Below are positions 1-64,000 of a DNA stretch of 64,000 bases, piece after piece. The position numbers and the translations under genes were made by a program. The notes beneath the pieces were generated by a model. That model saw nothing but the letters and a program-made list of their open reading frames with translations. It was not told the origin of the DNA and did no database searches. Source of the stretch: Candidatus Tumulicola scandinaviensis. GTDB taxonomy: Bacteria > Vulcanimicrobiota > Vulcanimicrobiia > Vulcanimicrobiales > Vulcanimicrobiaceae. Location: contig PLLA01000119.1 in assembly GCA_003140835.1 (NCBI GenBank), forward strand, positions 29,180 through 93,179. The letters run 5' to 3'. Position 1 is the stretch's first letter. Each line of letters starts with the position of its first letter.

Positions 1-181
1 CATCAAAAAATTAACGTGCCCGGACGCCTGGACCAGCTAGCCGGGCTGCCATTGAGTCGAACCGCTAGGGTTCGTTCGCACGATGGCCGCCGGGTGCGCC
101 TTGCCGCTTACGGAACGGCCCGGATCTGATTGTATCCGCCTCATCATACACGATGGGCGGCACACTTGTTCCGCAAATTAT
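1..181. other. Noncoding stretch with hairpins, no gene seen
   Basis: No convincing reading frame. On the minus strand a GCCCGG/CCGGGC stem (about 31-50) is followed by a T-rich tail (about 2-14), which looks like a Rho-independent terminator. A smaller CGAACC/GGTTCG stem lies at about 59-73. A TATGAT hexamer on the minus strand near 143-148 could be a -10 element, so a short minus-strand transcript is possible. GGTTCGAC on the minus strand resembles a tRNA T-loop, but the arms around it do not pair, so no tRNA is called. Confidence 0.35.
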
Positions 182-205
182 AACCCGCCGGAAAACCGGC
201 GGGTT
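182..205 (-). terminator. Intrinsic terminator after the htrA operon
   Basis: Perfect 10-bp inverted repeat (AACCCGCCGG / CCGGCGGGTT) with a 4-nt loop. On the minus strand it is followed by TATAATTTG, a short T-rich tail. It lies about 180 bp past the htrA stop and is the likely end of the minus-strand operon. Confidence 0.65.
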
Positions 206-253
206 GCAGGGGTGTCCTTGTCTATTCGATTATCCGCGGCGTTCGGGACACTC

Positions 254-279
254 GTGGTTCCGCGTCCATGCGGAACCAC
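254..279. other. Perfect 10-bp hairpin between htrA and its terminator
   Basis: GTGGTTCCGC and GCGGAACCAC form a perfect 10-bp stem around a 6-nt loop. It lies in the 3' untranslated stretch between the htrA stop and the terminator at 182-205. No T-tract follows it on either strand, so it looks more like a 3'-UTR structure than a terminator. Confidence 0.4.
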
Positions 280-388
280 TCATTCCGCTGGCTTCGTCGC
301 TTTGGGGCATCCAGCCCCCGCTCCTCGCCAGAGGCCCTCTCGCCGCCGGGTAATCGAATGACTTCGTCCCAGTGGACGGGCCCGCGAT

Positions 389-1633
389 TTACGGTTGTTC
401 GGGTTGCTGTTGGGGCTGCTGCTGCTGTTCCTGACTGACCGGTTGAGCGGCCGGCGTTTCGCTGAGCTTGACGGCGACCAGTTTCTTCATTCCTTGCGAC
501 CAAACGTTGACGCGAATCGTATCGCCCGGTTTCTTGGAACTGATGTAGTCGTGCATCGATTTCCGGCTGTCGTAGGTCTTGCCGTCGATTTCCAGGATTA
601 CGTCGCCCGGTTGAATGCCGGCCTGATCGGCCGGAGAGCCCGAGAACACTTGCTGGACGGCGACGCCCCCGGGTCCGGTGTAGCCGATTTGGTTGCGCAC
701 GCCGGTGGTCAGGTCGGCCATAAAGATGCCGAGGAAGCCCGTGTCGGTTCCCTGATGGATGCCGGGATGCTTGAGCAGGTCGCCGACCACCGAACGAACC
801 GTGTTAGACGGGATCGCAAAGCCGATGCCTTGGGCGTAGGCCGATTTCACCGTCGACTGATTGATCCCGACGACCTGGCCGTCGATGTCGATCAGCGGGC
901 CGCCCGAGTTCCCGGCGTTGATTGGCGCCGAGGTCTGTAAGAGGCCCTTAAAGTCGATGACGCTGCCGTTTTCGGTCGGGATCGGCTCGGAGCGGTCGAA
1001 AGCCGAGACCACGCCGACGGTCACCGTCTGCTGTAGCTCGAGCGGCTCGCCGATCGCGATCGCCCACTGTCCCTGCTCGAGTTTGCTCGAATCGGCCAGT
1101 TCCAGCGGCGGCGGAAGTTTGGCGTAGTTGTCCACCTTGATGATAGCCGTGTCCGAGCCGACGTTGGCCCCGACGACGTGCGCCGGCACCCGGTCACCGT
1201 TTGCAAAGACGACCGTCATCTTGGTGATTTGGGCGCCCGATTCGGGCTGGACTACGTGGGCGTTGGTAACGATGTCGCCTTGCGAATCGAGGACGAAGCC
1301 CGAGCCCGAGGCTTGGCCGCGGTAATGCTGGACGGTCCCGGGCGCTTGCTGCCCAAAGAACTGCTGAAAGAACGGATCGGCCGGAACGTATTGCTGGCCG
1401 TTGATGTCCTCGACGATCGCGACGACGGAGGACTTGGTCCGCTTGACCGCGCTCACGATACGATCTTGGTCGCTGACGCCGCTGAGCGGCACCGCGGCCA
1501 CCGCCGGGGGCGTCCGATCGGGGCCCGTCGCGCTGCCGAAGTGCGAGCTCGCGTAGAGCATCATCAAAAAGCTGCCGACCACGGCTCCCACGAGACCGAC
1601 GATAAGGGTGGGGAGGAAACGCTTATTCACCAT
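389..1633 (-). CDS. HtrA/DegP-type serine protease with PDZ domain
   Basis: Envelope quality-control protease of the trypsin-fold HtrA/DegQ family (414 aa). A single N-terminal membrane segment (about residues 8-28) anchors it with the catalytic part outside the cytoplasm. The triad is visible: His126 in TNAHVV, Asp161 in SDTAIIKVD and Ser243 in GNSGGPL. One PDZ domain follows (about 300-390, with GSPADQAGIQPGDVI), so this is a one-PDZ member. The tail is a low-complexity Gln/Pro run. The gene lies 61 bp downstream of the ABC ATPase and is probably the last gene of the efflux operon, before the hairpin at 182-205. The family assignment is firm; the specific paralogue (degP, degQ or degS type) is not determined. 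Confidence 0.95.
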   Translation of the reverse strand: MVNKRFLPTLIVGLVGAVVGSFLMMLYASSHFGSATGPDRTPPAVAAVPLSGVSDQDRIVSAVKRTKSSVVAIVEDINGQQYVPADPFFQQFFGQQAPGTVQHYRGQASGSGFVLDSQGDIVTNAHVVQPESGAQITKMTVVFANGDRVPAHVVGANVGSDTAIIKVDNYAKLPPPLELADSSKLEQGQWAIAIGEPLELQQTVTVGVVSAFDRSEPIPTENGSVIDFKGLLQTSAPINAGNSGGPLIDIDGQVVGINQSTVKSAYAQGIGFAIPSNTVRSVVGDLLKHPGIHQGTDTGFLGIFMADLTTGVRNQIGYTGPGGVAVQQVFSGSPADQAGIQPGDVILEIDGKTYDSRKSMHDYISSKKPGDTIRVNVWSQGMKKLVAVKLSETPAAQPVSQEQQQQPQQQPEQP

Positions 1634-1694
1634 TCTCCAAAACCATAGTGCTGTCGAGTGATCTAGACCTACGTACCATAGAAACGCCGAAAAG

Positions 1695-2408
1695 TCACAG
1701 AAGGTGGCCGGCGGGCTCGGTGACCATGTCGGCGACGACGAGTCCGTCGAGCAGCCGGATGACCCGGTGCGCGTTTTTGGCGACGTTTTCGTCGTGGGTC
1801 ACCATGACGATCGTACGCCCGCTTTCGTGGAGCCGGCTGAAGAGCGCCATGATGTCGTCGCTGGTCCGAGAGTCCAAATTTCCGGTCGGTTCGTCGGCCA
1901 GGAGCACCGCCGGGTCGTTGATGAGCGCCCGGGCGATCGCCACGCGCTGCTGCTGGCCGCCTGAGAGCTGGCTGGGCTGGTGGTGTCCGCGGTCGCCGAT
2001 ACCGACGTTTTCGAGTGCTTGCTGGGCCAGCTTCAGGCGCCGCTTGACGGGAATGCCGGCATAAAACAGCGGAAGCGCGACGTTGTTGAGCGCGTCGGTG
2101 CGGGCCAGCAAGTTGAACCCCTGGAAGACGAAACCGAGCTTGCGCAGGCGCAACAGCGCCAGCGCGTTGTCGTCGAGCTTTGAGACGTCGACGCCGTCCA
2201 AAATATAGGTGCCGCTGGTCGGGCGGTCGAGACACCCGATGAGGTTCATGAGCGTCGATTTTCCCGAACCCGACGGACCCATGACCGCGACGTACTCGCC
2301 GCGCTCGATCGTAAACGTGATGCCGTGCAAAACCGGGACTTTGAGCGGACCGTTCTCGTAGGTCTTGTGAATGTCGCGTAGGTCGATCGCGCGGCCGGAA
2401 TCATTCAT
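1695..2408 (-). CDS. MacB/LolD-type ABC transporter ATP-binding protein
   Basis: ATPase of an export-type ABC system (237 aa from the chosen start). Walker A (GPSGSGKSTLMN), signature (LSGGQQQRVAIAR) and Walker B (LLADEPTGNLD) are all present; the TGNLD ending is typical of the MacB/LolD/FtsE group. The frame is open further upstream, but ATG at 2406-2408 gives the usual short overlap with the stop of the preceding permease (2401-2403), with a purine-rich GAGGCG a little upstream. It should energise the two FtsX-like permeases encoded just before it, with the MacA-like adaptor and TolC from the same operon. Confidence 0.93.
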   Translation of the reverse strand: MNDSGRAIDLRDIHKTYENGPLKVPVLHGITFTIERGEYVAVMGPSGSGKSTLMNLIGCLDRPTSGTYILDGVDVSKLDDNALALLRLRKLGFVFQGFNLLARTDALNNVALPLFYAGIPVKRRLKLAQQALENVGIGDRGHHQPSQLSGGQQQRVAIARALINDPAVLLADEPTGNLDSRTSDDIMALFSRLHESGRTIVMVTHDENVAKNAHRVIRLLDGLVVADMVTEPAGHLL

Positions 2409-3597
2409 ACCGCAACGCCTCGATCGGATCCAGGCTGGCGGCACGGAACGCTGGATACGTTCCGAACGCCAGCGTAACGACTACGGCGAACGTGCCGGCG
2501 ATGACGATCGTCTGGAGCCAGGGGAGCGGCGGCACGGACCCGGTGACGCGAACGATCGCAACGCCGTTGACCAGTGCGCCCAGTCCGATGCCGATCGCCC
2601 AACCGATCGCGCAGCCCGTTCCGCACAGCATCAGCGCTTCGATGAAGAACTGCGCGAGCACTTGTGCGCGCCGCGCCCCGATGGCTTTTCGGACGCCGAT
2701 TTCCCGCGTGCGCTCGGCGACCGAAACGAGCATGATGTTCATGATGCCGATGCCGGCAACCAGCAGCGAAACCGCGCCGATCAGCGCCACGATCAGCGTC
2801 ATCGCACTGAAGACGCCGTTGATGCCTTGAGTCACCTGCGACTTGTCGAAGCTTTGGTATTGCAGCTCGGGTTTGTTGCGCATGGCGCGGATCTGCTTGA
2901 TGACCGCCGCCTCCGACGCGGCAATGCTCGCGGGATCGGCGGTGACGAAGCGGGCTGCGAACAGCGAGCTGCCGCGCAGATACCGGCTGACGTAGGTGGT
3001 CCACGGGATCGCGACCTGGCCCGCAAAGTTCACGTTGAGAAAGCCTTGTTTGGGGGGCTCCAGCACGCCGACGACTAGAAACCGATTCGGGCCGGCGTAG
3101 ACGCTTTGGCCGGTCGGATCGCCGCCGTCCGGGAACAGCCGGACGTAAGCGTCGTGCTGTAACACGGCGACGTTGGCGGCCGCATCCACGTCGCTTTGAT
3201 CGATGTGCCGGCCATACTGCACCGGAAGCGTATTGAACGGGATGCTGCTCTCGGGCGAAATTCGATACCGGCCTTCGTTGTGTCCGTTGCGGACGAGATC
3301 GTTGATGCCGGCCACCGGCACGGCGTCCACGATTCCGGGGACCGCGTCGCGGATGGTTTGCAGATCGGTGAGCTTGATGGCGGCCGACGTAACGTCGTGT
3401 TGCTGGGGATTGGGAAAGATGATGAACGAGTTGTCGGACATGCTGCCCAGCAGGCCGTCGATCGCGCCGGCCATGCTGGCGCCCAATACTTGAATGGCAA
3501 TCACGGCGGCCACGCCGATGATCAGGCCGACCATCGTCAGCAGCGAGCGAAGTTTGTTGCTCAACAGCACGCTGGTCGCTTCTTGAAAGTAGATCAC
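2401..3597 (-). CDS. MacB-like ABC transporter permease (second of pair)
   Basis: FtsX/MacB-type permease (398 aa): one N-terminal transmembrane helix (about 12-38), a long extracytoplasmic MacB_PCD-like domain, then three C-terminal helices. MLVSVAERTREIGVRKAIGA is the conserved cytoplasmic coupling segment. Translation begins at GTG (3595-3597) and overlaps the TGA of the upstream permease as GTGA, indicating translational coupling. It is paralogous to that neighbour; the pair probably forms a heterodimer. The substrate cannot be told from sequence. Confidence 0.92.
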   Translation of the reverse strand: MIYFQEATSVLLSNKLRSLLTMVGLIIGVAAVIAIQVLGASMAGAIDGLLGSMSDNSFIIFPNPQQHDVTSAAIKLTDLQTIRDAVPGIVDAVPVAGINDLVRNGHNEGRYRISPESSIPFNTLPVQYGRHIDQSDVDAAANVAVLQHDAYVRLFPDGGDPTGQSVYAGPNRFLVVGVLEPPKQGFLNVNFAGQVAIPWTTYVSRYLRGSSLFAARFVTADPASIAASEAAVIKQIRAMRNKPELQYQSFDKSQVTQGINGVFSAMTLIVALIGAVSLLVAGIGIMNIMLVSVAERTREIGVRKAIGARRAQVLAQFFIEALMLCGTGCAIGWAIGIGLGALVNGVAIVRVTGSVPPLPWLQTIVIAGTFAVVVTLAFGTYPAFRAASLDPIEALRYE

Positions 3598-4787
3598 GAG
3601 CGCAACGCCTCGATCGGATCCAAGTTCGCGGCCCGAATCGCCGGATAGGTTCCGAAAATCATGCCGACCGCGATCGAGAAGGTCAGCGCGATGCTGACGA
3701 TCAGCAAATACGGAATGAGCAGCTCGCCGAGCTGCTTGCTCAAGAGCGACGCGGCGCCAATGGTCGCGACCAGTCCCAAACCCATGCCGATTCCGCCGCC
3801 GATGAGCGACAGGACGATCGCCTCCATCAGGAACTGCAGGACGATGTTGGAGCGGCTGGCGCCGATGGCTTTACGAATGCCGATTTCCCGCGTGCGTTCA
3901 GTGACCGAAACCAGCATGATGTTCATGATGCCGATGCCGGCCACCACGAGGGCCACCCCGCCGATCGCGGAGAGACCGGCGGCGATGACGTTGAGCGAGC
4001 TGTCGAAGGCGTTGAGAAAACCGGCGCCGTTTTGCACTTGATACTGAGCCCGGTCTCCGTGCACGTGCTGCAGAACGCGGACGGCGGCTTTGCCGACGGC
4101 GTCCGACTCCCCTTGATCGGCCGGATACACGAGAATCGAGTCGAGGTCGCCCGGCGAAAACGCGGCGTAAAACGTCGAATATGGCAACACGACGCCGCTG
4201 CCGGCGAGTGCATTCATGAACGAGCCCTTGATGTTGGCGTACACGCCGACGACCTGGCAGCGCACCCCATTGACTCGCAAAAAGTTGCCGGCCGCGGGCA
4301 CGTTTCCAAAGTATTTCTCCGCGAGGTCCGAGGTCATCACGCACACCCGTGCGGCCGAGGCGACGTCGGTGTCGTCGATTTTGCGACCCTCCGACATCAC
4401 CAGCGAATCGGTGTGATAGCCGCCGTCGATGGCGACGTTTTCGTAGTCGCGAACTCCACCGTTGGCGACCTGGTACGTGCGTTGCCAGTTCGGATAGACG
4501 GCGGCGGCCCGGTCGCCGAGCGCCTCGGAAATGGCCGCAACGTCGCGATAATGCAGCGCGGCGCGAGCTGGATCGTTTTGCGACGGATCCGGCGCGACGA
4601 AAACCGGAAGCTGACCGAACGAGGCAAACGTTCCGGTGATTCCGCTGGTCGCGGCGCGGCTGATTCCAAACACGGCGATGATGGATGCGCTTCCGATGAT
4701 CATGCCGAGCATCGTGAGCGCCGAGCGCACGCGATTGCGCCATAGCGCGGCCGCGGCTTCTTCGAGATAGGAAAGGAGATACGTCAC
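3594..4787 (-). CDS. MacB-like ABC transporter permease (first of pair)
   Basis: FtsX/MacB-type permease (397 aa), same architecture as the next gene: N-terminal helix, large periplasmic domain, three C-terminal helices, and the segment MLVSVTERTREIGIRKAIGA. The frame is open to 4892, but the likely start is GTG at 4785-4787, which overlaps the TGA of the adaptor gene (4784-4786) as GTGA. This gives a length matching the sister permease. Having two separate permeases plus a separate ATPase differs from classical MacB, where ATPase and permease are one polypeptide acting as a homodimer. Confidence 0.92.
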   Translation of the reverse strand: MTYLLSYLEEAAAALWRNRVRSALTMLGMIIGSASIIAVFGISRAATSGITGTFASFGQLPVFVAPDPSQNDPARAALHYRDVAAISEALGDRAAAVYPNWQRTYQVANGGVRDYENVAIDGGYHTDSLVMSEGRKIDDTDVASAARVCVMTSDLAEKYFGNVPAAGNFLRVNGVRCQVVGVYANIKGSFMNALAGSGVVLPYSTFYAAFSPGDLDSILVYPADQGESDAVGKAAVRVLQHVHGDRAQYQVQNGAGFLNAFDSSLNVIAAGLSAIGGVALVVAGIGIMNIMLVSVTERTREIGIRKAIGASRSNIVLQFLMEAIVLSLIGGGIGMGLGLVATIGAASLLSKQLGELLIPYLLIVSIALTFSIAVGMIFGTYPAIRAANLDPIEALRS

Positions 4788-6070
4788 GAAGGCGACGGTG
4801 ACGGAAGCGGTTTCACGAGCCGGCCGTCGGCGAGGCCGGGCACCTTCGTCGTCACGATCGTGTCGCCGGGCGCGAGTCCCGACGTGACCCACGTTTGGGT
4901 GTCGGCGACCCTCCCGACGCGAACCAGCCGCTTACGCGCTATCCCGTTTTCGACCACGAAAACGTATGTCTTCGATCCGGACTTCGTGACCGCGTCGTTG
5001 GGAACGACGACCGCATTTGGAACGTACGTCGTCAGGATATCGACGTCGGCGGTCATTCCGTCTTTGAGAAAACTCGGCGACGAGTCGAGCGCGATCGTCG
5101 TCAGCACTTGTTTGGCGGTGCTGGTGGCGTCCGTCGATTTGGTCGCGACGGGGGCGATGTGCGCGACGTGGCCCGCGATGGTCTTATTTGGAAAATCTTG
5201 GCCGCTGACGTTGGCGCGCTGACCCAGGCGAACGTTGATCACGTCCTGCTCGTCGACTTGGGCCTTAACGATGTACCCGCCGTTGCCGGCGATGGTGAAC
5301 ATCGCTTGACCTTCGGTGACCGCGTCGCCGCTTTGCAGGGAGCGCAATGGATCGCTGGGTTGGGCGGCGACGGTCTGAATCGTACCGCTAAAGGGCGCAA
5401 CGATTCGCGTAAACGCGAGCTGCTGCTGATTCTGGGCGTTGAGGATCTGCGATTTGCGCGCCGCCGCCTCCGCATATTGGACGCTGTTGCCGTTGAAGCC
5501 CGAGATCGCGCCCAGCTTCGCTTGTTCGAGCGCTTGGCTGTACGCAACCTGAGCCTGCTCGAGCTTGGAACGGTCTTGATCGAGCTGGTTGCGCGGAATC
5601 GCTTTGTTGTCGTACAGCGTCACGTCGGAATCGTAGACTCGGCGCGCTTCCTCGAGGGCGGACCGGTTGGTGTCGACCGCGGCTTGATAACCGACGCGCG
5701 CATTTTCTTCTTGAACCCGGGCGGCGGAGATATTGGCAGCTGCCGAGCTGTAATCGGCCTGCGATCCGGCAGCGTTGAAGATCAGCGTTGGGTTAGCGAT
5801 GGTCGCGAGCACCTGTCCGTCGCTCACGCGGTCGCCGGCTTTCACGTTGATGCTTCCGATGTTGCCGGCGATGAGCGTTGGAACGGTCGCGGCCAGCGGC
5901 CGCATGACCACGCCGTTCTCGGGAAGCTTGACGGTGAAGGTCGTGAGCGCGATGCGCTGCATTTTGACGGGGAGCGCGTCGCCGCGGCCGCGATTGGAAG
6001 CGAAGAGCGCGATGCCGACGATCGACACCAGGGCGACGACCAGGATGATGAGGTTACGCGTTCTATGCAT
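4784..6070 (-). CDS. MacA-like periplasmic adaptor (RND/HlyD efflux adaptor)
   Basis: Membrane-fusion protein (428 aa) linking the inner-membrane ABC permeases to TolC. An N-terminal membrane anchor (about 5-25) precedes a biotinyl-lipoyl half (VKAGDRVSDGQVLATI), a long helical hairpin rich in Ala/Gln/Arg (about 115-220), the second lipoyl half (FTRIVAPFSGTI), and beta-barrel and membrane-proximal domains ending in Pro/Ser. ATG at 6068-6070 lies 4 bp after the TolC stop. The domain order fits MacA/HlyD adaptors; the substrate is unknown. Confidence 0.93.
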   Translation of the reverse strand: MHRTRNLIILVVALVSIVGIALFASNRGRGDALPVKMQRIALTTFTVKLPENGVVMRPLAATVPTLIAGNIGSINVKAGDRVSDGQVLATIANPTLIFNAAGSQADYSSAAANISAARVQEENARVGYQAAVDTNRSALEEARRVYDSDVTLYDNKAIPRNQLDQDRSKLEQAQVAYSQALEQAKLGAISGFNGNSVQYAEAAARKSQILNAQNQQQLAFTRIVAPFSGTIQTVAAQPSDPLRSLQSGDAVTEGQAMFTIAGNGGYIVKAQVDEQDVINVRLGQRANVSGQDFPNKTIAGHVAHIAPVATKSTDATSTAKQVLTTIALDSSPSFLKDGMTADVDILTTYVPNAVVVPNDAVTKSGSKTYVFVVENGIARKRLVRVGRVADTQTWVTSGLAPGDTIVTTKVPGLADGRLVKPLPSPSPS

Positions 6071-6074
6071 ATCG

Positions 6075-7490
6075 TTATCTCAAATCGGCGACCGCGCTGC
6101 GGGCATCGTACGTGCCGAGCGAGACGCGCAGTTTTACGACGGCGTCGACGTAGTTGACCCGGGCGGCGACGGCGTCGTTCACGGCTTGCTGCGCCGCCTG
6201 CTGGGCCTGGAGCACGTCGTAAATCGTCTTGACGCCGGCCTTGTATTGAAGCTGAGCGATACGCGCCGATTCGACGCCGTAGGCGGCTTCTTGATTCGCC
6301 CAGACGACCTGGGCCTGAGCGGTTTGGGCCGCGCGGTAGCTCTCGCGAACGTCGAGTTCGCTTTGCAGCCGCGTCGATGCGAAGGTGCTTTCGGCGGATG
6401 CCAGCTGTGCGTCGTCGTTGACGCGCTCGCTGTGCCGCGCGTTGTAGTCGACTAGCGGAAGGGTGAACGTCGAGACGGCTTGCAGCGACCAGAAGCCGAA
6501 GGAGCCGCGCGGAACGACCGGACACGGCAGCGGGATAACTTTCGTCAGACATTCCTGATCGATCTGCTGCTGGCTGATGACCGAGCTGGTGGGAGAGTAC
6601 TGGTTGCCGATCCCCGCCGAGATGGCGACTTGAGGATAGAGCTCGACGTTCCAGCCGCGGCGCGTGAACCGGGCGGCCAGCACGGCTTCGTGGGCGGCCC
6701 CGACGTCCGGACGGTTGGCTTCGGCGATCGTCACCAACGTGTCGAGCGTGCCGTGGGGCATCGGCGGCTGCGGTACGGACGTAGGCGTTGCGAACGGGGT
6801 GAGGATGGGCGCGCCGATCTGCTGCGCGAGCGATTCGCTGGCGTCCTGAACCGAGGCGCGATCGGCGACGAGCGACGACTCGCTTTTGGCCGCCGACGTC
6901 TTCGCCTGCAGCACGTCGACGCCGGCGGCCACTCCGGCTCGCTCCTTGACCTTGGCGACGTCGACGAGGTCGTTCTGATACTTCAGGGTGAGGATGTCGA
7001 CGAGCACGATGGCCTGTCGCTGCACGATGCTATAGAACGAGGTCGTAACGCTGGTGGCGATTTGATCTTCGGTGTTTGCAAGCGTGTTGGCGGCTTGCTC
7101 TTCTTGCGCTCGGGCGGCCGCCAGCGCGAGAAACGAGAAACCGCCGGTCGTCAGGTTCCAGTTGGTGATACCGACTTGCGCGGTGTTTTGACTGACGACG
7201 TCTTGTTGGGCGATGCCAAGCGCGGCGAAGCTGCCTTGATAGTTGGCGCTCTTTCCGAGGAAGCTTTGCAAGGTGCCGTTGACGGTTGGGTACGCGACGC
7301 CTCGCTGGAGAGCCAACGCGTGCTGCGCCTGCGTCACCGAGGCGCGTTGCGTCGCGACCGTCGCGCTGTGACCCAGCGCGTAGGCAACCGCGTCGGGCAG
7401 CGTCATCGCAGAGCCCGGCGATGCTGCCGCCGGGACGGCCAGGCTGGCGCTGGCCGCCCAGAGCGCCGTCGCGATAATCCAGCGAAACAT
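6075..7490 (-). CDS. TolC-family outer-membrane efflux protein
   Basis: Outer-membrane channel of the efflux machine (471 aa from the chosen start). The frame is open to 7637, but the first 49 residues are Arg/Gly-rich shadow of the neighbouring gene; ATG at 7488-7490 begins a clear signal peptide ending AVPAAA. The body is helical and Ala/Gln-rich in two halves, as in the TolC fold, with typical OEP stretches such as VRESYRAAQTAQAQV and LQYKAGVKTIYDVLQAQQ. It precedes the MacA-like adaptor, supporting one tripartite exporter and an outer membrane in this organism. Confidence 0.92.
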   Translation of the reverse strand: MFRWIIATALWAASASLAVPAAASPGSAMTLPDAVAYALGHSATVATQRASVTQAQHALALQRGVAYPTVNGTLQSFLGKSANYQGSFAALGIAQQDVVSQNTAQVGITNWNLTTGGFSFLALAAARAQEEQAANTLANTEDQIATSVTTSFYSIVQRQAIVLVDILTLKYQNDLVDVAKVKERAGVAAGVDVLQAKTSAAKSESSLVADRASVQDASESLAQQIGAPILTPFATPTSVPQPPMPHGTLDTLVTIAEANRPDVGAAHEAVLAARFTRRGWNVELYPQVAISAGIGNQYSPTSSVISQQQIDQECLTKVIPLPCPVVPRGSFGFWSLQAVSTFTLPLVDYNARHSERVNDDAQLASAESTFASTRLQSELDVRESYRAAQTAQAQVVWANQEAAYGVESARIAQLQYKAGVKTIYDVLQAQQAAQQAVNDAVAARVNYVDAVVKLRVSLGTYDARSAVADLR

Positions 7491-7510
7491 CGACGCGAGT
7501 CTCAAAAAAC

Positions 7511-8239
7511 CTAACGCGCCAATAGCCCGATGAGACCGGCGCCTACCAGGAGCCAGACGACGCCGGTCGCCCAAGCCCAGGTGCGGTCGACCCGAGCGAC
7601 GATCGCCATGGCGGCGATCGTTAATCCGACGGCCCATAGCGTAAAGGGGTTGAAGGCCGACGCAAACGCGTGCAGCTTGATCGCCGAGCTGGGGACCAGC
7701 AGCCCAAGCGACGGCATTGCGGTTTGAAGCTCGGCGGCCGAGTTGAAGTTATCCGACCCCCGCAGCAGAACGATCGCCGCGGTCAGCAGAGCGCTGATTC
7801 CGAGGGCGGGAACTTGGATGTTGACCGCCGACGCCCACAGCGCACGAAACGGTGCGTCGCCCTTTCCCGCCGACTTGAAGATCAGCATGACGACTGCTTG
7901 TACGAGAATCCCTAAGAGCGCGACGATCGGGGCGAAGAGCCAGGCTAGCTGAACGATCTTTTGCGTCCACCCCAGGGCCTGCTGTTGCTGGTCGGGCGCC
8001 ATTTGCGCGAGCCGGGGATCGGCGGCAACTTGGCGCGGCCAATCCGTCGCGGTCGCGTGAAGCAGTGCGGGCGTCATCAGGTAGCTGGCGACGGCATAAA
8101 GGACGATGACCAGGAGCAGGGCCCAGCCCCAGATGGGCGCCGCGCGCAGCTGCTCGAACGCCTCTTTCGGAGCGATAACGATATCGAGAGCGGTCTTTAG
8201 ACCGTTGGCTTTGGGCGCCCCGGTCTGATCGAGTACCAT
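7511..8239 (-). CDS. YIP1-family integral membrane protein
   Basis: Predicted inner-membrane protein (242 aa) with about five transmembrane segments. The N-terminal APKEAFEQLRAAPIWGWAL followed by a helix is the typical opening of bacterial YIP1-domain proteins, whose function is poorly known. ATG at 8237-8239 has GAGG 7 nt upstream and is preferred to the TTG two codons earlier. The gene ends 20 bp before tolC and is probably co-transcribed with the efflux genes, so a role in export or envelope handling is possible but inferred only from position. Confidence 0.75.
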   Translation of the reverse strand: MVLDQTGAPKANGLKTALDIVIAPKEAFEQLRAAPIWGWALLLVIVLYAVASYLMTPALLHATATDWPRQVAADPRLAQMAPDQQQQALGWTQKIVQLAWLFAPIVALLGILVQAVVMLIFKSAGKGDAPFRALWASAVNIQVPALGISALLTAAIVLLRGSDNFNSAAELQTAMPSLGLLVPSSAIKLHAFASAFNPFTLWAVGLTIAAMAIVARVDRTWAWATGVVWLLVGAGLIGLLAR

Positions 8240-8586
8240 CCACAATCCTCGCTTTCGAATGGAAGCGCGCCACCGAGATTTTTAGCGCCGGTAGCGCCGG
8301 ATTGTTTCACTGCAGGAGCAGGCGAGCCTGTCGGACGCAACTCTGGCGGAAGGCGCCGCAAGAGGGCTTCGCGCACACATTCGAGGCGTTCGTCACGGAG
8401 TTGCAACAGACGCAGTTGGATGAGCAGACGCGCTTGCCGCATCGCCCGGCGCGAGAATAACTCGTCCGGCAGCGGCGACGAGGCGGTCGGCTGCGGCGAA
8501 GGGATGCCCTTTCCGAGGGGCTGCGACGCCGCAACGGTGAAGAGCGCCAATGGAAGCAGTACGAGGAACGATCGCACGGTCGACAT
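8197..8586 (-). CDS. Small secreted protein of unknown function
   Basis: A 129-residue frame from ATG 8584-8586 with GAGGTG a few bases upstream. The N-terminus is a signal peptide (hydrophobic run FLVLLPLALFTVAAS) followed by a Pro/Ser linker and an Arg/Leu-rich helical stretch (about 45-85). The shape recalls small periplasmic sensor or sequestering proteins, but no family is recognised. The 3' end overlaps the YIP1 gene by 43 bp, which is unusual and lowers confidence. Its start lies only 27 bp from that of divergent RNase J. Confidence 0.5.
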   Translation of the reverse strand: MSTVRSFLVLLPLALFTVAASQPLGKGIPSPQPTASSPLPDELFSRRAMRQARLLIQLRLLQLRDERLECVREALLRRLPPELRPTGSPAPAVKQSGATGAKNLGGALPFESEDCGWYSIRPGRPKPTV

Positions 8587-8613
8587 CTCGCACCTCACTC
8601 ACGCCGCTGCTGC

Positions 8614-10338
8614 GTGGAACTAGAACCAGTAAGGCTTGACCGCTTGAATTCGGATACGTTAATCGTCCCCGCGCCCCCGTCCACGCCGTACGTCCGGGTG
8701 ATCCCGCTCGGCGGCTGCGGCGAAATCGGTCGCAATATGACCGTCGTCGAGACCAACGACGACCTGGTGATCGTCGACTGCGGCCTCATGTTCCCCGACG
8801 ATGAGATGTACGGCGTTGACGTGGTGATCAACGACTTCACCTACGTCCGCGAACGAACCGCGAAGCTGCGCGCGCTGCTGGTCACCCACGGGCACGAAGA
8901 TCACATCGGCGGCATTCCGTACTTCCTACGCGAGTTTCCGCAAACTCCGATCGTCGGTACGCCCTTGTCGCTCGCCCTCATCAAGGCGAAATCGCGCGAG
9001 CAAAAACTCGGCGAGATGAGCTTGGTGCAGGTCGGCCCCGGCGATCGCGTGCGCTACGGCTCGATCGACGCGGAGTTCGTACACATCAATCATTCTGTCG
9101 CGGGAGCATGCGCGCTGGCACTGCGCACCCCGGTCGGCACGATCTTCCACACCGGAGACTTCAAGTTCGATCAAACGCCCATCGACGGAAAGCCGGCCGA
9201 CTTTGCCGGCATCGCCCGGATCGGCGACGAGGGCGTGCTGTGCATGCTATCGGACTCGACCAATGCCGAGCGCCCCGGACACACGCTGTCGGAACGCATC
9301 GTCGGCGAAGCCTTCACCTCGATCTTCTCGCACGCCAAAGGCCGGATCCTGATTGCGTCGTTTGCCTCGAACGTTCCGCGCATTCAGCAAGCGGTCGACC
9401 ACGCGGTGCGATTCGGCCGCAAGGTGACGTTTCTCGGACGCTCGATGCAGAACGTCGTGCATTTTTCCAGCGAGTTGGGCCATCTGCGCATCCCCGCCGA
9501 AACGGTCGTCAAGATCGAGGATATCGACAACTTTCCGCCCGAGAGGGTCTTGGTGGTAACGACGGGTTCGCAAGGCGAGCCGATGAGCGGACTCGCACGC
9601 ATGTCGGTACGCGATCATCCGCGGTTTCGCATCGTACCGGGCGACACCGTCGTCATCAGCGCCACGCCGATTCCCGGAAACGAGAAGAGCGTTTATAAAA
9701 CCGTGAACAACCTTGCGAAGCTCGGCGCGACCGTGATTCACGGAACCGACGGAAAGTCGCACGTGTCGGGACACGCGTCGCAAGAAGAGCTGCTTCTGAT
9801 GCTCAACTTGGTCCGCCCCGAGTTCTTCATTCCGATTCACGGCGAGTACCGCATGCTGCTGCAGCACGCCCGTCTCGCCGTCCAAACCGGAGTCGAGAGC
9901 GACAACGTCTTCGTCTTGGAAAACGGCGATGTGTTGCAGTTCACCTCGGAATTCTGCGATAAAATCGGTAAAACGTACGGCGGCCACGTCTTCGTCGACG
10001 GCTCGGGCGTCGGCGATATCGGCGAGGCGGTGCTGCGGGATCGCAAAGCCCTTTCCAACGACGGCATCATGGTCGTGGTCGTGGCGATCGATAGCGAAGA
10101 GGCGCGCGTCACCGCCGGTCCCGACCTGATTTCGAAGGGCCTGTTCTATCTGCCCGAAGCCGGCGGCGTGCTCGACGAGTTGCGCACCGAAACGCTCGCG
10201 ATGATTCAAGAGGTTTCGGTCGAGGGCATGCGCGACGTCAACACCGTCAAAGAACACATCCGCAGCGGGTTAGCCAAGTCAATCTACGCGCGCACGAAAC
10301 GCCGCCCAGTCGTCATCCCCGTGGTTATGGAAGTATAG
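8614..10338 (+). CDS. rnj: Ribonuclease J
   Basis: Metallo-beta-lactamase/beta-CASP nuclease (574 aa) with 5'-3' exo- and endonuclease roles in RNA decay and rRNA maturation. The zinc motif THGHEDHIGG is at residues 91-100; further family marks are HTGDFKFDQTPIDG, SDSTNAERPG, the beta-CASP GSQGEPMSGLARM and the late SGHASQEELLLMLNLVRP. A C-terminal domain of about 100 residues follows. The first possible start is GTG 8614, without an obvious Shine-Dalgarno; TTG 8644 after TAAGG is an alternative that removes ten residues. Confidence 0.96.
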   Translation: MELEPVRLDRLNSDTLIVPAPPSTPYVRVIPLGGCGEIGRNMTVVETNDDLVIVDCGLMFPDDEMYGVDVVINDFTYVRERTAKLRALLVTHGHEDHIGGIPYFLREFPQTPIVGTPLSLALIKAKSREQKLGEMSLVQVGPGDRVRYGSIDAEFVHINHSVAGACALALRTPVGTIFHTGDFKFDQTPIDGKPADFAGIARIGDEGVLCMLSDSTNAERPGHTLSERIVGEAFTSIFSHAKGRILIASFASNVPRIQQAVDHAVRFGRKVTFLGRSMQNVVHFSSELGHLRIPAETVVKIEDIDNFPPERVLVVTTGSQGEPMSGLARMSVRDHPRFRIVPGDTVVISATPIPGNEKSVYKTVNNLAKLGATVIHGTDGKSHVSGHASQEELLLMLNLVRPEFFIPIHGEYRMLLQHARLAVQTGVESDNVFVLENGDVLQFTSEFCDKIGKTYGGHVFVDGSGVGDIGEAVLRDRKALSNDGIMVVVVAIDSEEARVTAGPDLISKGLFYLPEAGGVLDELRTETLAMIQEVSVEGMRDVNTVKEHIRSGLAKSIYARTKRRPVVIPVVMEV

Positions 10339-10380
10339 CCTCTCGCTCGCGACAACGTGCCTCCGCTCAGAATGATAGCG

Positions 10381-11481
10381 CTACAACGTAGACCAGACGT
10401 CGAGTTTGCGGCGAACGCTTTCGATGACCGCATCGGTGAACTCGGTCGTGGTTGCGTGACCGCCGAGATCGGCGGTGGCGATGCCGCTGTGCAGCGCCTC
10501 GAAGGCCGCTTCGTAGATGGCGCGCGACGCGTTGGCGGCGCGCCGGTCATCGACGTACGAAAGCAACGCGGCTCCCGCGAGGATCATCGCGAGCGGATTG
10601 GCGACGTTCTTGCCGGCAAGTCGCGGCGCCGTGCCGTGCGGCGCCTCGGCCATAACGACGCTCGGCGCGAAGCCGCCAATTGCGCCGCTTTCTTGCGGAC
10701 CGTGGAAGGCGAGGACGAGCGACTCGGCACCGGCGACCGAGCCGAAAAGCTGCATCACCATGTCGGACAGGCAGTCGCCGTCGCGGTTGAGCGCGGGAAT
10801 GACCAACGCGCTGTCGCCGGCGGCCGAGAGTAACAGGGCGTAGGTCGCGTCGATGAGCTGCGGATCGTAGAGCACGTCGGCGTGGCGCGCCGCTGCTGCA
10901 TCCATTTCTTCTTTGAGCATGCCTTCGTAGACCGGGCTGACGGTAAATTTCGGACCGCCGAAAACGACCGCTCCCATTTTCTTGGCATGAACGAAGGCGT
11001 ATTCGGCGACGTCGCGGCACACGCCGCGCGAGATCGTTTCGGTGCGGTGCGCGACTTCGTCGGCGCCTTCGCCTTCGCGCCATTCTTTGGCGCCATACGC
11101 GTCGCCGACGGCCATGCGCACGACCGAGATCGGGGCGTGAATCCCGGCAACGGGCCGCACCCGCGGGAGCTTGCGCCCGGTTCGCACGATGACGCGTCCG
11201 TCGATGCGCTCGCGAAGAATGCGGTTGGGCGAACCGACGTCGTCTTTTTGCTCGGGTGTGACGGTTGCGGCCTTGATCCCGATGCCATGCTTCTTGAGCG
11301 CGTCGGCCGCCTCGAAGACGACGCGGTTCTGCGTCTCGCGGCGGCGTTCGAGCGAGAGGTCGTGCTTTTCGAGCGCGAGCTCGAGGTCGATCACCGAGCG
11401 GTCGAGTACGCGCAGCGATTCCAGCAGTAACTCCTGTCCGGTCTGATCGCCCTCGAGGACGACGAGGGTAGGCGTACTCAA
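10381..11481 (-). CDS. Isocitrate/isopropylmalate-family dehydrogenase
   Basis: NAD(P)-dependent decarboxylating dehydrogenase (366 aa) of the isocitrate/3-isopropylmalate superfamily. Seen: an opening VVLEGDQTGQELL in place of the usual GDGIGPE, NRDGDCLSDMVMQLFG (metal-binding region) and APHGTAPRLAGKNVANPLA (cofactor region). The last pattern suits isocitrate dehydrogenase better than LeuB, but substrate is not certain. The frame is open to 12060 only because it runs antisense through ftsK. TTG 11479-11481, preceded by GAGGAG at 7-nt spacing, is the best start. It leaves one base between this start and that of ftsK on the opposite strand. Confidence 0.85.
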   Translation of the reverse strand: MSTPTLVVLEGDQTGQELLLESLRVLDRSVIDLELALEKHDLSLERRRETQNRVVFEAADALKKHGIGIKAATVTPEQKDDVGSPNRILRERIDGRVIVRTGRKLPRVRPVAGIHAPISVVRMAVGDAYGAKEWREGEGADEVAHRTETISRGVCRDVAEYAFVHAKKMGAVVFGGPKFTVSPVYEGMLKEEMDAAAARHADVLYDPQLIDATYALLLSAAGDSALVIPALNRDGDCLSDMVMQLFGSVAGAESLVLAFHGPQESGAIGGFAPSVVMAEAPHGTAPRLAGKNVANPLAMILAGAALLSYVDDRRAANASRAIYEAAFEALHSGIATADLGGHATTTEFTDAVIESVRRKLDVWSTL

Positions 11482-11482
11482 A

Positions 11483-13705
11483 ATGAACTCCTCGTATGAC
11501 GACGAATCGCTAGCTTCCATGGCACGCGCGCGCCGTAGGGCGACGGCGAAGACAAGACTGAACCTCGAGATCGTCGGAATAGCCGCGTTGGGACTCGCCC
11601 TCCTGTGTGGTATCTCGCTGGCAATTCCGCACCATACCGGCAGCGTCGGCGCATGGATCGCCGGCGCGCTGCGCCATCTGTTTGGAGGCGCCGCTCCGCT
11701 TTTCCCGGTCTTGGTTGCCCTAGTCGGCGCGATCGTTTTTCTCGAAGTCAACGTGCCGCGCATGATTGCCGGGCTGGGCAGCACCGCAGTCGCGTACTTT
11801 TTGATCGTCGACACGGCGCTGGCGGCGAGCGGTCCCGGGCGCGGTGGCGTGGTTGGTGCCGACATTTGGTGGGCGCTCCACGCGCTGCTCGGCAACGCCG
11901 GTGGCTGGATCGTTCTGGTCGTCGCCGCCATCTCGCTGGCATTGTGGCTAACGAATGCGAACTTGAAACAGCTTATCGGACGCACGATCGTGTTTGCGCG
12001 CGGGCTGCGAATGCCGACGTTGCCGGCGTTGCGGGTCGGTTTGCCCGATACGCACGGCACGTTGCGCGAGGCATTCGCTCTGCCGGACGAGCGCCCACCG
12101 GCACGTCCGACGGCCTTCGACGACGATGCCCGAGAAGTGGAGGTCGAAGTCGAGCACGCGCCCTCGCCGTTCCGCGTCGAAGCGCTGGTCCCGGTTGCGG
12201 CGCCGCCTGCGCCGGTTCAAGTCGTGGAGTACGAGTCGCCCGGCGACGCGACGTCGGCCGCGCACCCGTACCGCTTGCCCGACTTGTCGATCTTCGATCC
12301 CCCGCCGGCCGTGGTCGTCGACGAGTCGAATCGCGCGCACGTTCTCGAAGACACGCTCGCGAGCTTCGGCGTCGGTGCGAAGGTGGTACATATCGAACGT
12401 GGCCCGTCGATAACCCGCTACGAACTGCGTCCCGAGCGCGGCGTCAAGATTTCCAAGATCGCATCGCTGGCCGACGATCTGGCGCTGGCATTGGCCGCGA
12501 CCAGCGTGCGCATCGAAGCGCCGATTCCCGGCAAGTCGGCGGTCGGCATCGAGGTGCCGAATCAGACGATTGCGATCGTCGCCATTCGCGAAATCCTCGA
12601 CGCGATTCCGAACCGAGGTCAAATACCGCCGCTTTGGATGGCGCTCGGCAAAGACATTACGGGACGGCCGGTGTTTGGCGATCTTTGCAACATGCCGCAC
12701 CTGCTCGTCGCCGGAGCGACCGGCGCCGGTAAGTCGGTGTGCCTCAACACGATCATCGCGTCGTTGCTGGTGACCGCGACGCCGGACCAGGTGCAACTGC
12801 TCATGATCGATCCGAAGCGGGTCGAACTGGCGGTGTACAACGGCATTCCGCATCTCATCAAGGAAGTGATTACCGACCCGCGGCTGGCGGCAGGCGCGCT
12901 CTTTGAAATGACCAAAGAGATGGACTCCCGCTACGAGCGTTTTGCCAAAGCCGGCGTCCGCAAAATCGAGGAGTACAACGCCAAGTATCCGGACGAAACG
13001 CTGCCCTACGTCGTCATCGTGATCGACGAACTCGCCGATCTCATGCTGGTGGCGCCGGCGAAAGTCGAAACGACCATCATGCGTTTGGCGCAGCTCGCCC
13101 GCGCGACCGGCATCCACTTGGTCGTGGCTACGCAACGGCCGTCGGTCGACGTCATTACCGGCCTAATCAAAGCAAACATCCCGTCGCGGATCGCTTTTGC
13201 CGTCAGTTCGCAGGCTGATTCGCGCGTCGTCCTCGACATGAACGGCGCCGAGCGGTTGCTCGGACGCGGCGACATGCTCTACCTTCCGATCGACGCGCCC
13301 AAACCGGTGCGCGCTCAAGGCGCGCTGATTTCCGCATCGGAAGTCGGCCGGCTGGTGGAGTTCTGGGCGCGGCAGTCGCGTCCGCACAACCTCCTCGACG
13401 TGGACGTCGTGCCGATGAGCGACGACGACACCGGCAAGTCGGTCGACCCGTTGTGCTACGACGCCGCAAGGTTCATCATCGAAACGAACTACGCGTCGAC
13501 CGCGCAACTCCAGTCGCAGTTCTCGATCGGCCATCCGCGAGCCGTTCGGCTAATGAAGCAACTCGAGGAGTTCAAAGTTGTCGGACCGCACGAAGGAACC
13601 AAGCCGCGCAAAATCGTCGTCGGTTTGGCAGAGCTGGACGTGATGGCGGCGCGCCTGGGCAAAGGCGATGCCGGGCAGCAAGACCTTTTTGCGAGCGGAT
13701 CGTGA
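11483..13705 (+). CDS. ftsK: FtsK/SpoIIIE DNA translocase
   Basis: Septum-located ATP-driven DNA pump that clears and resolves chromosome termini at division (740 aa). Four or more N-terminal transmembrane helices (about 25-165), a variable Pro/Glu-rich linker (to about 280), then alpha/beta/gamma motor domains: Walker A GATGAGKSVCLN (about 411-422), Walker B VVIVIDELADLML, and a winged-helix gamma domain (about 655-735) that reads KOPS-type sites. Start ATG 11483 has GTAGG about 10 nt upstream; ATG 11519 is an alternative. Its leader is the leader of the divergent dehydrogenase. The stop overlaps the next gene as GTGA. Confidence 0.96.
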   Translation: MNSSYDDESLASMARARRRATAKTRLNLEIVGIAALGLALLCGISLAIPHHTGSVGAWIAGALRHLFGGAAPLFPVLVALVGAIVFLEVNVPRMIAGLGSTAVAYFLIVDTALAASGPGRGGVVGADIWWALHALLGNAGGWIVLVVAAISLALWLTNANLKQLIGRTIVFARGLRMPTLPALRVGLPDTHGTLREAFALPDERPPARPTAFDDDAREVEVEVEHAPSPFRVEALVPVAAPPAPVQVVEYESPGDATSAAHPYRLPDLSIFDPPPAVVVDESNRAHVLEDTLASFGVGAKVVHIERGPSITRYELRPERGVKISKIASLADDLALALAATSVRIEAPIPGKSAVGIEVPNQTIAIVAIREILDAIPNRGQIPPLWMALGKDITGRPVFGDLCNMPHLLVAGATGAGKSVCLNTIIASLLVTATPDQVQLLMIDPKRVELAVYNGIPHLIKEVITDPRLAAGALFEMTKEMDSRYERFAKAGVRKIEEYNAKYPDETLPYVVIVIDELADLMLVAPAKVETTIMRLAQLARATGIHLVVATQRPSVDVITGLIKANIPSRIAFAVSSQADSRVVLDMNGAERLLGRGDMLYLPIDAPKPVRAQGALISASEVGRLVEFWARQSRPHNLLDVDVVPMSDDDTGKSVDPLCYDAARFIIETNYASTAQLQSQFSIGHPRAVRLMKQLEEFKVVGPHEGTKPRKIVVGLAELDVMAARLGKGDAGQQDLFASGS

Positions 13706-14325
13706 GGATCGTCGCTGCGGTCATCGCCGCGATCGCGTTTGCCGCATTTTTTGCGCTGGGCTGGCAAGTTACGCGCAACGGCGAGCCGCCGGTGCTGGCC
13801 GGGTGGGAGCTGGCGTTACAAGGCCATAGCGCGCTGATTGCTTGGTGGCTGACGTGGAGCTGCTACCCGTACGTCCTCGCGCCGCTCGCAGTGGCGTTGC
13901 TCGTGGTCGCTTGGCGCGTGCCGGCGTGGCGCGCGCGCAGCCTTTTTAGCGTGGCTATGCTGCTGGTCTGCTGGCAAGGCGCGGATTTCTTCCAGCACTA
14001 CTTCATGCGGCCGCGCCGGCTGGATTGGGTGGTAAAACACGAAACCGCGTTCTCCTATCCGAGTTCCCACGCGGCCATCGCGGTCGGCTTCTACTTGCTG
14101 TGGGCCGTCATGCTCTACACCTCGGGCTTGCCCCGGCGGCCGCGGACGATCGCAGCCGGGGGGCTGGTCGTCCTCGCGGCGGCGATTTGCTGGTCGCGGC
14201 TGGCACTTGGGGCGCACTACCTTACGGACGAGGCCGGGGGCGCGTTGCTGGCCACGGCGGTGGTCGCGGCGGCTCTCGCCATCGTCCCGGTAAAGGTCTT
14301 TGCGTCCCCCACGGCGCCACTTTAG
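13702..14325 (+). CDS. PAP2-superfamily membrane phosphatase
   Basis: Integral membrane phosphatase (207 aa) with about six helices. The tripartite PAP2 signature is present in modified order: an RPRR-containing loop with Lys before the second motif, YPSSHAA (motif 2) and SRLALGAHYLTDEAGG (motif 3, catalytic His). Family members dephosphorylate undecaprenyl pyrophosphate or other lipid phosphates on the outer face of the membrane. The frame opens upstream inside ftsK, but GTG 13702-13704 overlaps the ftsK TGA, indicating coupled translation. It is followed after 10 bp by mqnE. Confidence 0.88.
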   Translation: MRIVAAVIAAIAFAAFFALGWQVTRNGEPPVLAGWELALQGHSALIAWWLTWSCYPYVLAPLAVALLVVAWRVPAWRARSLFSVAMLLVCWQGADFFQHYFMRPRRLDWVVKHETAFSYPSSHAAIAVGFYLLWAVMLYTSGLPRRPRTIAAGGLVVLAAAICWSRLALGAHYLTDEAGGALLATAVVAAALAIVPVKVFASPTAPL

Positions 14326-14335
14326 ACTGGACACC

Positions 14336-15472
14336 ATGGCCTACGCCGATCCACTGCTCGCCGGCATCGAACGCAAGATCGAATCGAACGTCCCGCTTTC
14401 GTTCGGCGACGGCGTGATGCTGTACCGAACCCACGACGTCCACGGTCTCGGCCGGATGGCGCGAACGGTCAAGGAGCGCAAGAGCGGAAAAAAAGTCTTT
14501 TACGTGCTCAACCGCTACATCAATTCCACCAACGTGTGTTTTGCGGGCTGCACGTTCTGTTCGTTTGCCGCCGACGAGTTCAAGGAGCCCGGCCGCGTTT
14601 TTAGGATGACGGCCGATCAAGTTTTTGCCAAGGCGGTGGAAACCGGAACGAATTTCAACCAAATCCACATCGTCGGCGGCCACGATCCACGCCAGCTTTC
14701 GCTGGATTACTGGTTGCCGCTGATGCGCCGGTTCAAAGAGGCGCTCCCGCACGTGCAGCTCTCGTTGTTCACCGCGGCCGAAATCGAGTACATGGCCAAG
14801 CGCCACCGTTTGTCGTTTCCCGACATCGTTTCGGCGTTGCGCGAAGCGGGCCTCGACAACGTCAACGGCGGCGCGGCCGAAATTCTCGCCGAGGAAACGC
14901 GCGCCAAGATCTGCCCGAACAAGGTTTCGAGCGCGAACTGGCTCGCGATTCACGAAGAACTGCACCGGCAAGGCGTCGCCAGCAACGCAACGATGCTCTA
15001 CGGGCACATTGAATCGATCGAAGACCGCGTCGACCATTTCATCCGCCTGCGCGAATCGCAGGAGCGGTCGCCTGGGTTCAACGCCTTCATCCCGCTGGCT
15101 TTTCATCCCGACGGAAATGAACTTTCGTATTGCGGATGGACGACCGGCCTCGACGATCTTCGGACCTTCGCCGTCGCGCGCTTGATGTTACACAACTTCG
15201 ATCACGTCAAGGCGTACTGGATGATTCAGGGCCTGAAGGTGTGTCAGGTTGCGCTACAGTTCGGCGCCGACGACATGGACGGAACGCACGGCTCGACCGA
15301 CGAGGAGATGATCTACCACGCCGCCGGAACGCAATCGGGACAGTACGTTGACGACCGCGAGTTTCGGCGTTTGATCGAAGACGCCGGCTACGTTCCGGTG
15401 CGCCGCAACTCGACGTACGAGGAGTTCCCGTGGGACTGGACGCCGCCCGCCCGCGAGCTCGTCGAAGCCTGA
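14336..15472 (+). CDS. mqnE: Aminodeoxyfutalosine synthase (MqnE), radical SAM
   Basis: Radical SAM enzyme of the futalosine menaquinone pathway; adds the 5'-deoxyadenosyl radical to 3-[(1-carboxyvinyl)oxy]benzoate to give aminofutalosine (378 aa). The cluster motif CFAGCTFC (Cys68, Cys72, Cys75) is preceded by INSTNV. Further family sequences are HIVGGHDPRQ and FIPLAFHPDGN. ATG 14336 is chosen; residues upstream in frame belong to the end of the PAP2 gene. The stop overlaps the start of mqnA by one base (TGATG). Confidence 0.93.
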   Translation: MAYADPLLAGIERKIESNVPLSFGDGVMLYRTHDVHGLGRMARTVKERKSGKKVFYVLNRYINSTNVCFAGCTFCSFAADEFKEPGRVFRMTADQVFAKAVETGTNFNQIHIVGGHDPRQLSLDYWLPLMRRFKEALPHVQLSLFTAAEIEYMAKRHRLSFPDIVSALREAGLDNVNGGAAEILAEETRAKICPNKVSSANWLAIHEELHRQGVASNATMLYGHIESIEDRVDHFIRLRESQERSPGFNAFIPLAFHPDGNELSYCGWTTGLDDLRTFAVARLMLHNFDHVKAYWMIQGLKVCQVALQFGADDMDGTHGSTDEEMIYHAAGTQSGQYVDDREFRRLIEDAGYVPVRRNSTYEEFPWDWTPPARELVEA

Positions 15473-16305
15473 TGCTTCGATGCGGCCGGATTGCGTATAC
15501 GAACGATCTTCCGATCTACGTGGCGTTCGATGCGGGCGCCATTGCATACCCGGGGTCGTTACATGCCGACGTTCCGGCGCGTCTCAACGCCATGCTGCTC
15601 GCCGGCGAGCTCGACTTGAGCCCGATCAGCGCGTTCGAATGGGCCAAACACGCCGGCAAACTCGTATTGCTGCCCGACCTTTGCATCGGCGCGCGCGACG
15701 ACGTCGTTTCGGTCGTGCTGGTTTCGGCCACGCCTCCGGCGCTGCTCGACGGCGCGATGGTGTACGTTACCGGCGAATCGGCCAGCGGACGCAACCTTCT
15801 GCGCGTGATTCTCGAGCGGAGATACAGCGTTCGGCCCAACTATGCCGTCGAGGCGCATCCGCTCGAACGAGCGCGCGACGGTGAGCCGACGTTGTTGATC
15901 GGCGACTCGGCAATCGATGCGATCGAAACCGTGCCCGCGGGGAACGTTTACGATCTCGGCAAGTTGTGGCACGAGTGGACCGGCGAACAAACCGTTTTCG
16001 CCGTCTGGGCGGCGACGCGCGCGGCGTACGAACGGGATCCCGAAGGTATTCGCGCGTGCCTGCACGCGCTGACCGACGCGTGCACGTGGTCGCGCTCACA
16101 CATGGACGTCGTCGTCGCGGCAGCGCAGCGCGCAATTGCGCGCCCTCCGGGCTTCTACGAGACGTACTACGGGAAGCTGAATTTCACGTTCCATTCCGCC
16201 GCGCAGAATGGATTGGCGGCTTTCTGTCGCGAGCTGCACGCCATCGGCGCGATCGACGCGGTTCCTTCGCCTCTGCCGGAGGTCATCGGTGTCCTCACTC
16301 GTTAG
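15472..16305 (+). CDS. mqnA: Chorismate dehydratase (MqnA)
   Basis: First enzyme of the futalosine route, dehydrating chorismate to 3-[(1-carboxyvinyl)oxy]benzoate (277 aa). It has the periplasmic-binding-protein-like fold of the family. Seen: an opening GRIAYTNDLPIYVAFD (family members read KIxYxNxxP near the start), LDLSPISAFEWAKH, VTGESASGRNLLRVIL and LLIGDSAID. It sits between mqnE and mqnC with overlaps at both ends, so product and next enzymes are made together. Confidence 0.92.
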   Translation: MLRCGRIAYTNDLPIYVAFDAGAIAYPGSLHADVPARLNAMLLAGELDLSPISAFEWAKHAGKLVLLPDLCIGARDDVVSVVLVSATPPALLDGAMVYVTGESASGRNLLRVILERRYSVRPNYAVEAHPLERARDGEPTLLIGDSAIDAIETVPAGNVYDLGKLWHEWTGEQTVFAVWAATRAAYERDPEGIRACLHALTDACTWSRSHMDVVVAAAQRAIARPPGFYETYYGKLNFTFHSAAQNGLAAFCRELHAIGAIDAVPSPLPEVIGVLTR

Positions 16306-17377
16306 CCTGCTCGACCGCGCCGCCGGCGGCGGGCGCCTGACCTTCGACGAAGGCGTGCGGCTCTATAACGACGCGGATATTCACGACCTCGGTGCCGCCG
16401 CCCACGCGCGGCGCATGCAGCTGTATCCCACGAACGTCGTCACCTACGTAATCGACACCACGATCAATTACACCAACGTTTGCAACGTGCACTGCACGTT
16501 CTGCGCCTTCTTCCGGCCCGAGAATCATAAGGAAGGCTACACGATGTCGCACGACACCGTGCTGGAGCGCGTCAAGTACGCTGCCGACCAGGGCGCGACG
16601 CAGATCATGATTCAAGGCGGCGTGAATCCCGAGCTGGGCATCGACTGGTTCGAAACGCTGTTCGATCGCGTGCGCCGCGAGTATCCGGACGTCGACATTC
16701 ATTCGCTGTCGGTCTCGGAGATCGTCGGCTTGGCGCACGTCGAGCAGATCGGCATTCACGACGTCCTGTCTCGCCTGAAGGCGGCGGGCATGAAGTCGCT
16801 CCCGGGCGCCGGTGCCGAGATTCTGGTCGAACGCGTGCGCAAGCGGATTTCGGCGCGGAAGGTCAAGCCGCACGAATGGCTAGACGTCATGCGGGTTGCG
16901 CAGACATTGGGCATGCCGACGACCGCTACCATGATGTTCGGCTCGATCGAGACTGCGGAAGAACGCATCGAGCACATGCACGTGTTGCGCGAGCTGCAAG
17001 ACGAAACCGGCGGATTCACGGCCTTCATTCCCTGGTATTACGTGCCGTTCAAAACCCCGCTGCGCGGCCGCGAGGCAACCGGTCTGGAGTACCTGCGAGT
17101 GTTGGCGGTGTCACGTTTGTATCTCGACAACTTCCCGCATCTGCAGGCTTCCTGGCTGACCCCGGGCTTGAAGATGGGCCAGATGGCGCTCTTTTACGGC
17201 TGCGACGACATGGGCGGCACGATCATCGAGGAGCGCGTCGTGCACGATGCCGGCAGCACGAACGAAGCCACGCGCCGCGATTTGGAGTCGCTCATCGTCA
17301 AGGCCGGCTTTACGCCGGTGATTCGCGACACCTACTGGAACACGCGTAACGACATCGCTCTCGCCACCGCAGTCTAG
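16289..17377 (+). CDS. mqnC: Cyclic dehypoxanthinyl futalosine synthase (MqnC)
   Basis: Radical SAM cyclase converting dehypoxanthine futalosine to its cyclic form (362 aa). Cluster motif CNVHCTFC (Cys65, Cys69, Cys72) follows INYTNV; IMIQGGVNPELGIDW and FIPWYYVPFKTPL are typical of MqnC. GTG 16289 with GGAGG 6 nt upstream is a strong start inside the 3' end of mqnA, giving a 17-bp overlap. mqnB (futalosine hydrolase) and mqnD are not in this window. Confidence 0.93.
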   Translation: MSSLVSLLDRAAGGGRLTFDEGVRLYNDADIHDLGAAAHARRMQLYPTNVVTYVIDTTINYTNVCNVHCTFCAFFRPENHKEGYTMSHDTVLERVKYAADQGATQIMIQGGVNPELGIDWFETLFDRVRREYPDVDIHSLSVSEIVGLAHVEQIGIHDVLSRLKAAGMKSLPGAGAEILVERVRKRISARKVKPHEWLDVMRVAQTLGMPTTATMMFGSIETAEERIEHMHVLRELQDETGGFTAFIPWYYVPFKTPLRGREATGLEYLRVLAVSRLYLDNFPHLQASWLTPGLKMGQMALFYGCDDMGGTIIEERVVHDAGSTNEATRRDLESLIVKAGFTPVIRDTYWNTRNDIALATAV

Positions 17378-17389
17378 CTCGAGGCTTGG

Positions 17390-18469
17390 TTAGGCGGCTT
17401 CGGTAATCGTTGCGCCGCCGAGCACTTCGGTGCCGTCGAGATCGAGAAGTGCGACGAGTTGCCCCGGTGCGACCGCGCGCTGTGGCTCGTCGAAACGGAG
17501 CGTGAGCTTGCCGTTCGCAAAAACGTCAGCGGTCGCGCGAGCCGGACGGGCGCGATAGCGCACCATTGCAAGAAGGGGCGTTCCGGCGCGAGTAAATCGT
17601 TCGGGCCGGATGAGATTGAGCCCATCGGCGTGTAGCGTTTGCGCGAGCAGTTCGTCTTCGCGTCCGACGACCAGCGTGTTGGTCGCCGCATCGATGCGCG
17701 TGACGTAGCGCGGGCCGTCGCTGTGCGGCGGAAGCCCGGCCCGCTGGCCGACCGTGTAGCGCGCGATGCCGGCGTGCGCTCCAACCCGCTCTCCGGACGT
17801 TCCTACGATCGCGCCGGGTCGGTTGCCGTCGGGGCGGATGCGTTCCAGAACGTCGCGGTAGTCGCCACCTTCGACGAAGCAGATATCTTGCGACTCGGTC
17901 TTATCGTGCACCGGTAACCCGAGACGGCGCGCGTGATCGCGCGTCGCCGCCTTGTCGAGTTCGCCGAGCGGAAGAAGGAGACGGTCGAGTTGCGCGGGCG
18001 CGAGCTGCGCGAGCGCGTACGCTTGATCTTTCGCGTGCGCGTTACGGTACAAGTGCGGACCGTCGGCGCGCCGTTTGACTCGCGCGTAGTGCCCGGTGGC
18101 GACGAATCGGGCGTTCAAGCGATCGGCGTACTGCGCGAGCGTTCCGAGCTTGACGAAGTTGTTGCACGCGACGCAAGGATTGGGAGTGCGCCCGGCAGCG
18201 TACTCCTCCACGAAGCGCTCGATGACGCTTCGCCGGAACGTTTCTTCAAAATCGAGGACGTAATGGGGGATGCCCAGCGTCGACGCGCTGCGCCGCGCAT
18301 CGTCGAAATCGTCGATGCCGCAACAACTCTTGGCGTGTGCGGGCTTCGACGGCGAGTACATTTTCATCGTCACGCCGACGACGTCGTAGCCGGCTTCAAG
18401 CAAGAGCCCGGCAGCGACCGCGGAGTCGACGCCGCCGCTCATGGCTGCAATTACGCGTTCCTTCACCAT
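17390..18469 (-). CDS. mnmA: tRNA-specific 2-thiouridylase MnmA
   Basis: ATP-dependent enzyme that installs the 2-thio group on wobble uridine 34 of Lys, Glu and Gln tRNAs (359 aa). The PP-loop SGGVDSAV is at residues 11-18; the two catalytic cysteines are Cys99 (NPCVACN) and Cys197 (SQDICFVE); a beta-barrel C-terminal domain completes the usual architecture. Length is normal. It is convergent with mqnC (12 bp between stops) and divergent from the RodZ-like gene. Confidence 0.96.
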
Positions 18470-18517
18470 CTGACTGCGGACAGGATAACACTAGGTCGGG
18501 GCTAACAGAAGCCCCAA

Positions 18518-19282
18518 ATGCCAGCCCTGGGTGACCGGTTTCGCGCCGCACGCGAGGCTCGCGGCCTCTCCCTGTCCGAAGTTTCCGAGCAAATTCGCAT
18601 CCGGTCGGTCTATTTGGCCGCCATCGAAGAGGAAAACTGGAAAGCCATCGGCGCGGCAGTGTACGTTCGAGGGTTCCTGCGGACGTACGCTCGGTTCTTG
18701 GGTCTCGACCCCGAAGAGGTGGTGACGGCGTTCAACGGTGCGGCCGAGCCTTCGCAAGAAGGGGCGTCCGCGCACCTTCCTTCCCGCGCCGAACGCTCCT
18801 CAAAGCGTGGATCGCTGATGGTCTGGATTGCGGCATCGGTGGCCGTCTTGCTGGTGGCCTTCGTATTCTTCAACGCTTTGACGATGCGGCGCGACGCCGT
18901 CCCCGTCGCGTCGGGAGCCGGCGCCTCTCCGCTTCCTTCTATAGGCCCCTCGACGACGGGCGCTCCCACGGATTCCGAGGCGAGTCCGGGTGCCGCCGTC
19001 ACCCCGATCGCCGGTGCCCGGCCGGGTCCGAGCGCATCGCCGCTGGCGGGGGCGAACTCTCTTGCCGTGGTCCTGTCTGCGCCGTCCTGGCTCAGAGTAA
19101 CCGTTGACGGCAATGTTAGCATGGAGGGTACGTTTCCGGCCGGGACCAGCAAAACGTTCCACGGCAAGAGCGCCTTGGTACGAATCGGTAACGCCGGCGG
19201 CGTCGAGATCTACGTGAACGGCAAAGACGTCGGAAAGCTCGGGAAACTGGGCGACGTAGCCGAGCGCGTTTTTACGCTGTAG
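18518..19282 (+). CDS. RodZ-like helix-turn-helix membrane protein
   Basis: Bitopic protein (254 aa) with a cytoplasmic Cro/C1-type helix-turn-helix (about 3-70, SLSEVSEQIRIRSVYLAAIE), one transmembrane helix (about 105-127), a Pro/Ser/Thr-rich periplasmic linker and a C-terminal DUF4115-type beta domain (about 185-254). This is the RodZ architecture; RodZ links MreB to the elongasome. Whether this protein controls cell shape is inferred from architecture only. It is the first gene of a plus-strand run with yajQ and rimO. Confidence 0.85.
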   Translation: MPALGDRFRAAREARGLSLSEVSEQIRIRSVYLAAIEEENWKAIGAAVYVRGFLRTYARFLGLDPEEVVTAFNGAAEPSQEGASAHLPSRAERSSKRGSLMVWIAASVAVLLVAFVFFNALTMRRDAVPVASGAGASPLPSIGPSTTGAPTDSEASPGAAVTPIAGARPGPSASPLAGANSLAVVLSAPSWLRVTVDGNVSMEGTFPAGTSKTFHGKSALVRIGNAGGVEIYVNGKDVGKLGKLGDVAERVFTL

Positions 19283-19295
19283 GAGAGATTTAAGG

Positions 19296-19787
19296 TTGCC
19301 CACCGACGCATCGTTTGATATCGTGTCGCGGATCGACCGGCAAGAGCTGGATAACGCGCTCAACCAGGCGCGCAAGGAGATCGAAAACCGGTTCGACTTC
19401 AAGCACAGCAAGACGAGCATCGAATCCGACGAGAAGAAGATTACGTTGATTTCCGACGACGAGCTCAAGATGCGCAACGTCGTCGACGTGGTGCAGAGCA
19501 AGGCAATCAAACGCGGCGTCGACGTTAAGGCGCTCGAGTTCGGCGAGGTCGAACCGGCGGGGGGAAGCACGGTTCGCCAAGTGATTACGCTGCGCGCGGG
19601 CATTCCAAAAGACAAGAGCAAGGCGCTCATGGAGAAGATCAAATCGCTCAAGCTCAAGGTGAACGCACAGTATCAGGACGAGCAGATCCGCGTCTCTGGA
19701 AAGAGCAAGGACGATCTGCAGAAGGTCATCACCGCGCTCCGTGCGTTCGAGTTCGACCTGCCGTTGCAGTTCGTGAACTTTCGCTAG
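19296..19787 (+). CDS. yajQ: YajQ-family nucleotide-binding protein
   Basis: Two-domain ferredoxin-like protein (163 aa, normal length). Family members bind nucleotides, in some species cyclic di-GMP. Conserved sequences: SFDIVSRIDRQELDNALNQA at the start, FDFK early, and the ending PLQFVNFR. Start is TTG 19296 with AGGAGAG about 8 nt upstream, 13 bp after the RodZ-like stop, so it is probably co-transcribed. Confidence 0.93.
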   Translation: MPTDASFDIVSRIDRQELDNALNQARKEIENRFDFKHSKTSIESDEKKITLISDDELKMRNVVDVVQSKAIKRGVDVKALEFGEVEPAGGSTVRQVITLRAGIPKDKSKALMEKIKSLKLKVNAQYQDEQIRVSGKSKDDLQKVITALRAFEFDLPLQFVNFR

Positions 19788-19800
19788 GAACCGTCGCAGC

Positions 19801-21186
19801 GTGAAGTCGGTCGCCTTCGTCAGTTTGGGGTGCGCCAAAAACCTGGTCGACACCGAAGTGATGATCGCCAAACTCGGCGCCGCGGGTTGGCGCTTAGAGG
19901 GCGATGCCAGGCGCGCCGACACGGTCGTCATCAATACGTGTGCGTTCATCGATCCGGCCAAGGCCGAATCCACCGAGACGATTCTCGAGCACGCCGCCGT
20001 TAAGCGGAGCGGTCAACAGCTCGTCGTCGCCGGCTGCTTGGCGCAGCGGTACGGCGAACAGCTGCAGTCGTTGATTCCAGAGATCGACGGCGTCGTCGGT
20101 ACCGGCGCGTACGCCGGCATCGTGGAGCTCCTCGACGACGTCGAGGCCGGTCGCCGGCCGGTGCGTCTCGATTTCGCTCCGGAGCCCGAACACGACTTTT
20201 TGCCGCGCTTGGTCACGACGCCGCGAGCCACCGCGTATCTAAAAATCGCCGAGGGTTGCGATCACCCGTGTACGTTCTGTATCATTCCGACGTTGCGCGG
20301 TGCGTTTCGAAGCCGCAGCGAGGAGTCGATTCTCAAGGAGGCGCGCGCGTTGGCGGGGGCCGGTGCCAAGGAGCTGATTTTGATCGCGCAGGACACGTCG
20401 ATGTGGGGACGCGACCGCGGGTTGCGTCGCGGCGGACTCGCGGGGCTGCTGGAACGGCTGCACGAAGTCGACGGCATCGAATGGATTCGCCTGCTGTATT
20501 TGTATCCGGCAACCGTCGACACGGAGCTGGTTGCGGCAATCGCCGATCTCCCGAAGGTATGTAAGTATATGGACATGCCGCTGCAGCACGCGCATCCGGA
20601 CGTGTTGCGCGCGATGCGGCGGCCGAGCAACGGCGAACGCTACTTGGAGATCCTCGACGAATTTCGTTCGCGGGTTCCGGCCATCACGATGCGCTCGACG
20701 TTCATAGTTGGCTTTCCCGGAGAAACTGCGGCGCACGTGGACTATCTCGAAGAGTGGATCGGCCGCGCGCAGCTCGATCGCGTCGGGTTCTTCGAATACA
20801 GTTCCGAAGAAGGAACCCCGGCCGCCGGTTTACCGGCCGCCGTAAGCGCGCGCGAGCGTCGCAAACGGCTGCTACGCCTACGCGAAGCGCAGCGCGTCGC
20901 ATCGGAACGCGCACGCGGCAAACGCATCGGCCACAGCGTACGAGTATTAGTTGAAGACCGGCGTGCGCTGCGAGCGGGCGACGGCTTTCGCGAGCATCTG
21001 GGTGCATCGCACGCCTGGTTCGGACGCTCGGAAGGCGAAGCGCCCGGCGTCGACGGAGGCGTCTATTTCGCCGGCGAAAACGGAGGCGTTCGTCCGGGGG
21101 AGTTCGTCGCGGTCACGCTGAGGGGCCACGGGCCGTTCGACTTTTTCGGTCGCGTCACGTCACGGGAGCCTGCCGCAGTTGGGTAA
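19801..21186 (+). CDS. rimO: Ribosomal protein S12 methylthiotransferase RimO
   Basis: Radical SAM methylthiotransferase that modifies an aspartate of ribosomal protein S12 (461 aa). N-terminal MTTase domain with three cluster cysteines (GCAKN, NTCAF, AGCLAQ), radical SAM motif CDHPCTFC (about Cys153, 157, 160), and a C-terminal TRAM domain. The SLGCAKNLVDTE opening and CDHPCTFC favour RimO over MiaB. Start GTG 19801; the stop overlaps the TTG start of the LCP gene. Confidence 0.94.
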   Translation: MKSVAFVSLGCAKNLVDTEVMIAKLGAAGWRLEGDARRADTVVINTCAFIDPAKAESTETILEHAAVKRSGQQLVVAGCLAQRYGEQLQSLIPEIDGVVGTGAYAGIVELLDDVEAGRRPVRLDFAPEPEHDFLPRLVTTPRATAYLKIAEGCDHPCTFCIIPTLRGAFRSRSEESILKEARALAGAGAKELILIAQDTSMWGRDRGLRRGGLAGLLERLHEVDGIEWIRLLYLYPATVDTELVAAIADLPKVCKYMDMPLQHAHPDVLRAMRRPSNGERYLEILDEFRSRVPAITMRSTFIVGFPGETAAHVDYLEEWIGRAQLDRVGFFEYSSEEGTPAAGLPAAVSARERRKRLLRLREAQRVASERARGKRIGHSVRVLVEDRRALRAGDGFREHLGASHAWFGRSEGEAPGVDGGVYFAGENGGVRPGEFVAVTLRGHGPFDFFGRVTSREPAAVG

Positions 21187-22591
21187 ACACCTCGCGCCCG
21201 AGCTCGAACCGGCTCGCCGGCCTTCGGGCGGAGTTTGGCGCCGGATTGCGTTGATCGCCGGATTGGTCGCGCTGTTGGCCGGATCGGCGATGGCGGCGTA
21301 TGCATTCTTCGAGCATAAAAATCCCGTCGTCGCGATCACGCAAATGTTCGTTCCGAGTCCGCAGCAAATGTTCGGCAAGCCGAATATTTTGGTACTGGTC
21401 GAAGGGCTCGACTACGACTATACGAGCAAGGACGAAGAATTTTCGACGAACTCACGCAGCGATGCGATTTGGGCGGTCAATCTCGACTTCGCGAACAAGC
21501 GCATCTATCAACTTTCGATTCCGCGCGATATGGTCGCGACGATGCCCAACGGCACGCGGGCGAAAATCAATCAGGCGCAGTCCGACGGCGGCGTCACCGA
21601 AGCAAAGAGCGTCATCTCGCAGTTCCTCGGGATTCCCGGATTCGACCGGTACGTAATCCTGCGCATCGACGCGACCAAGGAATTCGTGGCCGCCATCGGA
21701 GGTGTCGACGTCGACGTCAAGTCGTCGGATTGCCTGAAATATAAAACCGGCTGCACCGGCCAGACGATCGACTACGACGACTCGTGGGGGCATCTGCACA
21801 TCCACTTCAAGCAAGGCATGCAGCATCTCAACGGCGAGCAAGCCGTGGCCTACATGCGCTTCCGGCACGACTGGTGCAGCGACCCATGCCGGATCATGCG
21901 CCAGCAGCAAGTCATGCACGCGATGGCGGCCAAAATGCGCGGCGACCGGGTAAACACGTTTATGCACATGGGCGACTTGCTGGCCGTCTTTCGCAAATAC
22001 GTGCAGACCGATTTCAGCAATGGAGAACTGCTCGCGCTGGTCACCCACTATCAGGGTATGGGCGACAACGCGATCGTGAACAATCAGGTGCCGTACACCA
22101 CCGACATCGACTTGCCCGTCTACGGCAACTCGTTGCTTCCCGACGTCGAGGCGCGCGCGCGGCTGGTGAACGCGATGCTGCTCGCTCCGCCCGTGCCGGA
22201 GCCCTCGCCGGATGCGATGGCGTTAGCCGCCATCGCTCCCGGAACGCTGCGTGTTGACGTGCAAAACGGGAGCGGCATCAGCGGTGCCGGCCGGCGAGTG
22301 GCCGACGCGTTACGGAAAGCGGGATTCACCGTCGGCGACGTTGGGAATGCGCCGCGCGACGACTACGTGACCAGCGAAATCCACGAGCACTCGACGATCT
22401 CGTTTGCGGGCGCGAGGGTGCGCGCGTCTTTACCGGTGGCCCTGCAAAAGGCGGCGGTGGTGCCTGACCCCTCGCCGGTCGGCTCGGCCGACCCCGAGGC
22501 GAGTCCGACCACCAGCGACGTGACGGTGATCGTCGGCGCCGACCTTGCAAGAGTCCCGTCGCTGGCGTCGGGAACGCCGGCGGCACATTAG
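21179..22591 (+). CDS. LytR-CpsA-Psr (LCP) family cell-wall protein
   Basis: LCP proteins transfer polyprenyl-linked glycopolymers onto the cell wall or related acceptors. This 470-residue protein has one N-terminal membrane helix (about 22-42), the LCP domain (about 75-290, with SRSDAIWAVNLD, IPRDMVATMPNG and VAYMRFRHD) and a LytR_C domain (about 355-430, VDVQNGSGISGAGRRVADAL), then a Pro/Ser-rich tail. Start TTG 21179 overlaps the rimO stop by 8 bp. The next gene is a polysaccharide deacetylase, so the pair probably works on envelope polysaccharide. Confidence 0.9.
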   Translation: MGKHLAPELEPARRPSGGVWRRIALIAGLVALLAGSAMAAYAFFEHKNPVVAITQMFVPSPQQMFGKPNILVLVEGLDYDYTSKDEEFSTNSRSDAIWAVNLDFANKRIYQLSIPRDMVATMPNGTRAKINQAQSDGGVTEAKSVISQFLGIPGFDRYVILRIDATKEFVAAIGGVDVDVKSSDCLKYKTGCTGQTIDYDDSWGHLHIHFKQGMQHLNGEQAVAYMRFRHDWCSDPCRIMRQQQVMHAMAAKMRGDRVNTFMHMGDLLAVFRKYVQTDFSNGELLALVTHYQGMGDNAIVNNQVPYTTDIDLPVYGNSLLPDVEARARLVNAMLLAPPVPEPSPDAMALAAIAPGTLRVDVQNGSGISGAGRRVADALRKAGFTVGDVGNAPRDDYVTSEIHEHSTISFAGARVRASLPVALQKAAVVPDPSPVGSADPEASPTTSDVTVIVGADLARVPSLASGTPAAH

Positions 22592-22606
22592 TCGTGCCGT
22601 TCGAAA

Positions 22607-23425
22607 GTGACGCGTAACGTGAAGATCTTTGCGGCGATCGTCCTGATCGGCAGCCTGGCCTACGCCGGCTGGCATTCGTTCGTTCGCAACAGCGAGATCG
22701 TGCCGGCCTTGGTGACGCCGGACATGAACGTGCATCTCGAGTTCTCCGGTGACTTGCCGTCGCGACTCCATCGCGTGTCGCAAGACGTTCCGCTCCAGGA
22801 TCGATCGGGCCGCCCCAAACTGATCGCCTTGACGTTCGACGACGGTCCCTATCCGGTTTTCACGCCGATGCTGCTCGACGTGCTTCGCGACGCACACGTT
22901 CCGGCGACGTTCTTCTTAATCGGTAAGGACGCGCTCGAATGGCCCGAAATCACGCGGCGAATCGAAGCCGAGGGTAACGAAATTGCCGACCACACGTACT
23001 CGCATCCCAATCTCGACGAAGAGCCCGACGCGACGGTCCGCACGGAGATTCTCGAAGGTCGCGACGTTCTTTGGCGCTTGAGCCACGATCCCGGCGTGCG
23101 AACCTTGATGCGTCCGCCGCACGGCCGCTACACCGAACGTACGCTGCAGGTGGCGCAGTCTTTGGGCTACTCCGTCGTGCTGTGGACCGACGACAGCGGC
23201 GACTGGCGAAGCCTAACGGTGAATCGCATCGAACACCATCTGCTGACGCACGCAACCGCTCCCGAGATCGTGCTTCTTCACAGCGGGAAGCTCGCAACGA
23301 TCGAAGCGATGCCGACGGTGATCGAGCACTTCGAACGGGCCGGGTACCGCTTCGTTACGGTGAGCGAACTGCTCCGCCACGTCAGCCAAACCGAACTCAA
23401 TCACCCGCTTCGCCGTTCGGTATAA
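22607..23425 (+). CDS. Polysaccharide deacetylase (NodB domain), membrane-anchored
   Basis: Carbohydrate esterase family 4 protein (272 aa) with an N-terminal signal anchor. The NodB motifs are visible: TFDDGPYP (catalytic base and metal Asp), HTYSHPNL (metal His pair) and RPPHGRY. Likely removes N-acetyl groups from peptidoglycan or another envelope glycan. Start GTG 22607 is 15 bp after the LCP gene; GTG 22619 is an alternative. Metal-binding residues are all present, so an active enzyme is expected. Confidence 0.9.
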   Translation: MTRNVKIFAAIVLIGSLAYAGWHSFVRNSEIVPALVTPDMNVHLEFSGDLPSRLHRVSQDVPLQDRSGRPKLIALTFDDGPYPVFTPMLLDVLRDAHVPATFFLIGKDALEWPEITRRIEAEGNEIADHTYSHPNLDEEPDATVRTEILEGRDVLWRLSHDPGVRTLMRPPHGRYTERTLQVAQSLGYSVVLWTDDSGDWRSLTVNRIEHHLLTHATAPEIVLLHSGKLATIEAMPTVIEHFERAGYRFVTVSELLRHVSQTELNHPLRRSV

Positions 23426-23460
23426 CGGAGGGGCCACGCATTCCGCGCCAGATCATCGAT

Positions 23461-23592
23461 GTGGAATCGAGCCGGCCGGCCTACGTCCGGCGCCGCGTCA
23501 CGACATTTATCGTGACGGCCGTCATACTTTTGGCGCTGGCGGCGGCCGCTTGGTTCTCTTGGAGTCACCACATGGCGCCGTTTGCGCGCTAG
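23461..23592 (+). CDS. Possible 43-residue single-pass membrane protein
   Basis: A short frame from GTG 23461 gives a basic N-terminus (RPAYVRRR), one strong transmembrane segment (about residues 17-34) and a short His/Arg-containing tail. It begins 35 bp after the deacetylase. GGAGGGG at 23427-23433 lies closer to an in-frame ATT (23440), so the true start is unclear. No family recognised. Confidence 0.4.
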   Translation: MESSRPAYVRRRVTTFIVTAVILLALAAAAWFSWSHHMAPFAR

Positions 23593-23674
23593 CAGCCGAA
23601 TCTTCCAGGAAACTTCGCCTCCTGAGGGAACCTGGGACCGGTTCCGGTGAGGTTCACGATCCCAAGGAGAGAGA

Positions 23675-24796
23675 ATGTTTCCTAGGCTTACCATAGGGTT
23701 CCTCGTGCTCAGCGCGGCCATCGTGGTCGCCGCTTGCAGTTCGTACGGAAGTGCGAGCGTGAACGTCGGGCCTAATTTCCCGGCGATGACGCTGTATGCG
23801 AGCAACAGCAATCAGAATGCGATCGGCATCTACAATAAGGGTCAAAAAACCGGCACCGGACCGGCATTTCAGATCGGTGGTTCCAGCACGACGCTGAACG
23901 GACCCCAATACCTCGCCTTCGATACGACGCATAACCTGTGGGTCACGAACTACAATCCGTCGACGAATAGGGCGCTGCTGATCGAGTTCCAGGCGCTCGC
24001 AACCGGAAACGTTCTCCCCTTGGCGTCGGTCGCGATCGGTGGACGTCCGCGCGGCATCGCCATTTCGCCGAAGGACGTATCGTCGAAAAAGGTCAGCCTG
24101 ATGATCATTGCCGACGTCATTCCAACGGAGAAGTATCCGAGCCAGCTGCTGCTGTTTACCGAAGGCAGCACGACGCCGTACCAATCGATCGCCGGACCGC
24201 TGCCGTCGCTGCGCGTTCCGGGCGGGGTGGCGCTGGACTCAAATAACAAGATTTACGTCACCAACGTACAGGGTGCTTCGGTCGACCAGTTCATTCTGCC
24301 GACGCCTTCGCCGACACCGAGCGGTTCGCCAAGTCCGACGCCGTCACCGAGCCCGACGCCGACCGGATCGCCATCCGGGTCACCCACGCCATCGCCGACG
24401 CCATCGCCGACTCCGACGCCGGTCAACATTCGGCCGACGTTCACGATTGCGGGTTTCAAGACCGGCGTCGTCACCCCGACCGGCATCGACGTCGACAGCA
24501 ACGGCAACATTTACATCGCCGACCAAGGCCGGCTCGGCGGGTTGGCTTCGGTTCGCGTCTTCGCCAAGCCGAAGACGAAGGGTATCATTAATGCTGCCCC
24601 GATCCGGATCATTGAAGGCTCCCACACGGGTCTCACGACGCCGACCGACGTGAAAGTCAACACGACGACCGGTTTCATTTACGTCGCCGATTCAAAGAGC
24701 ATCTTGGTTTTCCCGATCAACGCGCACGGTGACCAAGTGCCGACGCTGATATACAACTCGCCGGGGGCGGTGACCGGCCTCGGCATCGTCCCCTAA
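23675..24796 (+). CDS. Secreted lipoprotein with NHL-like propeller repeats and Pro/Ser/Thr linker
   Basis: Lipoprotein (373 aa): signal peptide with lipobox VVAAC (Cys about 22). The body carries short repeats of the type NLWVTNY, KIYVTNV, NIYIADQ and FIYVADS, as in NHL/SMP-30-like beta-propellers. The repeats are split by a low-complexity Pro-Thr/Ser-Gly insert of about 45 residues, encoded by short DNA repeats at 24298-24423. It is one of seven such lipoproteins in the window. Ligand and role are unknown. The gene ends 99 bp before secA. Confidence 0.7.
   Translation: MFPRLTIGFLVLSAAIVVAACSSYGSASVNVGPNFPAMTLYASNSNQNAIGIYNKGQKTGTGPAFQIGGSSTTLNGPQYLAFDTTHNLWVTNYNPSTNRALLIEFQALATGNVLPLASVAIGGRPRGIAISPKDVSSKKVSLMIIADVIPTEKYPSQLLLFTEGSTTPYQSIAGPLPSLRVPGGVALDSNNKIYVTNVQGASVDQFILPTPSPTPSGSPSPTPSPSPTPTGSPSGSPTPSPTPSPTPTPVNIRPTFTIAGFKTGVVTPTGIDVDSNGNIYIADQGRLGGLASVRVFAKPKTKGIINAAPIRIIEGSHTGLTTPTDVKVNTTTGFIYVADSKSILVFPINAHGDQVPTLIYNSPGAVTGLGIVP
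24298..24423 (+). repeat. Short degenerate tandem repeat coding Pro-Thr/Pro-Ser linker
   Basis: Successive CCGACGCC, CCGAGC and CCATCGCCGACG units encode alternating Pro with Ser/Thr/Gly inside the propeller lipoprotein. Such runs are prone to length change by slippage. Confidence 0.7.
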
Positions 24797-24830
24797 GCGC
24801 GTGTCATCCTGAGCGGATCGCCTTTCGAAA

Positions 24831-24869
24831 CCCTGGGGGCCGGTTCGCCGGTTCCCTAGGGCGGGAACC
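24831..24869 (+). promoter_or_regulatory. Two mutually exclusive hairpins in the secA leader
   Basis: 24831-24861 can fold as a long stem (CCCTGGGGGCCGG with CCGG..CCCTAGGG, TTCG loop). 24850-24869 can instead form a perfect 7-bp stem GGTTCCC/GGGAACC. They share 24850-24861, so only one can form at a time. The region lies 27 nt before the secA ATG, and a four-codon ORF (24874-24888) sits between. The first hairpin may also end the upstream gene. No long T-tract is present. Confidence 0.35.
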
Positions 24870-24895
24870 TACCATGGAGAACCTCTAGCAACCGT

Positions 24896-27544
24896 ATGTC
24901 ATTTCTGAAGGCCATTTTCGACGGAAACGAGCGAGAAGTAACTCGTCTGCGCCGCACGGCGACGGCGGTCAACGCGCTCGAGGCGGAAACGGCTGCGCTG
25001 ACCGACGAGCAGCTGCGCGCCAAAACGCAAGAGTTCCGCGACCGCCTAGCGGCCGGCGAAGAGCTGGAAGCGATGCTGCCGGAAGTCTTTGCGGTGGTCC
25101 GCGAGGCCGGCAAGCGCACGTTGAGTATGCGCCATTTCGACGTGCAGATCATGGGCGGCCAGGTGCTCTACGAAGGCCGCATCGCCGAGATGAAGACCGG
25201 CGAAGGCAAGACCTTGGTCGCAACGTTGCCGGTGTACGCGCGGGCGCTCGAAGGCCGCGGGGTCACCGTCGTGACCGTTAACGACTATCTTGCCCGGCGC
25301 GACGCGGAATGGATGAGCCCGCTGTACGAGTTCCTCGGCCTCACGGTCGGGATCATTCAGCATGGCCTTGACTCCGCAGAGCGCCGCGCCGCTTACAATT
25401 GCGACGTTACTTACGTCACCAACAACGAGGTCGGCTTCGACTACCTGCGCGACAACATGGCATGGCAAGTCGAAGACCTGGTGCAACGCGAGTTGTACTT
25501 CGCACTCGTCGACGAGGTCGACTCGATTCTAATCGACGAAGCGCGCACGCCGCTGATCATCAGCGGGCCATCTCAGGAATCGGGCGAGCTGTATGACAAG
25601 TTCGCGCAGATTCTTCCACGCCTGAAGAAGGGCGAGGACTATACGGTCGACGAGAAGGCGCACGCCGTTCCGATTATGGAACCGGGCGTGGCCAAAGTCG
25701 AGAAGATGCTCGGCGTTCAGAACCTCTACGACCAGCGCAACATCGAGCTGGCGCATCAGCTCAACGCGGCCCTAAAGGCGTGGAATCTCTTTCATCGCGA
25801 CCAGCAGTACATCGTCAAGGACGGCGAAGTCATCATCGTCGATGAGTTCACCGGCCGCTTGATGTACGGCCGCCGCTACTCCGACGGGATTCACCAGGCG
25901 ATCGAAGCCAAAGAAGGCATCAAAGTTCGCGGTGAAGACCAGACGCTCGCGACGATCACGTTTCAGAATCTGTTCCGGCTGTACGACCATCTCGCCGGCA
26001 TGACGGGTACCGCGAAAACCGAGGAGCGCGAATTCCGCGATATCTACGGCTTAGACGTGGTCGTCGTTCCGACCAACCAGCCGATGGTCCGCAAAGACAA
26101 CTCCGACATCGTTTACAAGTCGGAAAAGGCGAAGTTCGATGCCGTCGTCGACGAGATCATCGCCGAGCACCAAAAGGGCCGCCCGGTCTTGGTCGGCACG
26201 CGGTCGATCGAGAAGAGCGAACTGCTGGCGGCGATGCTGCGCCGGCGCGGCGTCGAGTGCAACGTGCTCAACGCCAAGTATCACGAGCAAGAAGCCGAAA
26301 TCATCAAAGATGCCGGCCAGAACAGTCAGGTGACGATCGCCACGAACATGGCTGGCCGCGGCACCGACATCAAACTGGGCGACGGCGTCGCGCGCAACGG
26401 CGGACTACACATCATCGGTACGGAGCGTCACGAGTCGCGCCGTATCGACAACCAACTCCGCGGCCGCTCGGGGCGGCAAGGCGATCCCGGCTCATCGCGT
26501 TTCTATATCTCGCTCGAAGATGAAGTCATGCGCCTGTTTGGCGGCGAGCGCATGACGGCAATCATGGATCGCGTCGGCTTCACCGACGAGCAGCCGATCG
26601 AATCGGGCCTGGTAACGAAGTCGATCGAGCGCGCGCAGAGCAAAGTCGAGAATCACAACTACGAGATTCGCAAGCACGTCCTCGAATACGACGACGTCAT
26701 GAACAAGCAGCGCACGATTATCTATGCGGACCGCCGTGCGATTCTGGAAGGGACGTTCGACTCCCGGACGTTCATGTTGCAAAGCTTAGTGAGTAAAGTC
26801 GACGAGGCCGTCGAACAGAACGCGCCCGAGAACGCGCATCCGAGCGAATGGGACTTCGGCGAAATGCTCGATCAACTCGATCAAGTTTTCCCGCTCAAAC
26901 GCGAGATGACCGTCGCCGACTTAGAAACCAAGGATCGCGAGGAAACTCGGCGGATCTTGAACGCCAGGGCGCTCGCGGCGTACGAAGCCAAGGAAAAGGA
27001 AGTCACGCCCGAAGTGCTGCGCCTTGTCGAGCAGCGCTACTTGCTGCTGCCGATCATCGATAGGCAATGGGTCGACCATCTGTACGTGATGGATCACCTC
27101 AAGACCGGCATCGGGCTACGCGGCTACGGTCAAAAAGACCCGCGCGTGGAATACGAAAAGGAAGCGTTCGAGATCTTCGAGTCGCTTAAGAACAACATTT
27201 CGGACGAGGCCATCAAAGGCGTCTTCCGCGTTGTCATCGAGCAGGGGCCGCCGCCGTCGGAGATGATGCAGCAAACCGGCAGCCCGCAATTCCAGCCGAT
27301 CCCATCGGGAGAAATGATTCCGCAACCATCGCAAGCACAAGGCCGCTTAGGCCCGCAGGAAGTGGAGCAACTCCTCGGGCCCATGCCAGGCGCCGACCGC
27401 AGGCCGCAGCAACTTCACACGAACAAAGACGACGAATCGGGACCGAAACCCGTGCAGCGCGAGGCACCCAAAGTCGGTCGTAACGAGTTGTGCCCGTGCG
27501 GAAGCGGAAAGAAATACAAGAAATGCCACGGGGCCGCGGCTTAA
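24896..27544 (+). CDS. secA: Preprotein translocase ATPase SecA
   Basis: Motor of the Sec export pathway (882 aa). Walker A MKTGEGKT (about residues 99-106), DEAD-type [12 protein letters not shown] (about 204), the [12 protein letters not shown] motif, the helical scaffold/wing region, and a C-terminal zinc motif [13 protein letters not shown] (about 866-878) that contacts SecB or ribosome in other bacteria. ATG 24896 has only a weak upstream GGAGA (15 nt away). The large number of predicted lipoproteins downstream would depend on this system. The last codons (27530-27548) match a noncoding stretch near 34.87 kb. Confidence 0.97.
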
Positions 27545-27614
27545 GGGGCATAGAGGAACGGGTGCGAAACGGGGCCCCCTCCGCCACGCGCGTTGCGATC
27601 CGGGCGCGGGGCGA

Positions 27615-27768
27615 AAAGGCTATAAAATAAGGCTTTTTCCGTATATCACGTGATCGGCCGGGTTCGCGCGTCGCTCGTGCAAACTTTGCAATCGCGTTTG
27701 CAAAAACTGCGACGCGTCGAAAACGCTATATGGCATAAGGCCTGTTCGTTAGGCCGGGCGATGCATGG
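27615..27768 (-). repeat. Interspersed intergenic repeat, copy A
   Basis: Reverse-complement copy of the elements at 32621-32780 and 34641-34800. Shared landmarks, read on the minus strand: CCATGCATCG, CCTTAT followed by TATAGCGTTTTCGACG, TTTTTGCAAACGCGATTGC, GGCCGATC, and a second CCTTATTTTATAGC near the far end. A 7-bp palindrome TTTGCAA/TTGCAAA lies in the middle. The ends carry a degenerate direct repeat (CCTTAT...AGCGTTTT). It lies 190 bp downstream of the GloVer gene 1 stop. Confidence 0.8.
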
Positions 27769-27824
27769 TCCGACAGATGCAACGAGGCGCATTGGTCGGT
27801 GCCTGCATGCACCCGCTCGCAATC

Positions 27825-27863
27825 TGCAATGGCGCCACGATCGGCGGCGTGGCTGCGGGGCGG
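27825..27863 (+). repeat. 39-nt exact repeat, copy 1
   Basis: Identical over 39 nt to 35036-35074. Contains the hairpin GCCACG/CGTGGC. Lies 57 nt beyond interspersed repeat copy A. Confidence 0.8.
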
Positions 27864-27957
27864 GTGTGGATGTGATGCCTGCAAAGAAACACGGCCCCGC
27901 GAATCGCGATGCCGTGCGCGGTTTTATTGGCTACCGCTGCGAATGATCCGTTCGCTT

Positions 27958-29166
27958 TCACGGCGTTAAGGAATAGACGTTTCCGTGGTGCTGATAGCCG
28001 GAACCATATGTCGTGCCGTACAGCGTGCCATCTGCTACGACCAGGCCCGCGTAAGGGCTTATGCCACTTCCGGTCCTGAAACTGTGCAGCACCGTCTCCT
28101 CGCCGCTCGTTGTGAGGCTGAAGACCACGCCGACATTTTTCACGCCGCCCATCAACGTCGTGCCGTAAAGCAGACCCTTAAAGTTAATCAGACCTGCGAT
28201 GGGTTGACTGCCGTCGCCTCCGGTGAAGTTGAAAACTGACCGTTCTCTTCCGAATGTCGTGATGCTGAAAACCGTACCGGCATATTGCGGGCCTGGGCCG
28301 TGTTGCGTCGTGCCGTAAAGCGCACCCCTGGTGTAAATCAAAGCACACGAAGGAAGCGTGCCATCGTTGGCGTTTGCCCCAAAGCTATAGAGCACGTGCT
28401 CCTTCCCCGCCGTGCTGATCATGAAGACGGTTCCGCGCTTATACTTACCGCCTTGGGTGGTCGTGCCGTAGAGCGTGCCGCCGACGTTGAGCAGGGCTGC
28501 TTGCGGATACAAGCCATCGTTAGTTTGCTTGCCGAAGCTATACAACAGACGTTCCGTGCCACTCGTCGTAATACTGAACACCGTGCCGCAGCCAGCATTC
28601 CCGCAGGGTAGCGCGCCGCCTTGATACGTCGTGCCGTATAGCGTGCCGTTGACGTCGATCAGGCTCGCGTAAGGCTGATCGCCGCCGTTTCCGGTGTAGG
28701 GGAAACTATAAAGCACCTTTTCCTTACCACCCCGTGTGATGCTGAAGACCGTACCGGAGTCATTTGCGCCTCCTTCGACCGTCGTGCCGTAAAGCGTGCC
28801 GTTGACGTCGAGAAGTCCCGCCACCGGTCCCGAGCCGTCGCCCGATCCGCCGAAACTGTGAAGCACGGTTTCCTCGCCGGTCTTGGCGACCGCAAACACC
28901 GTTCCAGCGTTGTTCGAACCGCCCATAATCGTCGTGCCGTAAAGCGTCCCCTTGACGACGATCAATCCCGCGTACGGATTCGTACCGTCGGCCGCCGATT
29001 TGCCGAACTCGTGGAGTATGTGGTACGCCTCACTCGCGCGCGATTGCTGCGGCGCCAACCCCGCCGGAGACACGCTAAGCGGGGGCTGCGATTCGCCGCA
29101 GCCCGCAAGCAATGCGGCAGCCGCACCGAGACTCAAGGCGTAGCGATTGGTAGCGAAGATACTCAT
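27958..29166 (-). CDS. GloVer-type tandem-repeat lipoprotein (seven repeats)
   Basis: Predicted lipoprotein (402 aa; lipobox LLAGC) made of tandem repeats of about 45-52 residues. Each unit reads roughly GTVFSIT..G.E..LYSFG....DG..P.A.L..VNGTLYGTT..GG. Seven LYGTT cores are present and the chain ends with a half-unit (GNVYSLTP), which would suit a closed seven-bladed propeller in which the last strand completes the first blade; that fold is inference. The ATG start has GAGGAG upstream. The repeats are also visible in DNA as recurring GTCGTGCCGTAAAGCGTGCC. Function unknown; related to the gene at 33032-34285. Confidence 0.85.
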   Translation of the reverse strand: MSIFATNRYALSLGAAAALLAGCGESQPPLSVSPAGLAPQQSRASEAYHILHEFGKSAADGTNPYAGLIVVKGTLYGTTIMGGSNNAGTVFAVAKTGEETVLHSFGGSGDGSGPVAGLLDVNGTLYGTTVEGGANDSGTVFSITRGGKEKVLYSFPYTGNGGDQPYASLIDVNGTLYGTTYQGGALPCGNAGCGTVFSITTSGTERLLYSFGKQTNDGLYPQAALLNVGGTLYGTTTQGGKYKRGTVFMISTAGKEHVLYSFGANANDGTLPSCALIYTRGALYGTTQHGPGPQYAGTVFSITTFGRERSVFNFTGGDGSQPIAGLINFKGLLYGTTLMGGVKNVGVVFSLTTSGEETVLHSFRTGSGISPYAGLVVADGTLYGTTYGSGYQHHGNVYSLTP

Positions 29167-29349
29167 TCGCGGGTCTCCTCGTAGCTAAACGATTTTGAAG
29201 ACGATTCGCGTTATGGGGACCCAGTCCCGGTTCGAAACCAAGCCAAGCGGCACGAACAGGTCTCTGCTACGGCGCGCTGAAGGTCGCGAATACGGTATCA
29301 GGCTCAGCGGTTTCATCGTTCGGTTAAGTTTGAATAGGTAGTGGTTGAA

Positions 29350-30270
29350 ATGATTTATTCACGACTGACACGCCCCGTAACAGTTCTCGGATGCGCAAGT
29401 CTGATTTCAGGATGCGCGGGACTTTCGCCAAGTGGGAGCGCCGGCGTAACGATGCCAGTAGTTCGTTCTTATGCAGTCGCACAGTTTAAATCATTTCACT
29501 ACACAGGAAAGCCGCAACGGTTTAAAGTCCCAAGTAGCGTAACGCAAGTCACGATCATTGCTGACGGCGCAGGGGGTGGAAGCGGCACGGGTTATGCGCC
29601 TGGCGGACGTGGCGGGCATGTTCATGCTATCGTGCCAGTGCAATCAAATGAAACGCTGTACGTTTACGTTGGCGGCGTTACGAATGGCAGCAGCGGCGGA
29701 TTTGACGGTGGTGGAAACGGCGAACAGTGGGGTTACTGCGGTGGTCCTTTCGGAGGTGGAGGTGCGACCGATGTGCGAGAGGGTGGGCAAAGTTTAGAAA
29801 ATCGCATTGTTGTTGCGGGCGGGGGAGGCGGCGCAGGTGGTGATTTGTGTAGCAACACCCAAGGCCAAGGTGGTCCAGGCGGAGCGCGTACGGGTGGTCG
29901 CGGCCAGGATGCTTCTGGCGTTGGCGCTGGAGACGGGGGAACTGGTGGTACGCAAACCCACGGTGGTTTGGGTGGGAAAGGCGGTAGTGGTTCTTCCGGA
30001 GACGGACAACGCGGAAAGCCTGGCAATGTAGGAGTTGGTGGTGCCGGAGGCAACGCGGTTTGCGATGGAAGATGCCCGGCCGGCGGCGGCGGTGGGGGTG
30101 GATATTATGGTGGTGGTGGCGGCGGCGGCGGTGGATATTATGGCGGCAGCGGCGGTGGCGGCGGCGGAGGATCCTCGTTTGTCGAAGCGAGTGCTAAAGG
30201 TTTTCGAATGTACCGAGGCTCGAAATACAACACGGGTAATGGTTACCTAACGATCGAGTGGCATCAGTGA
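29350..30270 (+). CDS. Glycine-rich lipoprotein with ALK/LTK-like glycine-rich domain
   Basis: Exported protein (306 aa) with a lipobox-like LISGC. A beta-rich start (TGKPQRFKVPSSVTQVTIIA) leads into long polyglycine segments with interspersed Tyr, Asn and Ser (for example GGGYYGGGGGGGGG), ending FVEASAKGF...GNGYLTIEW. This pattern resembles the glycine-rich domain first known from the ALK and LTK receptors and also found in bacterial surface proteins; residues between are typical (DGAGGGSGTGYAPGGRGG). ATG 29350 is preferred over GTG 29341. Codon use is AT-richer at third positions than in neighbouring genes, suggesting recent arrival. Confidence 0.7.
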   Translation: MIYSRLTRPVTVLGCASLISGCAGLSPSGSAGVTMPVVRSYAVAQFKSFHYTGKPQRFKVPSSVTQVTIIADGAGGGSGTGYAPGGRGGHVHAIVPVQSNETLYVYVGGVTNGSSGGFDGGGNGEQWGYCGGPFGGGGATDVREGGQSLENRIVVAGGGGGAGGDLCSNTQGQGGPGGARTGGRGQDASGVGAGDGGTGGTQTHGGLGGKGGSGSSGDGQRGKPGNVGVGGAGGNAVCDGRCPAGGGGGGGYYGGGGGGGGGYYGGSGGGGGGGSSFVEASAKGFRMYRGSKYNTGNGYLTIEWHQ

Positions 30271-30322
30271 CCTGTCTACATTAGGAAGGCCGCGTTACAC
30301 CAAGCTCTTTTTAAAGCAGCGG

Positions 30323-30649
30323 TTATTCCAGCGATGCCTTGACCATTCCGCGGCATAAGCTTACAAGTCTCAGCAGATTATACCAATGCCTCGGATGGGG
30401 CACGCGCGCTCCGGCACGAAAGCGGGAGCACACCGTGAGCGAAAGATCCGTCGCCTTGGCGATTTCCGCGAGAGTGAAGGCGTCGAGCTTCGGCACGATC
30501 TCGCGCAAGAACCACGCGGCATCGCGATCGCCGCCGCTTCTGCAGCGCGTCCATTTACGATTGCGGCGATGCAGCTCGGCATTAGCTTCGCCGCGCTTGC
30601 GCCTGGCGCGATCGCTCGCGCGCGGATCGTGGGCTAGGTTTAGGTCTCG
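30323..30649 (-). pseudogene. Remnant of a gene ending in a helix-turn-helix domain
   Basis: A minus-strand frame is open from a stop near 30650 to 30323 but has no convincing start until a TTG at 30508. It reads a basic helical stretch (ARRKRGEANAELHRRN), then DAAWFLREIVPKLDAFTLAE and IAKATDLSLTVCSRFRAG followed by RVPHPRHW. The second half is a clear helix-turn-helix. The order basic region, REIVPKL, HTH, PHPRHW looks like the C-terminal part of a larger DNA-binding protein that I cannot name with certainty. The N-terminal part is missing, so it is called a fragment. Confidence 0.55.
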
Positions 30650-30664
30650 TCACCGATCTTGCGA

Positions 30665-32158
30665 CTAGTAGTCGATCTCGGGCCCGGGGCTTTGCACCGA
30701 CATGCACGTCTGATAGTCCGAGGGCTCAGGGATCTTTGTAAACTTTGTCGGCTGCTGCGAGTAGTTGAAAACGTCATCGTAGGCGTCGGCGCGCTTATCG
30801 TCCAGGCCCAGCGTAAACGTCGGCCCGAGGAAGGTCTTCTCGATAAAATGCAACGCTGATGCCGTTTCATGCTGCGAATGCGAAATGTAATGCTGCTTGG
30901 CGTACGGAGAGATGATAATCAGCGGTGTTCGGTATCCAAGGCCCTCATAGGCGCCTGTTACGGGGTTCTGGTATTGCGGCGGAACGACGTGGTCAAAGAA
31001 GCCGCCCCACTCATCCCAGCTAATTATGATCGCCGTACTATTCCAATAAGAACTCTTGCCGATCGCGTTCACAATCGCAGTTATCCATGCCGGGCCGCAG
31101 TCCCCCGCTTTTGCACCTGGGTGGTCGGACGCACCTTCGTGTGGCATTACCCATGACACTTGCGCAAGATTGTTATGCGCGATGTCGGTAAGCACTAGCG
31201 TATCTGGTGTGACGATGTTGTTTTCGTCCGGTCCATAGCGCACCGCCTTGATCGAGTCAAACGCGTCCAGCCAATCAGAATCGTACTTATTGAAGCCAGA
31301 CGAGTTTTGCCGCGGCTCCGATGGTGGAGGAGTCGGCTGCTTGTACCATCGCCACGAAACCTTCGCGGCGTCGAGCCCCTTCGCGATGCTGGTAATGGTA
31401 TAGCACGGATTTGGTCCCTTGACCTCATGTCCGAAGATCGCCGGAAACGTCGGAGGACGCGCCTGCCCGTATTTCAGGTAAAATTCAAACGGCGGACTAC
31501 TCGGATCTTTCGGTGCGTCGCAGCCCCAAGGCATCACGCTCGGGACCTCGGAAGCGTGGTTTTCCTGCCCGGCGACAAGTTCCAGGTGCTGCCCGTAACT
31601 CGGGCCGTTGTCCGACGCAAAGTTATCGTCACCGAGAGTATATCGTGACGCCATTGTCCAGTACGGCTGAATTTCGGATTTTGGAACATATGTGAAGGGA
31701 AACTTATAGTAGGATGATCCGTAAAATATCCAACACTTGGGTTCGTTGACCCAGTTGTACACCCATTTCTTGCACTCTCCAGTTGTCTCGTGATTGGCAA
31801 CCATTAGGTTCCATCCGTCATTCTTGCCGCCATCGTAGTCTTCGAGGAAATCATAGTGATAGTGAGGTATATCAAGCGTTAGGACGATGGAGTGCGCTTC
31901 TAGGGTGTACTTCTTGCCGTGGCCGTAGCCGTACGTCGCCGTGTTGGCACCGGGAAAACCGTAGAAGAGGTTATCGAAACTTCTGTTCTCCTGCATGATT
32001 ATGACGATGTGCGTAATCGGTGACGAACTTGAGTGCCGACGCGCGAAGAGACTCGTCGATGCGTCGGGGACGAGGTTGTGCGTGGAGGACGCTGAGTTGC
32101 AGGCCGCGGCCAGCGCCAGGGCGGCCAGCCCTAGGACAATAAAAACGTATCGCTTCAT
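30665..32158 (-). CDS. AcpA/phospholipase C-type phosphoesterase, lipoprotein
   Basis: Extracytoplasmic phosphoesterase (497 aa) of the PF04185-type family that includes phospholipases C and AcpA acid phosphatase. Lipobox ALAAAC. Seen: Glu-Asn metal ligands in MQENRSFDNLF, a likely nucleophile Ser in NGPSYG and Asp-Glu metal ligands in ISWDEWGG, matching the AcpA arrangement. Conserved closing TPLIIISPYAK and HETASALHFIE are present. ATG follows GGAG. This is one of four paralogues in the window (also 44590, 48048, 49509). Whether the substrate is a phospholipid or another phosphomonoester is open. Confidence 0.9.
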   Translation of the reverse strand: MKRYVFIVLGLAALALAAACNSASSTHNLVPDASTSLFARRHSSSSPITHIVIIMQENRSFDNLFYGFPGANTATYGYGHGKKYTLEAHSIVLTLDIPHYHYDFLEDYDGGKNDGWNLMVANHETTGECKKWVYNWVNEPKCWIFYGSSYYKFPFTYVPKSEIQPYWTMASRYTLGDDNFASDNGPSYGQHLELVAGQENHASEVPSVMPWGCDAPKDPSSPPFEFYLKYGQARPPTFPAIFGHEVKGPNPCYTITSIAKGLDAAKVSWRWYKQPTPPPSEPRQNSSGFNKYDSDWLDAFDSIKAVRYGPDENNIVTPDTLVLTDIAHNNLAQVSWVMPHEGASDHPGAKAGDCGPAWITAIVNAIGKSSYWNSTAIIISWDEWGGFFDHVVPPQYQNPVTGAYEGLGYRTPLIIISPYAKQHYISHSQHETASALHFIEKTFLGPTFTLGLDDKRADAYDDVFNYSQQPTKFTKIPEPSDYQTCMSVQSPGPEIDY

Positions 32159-32256
32159 GATACTCCGTCCGCGGTGCAGGTTCGTCCGATCATTTGGCGT
32201 GCGATAACAGAACCCCCCTCGCGATTAAGCCAGCCCTGCGCCCTCTAAGCGAGTCC

Positions 32257-32517
32257 TCAGTTGTCTCCCATCGCCTTGGGTGTGATATCCGGGTTTAGGC
32301 GTCGGGGAGCGGCGGTATCAATCGTTCTAAGCGCCTCTTCGATCTTAACGATGGTCGAGACATGCGGTGTCACCCCTTGGTTGACGAACGCCTGAAGCTT
32401 GGAGCGCGCAACACCGCTCATGCGAGCGATTCGCTTGATTCCAGCGGCCCCCACCGCCGCACGCAAGGCGTTGAACTGCTCTTCGGGGTTTCGGACGACA
32501 GAAGGGAAGCTCGCCAA
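32257..32517 (-). CDS. Small helix-turn-helix DNA-binding protein
   Basis: An 86-residue protein with a Cro/XRE-like helix-turn-helix (about 22-62: IKRIARMSGVARSKLQAFVN, then TPHVSTIVKIEEAL). It lies between the phosphoesterase and repeat copy B, 98 bp upstream of the former in its transcription direction, so it may be co-transcribed with it or regulate it. Could be a chromosomal repressor or a lone antitoxin-like regulator; no toxin partner is seen next to it. Confidence 0.7.
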   Translation of the reverse strand: MASFPSVVRNPEEQFNALRAAVGAAGIKRIARMSGVARSKLQAFVNQGVTPHVSTIVKIEEALRTIDTAAPRRLNPDITPKAMGDN

Positions 32518-32620
32518 GCGAACGCAAAAGCCTGACCTACTGGGGTTCAGATTTCAAGAGCGCAGGGATCCAGTTTCTTGCGAGCGCTTACACCCTGCAC
32601 GTCACGATACACCTGCTACG

Positions 32621-32780
32621 CCCATGCATCGCGTTGCGATGCTAAAAGCCCTTATACCATATAGCGTTTTCGACGCCGTGGGGTTTTTGCAAACGCGATT
32701 GCAAAGTTTGCACGAGCCGCGCGCGAGGCCGGCCGATCATGAGATATGCGAGAAAACCCTTATGTTGCAAGGGTTTTCGA
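32621..32780 (+). repeat. Interspersed intergenic repeat, copy B
   Basis: Plus-orientation copy of the element at 34641-34800. Landmarks: CCATGCATCG at the left, CCCTTATACCATATAGCG then TTTTCGACGC, TTTTTGCAAACGCGATTGC, GCGCGAGGCCGGCCGATC, and a second CCCTTAT at 32757-32763. The right end differs from copy C after this point. It lies about 250 bp beyond the 3' end of GloVer gene 2. Confidence 0.8.
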
Positions 32781-32970
32781 GTGCAGCGGCGAGAACTGCG
32801 ACGGCGCAGCAACGCCGCGACAGACGCCCTCGGCAGCAATCCACGTTCCGGCAACAACGATACCTTCGTGATAGGCGTCACTTCGTGGCTGCTGCTTTTG
32901 CATCGCGGCAGTTACTGCCAAGAGGCTTTGACCTGGTCGGCTCATTTTGAAAAATTTCCTAAACAGTTGA

Positions 32971-33002
32971 AAAGTAAAGAACGCCCCATGAGGAGCGTTC
33001 TT
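32971..33002 (-). terminator. Intrinsic terminator of GloVer gene 2
   Basis: Minus strand: AAGAACGCTCC, 4-nt loop, GGGGCGTTCTT (11 pairs, one G-T wobble), running into TACTTTTC. It lies 29 bp past the stop of the minus-strand gene ending at 33032. A standard Rho-independent terminator. Confidence 0.85.
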
Positions 33003-33031
33003 GCGCCAGAATGAGTTTTAGCGAAGTGGCT

Positions 33032-34285
33032 CTAGGGCGTTAGCGCGAATACCGTTCCGTCGTTGGAAGCTCCACCCACATTTGTTGTGCCATAAAGCGC
33101 GCCCCCGACGTTAATCAGACCCGCTTCGGGGTTTGCTCCATCGGAGCCGCCGCGAAAGCTATAGACCACGGCATATACTCCACTCGGCGTGATGCTGTAA
33201 ACCGTACCGAGGTTGTTTGTGCCGCCGCTTGACGTCGTGCCGTATAGTACTTTATTAACCATGAGTAAGCTGCCGTACTGCGGGCTTGAACCATCCTGGC
33301 CGCCGAAGAAACTGTGCAGTACCGTCTCGGTCCCGTTCAGGGTTACCTTGAATATGGTACCCTTGTTTGCCGGATAGCCACCGCCGGCCGTCGTGCCGTA
33401 GAGCGCGCCTCCCACCTTGATCAATCCGCTCGATGGGTTTGAACCGTCAGGGCCGCCTTTGAAGCTGTAAAGCACCGTCTCCGTGCCGGATGGCGTGATG
33501 CTGAAGACGGTGCCCACATCATGCGTACCGCCGGAGTACGTAGTGCCGTAGAGCGTGCCATTGACCTCGAGGAGGTCTCCTTGAGGACTTGCGCCGTCTG
33601 TGCCGCTGCCGAATGAGTGTAGAAGCGTTTCGGAGCCAGACGACGTGATGCTATAAACCGTCCCTCCGCCGCCAGATGTTCCCTGGTAAATTCCGCCTCC
33701 ATCCGTTGTGCCGTAAAGCGTGCCGTTCACGCCGATTAATCCGCCCAATGGGAAACTGCCGTCCACGCTGCTTTTGCCAAAACTGTGCAAGACGGTCTCA
33801 TTGCCTGACGAGCTGATCCGATATACGGTGCCGCAGCCGTTGCAGCCGTTACCCATTCCACCGGAGTTCGTCGTGCCATAGCCCGACGTCGTTAAGCCCG
33901 CAAAAGGGTATGCTCCGTCCGAGCCTGCACCAAAGACGTGTACAACCGCTTCCGATCCCGACGTGGTGACGCTAAAGACGGTTCCATAGCTATTTGATAC
34001 ACCTCCCAAGCGCGTCGTGCCGTAGAGCGCGCCCCGCATGTATCGCAAGGTTGACAGAGGATGGGCGCCATCACCGCCGCCCTTAAAGCTATACAAAGCG
34101 CTTTCGCTTGCCTGAAGCCGACGTAGCGTGCTTGACGGCGATCCGCCGCCTTGTCCTAAAGCGTACGCGCCGGATGGCACCGCCTGCGTTCCTTGTGGGC
34201 CGCCGCAAGCGGCCAGCACGAGGGCTACTGACAATACCGCTGAGGAGCGTACGGCCGCAGCGGTATGTAGAGCGGATAGTCTCAC
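33032..34285 (-). CDS. GloVer-type tandem-repeat lipoprotein (seven repeats)
   Basis: Predicted lipoprotein (417 aa), paralogue of the protein at 27958-29166. The frame is open to 34645, but GTG 34283-34285, preceded by GAGGGGAG, starts a signal peptide with lipobox LVLAAC; the upstream residues are not protein-like. Seven GTT..GG cores (one degenerate, SGYGTTNSGG) each preceded by a VF/VYSIT..G.E.VLYSF strand, ending in the half-unit GTVFALTP. Seven-bladed propeller closure is inferred. Flanked by directly oriented interspersed repeats B (3' side) and C (5' side). Confidence 0.85.
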   Translation of the reverse strand: MRLSALHTAAAVRSSAVLSVALVLAACGGPQGTQAVPSGAYALGQGGGSPSSTLRRLQASESALYSFKGGGDGAHPLSTLRYMRGALYGTTRLGGVSNSYGTVFSVTTSGSEAVVHVFGAGSDGAYPFAGLTTSGYGTTNSGGMGNGCNGCGTVYRISSSGNETVLHSFGKSSVDGSFPLGGLIGVNGTLYGTTDGGGIYQGTSGGGGTVYSITSSGSETLLHSFGSGTDGASPQGDLLEVNGTLYGTTYSGGTHDVGTVFSITPSGTETVLYSFKGGPDGSNPSSGLIKVGGALYGTTAGGGYPANKGTIFKVTLNGTETVLHSFFGGQDGSSPQYGSLLMVNKVLYGTTSSGGTNNLGTVYSITPSGVYAVVYSFRGGSDGANPEAGLINVGGALYGTTNVGGASNDGTVFALTP

Positions 34286-34640
34286 GAGATCGATTCTCCC
34301 CTCTCTCTTCGAGCAACAACTTAACCGCTCGTGTAGGCCGGAGCGGCGAAACGGATTCTTCGCGTTGGAAGGGGCGCGCCCTGTCCGTGCGCGCTCCTCA
34401 CGCGGCTGCTGATCGCCGGCCGACGCAAGGATCGTGGCATCGGAAGGCCCCATTTCGTACAGTACGTTTAGGAGTTGTAAGTTCGAGCCGTTTAAGCGGT
34501 TCGACCGTCGCAGCCAAGGCCCCGGGGCATAGCTAAAACCCCTTCGCAGCCCAGCAGCCACGCCAGCGATCGTGGCGCCAATGCAGTCGCGAGCACTACG
34601 GCTTGACGCATGGAGCATGCGCCTCGATGCAGACGCCATG

Positions 34641-34800
34641 ACCATGCATCGCCAGGCCTAGCTAAAAAGCCTTATACTATATAGCGTTTTCGACGCATGG
34701 CGGTTTTTGCAAAAGCGATTGCAAAGTTCGCACGAGCCGCGCGCGAGGCCGGCCGATCGCGCGATATGCGAGACAACCCTTATTTTACAGCGTTTTTGCG
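34641..34800 (+). repeat. Interspersed intergenic repeat, copy C
   Basis: Same element as copies A and B. In this copy the terminal direct repeat is clearest: CCTTATACTATATAGCG then TTTT at 34670-34690, and CCTTATTTTACAGCGTTTTT at about 34778-34797, about 107 bp apart. Lies 356 bp upstream of the GloVer gene 2 start. Confidence 0.8.
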
Positions 34801-35035
34801 CGAGGAGCCCTGCCGGCGGCTTGTCGACTGGGGGCCCGGAATTACCCCCTTAACCCTATGCCCGGGCCGCGGCTTAAGGGGATAGGAGTTGGGCGTCTTT
34901 GAAACGACGCCCCCTCCCGGCGGCTGAGCTCTAAGCATCCGGGCCGCCGCGTTCCAAGCGCAACGCGTTAAGCGCTGCGGTCTAAACCGCGAGTCTGCTG
35001 CGAGCTAAGCTTCCGCGCTGCGAGGCTCTCGCAGG

Positions 35036-35074
35036 TGCAATGGCGCCACGATCGGCGGCGTGGCTGCGGGGCGG
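35036..35074 (+). repeat. 39-nt exact repeat, copy 2
   Basis: Identical to 27825-27863, same orientation, containing the GCCACG/CGTGGC hairpin. Lies about 240 bp to the right of repeat copy C. Confidence 0.8.
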
Positions 35075-35209
35075 CTAGGAGTCCGGGATTGTTATGCGCC
35101 GCCATTACCAACGCGGCTCGGCTGCCGTGATCCGACATACTGTCGATTCCGGCGCACTCTGGCATGAATCGGCCTCACCTAGGCGAATCCGAGCGGTGGA
35201 GCTCGGAAC

Positions 35210-36133
35210 ATGAAGCGTTTTTCTCTCGTCTGGGGCGTACTTCTCCTCGCCGCCCTGACCGGATGTTCGCGTCCGGTCGGCTTCGCGATGCCCGCGTCGC
35301 CACAGACTCCGGCCTTCAAACAAACGGCCCGCGTGCATCATTCGCAGCAGCAGTTCATCTATGTTGCCGGTGCCGGCGAGATCTGGGTTTATCCCGAACA
35401 CCCGAACGCGCCGCCCGTCGAGACCATCAGCGACGGGGTCAACGACCCCTACGGGCTCTACGTCGACGCCGCCAAGAACCTCTACGTTGCAAACTACGGC
35501 AACAGCACGGTGACGGTCTATCCTCCGGGCGAACTCGCGCCGTCGGCAACGTACTCCGAGGGTCTCAGTCGTCCCCTGTATCCAATCGAAGACCGTAACG
35601 GTAATGTTCTCGTGACGAACGCCCCCAGCGGCGGTCATGGCACTGTGGTCGAATACGTCGGCGGCGATTCGAATAACGCCAAAACGATTTCGACGATCGG
35701 CACGGAAGCCGACGGCATCGACCTCGATCGTAGCGGCAACCTGTACGTCGCTTACCGTAACGAAAACGGAATTGGCGGCATCGAGAAATATGATTCGGAC
35801 TACACGAACGGTCGAAGCCTCGGAATTGCGCTGGACCAACCGGAGGGTCTGATCGTTACGCGCGGCGGCAAGGTTCTCGTTCTTGAAACCGGACGTTTGA
35901 ACCGCCTCGAGGAGTTTCCGCGCAACAGCACGTCCCCCGACTTCGTCATCAACGTCCCCGGAACGCCCGTTGAACTGGCGATCACGCAGAGCGAAGATCG
36001 CATCTTCGTCTCGACGTTGTCGGGATCGGTGTACACGACACGCTATCCGCTCGCGAGCATCAATCTCACGCAGGAAATCTTCGCCGGCTACGCCGTGCAG
36101 GGAGTCGCGTTGACCAATGGCCAGCACTTCTAG
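35210..36133 (+). CDS. NHL/SMP-30-like propeller lipoprotein
   Basis: Lipoprotein (307 aa; lipobox AALTGC). Repeats of about 40-45 residues carry the propeller pattern GLYVDAAKNLYVANY, GIDLDRSGNLYVAY, and VTVYPPG or FPRNS tags. No catalytic motif is visible, so a binding or scaffold role is possible. The stop lies inside the next gene, which starts 17 bp earlier (ATG 36117). The two are therefore translationally coupled and probably exported together. Confidence 0.72.
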   Translation: MKRFSLVWGVLLLAALTGCSRPVGFAMPASPQTPAFKQTARVHHSQQQFIYVAGAGEIWVYPEHPNAPPVETISDGVNDPYGLYVDAAKNLYVANYGNSTVTVYPPGELAPSATYSEGLSRPLYPIEDRNGNVLVTNAPSGGHGTVVEYVGGDSNNAKTISTIGTEADGIDLDRSGNLYVAYRNENGIGGIEKYDSDYTNGRSLGIALDQPEGLIVTRGGKVLVLETGRLNRLEEFPRNSTSPDFVINVPGTPVELAITQSEDRIFVSTLSGSVYTTRYPLASINLTQEIFAGYAVQGVALTNGQHF

Positions 36134-37190
36134 GCTCTGTTTCGCGGTGCTGTCGTTGGCCGCGCTGTGCGCTCCCGGATGCGCGGGTGGGACCTCGCTG
36201 CCGGCCGGCCGCAGCGCCGCCGCGTTCGTAAGCCGAGACATCCTCGCAGGATCGACCGATCCTATTGCCCACCACGCGGTGGCAGTGCAAAAGCCCGACG
36301 GCGGCCGTTCCTGGATGGCCAAGAATGCGAATACCATTAAAGCCTTGCTGTACGTCTCGGATCATCACACCAACGACGTATACGTCTACAACTTCAAAAC
36401 CGGCGCGCAAGTGGGGAAGTTGACCGGGTTTCACGATCCCTACGGACAGTGCGTCGATACGGCCGGAAACGTGTGGATCGCGAACTACTCGAGTTCAACC
36501 GTCGTCGAATACGCGCATGGGGCAACAAAGCCACTGACGACGCTTTCGACCAACGGATATTCCATCGGCTGCACGGTGGACTATGCCAACGATCTCTACG
36601 TCGCGAATATCACGACGCCGAACGGACCGGGCGACCTCCAGCTGTGGACGAACGAATCGGGGACGCCGACGAACTACTCCAACGGCCAAGAGTGTTACTA
36701 TCTCTGGCCGCCCGGCGCCGCAGCCAGTGGACAGCTCATCCTAGAAACCAACGACCCCTACTACTCCTGCGAACTGCTGAATACGCTGCGCGGCGACGAT
36801 ACGACATTCGGTAATTTCACCATCGTTTTTCCCGGCGCCACGATGTGGGACGGCCGAAATCTCACGCTAACCGACCAAGAATACAACGGCAACCGTCTAA
36901 CGGCGATCGATCGAGTAAGCTATATCGTCTCTGGCGGGCTCGATCTCGCCGGTCAGACGGTGCTCAACGACACGTGCAACGGCTACGACGTCGACGTAAT
37001 GCAGCCGTTCATCGTCGGTAGCGTAAACCCGCCGGTGAATACCCAGCAAGGAACGATTGTCGTCGGCGGCAACCTGTCGTGCAAGGGCCGCTTTGACTTC
37101 TGGAAGTATCCCGTCGGCGGCGAACCGATAAAGACGCTCAAGAACGCGCCGCTCGAACCCTACGGCGCCTCCGTCAGCCTTCTTCCGTAG
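36117..37190 (+). CDS. NHL-like propeller lipoprotein
   Basis: Lipoprotein (357 aa; signal peptide ending APGC). Body repeats include NDVYVYNFKTGAQVGKLTGF, GNVWIANYSSSTVVEYAHG and DLYVANI. It is clearly related to the lipoproteins at 41084-42103 and 52478-53527 (shared VGKLTGF/VGQLTGF and LEYAHGG/VEYAHGA segments). Several Cys residues in the second half could form disulfides outside the cytoplasm. Overlaps the preceding gene by 17 bp. Confidence 0.72.
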   Translation: MASTSRLCFAVLSLAALCAPGCAGGTSLPAGRSAAAFVSRDILAGSTDPIAHHAVAVQKPDGGRSWMAKNANTIKALLYVSDHHTNDVYVYNFKTGAQVGKLTGFHDPYGQCVDTAGNVWIANYSSSTVVEYAHGATKPLTTLSTNGYSIGCTVDYANDLYVANITTPNGPGDLQLWTNESGTPTNYSNGQECYYLWPPGAAASGQLILETNDPYYSCELLNTLRGDDTTFGNFTIVFPGATMWDGRNLTLTDQEYNGNRLTAIDRVSYIVSGGLDLAGQTVLNDTCNGYDVDVMQPFIVGSVNPPVNTQQGTIVVGGNLSCKGRFDFWKYPVGGEPIKTLKNAPLEPYGASVSLLP

Positions 37191-37194
37191 CCGT

Positions 37195-37210
37195 GTCATC
37201 CTGAGCGGAG
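37195..37210 (+). repeat. Short TGTCATCCTGAGCGGA repeat (second copy)
   Basis: 16-nt match to 24802-24817. Both copies lie within about 20 bp after the stop of a propeller-lipoprotein gene. Similar GTCATCCTGAGCG sequences are known as scattered intergenic repeats in many bacteria. Confidence 0.6.
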
Positions 37211-37215
37211 CTGCT

Positions 37216-37488
37216 TTTCCATTCATGCACGAGCCGAAGGCCTCATCGACGGTAGCGGCCCTAGGATCGGGCGGCACCATCCAAAAGAGGGTGTCTGCGC
37301 CGGCGAACGCGCGGTCGACGACCTCGGCGTCGCCGTGCGAACCCTCGACCACCTCGACGAGATCGCGCACGCTGTTTGGTAACTTGCCGGCATCGCGCAC
37401 GATCACGCGGACCGGCGCGCCGGCTTCGAGCACGTCGGCGAGAACCCGGTGGCCGCATTTTTCCCGTGGGCGCAGTAATGACGATCAT
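37216..37488 (-). pseudogene. Truncated, frameshifted NmrA/SDR-like oxidoreductase
   Basis: ATG 37486-37488 begins MIVITAPTGK, the start of an NAD(P)-binding Rossmann domain. Reading then shifts by one base near 37455-37465 into a frame with VLEAGAPVRVIVRDAGKLP and DRAFAGADTLFWMVPPDPRA, which is the normal continuation in NmrA-like proteins. Homology stops at about residue 85, then the frame runs antisense through the neighbouring gene. Both the frameshift and the loss of the C-terminal two thirds indicate a dead gene. Confidence 0.75.
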
Positions 37489-37547
37489 GATCCGATCAGC
37501 GTTCGTACAGCGGCTCGCGTTGCTTTAACCCCAGCGCCCTCCACGAG

Positions 37548-38714
37548 TTAGTGCGCGCGGCCTGGTGCGCCGCAGTCGCTTTCGAAATTGTGCGCGGGCG
37601 GATCCAGCGGTTTTAGGCCCACTCGCCCGTTTACCGCGTCGAAGCTGATTTCATTGCGATTGTAAAACGTGATGCCGGTGTTGACGTTCGGCGGTGCGCT
37701 TGGCGCGGGCATTGCGACGAGGACTTCGTCCCAGTTCTGCGTCACGCCGGCGGCGAACCGCGTCAGCAACGCGCCGCTCTCGCCGGGCGCGTTTGCCGCG
37801 AATGGCTCGCCCGGATTGAGAATGGAACCGCACTTCGTGCTCTCTGTCGGAATGTTACCGGCGTGAGGCGTATTGAAGCTCACGCCCGATTCGGCGCCGG
37901 TATCGAAGACCGTCGTCATGCACTCGTTAAGAATAGGTCCTTTCGCGGATGCATCCGCGATCCGGATCGAGTAGCAAACGTTCACATCGCGCTGCCAGCT
38001 CTTAGCACCATTGGGCAGGGGCTGATTCGTCTTCGGCCCGGGCACCATGTCGAGCATCGTGAAACCAGTCTCCGACGGCGAAGCGAGGACCGCTTTCGGC
38101 GTCACCAAAAACCGAGTCCAAACGCCGCCCAACGCAAAGAGCAGGTTGTACAGATCGCTCTTGTTTGTGCCCTGCGACACGGGTTTCGGTTGGAGATCGG
38201 CGCCCATCGTACCCCAAAGTTTTCGCTCTTTCTCCAATAGCAAAATAATATTGCCTCGGCCGTACTTCTTAATACAGCCGCTCGTCACGCACGTGGCCTT
38301 ATCGACGCGCACGAGCGGTAGGGTCGCCAACAATCCATTTCCGAAATCGGCCGTCGTTTCGACGACCTCGCCGTTGTATTGCAGTCCACTGCCGTATTGA
38401 TTTTGCGCTTTAATATGGAGATCGCGCACGGGGTTTTTTGGATCGGCGATCGTATTTGCATACACCCATAAGCCGCCGGAGCCCGTGTCGAAAAGGAAAC
38501 TCTTGGCGGACGTTCCGGCAATCGAAAGCTGCACGTGGAAGCCAAACTTTCTGCCGGCGTTGGCAATGAGCGGAATGCTCGTTGGCTCCGGACTGGTTAG
38601 CAGCGCCGGGACGCCGCTGCCGGATGTCGGCAGGCTTGCAAAGCCGTTGTGCGCCGTGCACGCCGCGACGCCAAGCGCAGCAAAGACGAAACCCAAGAGG
38701 CTCTTGAATCCCAT
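37548..38714 (-). CDS. Pepsin-like aspartic peptidase lipoprotein
   Basis: Lipoprotein (388 aa; lipobox GVAAC, Cys19) with two aspartic-protease signatures: FLFDTGSGGLWV (Asp76) and TVFDTGAESGVSF (about residue 270). Their spacing of nearly 200 residues and the total length match two-lobed pepsin-type (A1) enzymes rather than single-lobe retropepsins. Bacterial pepsin homologues are known but uncommon. ATG 38712-38714 with GAGGAG is chosen over GTG three codons earlier. Activity is predicted only from the two DTG motifs. Confidence 0.7.
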   Translation of the reverse strand: MGFKSLLGFVFAALGVAACTAHNGFASLPTSGSGVPALLTSPEPTSIPLIANAGRKFGFHVQLSIAGTSAKSFLFDTGSGGLWVYANTIADPKNPVRDLHIKAQNQYGSGLQYNGEVVETTADFGNGLLATLPLVRVDKATCVTSGCIKKYGRGNIILLLEKERKLWGTMGADLQPKPVSQGTNKSDLYNLLFALGGVWTRFLVTPKAVLASPSETGFTMLDMVPGPKTNQPLPNGAKSWQRDVNVCYSIRIADASAKGPILNECMTTVFDTGAESGVSFNTPHAGNIPTESTKCGSILNPGEPFAANAPGESGALLTRFAAGVTQNWDEVLVAMPAPSAPPNVNTGITFYNRNEISFDAVNGRVGLKPLDPPAHNFESDCGAPGRAH

Positions 38715-38986
38715 TGAACGCACGTCTCCTCGTTAGGTCAGGCCGGACGGACTTACAGGGGCTGGCAGTTTGAAACTACAGTGCCCTTTCTTGCCCGCCT
38801 TGTCAAGGCGGCGTGCAAAGCGACCAGTTCCTTAAGGAGTGCCCGCCCGTATGCGAAAGCGTAAGTGGATTACTCCAGTGTCAAAACGGCGCTATCCGCC
38901 GCCGATGATAATCGGATCCAAAAACGTTAGGAAAGTGTGAAGCGGATCGAGGCGCATGGGCGTGGGATCTTGAACTTTCACACTAA

Positions 38987-39556
38987 ATGGGATGGTATCG
39001 TTTCACGGTCGGCACCCTTGCGGTGATGATCGTTCTGTCGGGAGCGAGGAGCGTCGCTGCGAGCGAGCCGCTTGCTAAATGGTTCGCCTTGCAGACGTGC
39101 CCGGCACTCGACCGTCTCTACAGCAAGAAGGAGCCGCCGGACGTGAAGACCAGCATGGAAAGCCTTGTGGTGAACCTGCCGAACGACGTGCTTTCGAATC
39201 AAAAAATGAGCGTAACCGTCCCGTGGTACGTTTACGATCCCAAAAACGGCGTCGCGCTCAGTCACATCGGCGGGGATTCCGACGTCGTCTGGACCTTGCG
39301 GGTCGTCGAAGGCGCGCCGCCGACGCCGCTCCCGCACGTCGATCTGAGCGGCGCGCATACGACGTCCGGCCTGAAGCTCGGCGCGAGCGCCGCATCGGTC
39401 GTGCGAATGCTCGGAAAGCCGCTCGTCATCCACGCGTGTGGAATGGACCGCTACGAATATAACGATACCAAGGACCCCCACGCCGAGCCGAACGACCTAG
39501 ACTTCACGATCCGCAACGGACGCGTGATCGAAATCGTCCACACGTCGTGGGGGTAA
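38987..39556 (+). CDS. Secreted protein of unknown function
   Basis: 189-residue protein with a signal peptide (hydrophobic run to SVAA) and no lipobox. The second half has GLKLGASAASVVRMLGKP and YEYNDT, which recalls small periplasmic proteins with a repeated G-A-S-V-v-LGkP turn, as in DUF-type SmpA/OmlA-like domains; this similarity is weak. Two Cys (in LQTCPALD and HACGMD) could pair. Isolated between a peptidase gene and a propeller lipoprotein. Confidence 0.65.
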   Translation: MGWYRFTVGTLAVMIVLSGARSVAASEPLAKWFALQTCPALDRLYSKKEPPDVKTSMESLVVNLPNDVLSNQKMSVTVPWYVYDPKNGVALSHIGGDSDVVWTLRVVEGAPPTPLPHVDLSGAHTTSGLKLGASAASVVRMLGKPLVIHACGMDRYEYNDTKDPHAEPNDLDFTIRNGRVIEIVHTSWG

Positions 39557-39590
39557 ACCGGCTTTAGGATTGGTGGACGGTCAAGATTCT

Positions 39591-40781
39591 CTATTGTTCG
39601 AGCTCTTGCAGCGTGTTCGTTTTGGTATCGGTATAAAACAACACTGTATCGCTGTCGCTCGTACCGGACGCAAGGAGTCCGAAGACGTGAGCCGTCGGGC
39701 TTGTGTCGATTGTTTTGGTAGCAAGAACGTGCCCCGTCGGCGTTAGCTCGACAAGCTTGTTTCCGCCTTTGGTATTCGCAACGATGAGGTTTCCGTTCGG
39801 TAGCAGAGCTGAAGCTACGGGTGCATTGAGCGGAGAGCCGCTATAGACGAGCGTCGCGCACGTCAAGTCTGGGTGAAGGCATTTGAACTTCTTTCCACCG
39901 GGTTGCACGACGATCTCATCCTTGTCAACGAGGTTGCTGGCGTTTGAAACGGAGACGATCGTGTTATTGACCCCATCCACGATATACAGTGTGTCGTTGC
40001 AGAGGCTACCGGTTTTCTTTTGGCTGTTGTATTGCAACCCGGATGGGCCTAAGGCGCTCCAGCCGGAGCTTTTATTAATCCCAAAACCGATTATAACTTG
40101 CGTTAATTTCGTTTGGCCGGTAACGGCAGTGAATGCCAACTTGACGATCGAGCCGGCCTTAGAGTTCGAAATGTAGATGTCCTCAGGCGCGTAGGGCTCA
40201 CCGCAGAATGCATCGGCGTCGCCAGATGGAGCGTCGATGTACGAAGTGAAGCTCTTCTTGAGCGAACCGCCTTGGTCAAACTGCGAAACGCTACCGCTCT
40301 GCATTCCGGTGCCGTAGACTTGGTTTGACTCAGTGACTGCATCGCCGTCGCATCCCTGGACCTTGATGTTTTGCGTAAAGGTCGCCGGCTTGGAGTTCGG
40401 CTTCGGATTGAGGACTTCGATCGTCGTACCTTTGCCGGCAGTCCCGGCAGAGTCTGCGAAGTTGCAAACGAGCAGCTGTCCCTTCTTGAGCCCAAAGGTC
40501 GAACGGACCAGCGAGATTGCACGCGGACCCATGTCGCCATTCTTAGCATCGACCGTCGAGCCGATTTCGACGTCTTTCGTAAGTTTTTTCAAAATCGACG
40601 TCGTGTCGTTTGGAACGATGGAACCCGCGCCCACCGCAGAGACTTGCGACCCAAAGGGGATTTGTGAAGCGGAATTGCTCCCCGCCGCTCCGGTTGGAAC
40701 GGTGGTGTTTCCCCCACATGCCGAAGTCGCAAAGAGTGTTCCCGCGATCAGCACAAGTCCGCGACTGTTGAAAGTTGGCAT
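39591..40781 (-). CDS. Secreted lipoprotein, probable propeller fold
   Basis: Lipoprotein (396 aa; lipobox ATSAC) from ATG 40779-40781, preceded by AGGAGCGAGG; the frame upstream is not protein-like. Repeats with DIYISNSKAGSIVKLAF, DTLYIVDGVNNTIVSVSN and NLIVANTKGGNKLVELTPTG indicate an NHL/SMP-30-like propeller. Rich in Lys and Thr compared with its paralogues. Divergent from the lipoprotein at 41084 over a 302-bp shared upstream region. Confidence 0.7.
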   Translation of the reverse strand: MPTFNSRGLVLIAGTLFATSACGGNTTVPTGAAGSNSASQIPFGSQVSAVGAGSIVPNDTTSILKKLTKDVEIGSTVDAKNGDMGPRAISLVRSTFGLKKGQLLVCNFADSAGTAGKGTTIEVLNPKPNSKPATFTQNIKVQGCDGDAVTESNQVYGTGMQSGSVSQFDQGGSLKKSFTSYIDAPSGDADAFCGEPYAPEDIYISNSKAGSIVKLAFTAVTGQTKLTQVIIGFGINKSSGWSALGPSGLQYNSQKKTGSLCNDTLYIVDGVNNTIVSVSNASNLVDKDEIVVQPGGKKFKCLHPDLTCATLVYSGSPLNAPVASALLPNGNLIVANTKGGNKLVELTPTGHVLATKTIDTSPTAHVFGLLASGTSDSDTVLFYTDTKTNTLQELEQ

Positions 40782-41083
40782 CCGAAACCTCGCTCCTGAC
40801 GCAGTATTGACGAAGTCGGGTTCGAAGTGCTTCGAGCGTCGCCTGCAAGAGATGCAGGTTATGGCACAGGCGGCGCTCGTGACAAGCTTGATCTGGGGCT
40901 CCAACCAAGCGTGAAGCGGCAAGGTCGGCGGCACTAGCGAGATAAAGTAGCTGTCCTCATCATTCGGTGAGCCGGAGCTTCGCCGACTGCGACCTAACGG
41001 GCACCCTCGACCCGCCGGGCGGCGCGGTCTCGGTCGAGAAGATAGCCTGCGATCGTTTCTACTTTATTGAAGGGATTAACCTA
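40782..41083. other. Shared upstream region of two divergent lipoprotein genes
   Basis: 302 bp without a gene. It must hold the promoters for 39591-40781 (minus) and 41084-42103 (plus). Only the ribosome binding sites (AGGAG on the minus strand, AAGGGAT on the plus) are clear; I see no convincing -35/-10 pair. Confidence 0.5.
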
Positions 41084-42103
41084 ATGAATCCGAGTGGTTT
41101 AGTGAAATACGCCGGTGCTCTCGTTGCACTTGCGGTATGTTCGGCGTGCGCCGGCGGCTCGGCGGTCGCGCCGTCAAACGCCGCGCTCAATGGCCAATAC
41201 ATAGGTCGAACGGCCTCCGCGGATCGCAGCCTATCAACGGCAGCGCGTCCGAATCTGACCCGGCTGCCCTATTACACGACGACCGTTTCTGATGGGATGG
41301 CGACGCCGAAGTCGTTCTTTGAGTACACCATCAACTTTTACGGCACCTACGCCAGTATCTTCGACTATCCGAAGAGCGTTAAACAGATCGGTACGATCAA
41401 TAACGTCGGTGGCCAAGGATGCACGAACGTCCTCCACGGCTATGGGAAGAGCACCTTCTGGATCGTCGCGGCCTTCAACAATATCACGGAGTACAAGGTT
41501 CCCCAGACGCCGATCAAGACGCTCTCCGTTACCGATAGTAGTATGCCATCGAGCTGCGCGATGGATAAGAACGGCGACCTTGCAGTCGGGATCTTGGATG
41601 GGCCGTCTTCGGGCGACGTCCTCATTTACAAGAACGCGACCGGCTCGGGCACCTTTGTCAAAACGCCGTTGGCCAGAGAGTACTTCGACGGCTACGACCC
41701 AAAGGGAAACCTCTTCTTCGACGGTTTCACCAGCGCGTCGTCCTTCGCGCTCGTCGAGCTTCCGAACGGCAGCGGCACGCCGAAAGTCATCACAACGAGC
41801 AACACGGTGCAGTTCCCCGGCTCGGTCCAGTGGGACGGCACGTACCTGACCGTGTTCGATCAGCTAGCGAACAAGATGTACCAGTACCATGTCAGCGGAA
41901 CGAAGGCGACGTTGAAGGGCACCGTAGCATTCTCGGGTTCCAGCGACTGCGCGCAGACCTGGATCGCGAAGGGCGTCGTCTATTGCGGCGACGCGGGTAA
42001 CGACAACGGTGAGGTTTTTAGCTACCCGGCTGGTGGTTCACCGATTGCGATCTTTACCGGGAATTTCGACGAACCGCTCGGCACGGTAGCGGCAGTGAAA
42101 TAG
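41084..42103 (+). CDS. NHL-like propeller lipoprotein
   Basis: Lipoprotein (339 aa; lipobox VCSAC) from ATG 41084 with AAGGGAT just upstream; the frame opens earlier but without protein character. Contains IFDYPKSVKQIGTINNVGG, SSCAMDKNGDLAVGI and FSYPAGGSPIAIFTGN. It is related to 36117-37190 and 52478-53527 (final pattern: sugar-like YPxGGxPI, then PLGTVAAVK or PYGASVSLL). Function unknown. Confidence 0.72.
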   Translation: MNPSGLVKYAGALVALAVCSACAGGSAVAPSNAALNGQYIGRTASADRSLSTAARPNLTRLPYYTTTVSDGMATPKSFFEYTINFYGTYASIFDYPKSVKQIGTINNVGGQGCTNVLHGYGKSTFWIVAAFNNITEYKVPQTPIKTLSVTDSSMPSSCAMDKNGDLAVGILDGPSSGDVLIYKNATGSGTFVKTPLAREYFDGYDPKGNLFFDGFTSASSFALVELPNGSGTPKVITTSNTVQFPGSVQWDGTYLTVFDQLANKMYQYHVSGTKATLKGTVAFSGSSDCAQTWIAKGVVYCGDAGNDNGEVFSYPAGGSPIAIFTGNFDEPLGTVAAVK

Positions 42104-42141
42104 TCTGCGGTTCCCGTCTACGCCGAAGAGTCATGAACAAA

Positions 42142-42173
42142 GAGCACCGGTTTATTCAAATAGGCCGGTGCTC
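42142..42173 (+). terminator. Hairpin after the 41084 lipoprotein gene
   Basis: GAGCACCGG and CCGGTGCTC form a perfect 9-bp stem with a 14-nt AT-rich loop, 38 bp after the stop. No T-tract follows, so it may be a weak terminator or an mRNA-stabilising hairpin. It covers the first possible start of the next frame, supporting a later start for that gene. Confidence 0.45.
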
Positions 42174-42216
42174 CCGTGGCGCTGAGGCCTCAGTTAACTA
42201 TCGAACGGTGAGAGGT

Positions 42217-42837
42217 ATGCTGCATTCCCGCCGGGCCGCTACGGCCGTCGTCTTGACCGCAGTTTTCTGTAGCCTTCTGCCGATGACTGCATCCGGTGCC
42301 CGTTTCCCGAACGCCGTCGAAAAGACATTCGCCGTCACCGGGGACGCCGCGACGTCAGTGGCGACGCTGCTCGGCATGTCGACGTCGGAATCGTCCGCTG
42401 TCTCACTACCCCTCGATAAAGGCGTGGCGTGGGCGGTGTATCTTCTCAAACAAGACACGAAGACGCCCATTTACAACGGCGACGGGCCACCGCGCTCGAA
42501 TCTCGTAACGTTCTCCGCATCTCCGCTCCCCAGGCTGACGCTGGCGCCGTACTGGCTCGATCTTGCGACCGCCCTTCCGAACTCGCGGCCCGGCTATTAT
42601 TCGTTCAGCTCGCCTTTCATCTCCGAGGACTTCAAGGCGAGCGATTCTTGGACCCAGATGCTGAAGAGGCTCAAGAGCGAAGCAGGCTGGGATAGCACAG
42701 GGTTTCTGCTGTTTAAACGATGCTTCACGTCGGCAGACAAAACCGAAATATGCGTTGCGGTTTACGGCAGCAAAGACTACACGAACAACGTCGAGCGAAA
42801 CGGCTACATGGAGACGATCACCATCCACTCCGAGTAA
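42217..42837 (+). CDS. Secreted protein of unknown function
   Basis: 206-residue protein with a signal peptide (AVVLTAVFCSLLPMTASG). No lipobox and no recognised domain. The mature part contains YWLDLATALPNSRPGYYSFS and two Cys (KRCFTS, TEICVA). The frame is open to 42133, but that stretch includes the hairpin at 42142-42173. GTG 42208 is an alternative start. Role unknown. Confidence 0.6.
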   Translation: MLHSRRAATAVVLTAVFCSLLPMTASGARFPNAVEKTFAVTGDAATSVATLLGMSTSESSAVSLPLDKGVAWAVYLLKQDTKTPIYNGDGPPRSNLVTFSASPLPRLTLAPYWLDLATALPNSRPGYYSFSSPFISEDFKASDSWTQMLKRLKSEAGWDSTGFLLFKRCFTSADKTEICVAVYGSKDYTNNVERNGYMETITIHSE

Positions 42838-43021
42838 GTTGGCAATCGAGGACGGTGCGGAGGCCCCCGCATAGCGCCGACCAGCATCTCGATGCTTAGG
42901 CCGATTTTTACGTGGGTTACAACTCGGTGGGAGCCCACGCGGTCAGGGTAAACGGCGCGACCGGCGTCTTCACCGGCATGAATCTGCGGCCGATACGACG
43001 CATAGCTGCCAGCCTAAGCGC
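42838..43021. other. Intergenic, nothing recognised
   Basis: No gene or repeat supported. One 6-bp stem CGTGGG/CCCACG (about 42911-42940) is visible. Confidence 0.5.
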
Positions 43022-43159
43022 TTATTTTCCGTGCTTCTCGTCGCCTTCTCGGCGGCGTTCGTCCTGGGATTCGTTTCGTTTATGCGTGCAGTCGTCGCAC
43101 AGGGTGCGACCATCAAGTTGGCCGTCGGTCATGCGCCCACAATCGGTACAATTTTGCAT
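43022..43159 (-). CDS. Small CxxC-CxxC zinc-ribbon-like protein
   Basis: 45 residues from ATG 43157-43159 with GAGGAG about 10 nt upstream. CTDCGR and CDDCTHK form a four-cysteine pair separated by 14 residues, as in zinc ribbons. The tail is strongly charged (ERRREGDEKHGK). The frame is open to 43228 but the upstream residues are Ser/Arg-rich without a ribosome site. Probably a metal-bound cytoplasmic miniprotein; partner unknown. Nothing else occupies this locus, and the compact motif argues against chance. Confidence 0.6.
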   Translation of the reverse strand: MQNCTDCGRMTDGQLDGRTLCDDCTHKRNESQDERRREGDEKHGK

Positions 43160-43353
43160 TGAGAAATGGCTCCTCGTCTCAGATCTGGAGCTTGTTCGCC
43201 GCGGTGCGTTGCTTTCCGGTGTAGCCAAAGTCGAGACGCAGACAGGTTAGCGGGCGGTAGCCTGAACATTTCCGGCGACTTTTAATCGCTGCCTAATTCG
43301 GAAGCGGCTTCTAACCAAATGCTTGGGTAGAGTACTAGTTGGGGGATTTTTCG

Positions 43354-44364
43354 ATGACGAGCAAGCCGATTACGGTGGTCTTTACGATCACATTCGTCGC
43401 GACGATCTTGACGAGCCCCGTACCCGCCGCCGCTCAAATCTTCGCCGGATTCACGCCGAGCGTCGTAGCCTACGTGCCGCCGGTGGCTCCCGTTCAAACG
43501 CCGTATTGCACACCGGCCAGCTTCAATCAATGGGTTTGGCAGCCTGGTTCGGGTTGGGTTTGGTGCCCGGTCGCGCCGGTCGCAGCCTACGCACCACTGC
43601 CGTATGCTCCTACCGCGGCGTTTGCGCCGGCAGTAGCGTACGCGCCGGCCGTGTATCTGCCCGCGATGTCGTACGCGCCGTACGTACCAGCGGTGTCGTA
43701 TGCCCCGCTGGCGTATCCCGCGTACACTGGCTCGTCGCTGTTTGATGCGGCGCTGGGTCTTGGCGTCCTAGGCCTGGTGGCATCTACCGTGAACGCCCCG
43801 CTGTACGGTGCCGCATACCCAGCAGCGTATCCGGCGGCGGTTTACCCCGCGACGTATCCGGCGCTTGCCGCGTATTCGTACTATCCGAGTTACCCTATCG
43901 CGGCCGCTGATCCGGCGTTCTCGGTCGCTCCCGCCGCGGCGTACCCAATAGTTGCTAGCAACCGCGTCACGCACGTATACCACCGCGTCGTGGTACGCAA
44001 TGGCACGGTGATTCGTCGAACGATCACCGGACCCGTGCGGGTCGCGCATGTGATGCATCCCTTCCGCGCTCGCGCGGCACGAGTCGCGCTAGTCCATGCG
44101 AAGTCAGCCGTTGCTCATGCCAGGCTTGCGGCTGCGCACGCTCGGTTTAGCGCGGCGCACGCACATACGATCGCCGTTCGTACGCACACGGTCGCGCCGC
44201 CTCCACGCGCTATCGCACGAACTCCGCACGCGATTGCGGCACCGCACGCATTTGCGGCACCATATTCGATCGCGGCTCCACGCGCTATGGCAGCGCCGCG
44301 CGCAATGGCACCTGCTCCGCGAGCGATGGTCGCCGGACGCGCGGGGGGCCGGCCACCACGCTGA
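43354..44364 (+). CDS. Low-complexity Ala/Pro/Tyr- and Ala/His-rich secreted protein
   Basis: 336-residue protein with a signal peptide ending PAAAQ. Residues about 20-60 hold NQWVWQPGSGWVWCP, a short segment of conserved appearance. The rest is low complexity: many AYAP, SYAP, and YPA units (about 65-210), then an HVYHRVVVRNGTVIRRTITG stretch, then Ala-His-Ala-Arg repeats up to the end. A cell-surface or matrix role is plausible but unsupported. Start ATG 43354 is used; GTTGGGGGATT upstream includes GGGGGA. Confidence 0.6.
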   Translation: MTSKPITVVFTITFVATILTSPVPAAAQIFAGFTPSVVAYVPPVAPVQTPYCTPASFNQWVWQPGSGWVWCPVAPVAAYAPLPYAPTAAFAPAVAYAPAVYLPAMSYAPYVPAVSYAPLAYPAYTGSSLFDAALGLGVLGLVASTVNAPLYGAAYPAAYPAAVYPATYPALAAYSYYPSYPIAAADPAFSVAPAAAYPIVASNRVTHVYHRVVVRNGTVIRRTITGPVRVAHVMHPFRARAARVALVHAKSAVAHARLAAAHARFSAAHAHTIAVRTHTVAPPPRAIARTPHAIAAPHAFAAPYSIAAPRAMAAPRAMAPAPRAMVAGRAGGRPPR

Positions 44365-44378
44365 GGCTCCGTGCGGCG

Positions 44379-44589
44379 TCAGTTCGGAAGCGTGTTTGGG
44401 ATCGTCGTAAAACCGCCGAAGGCGTTGGAGGCGAACTCTCCGTTTTGGTAGGAGCCTTCATTTGTTGCTCCGGGATACGAGCGCTGGTCGATCAGCATCA
44501 ATCCGTGTTTGGTCGTGTAAAAGCGTACGGACTCGTCGAGGTCCGTCGTTCGCAGCTGCGCGATAGCGCTCGATCCGCATCTTCCCTCA
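44379..44589 (-). pseudogene. Fragment with a VOC/glyoxalase-like start
   Basis: The minus-strand frame between the phosphoesterase stop and 44379 reads IAQLRTTDLDESVRFYTTKHGLML, which matches the first strand and helix of vicinal-oxygen-chelate (glyoxalase/bleomycin resistance) domains. After about 25 residues it turns into unrelated sequence (YPGATNEGSYQNGEF) and ends. There is no start codon of its own. Best explained as a remnant. Confidence 0.5.
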
Positions 44590-46043
44590 CTAATAATCTT
44601 TCTCGGGCGGCGCGTTCTGCTGAGCGAGGCAATACTGGTAGTTCGAGGGTGGGGTGAGCGGCTTGAACTTCGTCGCCGGCTGTGAAAAGTTGAAAACATC
44701 GTCGTAAGCATCCGCCCGCGCGTCAGCATATCCCAGCGACGCTAGGCCGAAGGTGTTCTCGATGAAATGTAGCGAGGACGCCGTCTCGTGCTGCGACTTC
44801 GAGACGTAATGGTTTTTCGCGTAGGGTGAAACGATGATCAGGGGCGTGCGGTAACCGAGGCCTTCATAGGGGCCCGGACTTTCTTGCGGTGTCGGATACT
44901 GCGGTGGCACGACGTGGTCGAACCACCCGCCCCATTCGTCCCATGAAATAATGATCGCGGTGCTGTTCCAATACTGGCTCTCACCGATCGCATTAACGAT
45001 CGCGGTTATCCACGCGGGTCCGCAGTTACCCGAGCCGCTGCCGGGATGATCGGACGCACCCTGATGTGGCATGATCCACGATACCTGCCGCAGCTGTTTG
45101 TCGGCAATATCGGTGAGGACTTGCATATCGGGCGTCACGACGTTCTTGTAATCCGGACCATCGCGAACTTGCTTGATCGAATCGAACGCGTCGAGCCAAA
45201 ACGAATCGTATTGATTGTAATCCGGGCCGGCCGCCTCCGATGGCGGATCCGGTTGCTTGTACCATCGCCACGAAACGTTCGCGGCGTCCAGCTCGCTCGC
45301 GATGCTCGGAAAGGTGAAGCACGGATTTGGCCCCTTCACGTCGTGGCCGAAGATCGCCGGAAATGCCGGTGGCTTTGCTTGCCCGTAACGGAGGTAGTAC
45401 TCCCAGGTACCCTTCGGCGCGTCGCACCCCCACGGCATATCCGATGGAACCTCGTCGGCGTCGCCTTCCTGCCCGGTCACCATGACGAGGTGATTTCCGT
45501 AGCTCGGACCGTTCATCGATGTAAAGTTGTGATCGCCGAGCGTATACTGCGAGGCCAGCGTCCAGTACGTCTGGATTTCAGATTTGTACACATACGAAAA
45601 TGCCATTTGCTGATAACTCTTGCCGGTCCAGAAGTTCCAGCACGACGGCTCATTCACCCAGTTATTGCCGTATTTGCACCCTGAGGTTTCTCCACGAATC
45701 AGTTTTTCCCAGCCGTCGTTCTTGCCGCCGTCGTAGTCCTCCAAAAATTGATAGCGGTAGTGGTTGAGATCGAAGGTCCACGTTAGATGCTTTGGTACGA
45801 GCGGGTACTTCACGCCGTGTCCGTAACCGAAGGTCGCGCTGTCGGCGCCCGGAAATCCCCGAAAGAAGTTATCGAAGCTCCGGTTCTCTTGCATGATAAT
45901 GACGACGTGCGAAATTGGAACGGTGCTCGCGCGCCATGACGCTCGGTGGTGGCCGTCGGCGTTGTGGGTACGAGATTGCGCGTTGGGGACGAAGTGCAAG
46001 CAACGGCCAACACTGGAACGAGTAAAATGGCAAGTCGCTTCAC
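44590..46043 (-). pseudogene. AcpA/phospholipase C-type phosphoesterase interrupted by one frameshift
   Basis: GTG 46041-46043 starts a lipoprotein signal (VKRLAILLVPVLAVAC) and linker NLVPTTPTATTERHG. The catalytic domain (to 44590) is in another frame from about 45930 on: ISHVVIIMQENRSFDNFF, NGPSYG, ISWDEWGG, all metal-ligand motifs intact. One missing base near 45921-45940 explains the break; the sister gene at 30665 has the same linker start (NLVP) in one frame. If the shift is real, the enzyme loses its export signal. If it is a sequence error, this is a normal fourth family member of about 484 residues. Confidence 0.8.
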
Positions 46044-46117
46044 GATAAGCCCCAATCTCCGCTGGTGAAGGCTGGTCGCTTATTCCACCTTGGGGAACGT
46101 CCGCCCTCGGCGGCCCG

Positions 46118-47983
46118 CTAGACGAAGTCGCGGAGCGTTACGGAAACCGTCCGTTGCGTGCCGTCCTTGGAGATTATGCCGAGTCGAACGACGGTTCCGG
46201 CGGCCTGGTAAAACGTGGCGCGGACGTCCTCGAGCGACATCGCGCTCGTCGGCGTTCCGTCGATCGTCGAGATGACGTCACCTTTGGCGATCCCAGCGTC
46301 GGCAGCGGGCGTACCCGGGCGAGCGTCGGCGACGGTTACTTTCCCGCCTTTGTTGAGTAAGAAGAGCCCGATCCGCTCGTATTGGTCGCGATCGTCGAGG
46401 GCTGCGTTCGGAACGAGCACCATCGTTTGCTTTCCGTAGTCGAACGTGATGTCGAAACGGCGCAGCACGTTGCCCCCGATGTTGGCGGCAATGAACGGGG
46501 CTGCAAGTGCTCCCTCCGTCTGCGTGGTATAGTCCACGATGAGGTCGTTCAGCCGGAAGCTGCCGATCTGGATTTCCCGCAGCCGGCCGAGCTTTCCGGA
46601 TGCAGGGCCGCCGAAACCAAAGCCGTTGACGCCGTCCGCCGAGAGTTTCGCCGGCTGGACCTCGGGATGCGCCGCGAGGTACGGACTGAAGATCGTAAGC
46701 GAATCTCGCGCCCCGGTATCGATGCTGCATTCCGACGGGATCCCGTCAATCGTGCAGTCGATCTGAGGCTGCGTTCCGTAGAGGACGAAGGGAATCACCT
46801 GTGCGTTCGCCGGCAGCGGCGCGTCGCCGGGTAGCGACAGAACGACTTGGTTCTCGGCGTAGTTAAAGCTCGTCACGAAGCGCGCGAGCACTTCCCAGCC
46901 GATGATTCCGTCTACGCTCTTCCCGGCCGAAACGCCGAAGCCCATGCGCACCGGAGCCACCGCAAAAAGTTGATGTTTGAGGACGGCGTCGCCGACCTGC
47001 AACGTGTCGACGTCGGCCAGGCTCGCGGTTTCCGTTCCCGAGCCGGCTCCCCCGCCTTGCGCCGAGCCTTTTCCGATCGCACCGATGGCTTGGGCGATCT
47101 GCGGGTCGATGACGTTTGCGCCACCCGTGTCGAAAATGAACAGATACGGTCCTTTGAAGTTGAGCATGACGTTGAGGTAGACATGATTTTCGTGCAATGT
47201 GAACGGGATGGTCGTCGAGGTCGCACCATTCGCAATGGAGAAGTCATGCACGCTTGAGGCCGGCCGTCGCAACTGGGCACCCGCATCGGCTGGGTCGAGC
47301 ACGACACGCGTCACCTTGTTGGTCGCGGTGTTACCATCGGAGCCTGCCGCCTGGACCGAAAACGGAAAGAGCGCTCCGCCGATGCGGCGATAACCGGCGA
47401 AAGTCGTCGTGGTAACGAGTGGCCCGAAGACCAAGATTTCGCGGCTCAATACGTGCGTATGCCGATCGAACCAGAGATCCATCGGAAGCTTTGACGCCGC
47501 CGGCAGAACCGTGAGCACGTCGTAGGCGCGCCCCTTGTCGGTTTTCGTTCCACCGAACTTCACAGTGGCGCCATCTGCGTTGGGTCGCCAGAGCGCCATG
47601 CGCGCGACGTACGCGGTGTCGATCTCCGTCGAACGGCCGGCGTCACTCCCATCGTTCCACACCAAACCGGAGCGATCGCGATTCCAAGTGACGCTGCCGT
47701 CATAGCCGTCGTCTTGTACCAGCGGTGGAACCGTAACGTACTCGGCAAAGCCCGGCCCTGCGAGGTCGATCCACTGATTCCCCGTGCCGGAGAGTCCGAC
47801 GAGGGATACCGCCGCTTCGATACGGACCGTGCGGACGCCGTGGAGTGCGGGGATGCCCATGGCTTGCGCGGACTCGCGTATGACGACGCTCGCGCGCGCG
47901 TCAGGTTGCGCCGGCGTGCCGGCAGTCGCTACGAGGACCAGGCCGGGGAATAGAAGCGCCCCAGCAACGTCGAAGATGCTCAT
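46118..47983 (-). CDS. Secreted aspartic protease-like protein with C-terminal PDZ domain
   Basis: 621-residue exported protein (N-terminal signal). An N-terminal part of about 230 residues resembles outer-membrane-lipoprotein sorting-type domains (KLPMDLWFDRHTHVLSRE). Two retropepsin-like lobes follow: FIFDTGGANVID (Asp285) and CSIDTGARDSL (Asp422). A PDZ domain (about 530-615, GTPAADAGIAKGDVISTIDG) ends it. Families with this order are found in soil bacteria; substrates unknown. ATG 47981-47983 follows GGTGG. Confidence 0.78.
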   Translation of the reverse strand: MSIFDVAGALLFPGLVLVATAGTPAQPDARASVVIRESAQAMGIPALHGVRTVRIEAAVSLVGLSGTGNQWIDLAGPGFAEYVTVPPLVQDDGYDGSVTWNRDRSGLVWNDGSDAGRSTEIDTAYVARMALWRPNADGATVKFGGTKTDKGRAYDVLTVLPAASKLPMDLWFDRHTHVLSREILVFGPLVTTTTFAGYRRIGGALFPFSVQAAGSDGNTATNKVTRVVLDPADAGAQLRRPASSVHDFSIANGATSTTIPFTLHENHVYLNVMLNFKGPYLFIFDTGGANVIDPQIAQAIGAIGKGSAQGGGAGSGTETASLADVDTLQVGDAVLKHQLFAVAPVRMGFGVSAGKSVDGIIGWEVLARFVTSFNYAENQVVLSLPGDAPLPANAQVIPFVLYGTQPQIDCTIDGIPSECSIDTGARDSLTIFSPYLAAHPEVQPAKLSADGVNGFGFGGPASGKLGRLREIQIGSFRLNDLIVDYTTQTEGALAAPFIAANIGGNVLRRFDITFDYGKQTMVLVPNAALDDRDQYERIGLFLLNKGGKVTVADARPGTPAADAGIAKGDVISTIDGTPTSAMSLEDVRATFYQAAGTVVRLGIISKDGTQRTVSVTLRDFV

Positions 47984-48047
47984 GCACCACCTACGTCATC
48001 CGCCGGAATATGTTTCGAGCCGCCCCACGGCTACGTCCGGTCGAAGT

Positions 48048-49463
48048 TTAGTAGTCGTCGCCAGGCGTGTTATCCGGGTGATTTTTGAAATAGGCGGCGT
48101 TCAGTTTGGTCGGGATCGGTTGGAAGACGATCGGGTTTTGGGTGTAGTCGAACATGTCGTCGAAGGCATCGGCTCTGGCATCGGCTAGGCCGAGCGAACC
48201 GAGACCAAAAGTGTTCTCGATGTAATGCAGCGTGGAGGCGATTTCGTGCTGCTGATGTGAAATGTATCCGGCTTTCGCGTAGGGCGACACGACGATCAGC
48301 GGCACGCGGAAGCCAAGTCCTTCGCGTGCACGCGTTACCGGATCGGGATACTGCGGGGGATGGACGTGATCGTACCAACCGCCCCATTCGTCCCACATGA
48401 TGATGATCGCCGTGCTGTCCCAGTAGCTGCTTTCTCCAACGGCGTTGACGATCGAGGCGACCCAGTCGGGGCCGCCGCTACCCGAATCGGGACCGGCATG
48501 ATCCGACTTGCTGCCGCTGGGCATTACCCACGACACCTGTTGCAGGTTTCCGTTCTTAATATCGTCGAGCACTTTCGTGTCAGGCCGCACGACGTTCGAC
48601 CAGTCCGGACCATTGATGATCTGGGAAATCGCTTCGAACGCCGATAGGTTCGATCCAGAGTTCGGCGGCGGCTGAACGTAGTAGCGCCACGTTATTTTCG
48701 CTCCGTCCAAGAGCCCGGCGATCGTCGGATAGGAAAAACACGGAAACGGCCCGGGCACTTCGTGGCCGACCGCCTTGGAAAACACCGGCGGATTCGCTTG
48801 CCCGTACTGGAGGACTTCGACGGTGGTGGATTTGTTCTGGTTATCGCAGCCCCAGGGCTGGCCGTCCGGAACTTCGGACGAGTGTCCCGACTGCCCGGCG
48901 ATCATGTACTGATGCGAAACGAAGCTCGGGCCGCTATTCGAAGAGAACGTGTTGTCGCCGAGCGCGTATTGCGAAGCCATCGTCCAATACGGCTGCACCT
49001 GCGACTGCTCGACATACGAATAGGCCATCGTCTTGAACTTCTGCGTGGTGTAGAAGGACCAGCACGATGGATGGTTGATTGGGTCGCTGCACTCGGAGCC
49101 GGTCTTAAACTTCGCGATCTGACTGTCGAACCCGTCGTCTTTTCCCTGATCGTAGTCCTCCAAAAACTGCGGGTGGTCGTGTCGAAGGTCCCAAACGCGC
49201 CATTGCAGCGTCACCGGTTGGAGTACGTACTGCTTGCCGTGTCCCGGACCGGAATTGGCAGTATTCGCACCGGGAAAGCCGTGGAATAAGTTGTCGAAGC
49301 TGCGGTTCTCTTGCATGATCACGACGACGTGTTGAATCGGCGTCGATCCGCCGAGCGACCGTGCGGCGTTCGGCACGCCGAGCGGCCCGGCGCTCGTTTG
49401 CGAATACGGCGCGTTGCAAGCGGTCAGGAATCCTAGAATAAGAAAAAACGTAAGGCGCTTCAT
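48048..49463 (-). CDS. AcpA/phospholipase C-type phosphoesterase, lipoprotein
   Basis: 471-residue paralogue of 30665-32158. Lipobox GFLTAC. Metal and nucleophile regions: MQENRSFDNLF, NSGPSFVSHQ and IMWDEWGGWYDHV. Closing LIVVSPYAK and HEIASTLHYIE conserved. Good Shine-Dalgarno (GGGAG). Next gene on the same strand and upstream in transcription is another paralogue, so these two form a tandem pair. Acts outside the cytoplasm; substrate unknown. Confidence 0.9.
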   Translation of the reverse strand: MKRLTFFLILGFLTACNAPYSQTSAGPLGVPNAARSLGGSTPIQHVVVIMQENRSFDNLFHGFPGANTANSGPGHGKQYVLQPVTLQWRVWDLRHDHPQFLEDYDQGKDDGFDSQIAKFKTGSECSDPINHPSCWSFYTTQKFKTMAYSYVEQSQVQPYWTMASQYALGDNTFSSNSGPSFVSHQYMIAGQSGHSSEVPDGQPWGCDNQNKSTTVEVLQYGQANPPVFSKAVGHEVPGPFPCFSYPTIAGLLDGAKITWRYYVQPPPNSGSNLSAFEAISQIINGPDWSNVVRPDTKVLDDIKNGNLQQVSWVMPSGSKSDHAGPDSGSGGPDWVASIVNAVGESSYWDSTAIIIMWDEWGGWYDHVHPPQYPDPVTRAREGLGFRVPLIVVSPYAKAGYISHQQHEIASTLHYIENTFGLGSLGLADARADAFDDMFDYTQNPIVFQPIPTKLNAAYFKNHPDNTPGDDY

Positions 49464-49508
49464 GCTTTACTCCCGAACTCGTGGTTTGGTTCCCTGGCGA
49501 CGTTTTCG

Positions 49509-50846
49509 CTACTGGGCGTCCGGAATCCGCGGATCGTTCGGCTGCCTGAGGAAGAGCGTCGCGTTTTGGGGTGCGTTGATGGGAACGAACTTGCGAGGCT
49601 TCTGCAAGAAATTGAAGCAGTCGGCAGCCGGCGACGTGGCGCGCGTATCGGACGCGGAGAGCTGAGGCAGCCCGAAGAGATCTTCGGCGAACCGCAGGAC
49701 GCTCGTGGTCTCGTACTGCACGTGCGAGACGTAATTGTTCTTGGCGTAGGGTGAAATTGCGATGAGCGGGACGCGAAAGCCTAACCCATCGTACCCCTTG
49801 TACGGCGGCGGCACGTGGTCGTAAAAGCCGCCCCAATCATCCCACTGCACGAAAATGGCGGTCGAATTCCAGAACTTGCTGTTGCCGACTGCGTTGACGA
49901 TCGACGTCACCCACGAGGGTCCTTGGCCGCCTCCGCAGTCGCTATGATCGGAGTCGCGACAAAGCGGCGTTATCCACGTAAAGTTCGCGAGCTTTCCGGC
50001 CGCGACGTCAGTGAGAAACGTTTTCTGGGGCGTGATGACGTCGCTCTTCCAATCGGGCCCGCGGAAAATGTGTCTTACCGTTTGATACCCTGACCAGAGT
50101 CCGGAGAACGGCGTCCGGAATTTGCTCGTGTAAAAGCGCCACGTCAAACCGGCCGTATCGAGTTCGTCCCCGAGCGTTTCATAGTCGAAGCAGGCTCGCT
50201 GCAGGCCGCCGTACATGCGATTCTTTCTCAGCGTTTCGACGTCGTCGGTCTTGCCGCCACCGCACCCCCAATAGAAAAGCGGTACGTCGACGCTCGATTG
50301 CGCCTGCGCTGCAATGATGTATTGATGCGCGACGAAGCTTTCGTCGAGTTGTGAGGCGAACACGTTGTCGCCCAGCACCCATTCGTGCGCCATATCCCAA
50401 TACGGCTTTGATTCGTTCTGCGGTACGTAGGCGTACTGCCCGTTCGTCGGGCCGCCGTATTGATTCTCGCGGTTGAAACCGTTCATGAGGCACTTCGTGC
50501 CGGGAATTTTCCCCGTGCCGTTGCACGCCTGAAACATGGCAAAGGCAGAGTGATCGATTTCGTACGACGTCGTGAGCGAAATGGGCTGCAACGGGATCGT
50601 GTTTCCGTTCGAGTCTTTGCCGCTCGAGACGGTATCCGCGCCTGGATATCCCTCAAACATGTCGTCGAAGCTGCGATTTTCTTGGACGACCCAAATGACG
50701 TGTTGAATTTTCCCGGAGCCGGTGCCGTCGAGCCGGCGGAGGGCAGCATTTTCGTGCGAGAGCAGCGGTGGCGCGCCCGGCGGCGCTGAGCATGCAGCGA
50801 TTAGAAGTGTTGCGCAAATCCGTGCGGCGTAAATAAGCTGCTTCAC
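49509..50846 (-). CDS. AcpA/phospholipase C-type phosphoesterase, lipoprotein (divergent)
   Basis: 445-residue member of the same family, the most divergent of the four: [17 protein letters not shown] replaces the MQENRSFDN version, with [11 protein letters not shown] and [13 protein letters not shown] where the others have GPSYG and WDEWGG, so Asp-Asp replaces Asp-Glu at the metal site. The frame is open to 50987, but GTG 50844-50846 starts [19 protein letters not shown], matching the V/MKR starts of the sister genes, with lipobox LIAAC. Adjacent to 48048-49463, 45 bp apart. Confidence 0.85.
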
Positions 50847-51003
50847 AAATTCGCGAAATGCCACGCGGCGAAGTGCATTCCTTTGGAGCGACGCATTGGT
50901 CGAGTCGGCTGCCAAAGCAAGCAAGCAGGAGGGGCCTTCATAGCATGTTCTAATACAGGGCCTTTCCGTAACAAATACTTTTCTCATTTCGAAGGAGTTT
51001 CTT

Positions 51004-52263
51004 GTGAACCGATGGTTGAAACTCGCAGCGCCGCTGGTGGCGACGCTTGCAATAGCCGCTTGTAACGCCGGCGGCGCCTCGAACGTGCCGGCTGCGGCCG
51101 GTCCATCTCAGGCTATCTCACCAATGTCCGCACATGCCCCGCAGTGGGAAGTTCAGGGGCAGGCGCGCAGAGTGTGCCCGCAGGTCGTCGGAAAGCCGAC
51201 TTGTCAGGTTCTTCAAGTCGAAAAGAACGGGATCATTCCGGCGTGCTCGCCGACCACGTGCGGTTTCACGCCGCAACAACTCGAAGCCGCCTATAATCTT
51301 ACCGGCGAACTCGGAAAGGGAGCCGGCACCAAAGTCGCGCTCATTGAAGCTGGCGATCTCGCCGCAGCCTCGACCGATCTCGCGACGTATCGCAGTCAGT
51401 TTGGTCTCGGCACCGCCAACCTCGTGAAATACAACGAGACCGGGCAACAAATGAACTATCCGCCAACCTGTGAAAATTACGGCTGGTGTCTCGAGACCGA
51501 TCTCGATCTCGACATGGTCTCGGCCTCGTGCCCGCAGTGCACGATTTATCTTATGGAAGCCAAGGGCGGCATCAGCGACTTCGAAGCGGCCGAAAAAGAA
51601 GCCGTTACGCTGGGTGCGACCATTCTTAGCAACAGCTGGAGCTGCCCCAACGACTGGGATTGCCAAGATACAAACTTCCCGAATTTCTTCAACACCCCCG
51701 GCATTGCGTATCTCGCTTCTACCGGCGACAACGGTTACAACACGATCGGCGGTCCATCTGCCCTCGGCACCGTCATCGGCGTAGGCGGAACGCAACTGGA
51801 AACGAGCGGCTCCGGCTATACCGAAACGATTTGGAGCGGCGCGTCCGCGGGCTGCGCCGACCAGGCAGTTGTCGGTGCCAACGTTCCGAAGCCGTCGTGG
51901 CAGCACGATAAGGGCTGCACCAGCCGTACTGACGGCGATATTTCGTCGGAGTCGGGCTGCTCGCCGGGCGTTTCTGAGTATATCGGAATCTACGGCGGCT
52001 GGACGGGCGTCTGCGGCACGAGCGTCGCATCGCCATTCCTCGCCGGCGTCATCGCCCTAAGGGGTAACGCCGCGAAGATGAACGGCGGCGAGCACTTCTG
52101 GAAACTCAGAGCGACGGCCCGCGCGAAGAACCTTCACGCTATTAAGAGCGGTAACGACGGCTCTTGCGGCGGAAGCTATCTCTGCACGGCGGGCACCGGT
52201 CAGTTCAAAACGTACTCCGGCCCCGGCGGCTGGGGCACGCCCAACACCGACGCAGCCTTCTAA
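51004..52263 (+). CDS. Sedolisin-type (S53) serine-carboxyl peptidase, lipoprotein
   Basis: 419-residue exported peptidase with lipobox LAIAAC. The sedolisin triad is visible: Glu164 and Asp168 (ETDLD), oxyanion Asp242 (STGDNG) and Ser340 (CGTSVASP). The final GGWGTPN is the typical end of the family. The large pro-domain of most sedolisins is missing or very short (about 70 residues before the catalytic core), which is unusual. Several Cys pairs. GTG 51004 with AAGGAG at 8 nt. Sedolisins usually act at acidic pH, suggesting an acidic habitat; this is inference. Confidence 0.87.
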
Positions 52264-52287
52264 TCCAAGCAACCAACGGATACACGC

Positions 52288-52315
52288 AAGGGCGGGCGCG
52301 AAAGCGTCCGCCCTT
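52288..52315 (+). terminator. Hairpin terminator after the S53 gene
   Basis: AAGGGCGGGCG and CGTCCGCCCTT form an 11-bp stem (one G-T) with loop CGAAAG, 25 bp after the stop. Followed by AGACTATC rather than a T-tract. Could also serve the converging minus-strand lipoprotein gene. Confidence 0.55.
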
Positions 52316-52329
52316 AGACTATCATCCGG

Positions 52330-52449
52330 AGGCGTCGCGGTGCCGGACTGTGCGTTCGCAGTACCGGCCATACCGAGCTGCGAAGCGGCAACGGTGAGAG
52401 CCGCAGCCCCTAAAAAACCGCGGCGATCGAGGTTGTAATCTTGCGGCAT
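52330..52449 (-). pseudogene. Orphan Tat signal peptide fragment
   Basis: ATG 52447-52449 begins MPQDYNLDRRGFLGAAALTV, a twin-arginine leader ending in GTANAQ. Only about 15 further residues (GTATPPDDS...) look protein-like before the frame runs into the antisense of the S53 gene. Similar leaders occur on Tat-exported alpha/beta hydrolases and peroxidases. The catalytic part is gone, so this is a deletion remnant. Confidence 0.6.
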
Positions 52450-52477
52450 TCAAGACTACTCCTGTTTATTTTAATAC

Positions 52478-53527
52478 TTACTGCGCTTGGCTGACCACCG
52501 CGCCGAACGGCAAAGAGATTTCGGTGCTTAGCTTGGAGATCAGCGAGCCGTCGGAAAGGCTGTAGATCCGCACGACGTTCCCGGTGTGATCGGGCACGAT
52601 CACGCGCCCGGCACGCCGCCAAAATCCGTACGTTTGCTGCGTTCCGTTGAACGGCAGCGTGCCGACCACGGTTGCCGTAGATCCCGAGACGAACAACTTG
52701 TACGCCCCATTCGTTCCTTGATTCTGGAAGTTCTGATCGCCCAGTAAGAGGGTCGGCTTTACCCAGTTGATGGCGGTTGGCTGATAGAGGGTGGCGCCGC
52801 TAAGCGTCAGCTGCGTAAATGCGGCTCCGCCTTTTGAAAGTTCGTAGAGTCCCGGGGGGCCGCCACCGTAGTAGCAGGACGAGCGGTCGCAGGGAGTGGC
52901 GTCGACGTAGAGATTGCTCATGTTGTCGTACGTGACGAAGTAGACGTTGCTGAAGCCAACGGACGTGGAATAGACCCGCCCCGTTTTCGAACCCTTGGGA
53001 TAAACGACGACGTTGCCGAAGGCCTGATACTTGCCGTTGGGATGCTGGTTTGTAACCGCCAAGCTTCCAGTCTTCGGATCGACGGCACAACCGTAGGGAT
53101 AGCCACTGTGTTCGGTGATCGCGAAAATCGGCGTCGTGCCGCCGTGCGCGTACTCGAGCATTTTCCTCGTGCCGTAGTCGGAAACCCAAACGTCGCCGGC
53201 GTTATCCGTGCACATCCCGGTCGGCAGCGAAAACCCGGTGAGCTGCCCAACCAAGAGCAACCCGCTGCCATTGAGATACGTATACACGGTGACGCTCGCG
53301 GTGCCCGAGTTGGAAACGTAGAGCAGGCTCGGCTGTACCTGGGCGGCCGGCAGCATCCACGATTTCGAGCGATCCGGTCGGAGCCTTGGCGTCGGGGCGG
53401 CGGACGAAGAGGATGAGGTCGGTTGAAGGCCGAGGGGGGACGTTTGCGCCATTCCCCCGCAGCCTGACAGGATCGCTAGAGCCGAGGCGAAGCCCAGCGC
53501 GGTTTGGGACGGCTTTAGAATGTTCAT
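52478..53527 (-). CDS. NHL-like propeller lipoprotein
   Basis: Lipoprotein (349 aa; lipobox AILSGC) from ATG 53525-53527, with AAGGAACG upstream. A Ser/Pro linker (SSSSSAAPTP) leads to propeller repeats: SVTVYTYLNGSGLLLVGQLT, GDVWVSDYGTRKMLEYAHGG, GSLAVTNQ. Related to 36117-37190 and 41084-42103. Four Cys in a short stretch (ATPCDRSSCYYGG) differ from the relatives. Confidence 0.72.
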   Translation of the reverse strand: MNILKPSQTALGFASALAILSGCGGMAQTSPLGLQPTSSSSSAAPTPRLRPDRSKSWMLPAAQVQPSLLYVSNSGTASVTVYTYLNGSGLLLVGQLTGFSLPTGMCTDNAGDVWVSDYGTRKMLEYAHGGTTPIFAITEHSGYPYGCAVDPKTGSLAVTNQHPNGKYQAFGNVVVYPKGSKTGRVYSTSVGFSNVYFVTYDNMSNLYVDATPCDRSSCYYGGGPPGLYELSKGGAAFTQLTLSGATLYQPTAINWVKPTLLLGDQNFQNQGTNGAYKLFVSGSTATVVGTLPFNGTQQTYGFWRRAGRVIVPDHTGNVVRIYSLSDGSLISKLSTEISLPFGAVVSQAQ

Positions 53528-53694
53528 AGGAACGTTCCTTATATAACGGTTTCGCGTATGACGGTTTCGCGCCCGAACCCACATCGGCGGCGTTGCAACT
53601 CCATGCTACCACCTCGCAAAAGCATTGGCCAGCGGCTGCCGCTGGGGCGGGCGTCGAGACCCGCGTTCATCCAAACCGGCCGGTGGAGCGTTCA

Positions 53695-53883
53695 ATGAGT
53701 ATGCGCCCCATCGTTTCGTGGAAAGGACCCTCGCGTGGGCTCGATTTTATGCCCGCGATGGTTGCAATCGTTCTGCTGTTCGTCATCGTAGCGGTGGTTC
53801 AGCTGTCGGGCAGTTTACCCAACGCCGAACGCGGATTGCTGCTATTTGAAAAGGCCTGCAAGATTCACAGCAGTGCCTCGTAA
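53695..53883 (+). CDS. Small single-pass membrane protein
   Basis: 62 residues from ATG 53695 (alternative ATG 53701): short basic N-terminus, one transmembrane helix (about 20-40, MVAIVLLFVIVAVVQLSG) and a short tail with one Cys. No family recognised. No strong ribosome binding site is seen. Lies 168 bp from the divergent lipoprotein. Confidence 0.4.
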   Translation: MSMRPIVSWKGPSRGLDFMPAMVAIVLLFVIVAVVQLSGSLPNAERGLLLFEKACKIHSSAS

Positions 53884-53949
53884 CGCGCATCGAGAACTCG
53901 CATAGCCCGATCCCGGTCACATAACCGAGCGGCAGGGCGTTTTTGGTCA

Positions 53950-54723
53950 ATGGCGATCTCTCTCGGGCGCTACGTCTACGGCTTGGCGGCCGTTGCTTCG
54001 GGTATCAGCGCCTTGGCGTGGCACGACTTCAGCAACTGGCATCAGATCAAAGGGCTCGAAGACGCTTCTCTCCGCGCGATCCTCACCTACGTCGTTGCCG
54101 CCATAGAAATCCTCGGAGGCGTCGCCGTTGCGTGGCCGAGAACGGTCCGAGCCGGTGCCGTAGCCCTGGCCACGGTCTACTGCGTCTTCGCTTTGCTGAC
54201 GCTCCCGGCGATTGCCGAACATCCGCTCGTGTACAATAGCTTTGGTAACTTCTTCGAGCAATTCTCATTGGCGACCGGAGCGATGATCCTCTATGGGTGT
54301 TCCGGTCGAATCGGTTCGAATCGACCGCCGCGTTCGGCGCAGATCGGATACTATTCGTTCGCTATTTGCATCGTATCGTTCGCGCTCGAGCAGCTGTTCT
54401 ATCTCTCCGAAACGGCGAGTCTCGTTCCGAAATGGATTCCGCCGGGTCAAATGTTCTGGGCGATGGCCACCACCGCAGCGTTTGCCCTTGCTGCGATTGC
54501 CCTCCTCACAGGGTTCATGGCGTTGCTCGCGTCGCGATTGGCAACGGCTATGCTCCTAGGCTTTGGGTTGCTCGTGTGGGTGCCGGCGCTTTTTGCCGGC
54601 CCCCATAGTTTTCTGAATTGGTCCGAAGGCCTAGAAACTCTCGCAATCGCCGCGTCGGCGTGGATCGTGGCAGACTATCTCAGCCACCGTCGCTCGGCAG
54701 CATCTGCTCGCCTTTCGAGGTAG
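53950..54723 (+). CDS. DoxX-like integral membrane protein
   Basis: 257-residue membrane protein with about seven transmembrane segments. The first half (YVYGLAAVASGISALAWHDF, LEILGGVAVAW-type segment, FEQFSLATGAMILYG) resembles DoxX/DUF4267-like small membrane proteins duplicated once. No catalytic residues are evident. Convergent with the alcohol dehydrogenase gene (17 bp between ends). Confidence 0.65.
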   Translation: MAISLGRYVYGLAAVASGISALAWHDFSNWHQIKGLEDASLRAILTYVVAAIEILGGVAVAWPRTVRAGAVALATVYCVFALLTLPAIAEHPLVYNSFGNFFEQFSLATGAMILYGCSGRIGSNRPPRSAQIGYYSFAICIVSFALEQLFYLSETASLVPKWIPPGQMFWAMATTAAFALAAIALLTGFMALLASRLATAMLLGFGLLVWVPALFAGPHSFLNWSEGLETLAIAASAWIVADYLSHRRSAASARLSR

Positions 54724-54740
54724 TGGATATCGCCGCGATA

Positions 54741-55778
54741 CTATTCCGGGAGTAGGACCATGCGAAAGCGGGCTTCACCGCGCAGCATCTTGTCGTAGGC
54801 ATCCTTCGCGCGCGACAGCGGCAGCGTCTCGATGCGGGCGCGCACGCCGGTCAGTACGCTGAACTGCATGGCGTCCTCCGAATCGGCGCAGGTTCCAGAT
54901 GCCCACGAGCGCACCGATTGGCGCGCGCCGATGGCCTGCGTCGCGTCGAAGGCGACGGGCTCGTTGGCCGCACCGACGATCAGCAACTGACCGTCGATGC
55001 CGAGGCCTGGAATGACGGCCTCCATCGCTTTGGCCGAAGTCGCGGTCGCGAGCACGACCTTTGCGCCACCCATTTGTCGCAGCGCGTCACCCGAATTTAC
55101 GGCGGTACTGTCGATGTAGTGATGCGCGCCCAGGTCGCGCGCCAGCGCTGCTTTGCCTGCGCCGCGGGCGATGGCGACCGTTTCGAATCCCATGTGCGCA
55201 GCATACTGCACGCCCAGGTGGCCTAAGCCCCCGATACCGAGAATCGCGACCAGGTCGCCGGCGCGGGCTTGGCTATGCCGTAGCGCGTTGAACGTCGTAA
55301 CGCCCGCGCACATGAGCGGCGCAGCTTCGGCCGCTGAAAGCGCATCCGGAATGCGAGCCAGCGCGACGGCCGGCACCTCGACGTATTGCGCGTATCCCCC
55401 GTCGTACGAGATACCCGGTATCTGGAGTGAACGGCACGTCAGAAAATCGCCGCGGCGGCAGCGGTCGCAGTGCCCGCAGTGGCCGCCGTGCCAGCCAATA
55501 CCGACGCGGTCGCCGGCCTTCCAGCCAATGACGCCGTTCCCGATCGCGTCGATCGCGCCCGCGATCTCGTGACCCGGAACGCGCGGAAACGTAATGCCGG
55601 GCCAGTAGTTCATAATGGTGAGCGCGTCACTGTGGCAGATTCCGCACGCCTCGACGCGCACGCGCACCTGTCCGTCGCGCGGATGGGGCACCGGCAGCTC
55701 CGCAGTCTCCAGCGCCGCCGACGACGGAGAAGCGACGCGCACGGCGCGCATCGTCGATGGTGTGGCTGTAGTGGTCAT
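54741..55778 (-). CDS. Zinc-dependent alcohol dehydrogenase (MDR family)
   Basis: 345-residue medium-chain NAD(P)-dependent dehydrogenase. Catalytic zinc ligands Cys45 (CGICHSD) and His70 (GHE); structural zinc lobe Cys101, 104, 107, 115 (CGHCDRCRRGDFLTC). Rossmann fingerprint GIGGLGHLGVQYA. The GISYDGGYAQYVEVP segment is typical of AdhP/AdhA-like alcohol dehydrogenases. Substrate not determined. Stand-alone gene. Confidence 0.93.
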   Translation of the reverse strand: MTTTATPSTMRAVRVASPSSAALETAELPVPHPRDGQVRVRVEACGICHSDALTIMNYWPGITFPRVPGHEIAGAIDAIGNGVIGWKAGDRVGIGWHGGHCGHCDRCRRGDFLTCRSLQIPGISYDGGYAQYVEVPAVALARIPDALSAAEAAPLMCAGVTTFNALRHSQARAGDLVAILGIGGLGHLGVQYAAHMGFETVAIARGAGKAALARDLGAHHYIDSTAVNSGDALRQMGGAKVVLATATSAKAMEAVIPGLGIDGQLLIVGAANEPVAFDATQAIGARQSVRSWASGTCADSEDAMQFSVLTGVRARIETLPLSRAKDAYDKMLRGEARFRMVLLPE

Positions 55779-55831
55779 GTCTTCACTAACTCGCCGCGAA
55801 TCGCGTCGGTTGCGACGCGACCCGCGAGGGG

Positions 55832-56413
55832 TCAGTGCGAGCTTGGTTGGACCAACGACTCCGTGGCCATATCTTCGAAATTTGGCCAGACCGTGTCGCC
55901 GCTTAGCTGTTTCATCAAAGCAGCTTTCGTTTGGGGGGAAGCAGCAACAAATGTAGCGTGATATTGATTCCAGTTAGATTCTACCGATTGCGCAAAGGTC
56001 GTAACCCAAGCACTGGGAACCAACGCTGCTCCTTGTTTTACCGAGCTCAATCCGATAAACGAGTGGTTGAAAGCCTTGATCGCAGTTGTCAGGCTCGTTG
56101 CGTATTTGTCGTTTCTGGCGGAGTCAAACGTCGTAACGTTGGCCGATTCGGCTAAGAAGCCGGCATAACCATTGGCGCTTGCTTGGAGGGAACCATAAGT
56201 CACCGCTAACTGATTTACGTCGGATGCTCCTAACGATCGTTTTGCAGTCGTGACGAGGGCGACAGTTTGGTTTCGGGTCTGCGTAAACGGCGCAATTCCC
56301 GCTTTCATCTCGCTAGCGGTGTCCCCGTGGTGAGCGCACGCACTCATGAGTAACGTTCCCACGAGGAGTCCTAAAACCGCCATCGATCGGACCGGCAATT
56401 TGAATATCCGCAC
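55832..56413 (-). CDS. Helical lipoprotein of unknown function
   Basis: 193-residue lipoprotein (lipobox LLMSAC). The mature part is alpha-helical and Ala/Thr/Ser-rich without a recognised domain. GTG 56411-56413 is preceded by AAGGAAA. Lies 53 bp downstream of the STAS gene in the same direction, so may be co-expressed with it. Confidence 0.6.
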   Translation of the reverse strand: MRIFKLPVRSMAVLGLLVGTLLMSACAHHGDTASEMKAGIAPFTQTRNQTVALVTTAKRSLGASDVNQLAVTYGSLQASANGYAGFLAESANVTTFDSARNDKYATSLTTAIKAFNHSFIGLSSVKQGAALVPSAWVTTFAQSVESNWNQYHATFVAASPQTKAALMKQLSGDTVWPNFEDMATESLVQPSSH

Positions 56414-56466
56414 GGGATTGCTTTCCTTTTTGCGTAATACGCTGGGATTTTGAATCGTAAGTGACG

Positions 56467-56841
56467 CTACACGTTCATGAACGCCGCGCCGAGTCGAGTC
56501 GGTAACGGGGCAAAGGCCGTAGTCGCGCGAGCGTCAATTAACTCGGCTAAGCTGAAAGGCGTCTGGAGATCGCACAACTCGAAGATGCGGGACGCATTTC
56601 GATTGGCCGCAATAATCCGGACCGCTCCAAGAGGATTCCGCTCGATCACGCGATGCCGCAGCCTGAGCAGGCACGACAAGACGCTGGCGTCTATGAACGT
56701 GACCTCGGAGAGATCCAGGAGCACCCGATCGAACGACTCCGCCGGTCGAAGAATGGTCCGGAGCTCGTCGCGTCGAGAGAAGTCCCAATCGCCCACGAGC
56801 TTAAACGAAGCGGTCTTCGTCTCGAGGGTTCGGTCGAGCAT
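56467..56841 (-). CDS. STAS-domain protein (anti-sigma factor antagonist-like)
   Basis: 124 residues from ATG 56839-56841. Single STAS domain: FKLVGDWDFSRRDEL at the start and VLLDLSEVTFIDASVLSCLL in the middle, where the Ser of FIDAS occupies the phosphoserine position of SpoIIAA-like antagonists. Likely acts in a partner-switching cascade controlling a sigma factor or a surface response. No kinase partner is encoded next to it. Divergent from the Crp/Fnr gene. Confidence 0.8.
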   Translation of the reverse strand: MLDRTLETKTASFKLVGDWDFSRRDELRTILRPAESFDRVLLDLSEVTFIDASVLSCLLRLRHRVIERNPLGAVRIIAANRNASRIFELCDLQTPFSLAELIDARATTAFAPLPTRLGAAFMNV

Positions 56842-57002
56842 TAGAAGGCTAGCATACCCTGGAGCGCTTCTCAAAGTCGGTACGCTTTAGCACCAGGAGG
56901 ATACCGCGACCTCGAAAAACCCTTAGAACACGCTGCAAAACGGGAGTCAGAGAAGTATCCAAGAGCATAAGGGCTGAGCACACCCTCGACCCGACCGAGG
57001 CT

Positions 57003-57707
57003 GTGCTTAAACAAAACGCGATTCTCGGCGGGTTAAGTGAGTCCATGATGATGGACGTCCTTGAAACCGGGAGACTTATCGTGCTCGACACTCCGCAGCA
57101 AATCTACGAGGCCGGGCGCCCGATACGAGAAGTGTACTTCCCAATCGACGCAGTTCTCTCGGTTGTAACGCAAATGCGCGACGGCGGCTCAATCGAAGTA
57201 GGAACGGTAGGCCGAGAGGGGGTCTCTGCCATTCCACTGCTGCTTGGGGCGACGACCTCGGCCAACGAGAGCTATTGCCAAGTTCCAGGTCGAGCCGTCG
57301 TCATCAGCAGCGACCATTTTCGCAGATTACTTGGCGCGGGGGACGAGCAGCTTCGCGGCGTACTCGATCGATTTCTGCAGGCTTACGTAAATATGCTGGG
57401 GCAACTTGCCGCGTGCAACGGCATGCACAGCATTTACGAGCGATGTGCTCGCTGGCTGTTGCTGACCCACGACCGGGTTAATTCCGACAAAATCGCGCTC
57501 ACACACGAATACTTGGCGATGATGTTGGGCGCACGCCGGTCGGGCGTGACCATCGCTGCGGCAACGCTTCAGCAAGCTGGCTTCATTCGCTACGCTCACG
57601 GGCATATCGTGATCCTTGATCGGCGAGGTCTCGAAGACGCCTCCTGCGAGTGCTATGGCGTCGCCCGTACGCAATTCGGGCCCCTGCTGGAATCGATCGA
57701 CTTCTAG
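57003..57707 (+). CDS. Crp/Fnr-family transcriptional regulator
   Basis: 234-residue regulator: N-terminal cyclic-nucleotide-binding-like beta-roll (about 10-125; IYEAGRPIREVYFPIDAVLS, VGREGVSAIPLLLG) and C-terminal winged helix (about 150-220; LTHEYLAMMLGARRSGVTIA). The cNMP phosphate-binding signature is not conserved and there is no Cys cluster, so the effector is unknown. GTG 57003 start after CGAGG. Possible control of the aldo/keto reductase downstream. Confidence 0.88.
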   Translation: MLKQNAILGGLSESMMMDVLETGRLIVLDTPQQIYEAGRPIREVYFPIDAVLSVVTQMRDGGSIEVGTVGREGVSAIPLLLGATTSANESYCQVPGRAVVISSDHFRRLLGAGDEQLRGVLDRFLQAYVNMLGQLAACNGMHSIYERCARWLLLTHDRVNSDKIALTHEYLAMMLGARRSGVTIAAATLQQAGFIRYAHGHIVILDRRGLEDASCECYGVARTQFGPLLESIDF

Positions 57708-57780
57708 GCTAACGGGCGTCCATGTTGTGAAGAGGCCCGTGCTAACGCCTAAGACATCGATCTAGGGGAAAGGTAGAGTT

Positions 57781-57831
57781 ATGAGCTACGAACGACGCCG
57801 CACGTCAAAAGTGGTTCCTATCGCCTTTTGA
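57781..57831 (+). CDS. Possible 16-residue leader ORF
   Basis: ATG 57781 is preceded by a strong AGGGGAAAGG and encodes 16 residues (MSYERRRTSKVVPIAF), ending 16 bp before the aldo/keto reductase start. Short, basic, with a good ribosome site; may act as a translational leader. No regulatory function is demonstrated. Confidence 0.3.
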   Translation: MSYERRRTSKVVPIAF

Positions 57832-58839
<1,008 letters not shown>

Positions 58840-58856
58840 AGGAGGAATTCCATCTC

Positions 58857-59958
58857 ATGATTCGTCGTATCGCCCTGGCGTTGATCTCACGAGCGATGCT
58901 GCTCGTGGGCGTCTTGCTGCTCGTCGCGCAGCCCGCACTCGCGTGCACGCGCGTGCTCTACGTCGGCGAAGACGGCACCGTCCATCACCGGGCGCTCTAT
59001 GGATTGGGCCGAGGACATGCATTCGGACCTCTGGGCGCTTCCACGCGGGGCACAGCGCGACGGTTCTGCCGGAACGAACTCGATCCATTGGACCTCAAAG
59101 TATGGCAGCGTGATCGTTTCGGGTTACAACGTGGGCTCGGCCGACGGCATGAACGAGAAGGGTCTAGTTGCGAACCTGCTCTATCTCGCCGAATCGCAAT
59201 ACGGAACGCCGAACGCGGCAAAGCCGGCACTTTCAATCGCGCTCTGGGCGCAATACGCGCTCGATAACTTTGCCACCGTCGACGAAGCAGTCGAGGCGCT
59301 GCAAAAGGAGCCGTTCACCGTCATCGCACCGACGCTGCCCAACGGCGCGAAGGCGCAGCTTCACCTAGCGCTCTCCGATCCGACCGGCGATTCGGCGATT
59401 TTCGAATATCTCGACGGCGGAAAGCTCTTCATCCACCACGGCAAGCAGTACAAAGTGATGACGAACTCGCCGCGCTACGACCAGCAGCTCGCGTTGAACA
59501 CGTACTGGGAGCAAATCGGCGGCCTAACGTTTCTGCCCGGCACGAATCGCGCAGCGGACCGCTTTGCGCGCGCCTCGTTCCTCGTCAACGCGATTCCGAC
59601 GACCGTCGCACCAGCGATCATCACGGCCGTACCCGGGCAAACCTACGCGAACCAAGCCGTCGCGGGCGTCCTCAGCGTGATGCGTTCGGTTAGCGTTCCG
59701 CTGGGGATCTCGACGCCCGGGCAGCCCAACATCGCTTCGACGCTCTGGCGGACGGCCGCCGACCAAAAAAACCTCGTTTACTTCTTTGACTCAGCGACGA
59801 GTCCAAACGCGTTCTGGGTTTCCCTGAAGTCGCTCGACTTTAGCGAAGGCGCACCTACGCGCAAACTCGCGGTTGCCGGCGGCAAGGTCTATGCCGGTGA
59901 GACCTCGTCGCTGTTCGTGGCGGCGCCGCTCTTCACGTTCCTAGAAGCGGCAACGTAA
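58857..59958 (+). pseudogene. Choloylglycine hydrolase-family (Ntn) gene with one frameshift
   Basis: ATG 58857 (AAGGAGG upstream) gives a signal peptide ending ALA followed at once by Cys30 (CTRVLYVGEDG), the N-terminal nucleophile of the linear amide C-N hydrolase family (penicillin V acylase, bile salt hydrolase). An extra C at about 58981-58983 shifts the frame; the continuation MDWAEDMHSDLWALPRG, then NEKGLVANLLYL, runs in another frame to 59958. With that base removed the protein would be about 366 residues and complete. So either a very recent pseudogene or a sequence error. Confidence 0.85.
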
Positions 59959-59982
59959 CTTTAAGCAGGTCAAACGTTGCGG

Positions 59983-60921
59983 CTACGGGCTGAGCGCTAG
60001 ACCTCCAGCGTGGCCGGGGATCGAGAGCGACGTCGTTGGCTTCTTAGCGCCCGGTGCGTAGACCGCGACGGCCCCAAACGTACCAACGTAGAGTTCGCCG
60101 CTCGCGTCAACCGCAATCGCCGAGACGCCCTGTTGCACGTCGATCGTCCTCGCCGGCGTTTGGGAACTTGGCGGATATACGACGACCGAGTTGTTGCCGC
60201 CGGCGTAGAGATTCCCCGCACTATCGAGCGCAATGGCTCCGCCCGGCGCTTTTTTCAAGTCTAAGTTCGTAAACGTCTGCGAGCCTGCCGGTAGCCGGTA
60301 GACCGCACCTTTAACCTTCCCGAACAAAGACTCGCCGACAAGCAACGCGCCAGTCGCGTCGAACGCGAGGCCGGCCGCAGCACCCAAGCCGGTGTGGGGC
60401 ACCGTCAGCGTTTCCGCGGGAGTCATCTGGCCCCTGGGGTAGATCTCGAGGAAGATCGATGCATCCTGCGTGCGTACGCCGGTAACATAGACGTTTTCGT
60501 TGCTATCGACGGCAACGTTGCCGGCGTTGACGATGCCGTTGGTAATGGTCCTGAACGGCGCTCCCGCGCCAGGCTTGTATTCCGGGAGGCTGGTCTGGTA
60601 GGACTGGTCGGGCACGTTAACGGCATAGAAGACGCCGCGATTGTCGGCCCAAACGCCTCCCGGGCGCGGAACGCCGTCGGTAATCGTCTGCAACAATGTG
60701 AACGTATTGGTCGAATAGACGACGACGGAGCCGCCGTCGAGCGTCGAAACGTAGAGCTTCGAACTAGAATGCGCGGAAAGTGCAGATGCAGCCTGGGCCG
60801 TACCAGGGATCGTATTCGTCGCGAGTAGAGAACCCGTGCTGCCGCTGCATCCGGCGGCGAGTATGGAAAGAGCAACGCCGCCGATCCTAACGGCAAAGCG
60901 TTTCGCGCCTCTAACGTTCAT
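59983..60921 (-). CDS. NHL/SMP-30-like propeller lipoprotein
   Basis: Lipoprotein (312 aa; lipobox ILAAGC). Clear repeats: SKLYVSTLDGGSVVVYSTN, GNVAVDSNENVYVTGV, GLAFDATGALLVGES, GAIALDSAGNLYAGGNNSVV, SAIAVDASGELYVGTFGAVA. About six blades are visible. ATG with GGAGG upstream. Convergent with the choloylglycine hydrolase-like gene (24 bp). Confidence 0.78.
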   Translation of the reverse strand: MNVRGAKRFAVRIGGVALSILAAGCSGSTGSLLATNTIPGTAQAASALSAHSSSKLYVSTLDGGSVVVYSTNTFTLLQTITDGVPRPGGVWADNRGVFYAVNVPDQSYQTSLPEYKPGAGAPFRTITNGIVNAGNVAVDSNENVYVTGVRTQDASIFLEIYPRGQMTPAETLTVPHTGLGAAAGLAFDATGALLVGESLFGKVKGAVYRLPAGSQTFTNLDLKKAPGGAIALDSAGNLYAGGNNSVVVYPPSSQTPARTIDVQQGVSAIAVDASGELYVGTFGAVAVYAPGAKKPTTSLSIPGHAGGLALSP

Positions 60922-61030
60922 GAATCTGCCTCCAAAAAGTTGCCCAAACTCGCATATGCGAATTAGCCCCTCAGTATTTCCAAAAAATCCTGAAGAAATG
61001 ATGAAGGAGGTTTTGGCGGCGGCCAGACCG

Positions 61031-61630
61031 TTAGGAATGGAGCGGTGGGGTTCGCGGGGTCCACACGGGATAGTCGACGCCGGCGAGTTTGTTTGCGACG
61101 ATGGCGTGAAGCGTCAATATAATGACGGCGAATTCCATGATCGGGAATTGATACGGCTTGGTAAACACCCCTAAGGAAATCACGAGCGCGGTGGCGCCGG
61201 CCGGAGGATGCGTTACTCGAAAGAAGACCATGAGTGCGCCCGTTAGCGCCAGGGAGAACGCGGCCGCAACGATGCGTGCATTGTCGACGCCCATCACCAT
61301 TACCGATGGGCTGTTTTGGAGTCCCGTGACGAGCAAGGCCGCATAGCCGCAGAGAATGCCGATGGCATGTCCCAAGACGACGCTTCTTGGGCTTGCCGTC
61401 GGTAGCGGTGGGCTATAAAACATGAGGATAGCGCTCGCGCCAAGCGACGGAAAGATAAACGGCGCCTTCGACAGCATGGCGATCGTCGCGAGAACGGCGA
61501 TTGCGACGAAGCCGTTAACGAACACGTACAGCATCCAGGCGATTCGCTCGGAGAAGCGCGCGACGAGGACCTGGATGAATGAGGGGGCGACCGGCTTACT
61601 CGTCCGGCTGGCGTCACTAACGAGTGTCAT
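61031..61630 (-). CDS. HPP-family membrane protein
   Basis: 199-residue inner-membrane protein with four to five transmembrane helices. It has the name-giving HPP motif in THPPAGATAL and FPSLGASAILMFYSPPLPTA. Some HPP proteins are implicated in nitrite transport; most are uncharacterised. ATG 61628-61630 is preferred, with AGGAGG and GAAGG upstream; the frame opens to 61672. Confidence 0.87.
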   Translation of the reverse strand: MTLVSDASRTSKPVAPSFIQVLVARFSERIAWMLYVFVNGFVAIAVLATIAMLSKAPFIFPSLGASAILMFYSPPLPTASPRSVVLGHAIGILCGYAALLVTGLQNSPSVMVMGVDNARIVAAAFSLALTGALMVFFRVTHPPAGATALVISLGVFTKPYQFPIMEFAVIILTLHAIVANKLAGVDYPVWTPRTPPLHS

Positions 61631-61786
61631 CCTTCTACGGTGCCTCCTTTTTCCAACGCGTAGGTAAGGCACGTTAACGATTCTCGTCGTGTCTTACCTT
61701 TTTGGGATTGTCTCATGCGTACCGCCGTGCGACAATCCTTCGGCCTCTAAATTCGAGACTTTATTCGAGACTCTAAGGGAGATGCC

Positions 61787-64000
61787 ATGGGGAACCGACC
61801 GATAAACGAGCCCGTCCTCGACGTTCTGCCGCACCCCGATCCGCGTTTTAAGGGCGTCATCGGCCGAACATACAAAGACTCCAAGCCCGACAAGATACCG
61901 ATCACCACGGCACCGGAAGGTGCGCCCAACGTTCTCATCGTCCTGATCGACGATTGTGGCTTCGGTCAGTGGAGCACGTTCGGTGGCCAAATTCCAACGC
62001 CGAATCTCGATCGTCTTGCAAAAAAGGGGCTGAGCTATACGCGGTTCCACACGACCGCGCTTTGCTCTCCCACCCGCGCGGCACTATTGACCGGGCGCAA
62101 TCACCATTCGGTCGGCACCGGCGTGATCACCGAACTCGGCTGCGGGTTTCCCGGCTATAGCGGCCAGATTCCCAAGACGACGGCGATGGTCTCCGAGATT
62201 CTGCGCCAGAACGGCTACAGCACCGCGTTTTTCGGAAAGAACCATAACATCGCCGACTGGGAAACCAGCGTGTCGGGCCCGTACGATCGCTGGCCGTGTA
62301 TGCAGGGCTTCGATCATTTCTACGGATTTATCGGTGGGGAAGCCAACCAATGGGCGCCCGCACTGTATCGTGACTCAGCTCCGGTAGAACTCGAAGTTCC
62401 GAAAGGCCGGGAGCACGACTATACGCTGAACGAAGCGTTGGCCGACGAAGTCATCGACTATATCCACAAGCAAAAGTCGGTAACGCCGGACCGGCCCTTC
62501 TTTATTTACTACGCTCCGGGAGCGACCCACGCACCTCATCACGTCCCCAAGGCCTGGATCGACAAGTTCAAGGGACAGTTCAGTCAAGGGTGGGACAAGT
62601 ATCGCGAAGAGGCGTTTGCGAGGCAACTGAAGCTCGGACTCATTCCGGCAGACACGAAGCTGACTCGGCGACCCCCGGAAATTCCCGCGTGGGATTCGCT
62701 CACACCCGACCGGAAACGCGTTGCCGAGCGGCTCATGGAAACCTTCGCAGCCTTCACCGCCCAAACCGATCATGAAGTTGGGCGCGTCCTCGATCGGCTC
62801 GACAAGATCGGTCAGGCCGACAATACGCTCGTGATGTGGCAGATCGGCGATAACGGCGCTTCCATGGAAGGCACCCTCAACGGTGTATTCAACGAGATGT
62901 CGTCCTTGAACGGCAGCGAGGAAGACACGTCCTACGTCGTCGAGCACATCGACGAAATTGGCGGTCCGAAATCGTACAATCACTTTCCGGTCGGATGGGC
63001 GTGGGCCATGAACACGCCGTTCCAGTGGGGCAAGCAGGTCGCGTCCCACTTCGGAGGCACCCGGAATCCGGTGGTCATATCCTGGCCTAGACGCATTAAA
63101 GACGTCGGCGCTACACGTTCGCAGTTCCATCACGTGATCGACCTCGTGCCGACGATTCTCGAAGCCGCCGGGGTCCCGGAGCCGTACGAAGTCAACGGCG
63201 TACCGCAAAAACCGATCGAAGGCGCGAGCATGATGTATTCATTCGGCGACGCGAAGGCGCCCGAACAACGGAAGACTCAGTATTTCGAGATGTTCGGAAA
63301 CCGCGCCATCTGTCATGACGGATGGATCGCGGCATGCCGGCACGGCCGGCTACCTTGGGAGAATGCAGGCTCGGCCGACTTCGACGACGACACCTGGGAA
63401 CTTTACAACGTCGATGAAGACTTCAGCGAATACGCAGACCTCTCTGCAAGATATCCGCAAAAGCTCAGCGAGCTGAAAGAGATTTTCTGGATCGAAGCTA
63501 TGAGATATAACGTCCTTCCGCTCGACGATCGATTCGCGGAGCGAGCGGATCCGAGTCTGCGGCCTAGCTTGATCGAAGGTCGCTCGGAATTCACGTATTA
63601 CCCCAGAGCGGTGCGCATCCCCGAAAGCTCCGCTCCCAATGTGAAGAACAAATCGCATGCCATCCCGGCGTTCGTCGAGATGCGAAAGAAGGCGGCGACG
63701 GAGTGCTGGTGGCGGCCGGCGGGATCGTGGGCGGATACGCCTCTTCATCAAGGATCGAATGCCGGCATACGAATACAACTGGTTTTCGCAAAAGCGATAT
63801 CGAGTCGCAAGCTCGCAGCCGCTACCCTCGGGACCGGCCACGATCCGAGCAGAGTTCGAGTACGATGGCGGCGGCGCCGGCAAGGGCGGCACCATAACGC
63901 TGATCGTGAACGGTCAAAAAGTAGGAGAAGGCGCGTCGAGAAAACCGTACCCGCCCGGTATTCGGCCGACGAGACGTTCGATATTGGAATGGATACCGGC
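61787..64000 (+). pseudogene. Arylsulfatase-type sulfatase, 3' end with three one-base gaps, runs off window
   Basis: ATG 61787 (AAGGGAG upstream) starts a type I sulfatase. The formylglycine site is Cys93 in LCSPTRAALLTGRN; metal ligands include the early Asp pair (VLIDDCGFG) and a late LWQIGDNGAS-type segment. The frame is intact to about 63682. Then three apparent losses of one base (near 63683, 63740 and 63931) move reading through three frames and back to the original: GGDGVLVAAGG, then FIKDRMPAYEYNWFSQKRY, then VEKTVPARYSADETFDIGMD. The original frame stays open throughout. The pattern suggests sequence error or very recent decay. The C-terminus lies beyond the window. Confidence 0.85.

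Follow-up and report, generated by a model that had tools for sequence, protein, structure and literature searches.

We report that a repeat present in three copies around two GloVer genes, in a stretch of 64,000 nucleotides of Candidatus Tumulicola scandinaviensis DNA (hereafter the window), is very probably a casposon end, the terminal inverted repeat (TIR) of elements that insert at the 3'-end of secA. The inverted ends with their conserved GGG..ATA-type terminus, the exact 15-bp duplications, a complete element bearing both Cas1 and PolB and the tandem insertions are read directly from the sequence, and we infer that a Cas1 casposase acts on ends of the repeat type. Casposons, rare transposons that a Cas1-related enzyme mobilises, have been proposed as the origin of the CRISPR adaptation machinery; to our knowledge few have been described in bacteria, and most of the known targets are tRNA or EF-2 genes of archaea. 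The element is known in kind, as a casposon, while its phylum (Eremiobacterota, as judged by kinship), its secA target, the multicopy Cas1-less derivatives and the tandem clusters appear to be undescribed so far; a literature search found no paper naming both casposon and secA.

A sequence-only reading had placed the copies at 27615-27768 (A, minus), 32621-32780 (B, plus) and 34641-34800 (C, plus), and these places and strands are confirmed by pairwise alignment: the complementarity of A is 84% to C over 160 nt and 81% to B over 145 nt, and B and C agree at 81% over 178 nt, the matches of A and B to C (E = 1e-43 to 1e-44) being far above chance. The central TTTGCAA/TTGCAAA palindrome that it described, with a 6-nt spacer, and the degenerate direct repeats about 107 bp apart (two CCTTAT...GCGTTTT) are real, and this arrangement is also present in other genera. 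The proposed unit of 155 bp, however, was too short. The unit starts at the 8-bp terminus GGGCATAG and the homology between A and C extends over some 325 bp, taking in the inner 50-mer (Table 1). The full unit, of which the 155-bp sequence is a part, is a casposon TIR of roughly 250-360 bp; copy B is without the terminal part and its match stops at 32781. The suggestion of an interspersed family was right, with about seven further copies in the same genome, and we agree that no known REP, MITE or IS family is recognised. Outside this genome the repeat occurs once in the same genus, three times in another genus and once in a public Ca. Eremiobacterota metagenome-assembled genome (MAG).

Table 1. 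Positions, strands and supporting evidence for secA, element E1 and its neighbour in the window
Feature	Position	Strand	Evidence
secA, target gene; duplicated target formed by its final codons and stop	24896-27544	+	Pfam/NCBIfam SecA
Target site duplication copy 1, GGGCCGCGGCTTAAG, secA end	27531-27545	+	exact repeat
Element E1, casposon-type without intact cas1, 7,318 bp	27546-34863		inverted ends, 15-bp duplication, Cas1 remnant
Left terminal region (holds copy A), GGGCATAG terminus to inner 50-mer	27546-27867	-	69% over 331 columns against right end; el profile 27793-27509, E = 1e-70
Inner 50-mer repeat, left (subterminal inverted repeat)	27814-27867	+	sequence match
Cargo: GloVer protein 1	27958-29166	-	TIGR03803, 3.7e-75
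Cargo: glycine-rich protein	29341-30270	+	PF12810
Remnant of a casposase, 91 codons from the C-terminal HTH portion of Cas1, no intact gene	30362-30634	-	73% identity to residues 429-519 of G000 C92 Cas1, 8e-44
Cargo: phosphoesterase (PLC/acid phosphatase-like)	30665-32158	-	PF04185, 8.9e-52
Cargo: HI1420-type antitoxin-like protein	32257-32517	-	PF21716, 2.1e-5, below cut-off
Copy B, truncated end, no terminus, inside E1	32596-32781	+	el profile E = 2e-47, only positions 4-191 of 291
Cargo: GloVer protein 2	33032-34645	-	TIGR03803, 8.2e-74; ORF list
Inner 50-mer repeat, right	34540-34599	-	sequence match
Right terminal region (holds copy C)	34540-34863	+	alignment with left end; profile match
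Target site duplication copy 2, GGGCCGCGGCTTAAG	34864-34878	+	exact, direct orientation
Left end of neighbouring element, second end type GGGATAGGAGTT..., tandem behind duplication	34879-35081	+	unit profile 34846-35081, E = 2e-50

The GloVer genes, which the earlier reading placed amongst the copies, are not merely nearby but inside a 7.3-kb element, E1, that is ended by A and C (Table 1); the open frame of the second enters the right end, its true start probably lying near 34.3-34.5 kb. Neither an intact cas1 nor an intact polB was found in E1, which is non-autonomous. Its termini share 8 identical base pairs, and since the ends are only 69% alike while the flanking 15-bp duplications are identical, either the ends differed before insertion or E1 was put together from more than one element, an origin to which copy B, lying inside it, also points. 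The element that starts next to E1 is probably degraded; its end type is found directly 3' of secA in the genomes G004 and G018 as well.

The expectation of the sequence-only reading that no target duplication would flank the copies did not hold: the duplication is present and exact, and A and C are inverted transposon termini rather than free-standing repeats. The 15-mer GGGCCGCGGCTTAAG has exactly two sites in the window, even when 2 mismatches are allowed (chance expectation 4e-4 per window), and both directly abut the inverted ends of E1. Exact 15-bp target duplications are present in the window and in three further genomes (G004, G055 and G059), and in four genera the duplicated 15-mer is the host's own secA 3'-end: GGGCCGCGGCTTAAG in the present genome (G000), GAGCCGCGGCCTAAG three times in G004, GAGCCGCCGCGTAAG twice in G055 and GCGCCGCAGCTTAGC twice in G059, where it is also the secA end on contig C5. 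The three identical 15-mers of G004 lie in a row, which implies tandem insertions. Where head-to-head ends were sought they lie 14-16 bp apart, mostly exactly 15. The SEC-C codons just upstream of the 15-mer (about 27506-27530) form a putative leader, and at ectopic insertions on contigs C92, C90 and C116 a near-identical, secA-like stretch of 25 bp is followed by a 15-bp gap. For an element at secA in G001, a search with its 15-mer did not find the right end.

A complete element lies at secA in G055 (contig C118, 1228-15905). It is 14,678 bp long and apparently young, its perfect TIRs of 358 bp share homology with the repeat, and it is flanked by exact 15-bp target duplications, the outer of which is the secA end. 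It encodes an intact-looking Cas1, a predicted casposase with the E/H/D/E residues, Zn motif and HTH, and, at 10019-13444 of the contig, a PolB-like protein of 1,141 amino acids, a family-B DNA polymerase that aligns with its relatives. The PolB of these elements has a C-terminal HTH, and the aligned family displays the motifs DTET (exo), DFLSMYPT, K..ANSxYG and YxDTDS; Pfam finds a DNA_pol_B_2 domain in two members (those of C24 and G036), and there is one match to a DNA polymerase in the PDB (9e-4). Casposons commonly, though not universally, encode an HNH endonuclease and a conserved HTH protein. Pfam scans place an HTH protein next to cas1 and recognise no HNH nuclease in the G055 element, nor any tyrosine or serine recombinase or DDE transposase among the larger genes of this element and E1.

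Alignment of the Cas1 proteins reveals E170, H253, D265 and E268 to be invariant in all 11 sequences, with Zn-type cysteines and a C-terminal HTH also present. Their best PDB matches include the Methanosarcina mazei casposase 6OPM, and the Cas1 tree sets them off as a distinct clade from their relatives' CRISPR-type Cas1 (SH-aLRT 99), with 6OPM on their side (89). No cas genes were seen beside Cas1 in Pfam scans of the neighbourhood. The present genome has 22 Cas1 matches, 17 of them on contigs bearing repeats and one inside E1; intact-looking copies are found on contigs C92 and C24, and the PolB of the C92 element is not seen because that element runs off the contig.

These features are those of casposons, for which a median target site duplication of 15 bp, TIRs of 25-602 bp that in some cases contain palindromes, tandems, insertion at gene 3'-ends and, in family 2, a PolB with a C-terminal HTH have been reported (PMC4046053). 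The target comprises a leader motif and a 14-15-bp duplication (PMC6614799) and tandem insertion has been observed in vivo (PMC10359463). The closest likeness by features, the sole casposase reference in our Cas1 tree being M. mazei 6OPM, is to the bacterial family 3 (NitAL212-C1, AceAut-C1), which shares a Cas1-solo with intact catalytic residues and Zn-binding domain, an HTH fused to the Cas1 C-terminus (AceAut-C1), an HTH protein beside cas1, PolB, TIRs, the 15-bp duplication and insertion at a gene 3'-end; the present elements differ in their phylum, secA target, Cas1-less derivatives, many end copies per genome and the lack of a recognised HNH. The casposons of Aciduliprofundum boonei (family 2) and M. 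mazei likewise use a leader and a 14-15-bp duplicated target at a gene 3'-end and form tandems (PMC6614799, PMC10359463, PMC9939771), although their characterised targets are tRNA genes, whereas here a protein gene is targeted at its SEC-C codons. In outline the elements also resemble Tn7, which inserts site-specifically just past the essential gene glmS, has complex ends in which binding sites are repeated and forms tandem islands. Tn7, however, uses the DDE transposase TnsAB and leaves duplications of 5 bp, in contrast to the 15-bp duplication and Cas1 found here.

It is very unlikely that the repeats are instead attP- or attC-like arms of attachment sites, whether of an island mobilised by a tyrosine recombinase or of a cassette system resembling integrons, with the 15-mer as att core at the secA 3'-end. 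Tyrosine integrases do typically insert at gene 3'-ends with a short direct repeat, the dyads within the repeat suit an attachment site, on contig C77 repeats follow one another in a single orientation, accompanied by small genes, and on C116 a tyrosine-recombinase fragment, which prompted this idea, lies beside one unit. The complete G055 element nonetheless carries Cas1 and PolB with no recombinase among its scanned proteins, and its symmetric, perfect 358-bp TIRs and the fixed 15-bp duplication are marks of transposition; it largely refutes this explanation, which we dropped upon its discovery. No integron integrase scored above the cut-off (TIGR02249; best 54.6 bits against 265), and an integron/attC interpretation of the C77 repeats was rejected for want of an integrase and a fitting box layout: C77 resembles sedentary chromosomal integrons in that its small genes are strung out between repeats of one orientation, but has neither integron integrase nor proper attC layout, and Cas1 remnants lie between its repeats. 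A dif-like Xer site, suggested by the central palindrome and 6-bp spacer, was set aside, as the repeat tracks element ends and secA, and a pattern search of viral contigs for a viral origin gave 0 matches.

There is next to no likelihood that the repeat is a terminator, a regulatory element or a non-coding RNA with a defined structure, conserved downstream of secA and duplicated by chance: the RNAalifold check proposed by the earlier reading yielded no conserved fold (3 pairs, -0.1 kcal/mol; 14 copies), copy C folds no better than shuffles (z -0.95) and Rfam has no match. In the same genus and in L092 the repeat does lie just 3' of secA, and its hairpin-like symmetry would suit an RNA, but copies occur at inverted element ends with duplications both at secA and away from it. 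The genome's ten or so copies, all devoid of genes, and the free-standing copy B might suggest a MITE or REP-like repeat, the copies flanking the GloVer genes being unrelated insertions and the 15-mer coincidental. Independent elements in several genera are bounded on both sides by exact 15-mers identical to the secA end of the respective host, which renders this exceedingly improbable, refuting it for A and C, if not for B.

Under the casposon explanation, the casposase (the C92 and C24 copies) would bind the TIRs, probably at the predicted binding sites provided by the palindrome and direct repeats, and would recognise a leader in the secA SEC-C codons, in the way that CRISPR Cas1 reads its own. 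The element would enter 3' of this leader at staggered cuts 15 bp apart, the 15-bp duplication leaving secA intact, and, following the published casposon model, PolB would replicate it. E1, without a working cas1, would be mobilised in trans with the two GloVer genes as cargo. The earlier proposal that the copies bear on the movement of these genes stands to that extent; homologous recombination between copies is possible, the main explanation being site-specific insertion of Cas1 type at secA. Tandem arrays would grow from new insertions at the leader-proximal duplication.

Simple insertions do not fully explain the C77 cluster of the present genome, and we raise, as a tentative and rather unlikely idea, that serial Cas1-driven insertion has turned a secA-leader target into an ordered, CRISPR-like cassette array. 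If true, small immunity- and defence-type genes, with duplicated targets and end remnants between them, would constitute an integron-like archive assembled by a Cas1 integrase. Many casposons occur in this one bacterial family, with a defined secA target and exact, host-tracking 15-bp duplications; together with the apparently young element, the Cas1-less cargo derivatives and the tandems, these offer a natural series for how a leader-adjacent, duplicated target may become an array.

The repeats around the two GloVer genes of the window are ends of a casposon, a kind of element already known, which is a transposon moved by a Cas1 relative (casposase). The three 155-bp copies described in the sequence-only reading (A, 27615-27768, minus; B, 32621-32780, plus; C, 34641-34800, plus) are present as described, and a genome-wide search of G000 (130 contigs, 4.0 Mb) added about seven more, on contigs C104, C29, C31, C92, C72 and C115. 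A length of 155 bp understates the unit: aligning all copies extends the homology outward to a terminus and, in A and C, inward to a separate 50-mer. This 50-mer occurs more than 40 times in G000, and contig C77 holds many of these occurrences in same-orientation runs. A and C are mutually inverted; an alignment of 331 columns gives 69% identity between their terminal regions, which begin with the same eight bases, GGGCATAG. Among relatives, one copy was found in G001 (same genus) and three in G059 (another genus); a central-motif scan of public genomes gave a single match, in a Candidatus Eremiobacterota MAG. On this kinship the window is assigned to Eremiobacterota.

The repeat lies directly behind secA in G001 and in the public MAG (L092). 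When secA 3' ends were read across the relatives, G000, G001, G004, G014, G018 and G020 proved to carry one or the other of two related end types immediately behind the stop codon, whereas most others carry neither there. The last codons and stop of secA form a 15-mer, GGGCCGCGGCTTAAG, which occurs just twice in the window (27531-27545 and 34864-34878), both times in the same direction and exactly abutting the two inverted ends of the element that we term E1. The two 15-bp duplications of E1 are identical while its ends differ by about 31%, which may mean that E1 is composite or that its ends were already unalike at insertion. Within E1, copy B represents a truncated end. The second end type (GGGATAGGAGTT..., a 220-bp unit), parent of the C77 cluster units, opens the next element at 34879. 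A third, GGGATAGATACCGTATT..GCGTCAAGCG, lies against the 15-mer at secA in G059, and at two sites of G000 as well (L207 1-160; L060 about 3807-3830; L071 about 3946). Three related PF04185 phosphoesterase genes in the window (30665-32158, inside E1; 44590-45999 and 48048-49463, outside) share stretches of 72-80% identical DNA.

Behind secA in G004 stand three identical 15-mers, spaced 8.7 and 4.7 kb, and G059 carries a 7,618-bp element with ends as in E1 and an exact 15-bp duplication of its own secA end, which is located on another contig. Wherever the search found head-to-head ends, the gap was 14-16 bp, mostly 15. The 15-mer varies between genera, yet in each of the four genera checked it matches the secA end of its own host, so it is a target duplication, outside the element proper.

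Contig C118 of G055 holds a complete element in one piece, and the 17.1-kb contig C137 of G031 is bounded by the repeat on both sides, with Cas1 in between. The PolB identity is drawn from an alignment of five proteins with DTET, DFLSMYPT, K-ANSxYG and YxDTDS motifs, from DNA_pol_B_2 matches in two of them and from one PDB DNA-polymerase match; the five include the 1,004-aa relative on G031 C137, in which Pfam named nothing.

Features of the complete element in G055 and of E1 in the window
Feature	Location	Details
secA end GAGCCGCCGCGTAAG	G055 C118 15906-15920	secA on minus strand
Element	G055 C118 1228-15905	14,678 bp; perfect 358-bp TIRs (terminal inverted repeats) homologous to the 155-bp repeat
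Second GAGCCGCCGCGTAAG	G055 C118 1213-1227	
Cas1	G055 C118 4804-6447	inside element
HTH protein	G055 C118 6515-7639	inside element
PolB-like protein	G055 C118 10019-13444	1,141 aa; C-terminal HTH
DNA methylase	G055 C118 13451-14560	inside element
E1	window 27546-34863	7,318 bp between two GGGCCGCGGCTTAAG copies
Cas1 remnant	window 30362-30634	91-codon C-terminal piece; 73% identity

A scan of island genes in G004 found a Cas1 fragment, and Cas1 was sought in 98 relatives and, with the intact-looking Cas1 of contig C92 (524 aa, encoded some 4 kb away from a repeat copy) as query, in G000. Cas1 genes or remnants repeatedly adjoin repeats (C92, C102, C101, C77 with four, C42, C116, C14, C115, C79 and the window); 17 of the 22 matches in G000 lie on repeat-bearing contigs. 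These proteins keep all four catalytic residues and the Zn-type cysteines, the seven of group 'cp' have a C-terminal HTH region, and their sequence matches include Cas1 structures, among them the M. mazei casposase 6OPM. In the Cas1 tree they stand apart from the relatives' CRISPR-type Cas1 (support 99), with 6OPM on the repeat-associated side (89).

A second casposon type lies on C24 of G000 (142-158 kb, L184), with PolB (1,131 aa) divergent from a Cas1 (497 aa) that is 39-41% identical to that of C92; the end profiles used for the secA elements found no ends there. A separate Cas1 clade with Zn-type cysteines but without the C-terminal HTH occurs in G018, G001 (two), G004, G025 and G074 (L188, L182, L183, L189, L192, L175).

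Published casposases put TIR-ended DNA at the 3' ends of genes, beside a leader, and their insertions produce 14-15-bp duplications and tandem arrangements (PMC6614799, PMC10359463, PMC4046053, PMC9939771). At ectopic insertions on C92, C90 and C116, about 25 bp just upstream of the 15-bp gap (GG.AA.AA.T.CAAGAAATGCC.CG) is common with secA, and little beyond. Such a stretch would be the expected trace of a leader-reading integrase; alternatively, a secA tail may have been co-duplicated together with the element end. Cas1 would perform the leader-adjacent insertion, the TIR dyads would bind Cas1 or the HTH protein, and E1 would be moved in trans. On C116, a tyrosine recombinase C-terminal fragment lies directly upstream of the ectopic secA-like target (L070 9180-9587).

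A cassette-like cluster occupies 4-33 kb of C77 (L058/L059), where the 50-mer/220-bp unit recurs about 25 times in same-orientation runs, at intervals of 0.5-1 kb. The stretches between units hold four Cas1 remnants, an IS110 transposase, a gene of the beta-lactamase family and small ORFs, one of them a DUF4279. The cluster may be an ordered array of cassettes or a graveyard of past insertions. Several defence-type genes lie close to casposon ends, namely SIR2-like, McrBC, CAP12-PCTIR TIR, Mrr restriction enzyme and NB-ARC/cyclase genes (L067/L068 on G059 C9; L187; L066).

In the non-subscription literature searched, no report joins casposons with secA or Eremiobacter-, or casposase with WPS-2; PMC9966878 announces a broad but unpublished survey that may cover this phylum. 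What appears new here is the phylum (Eremiobacterota), the target secA and the multicopy Cas1-less derivatives.
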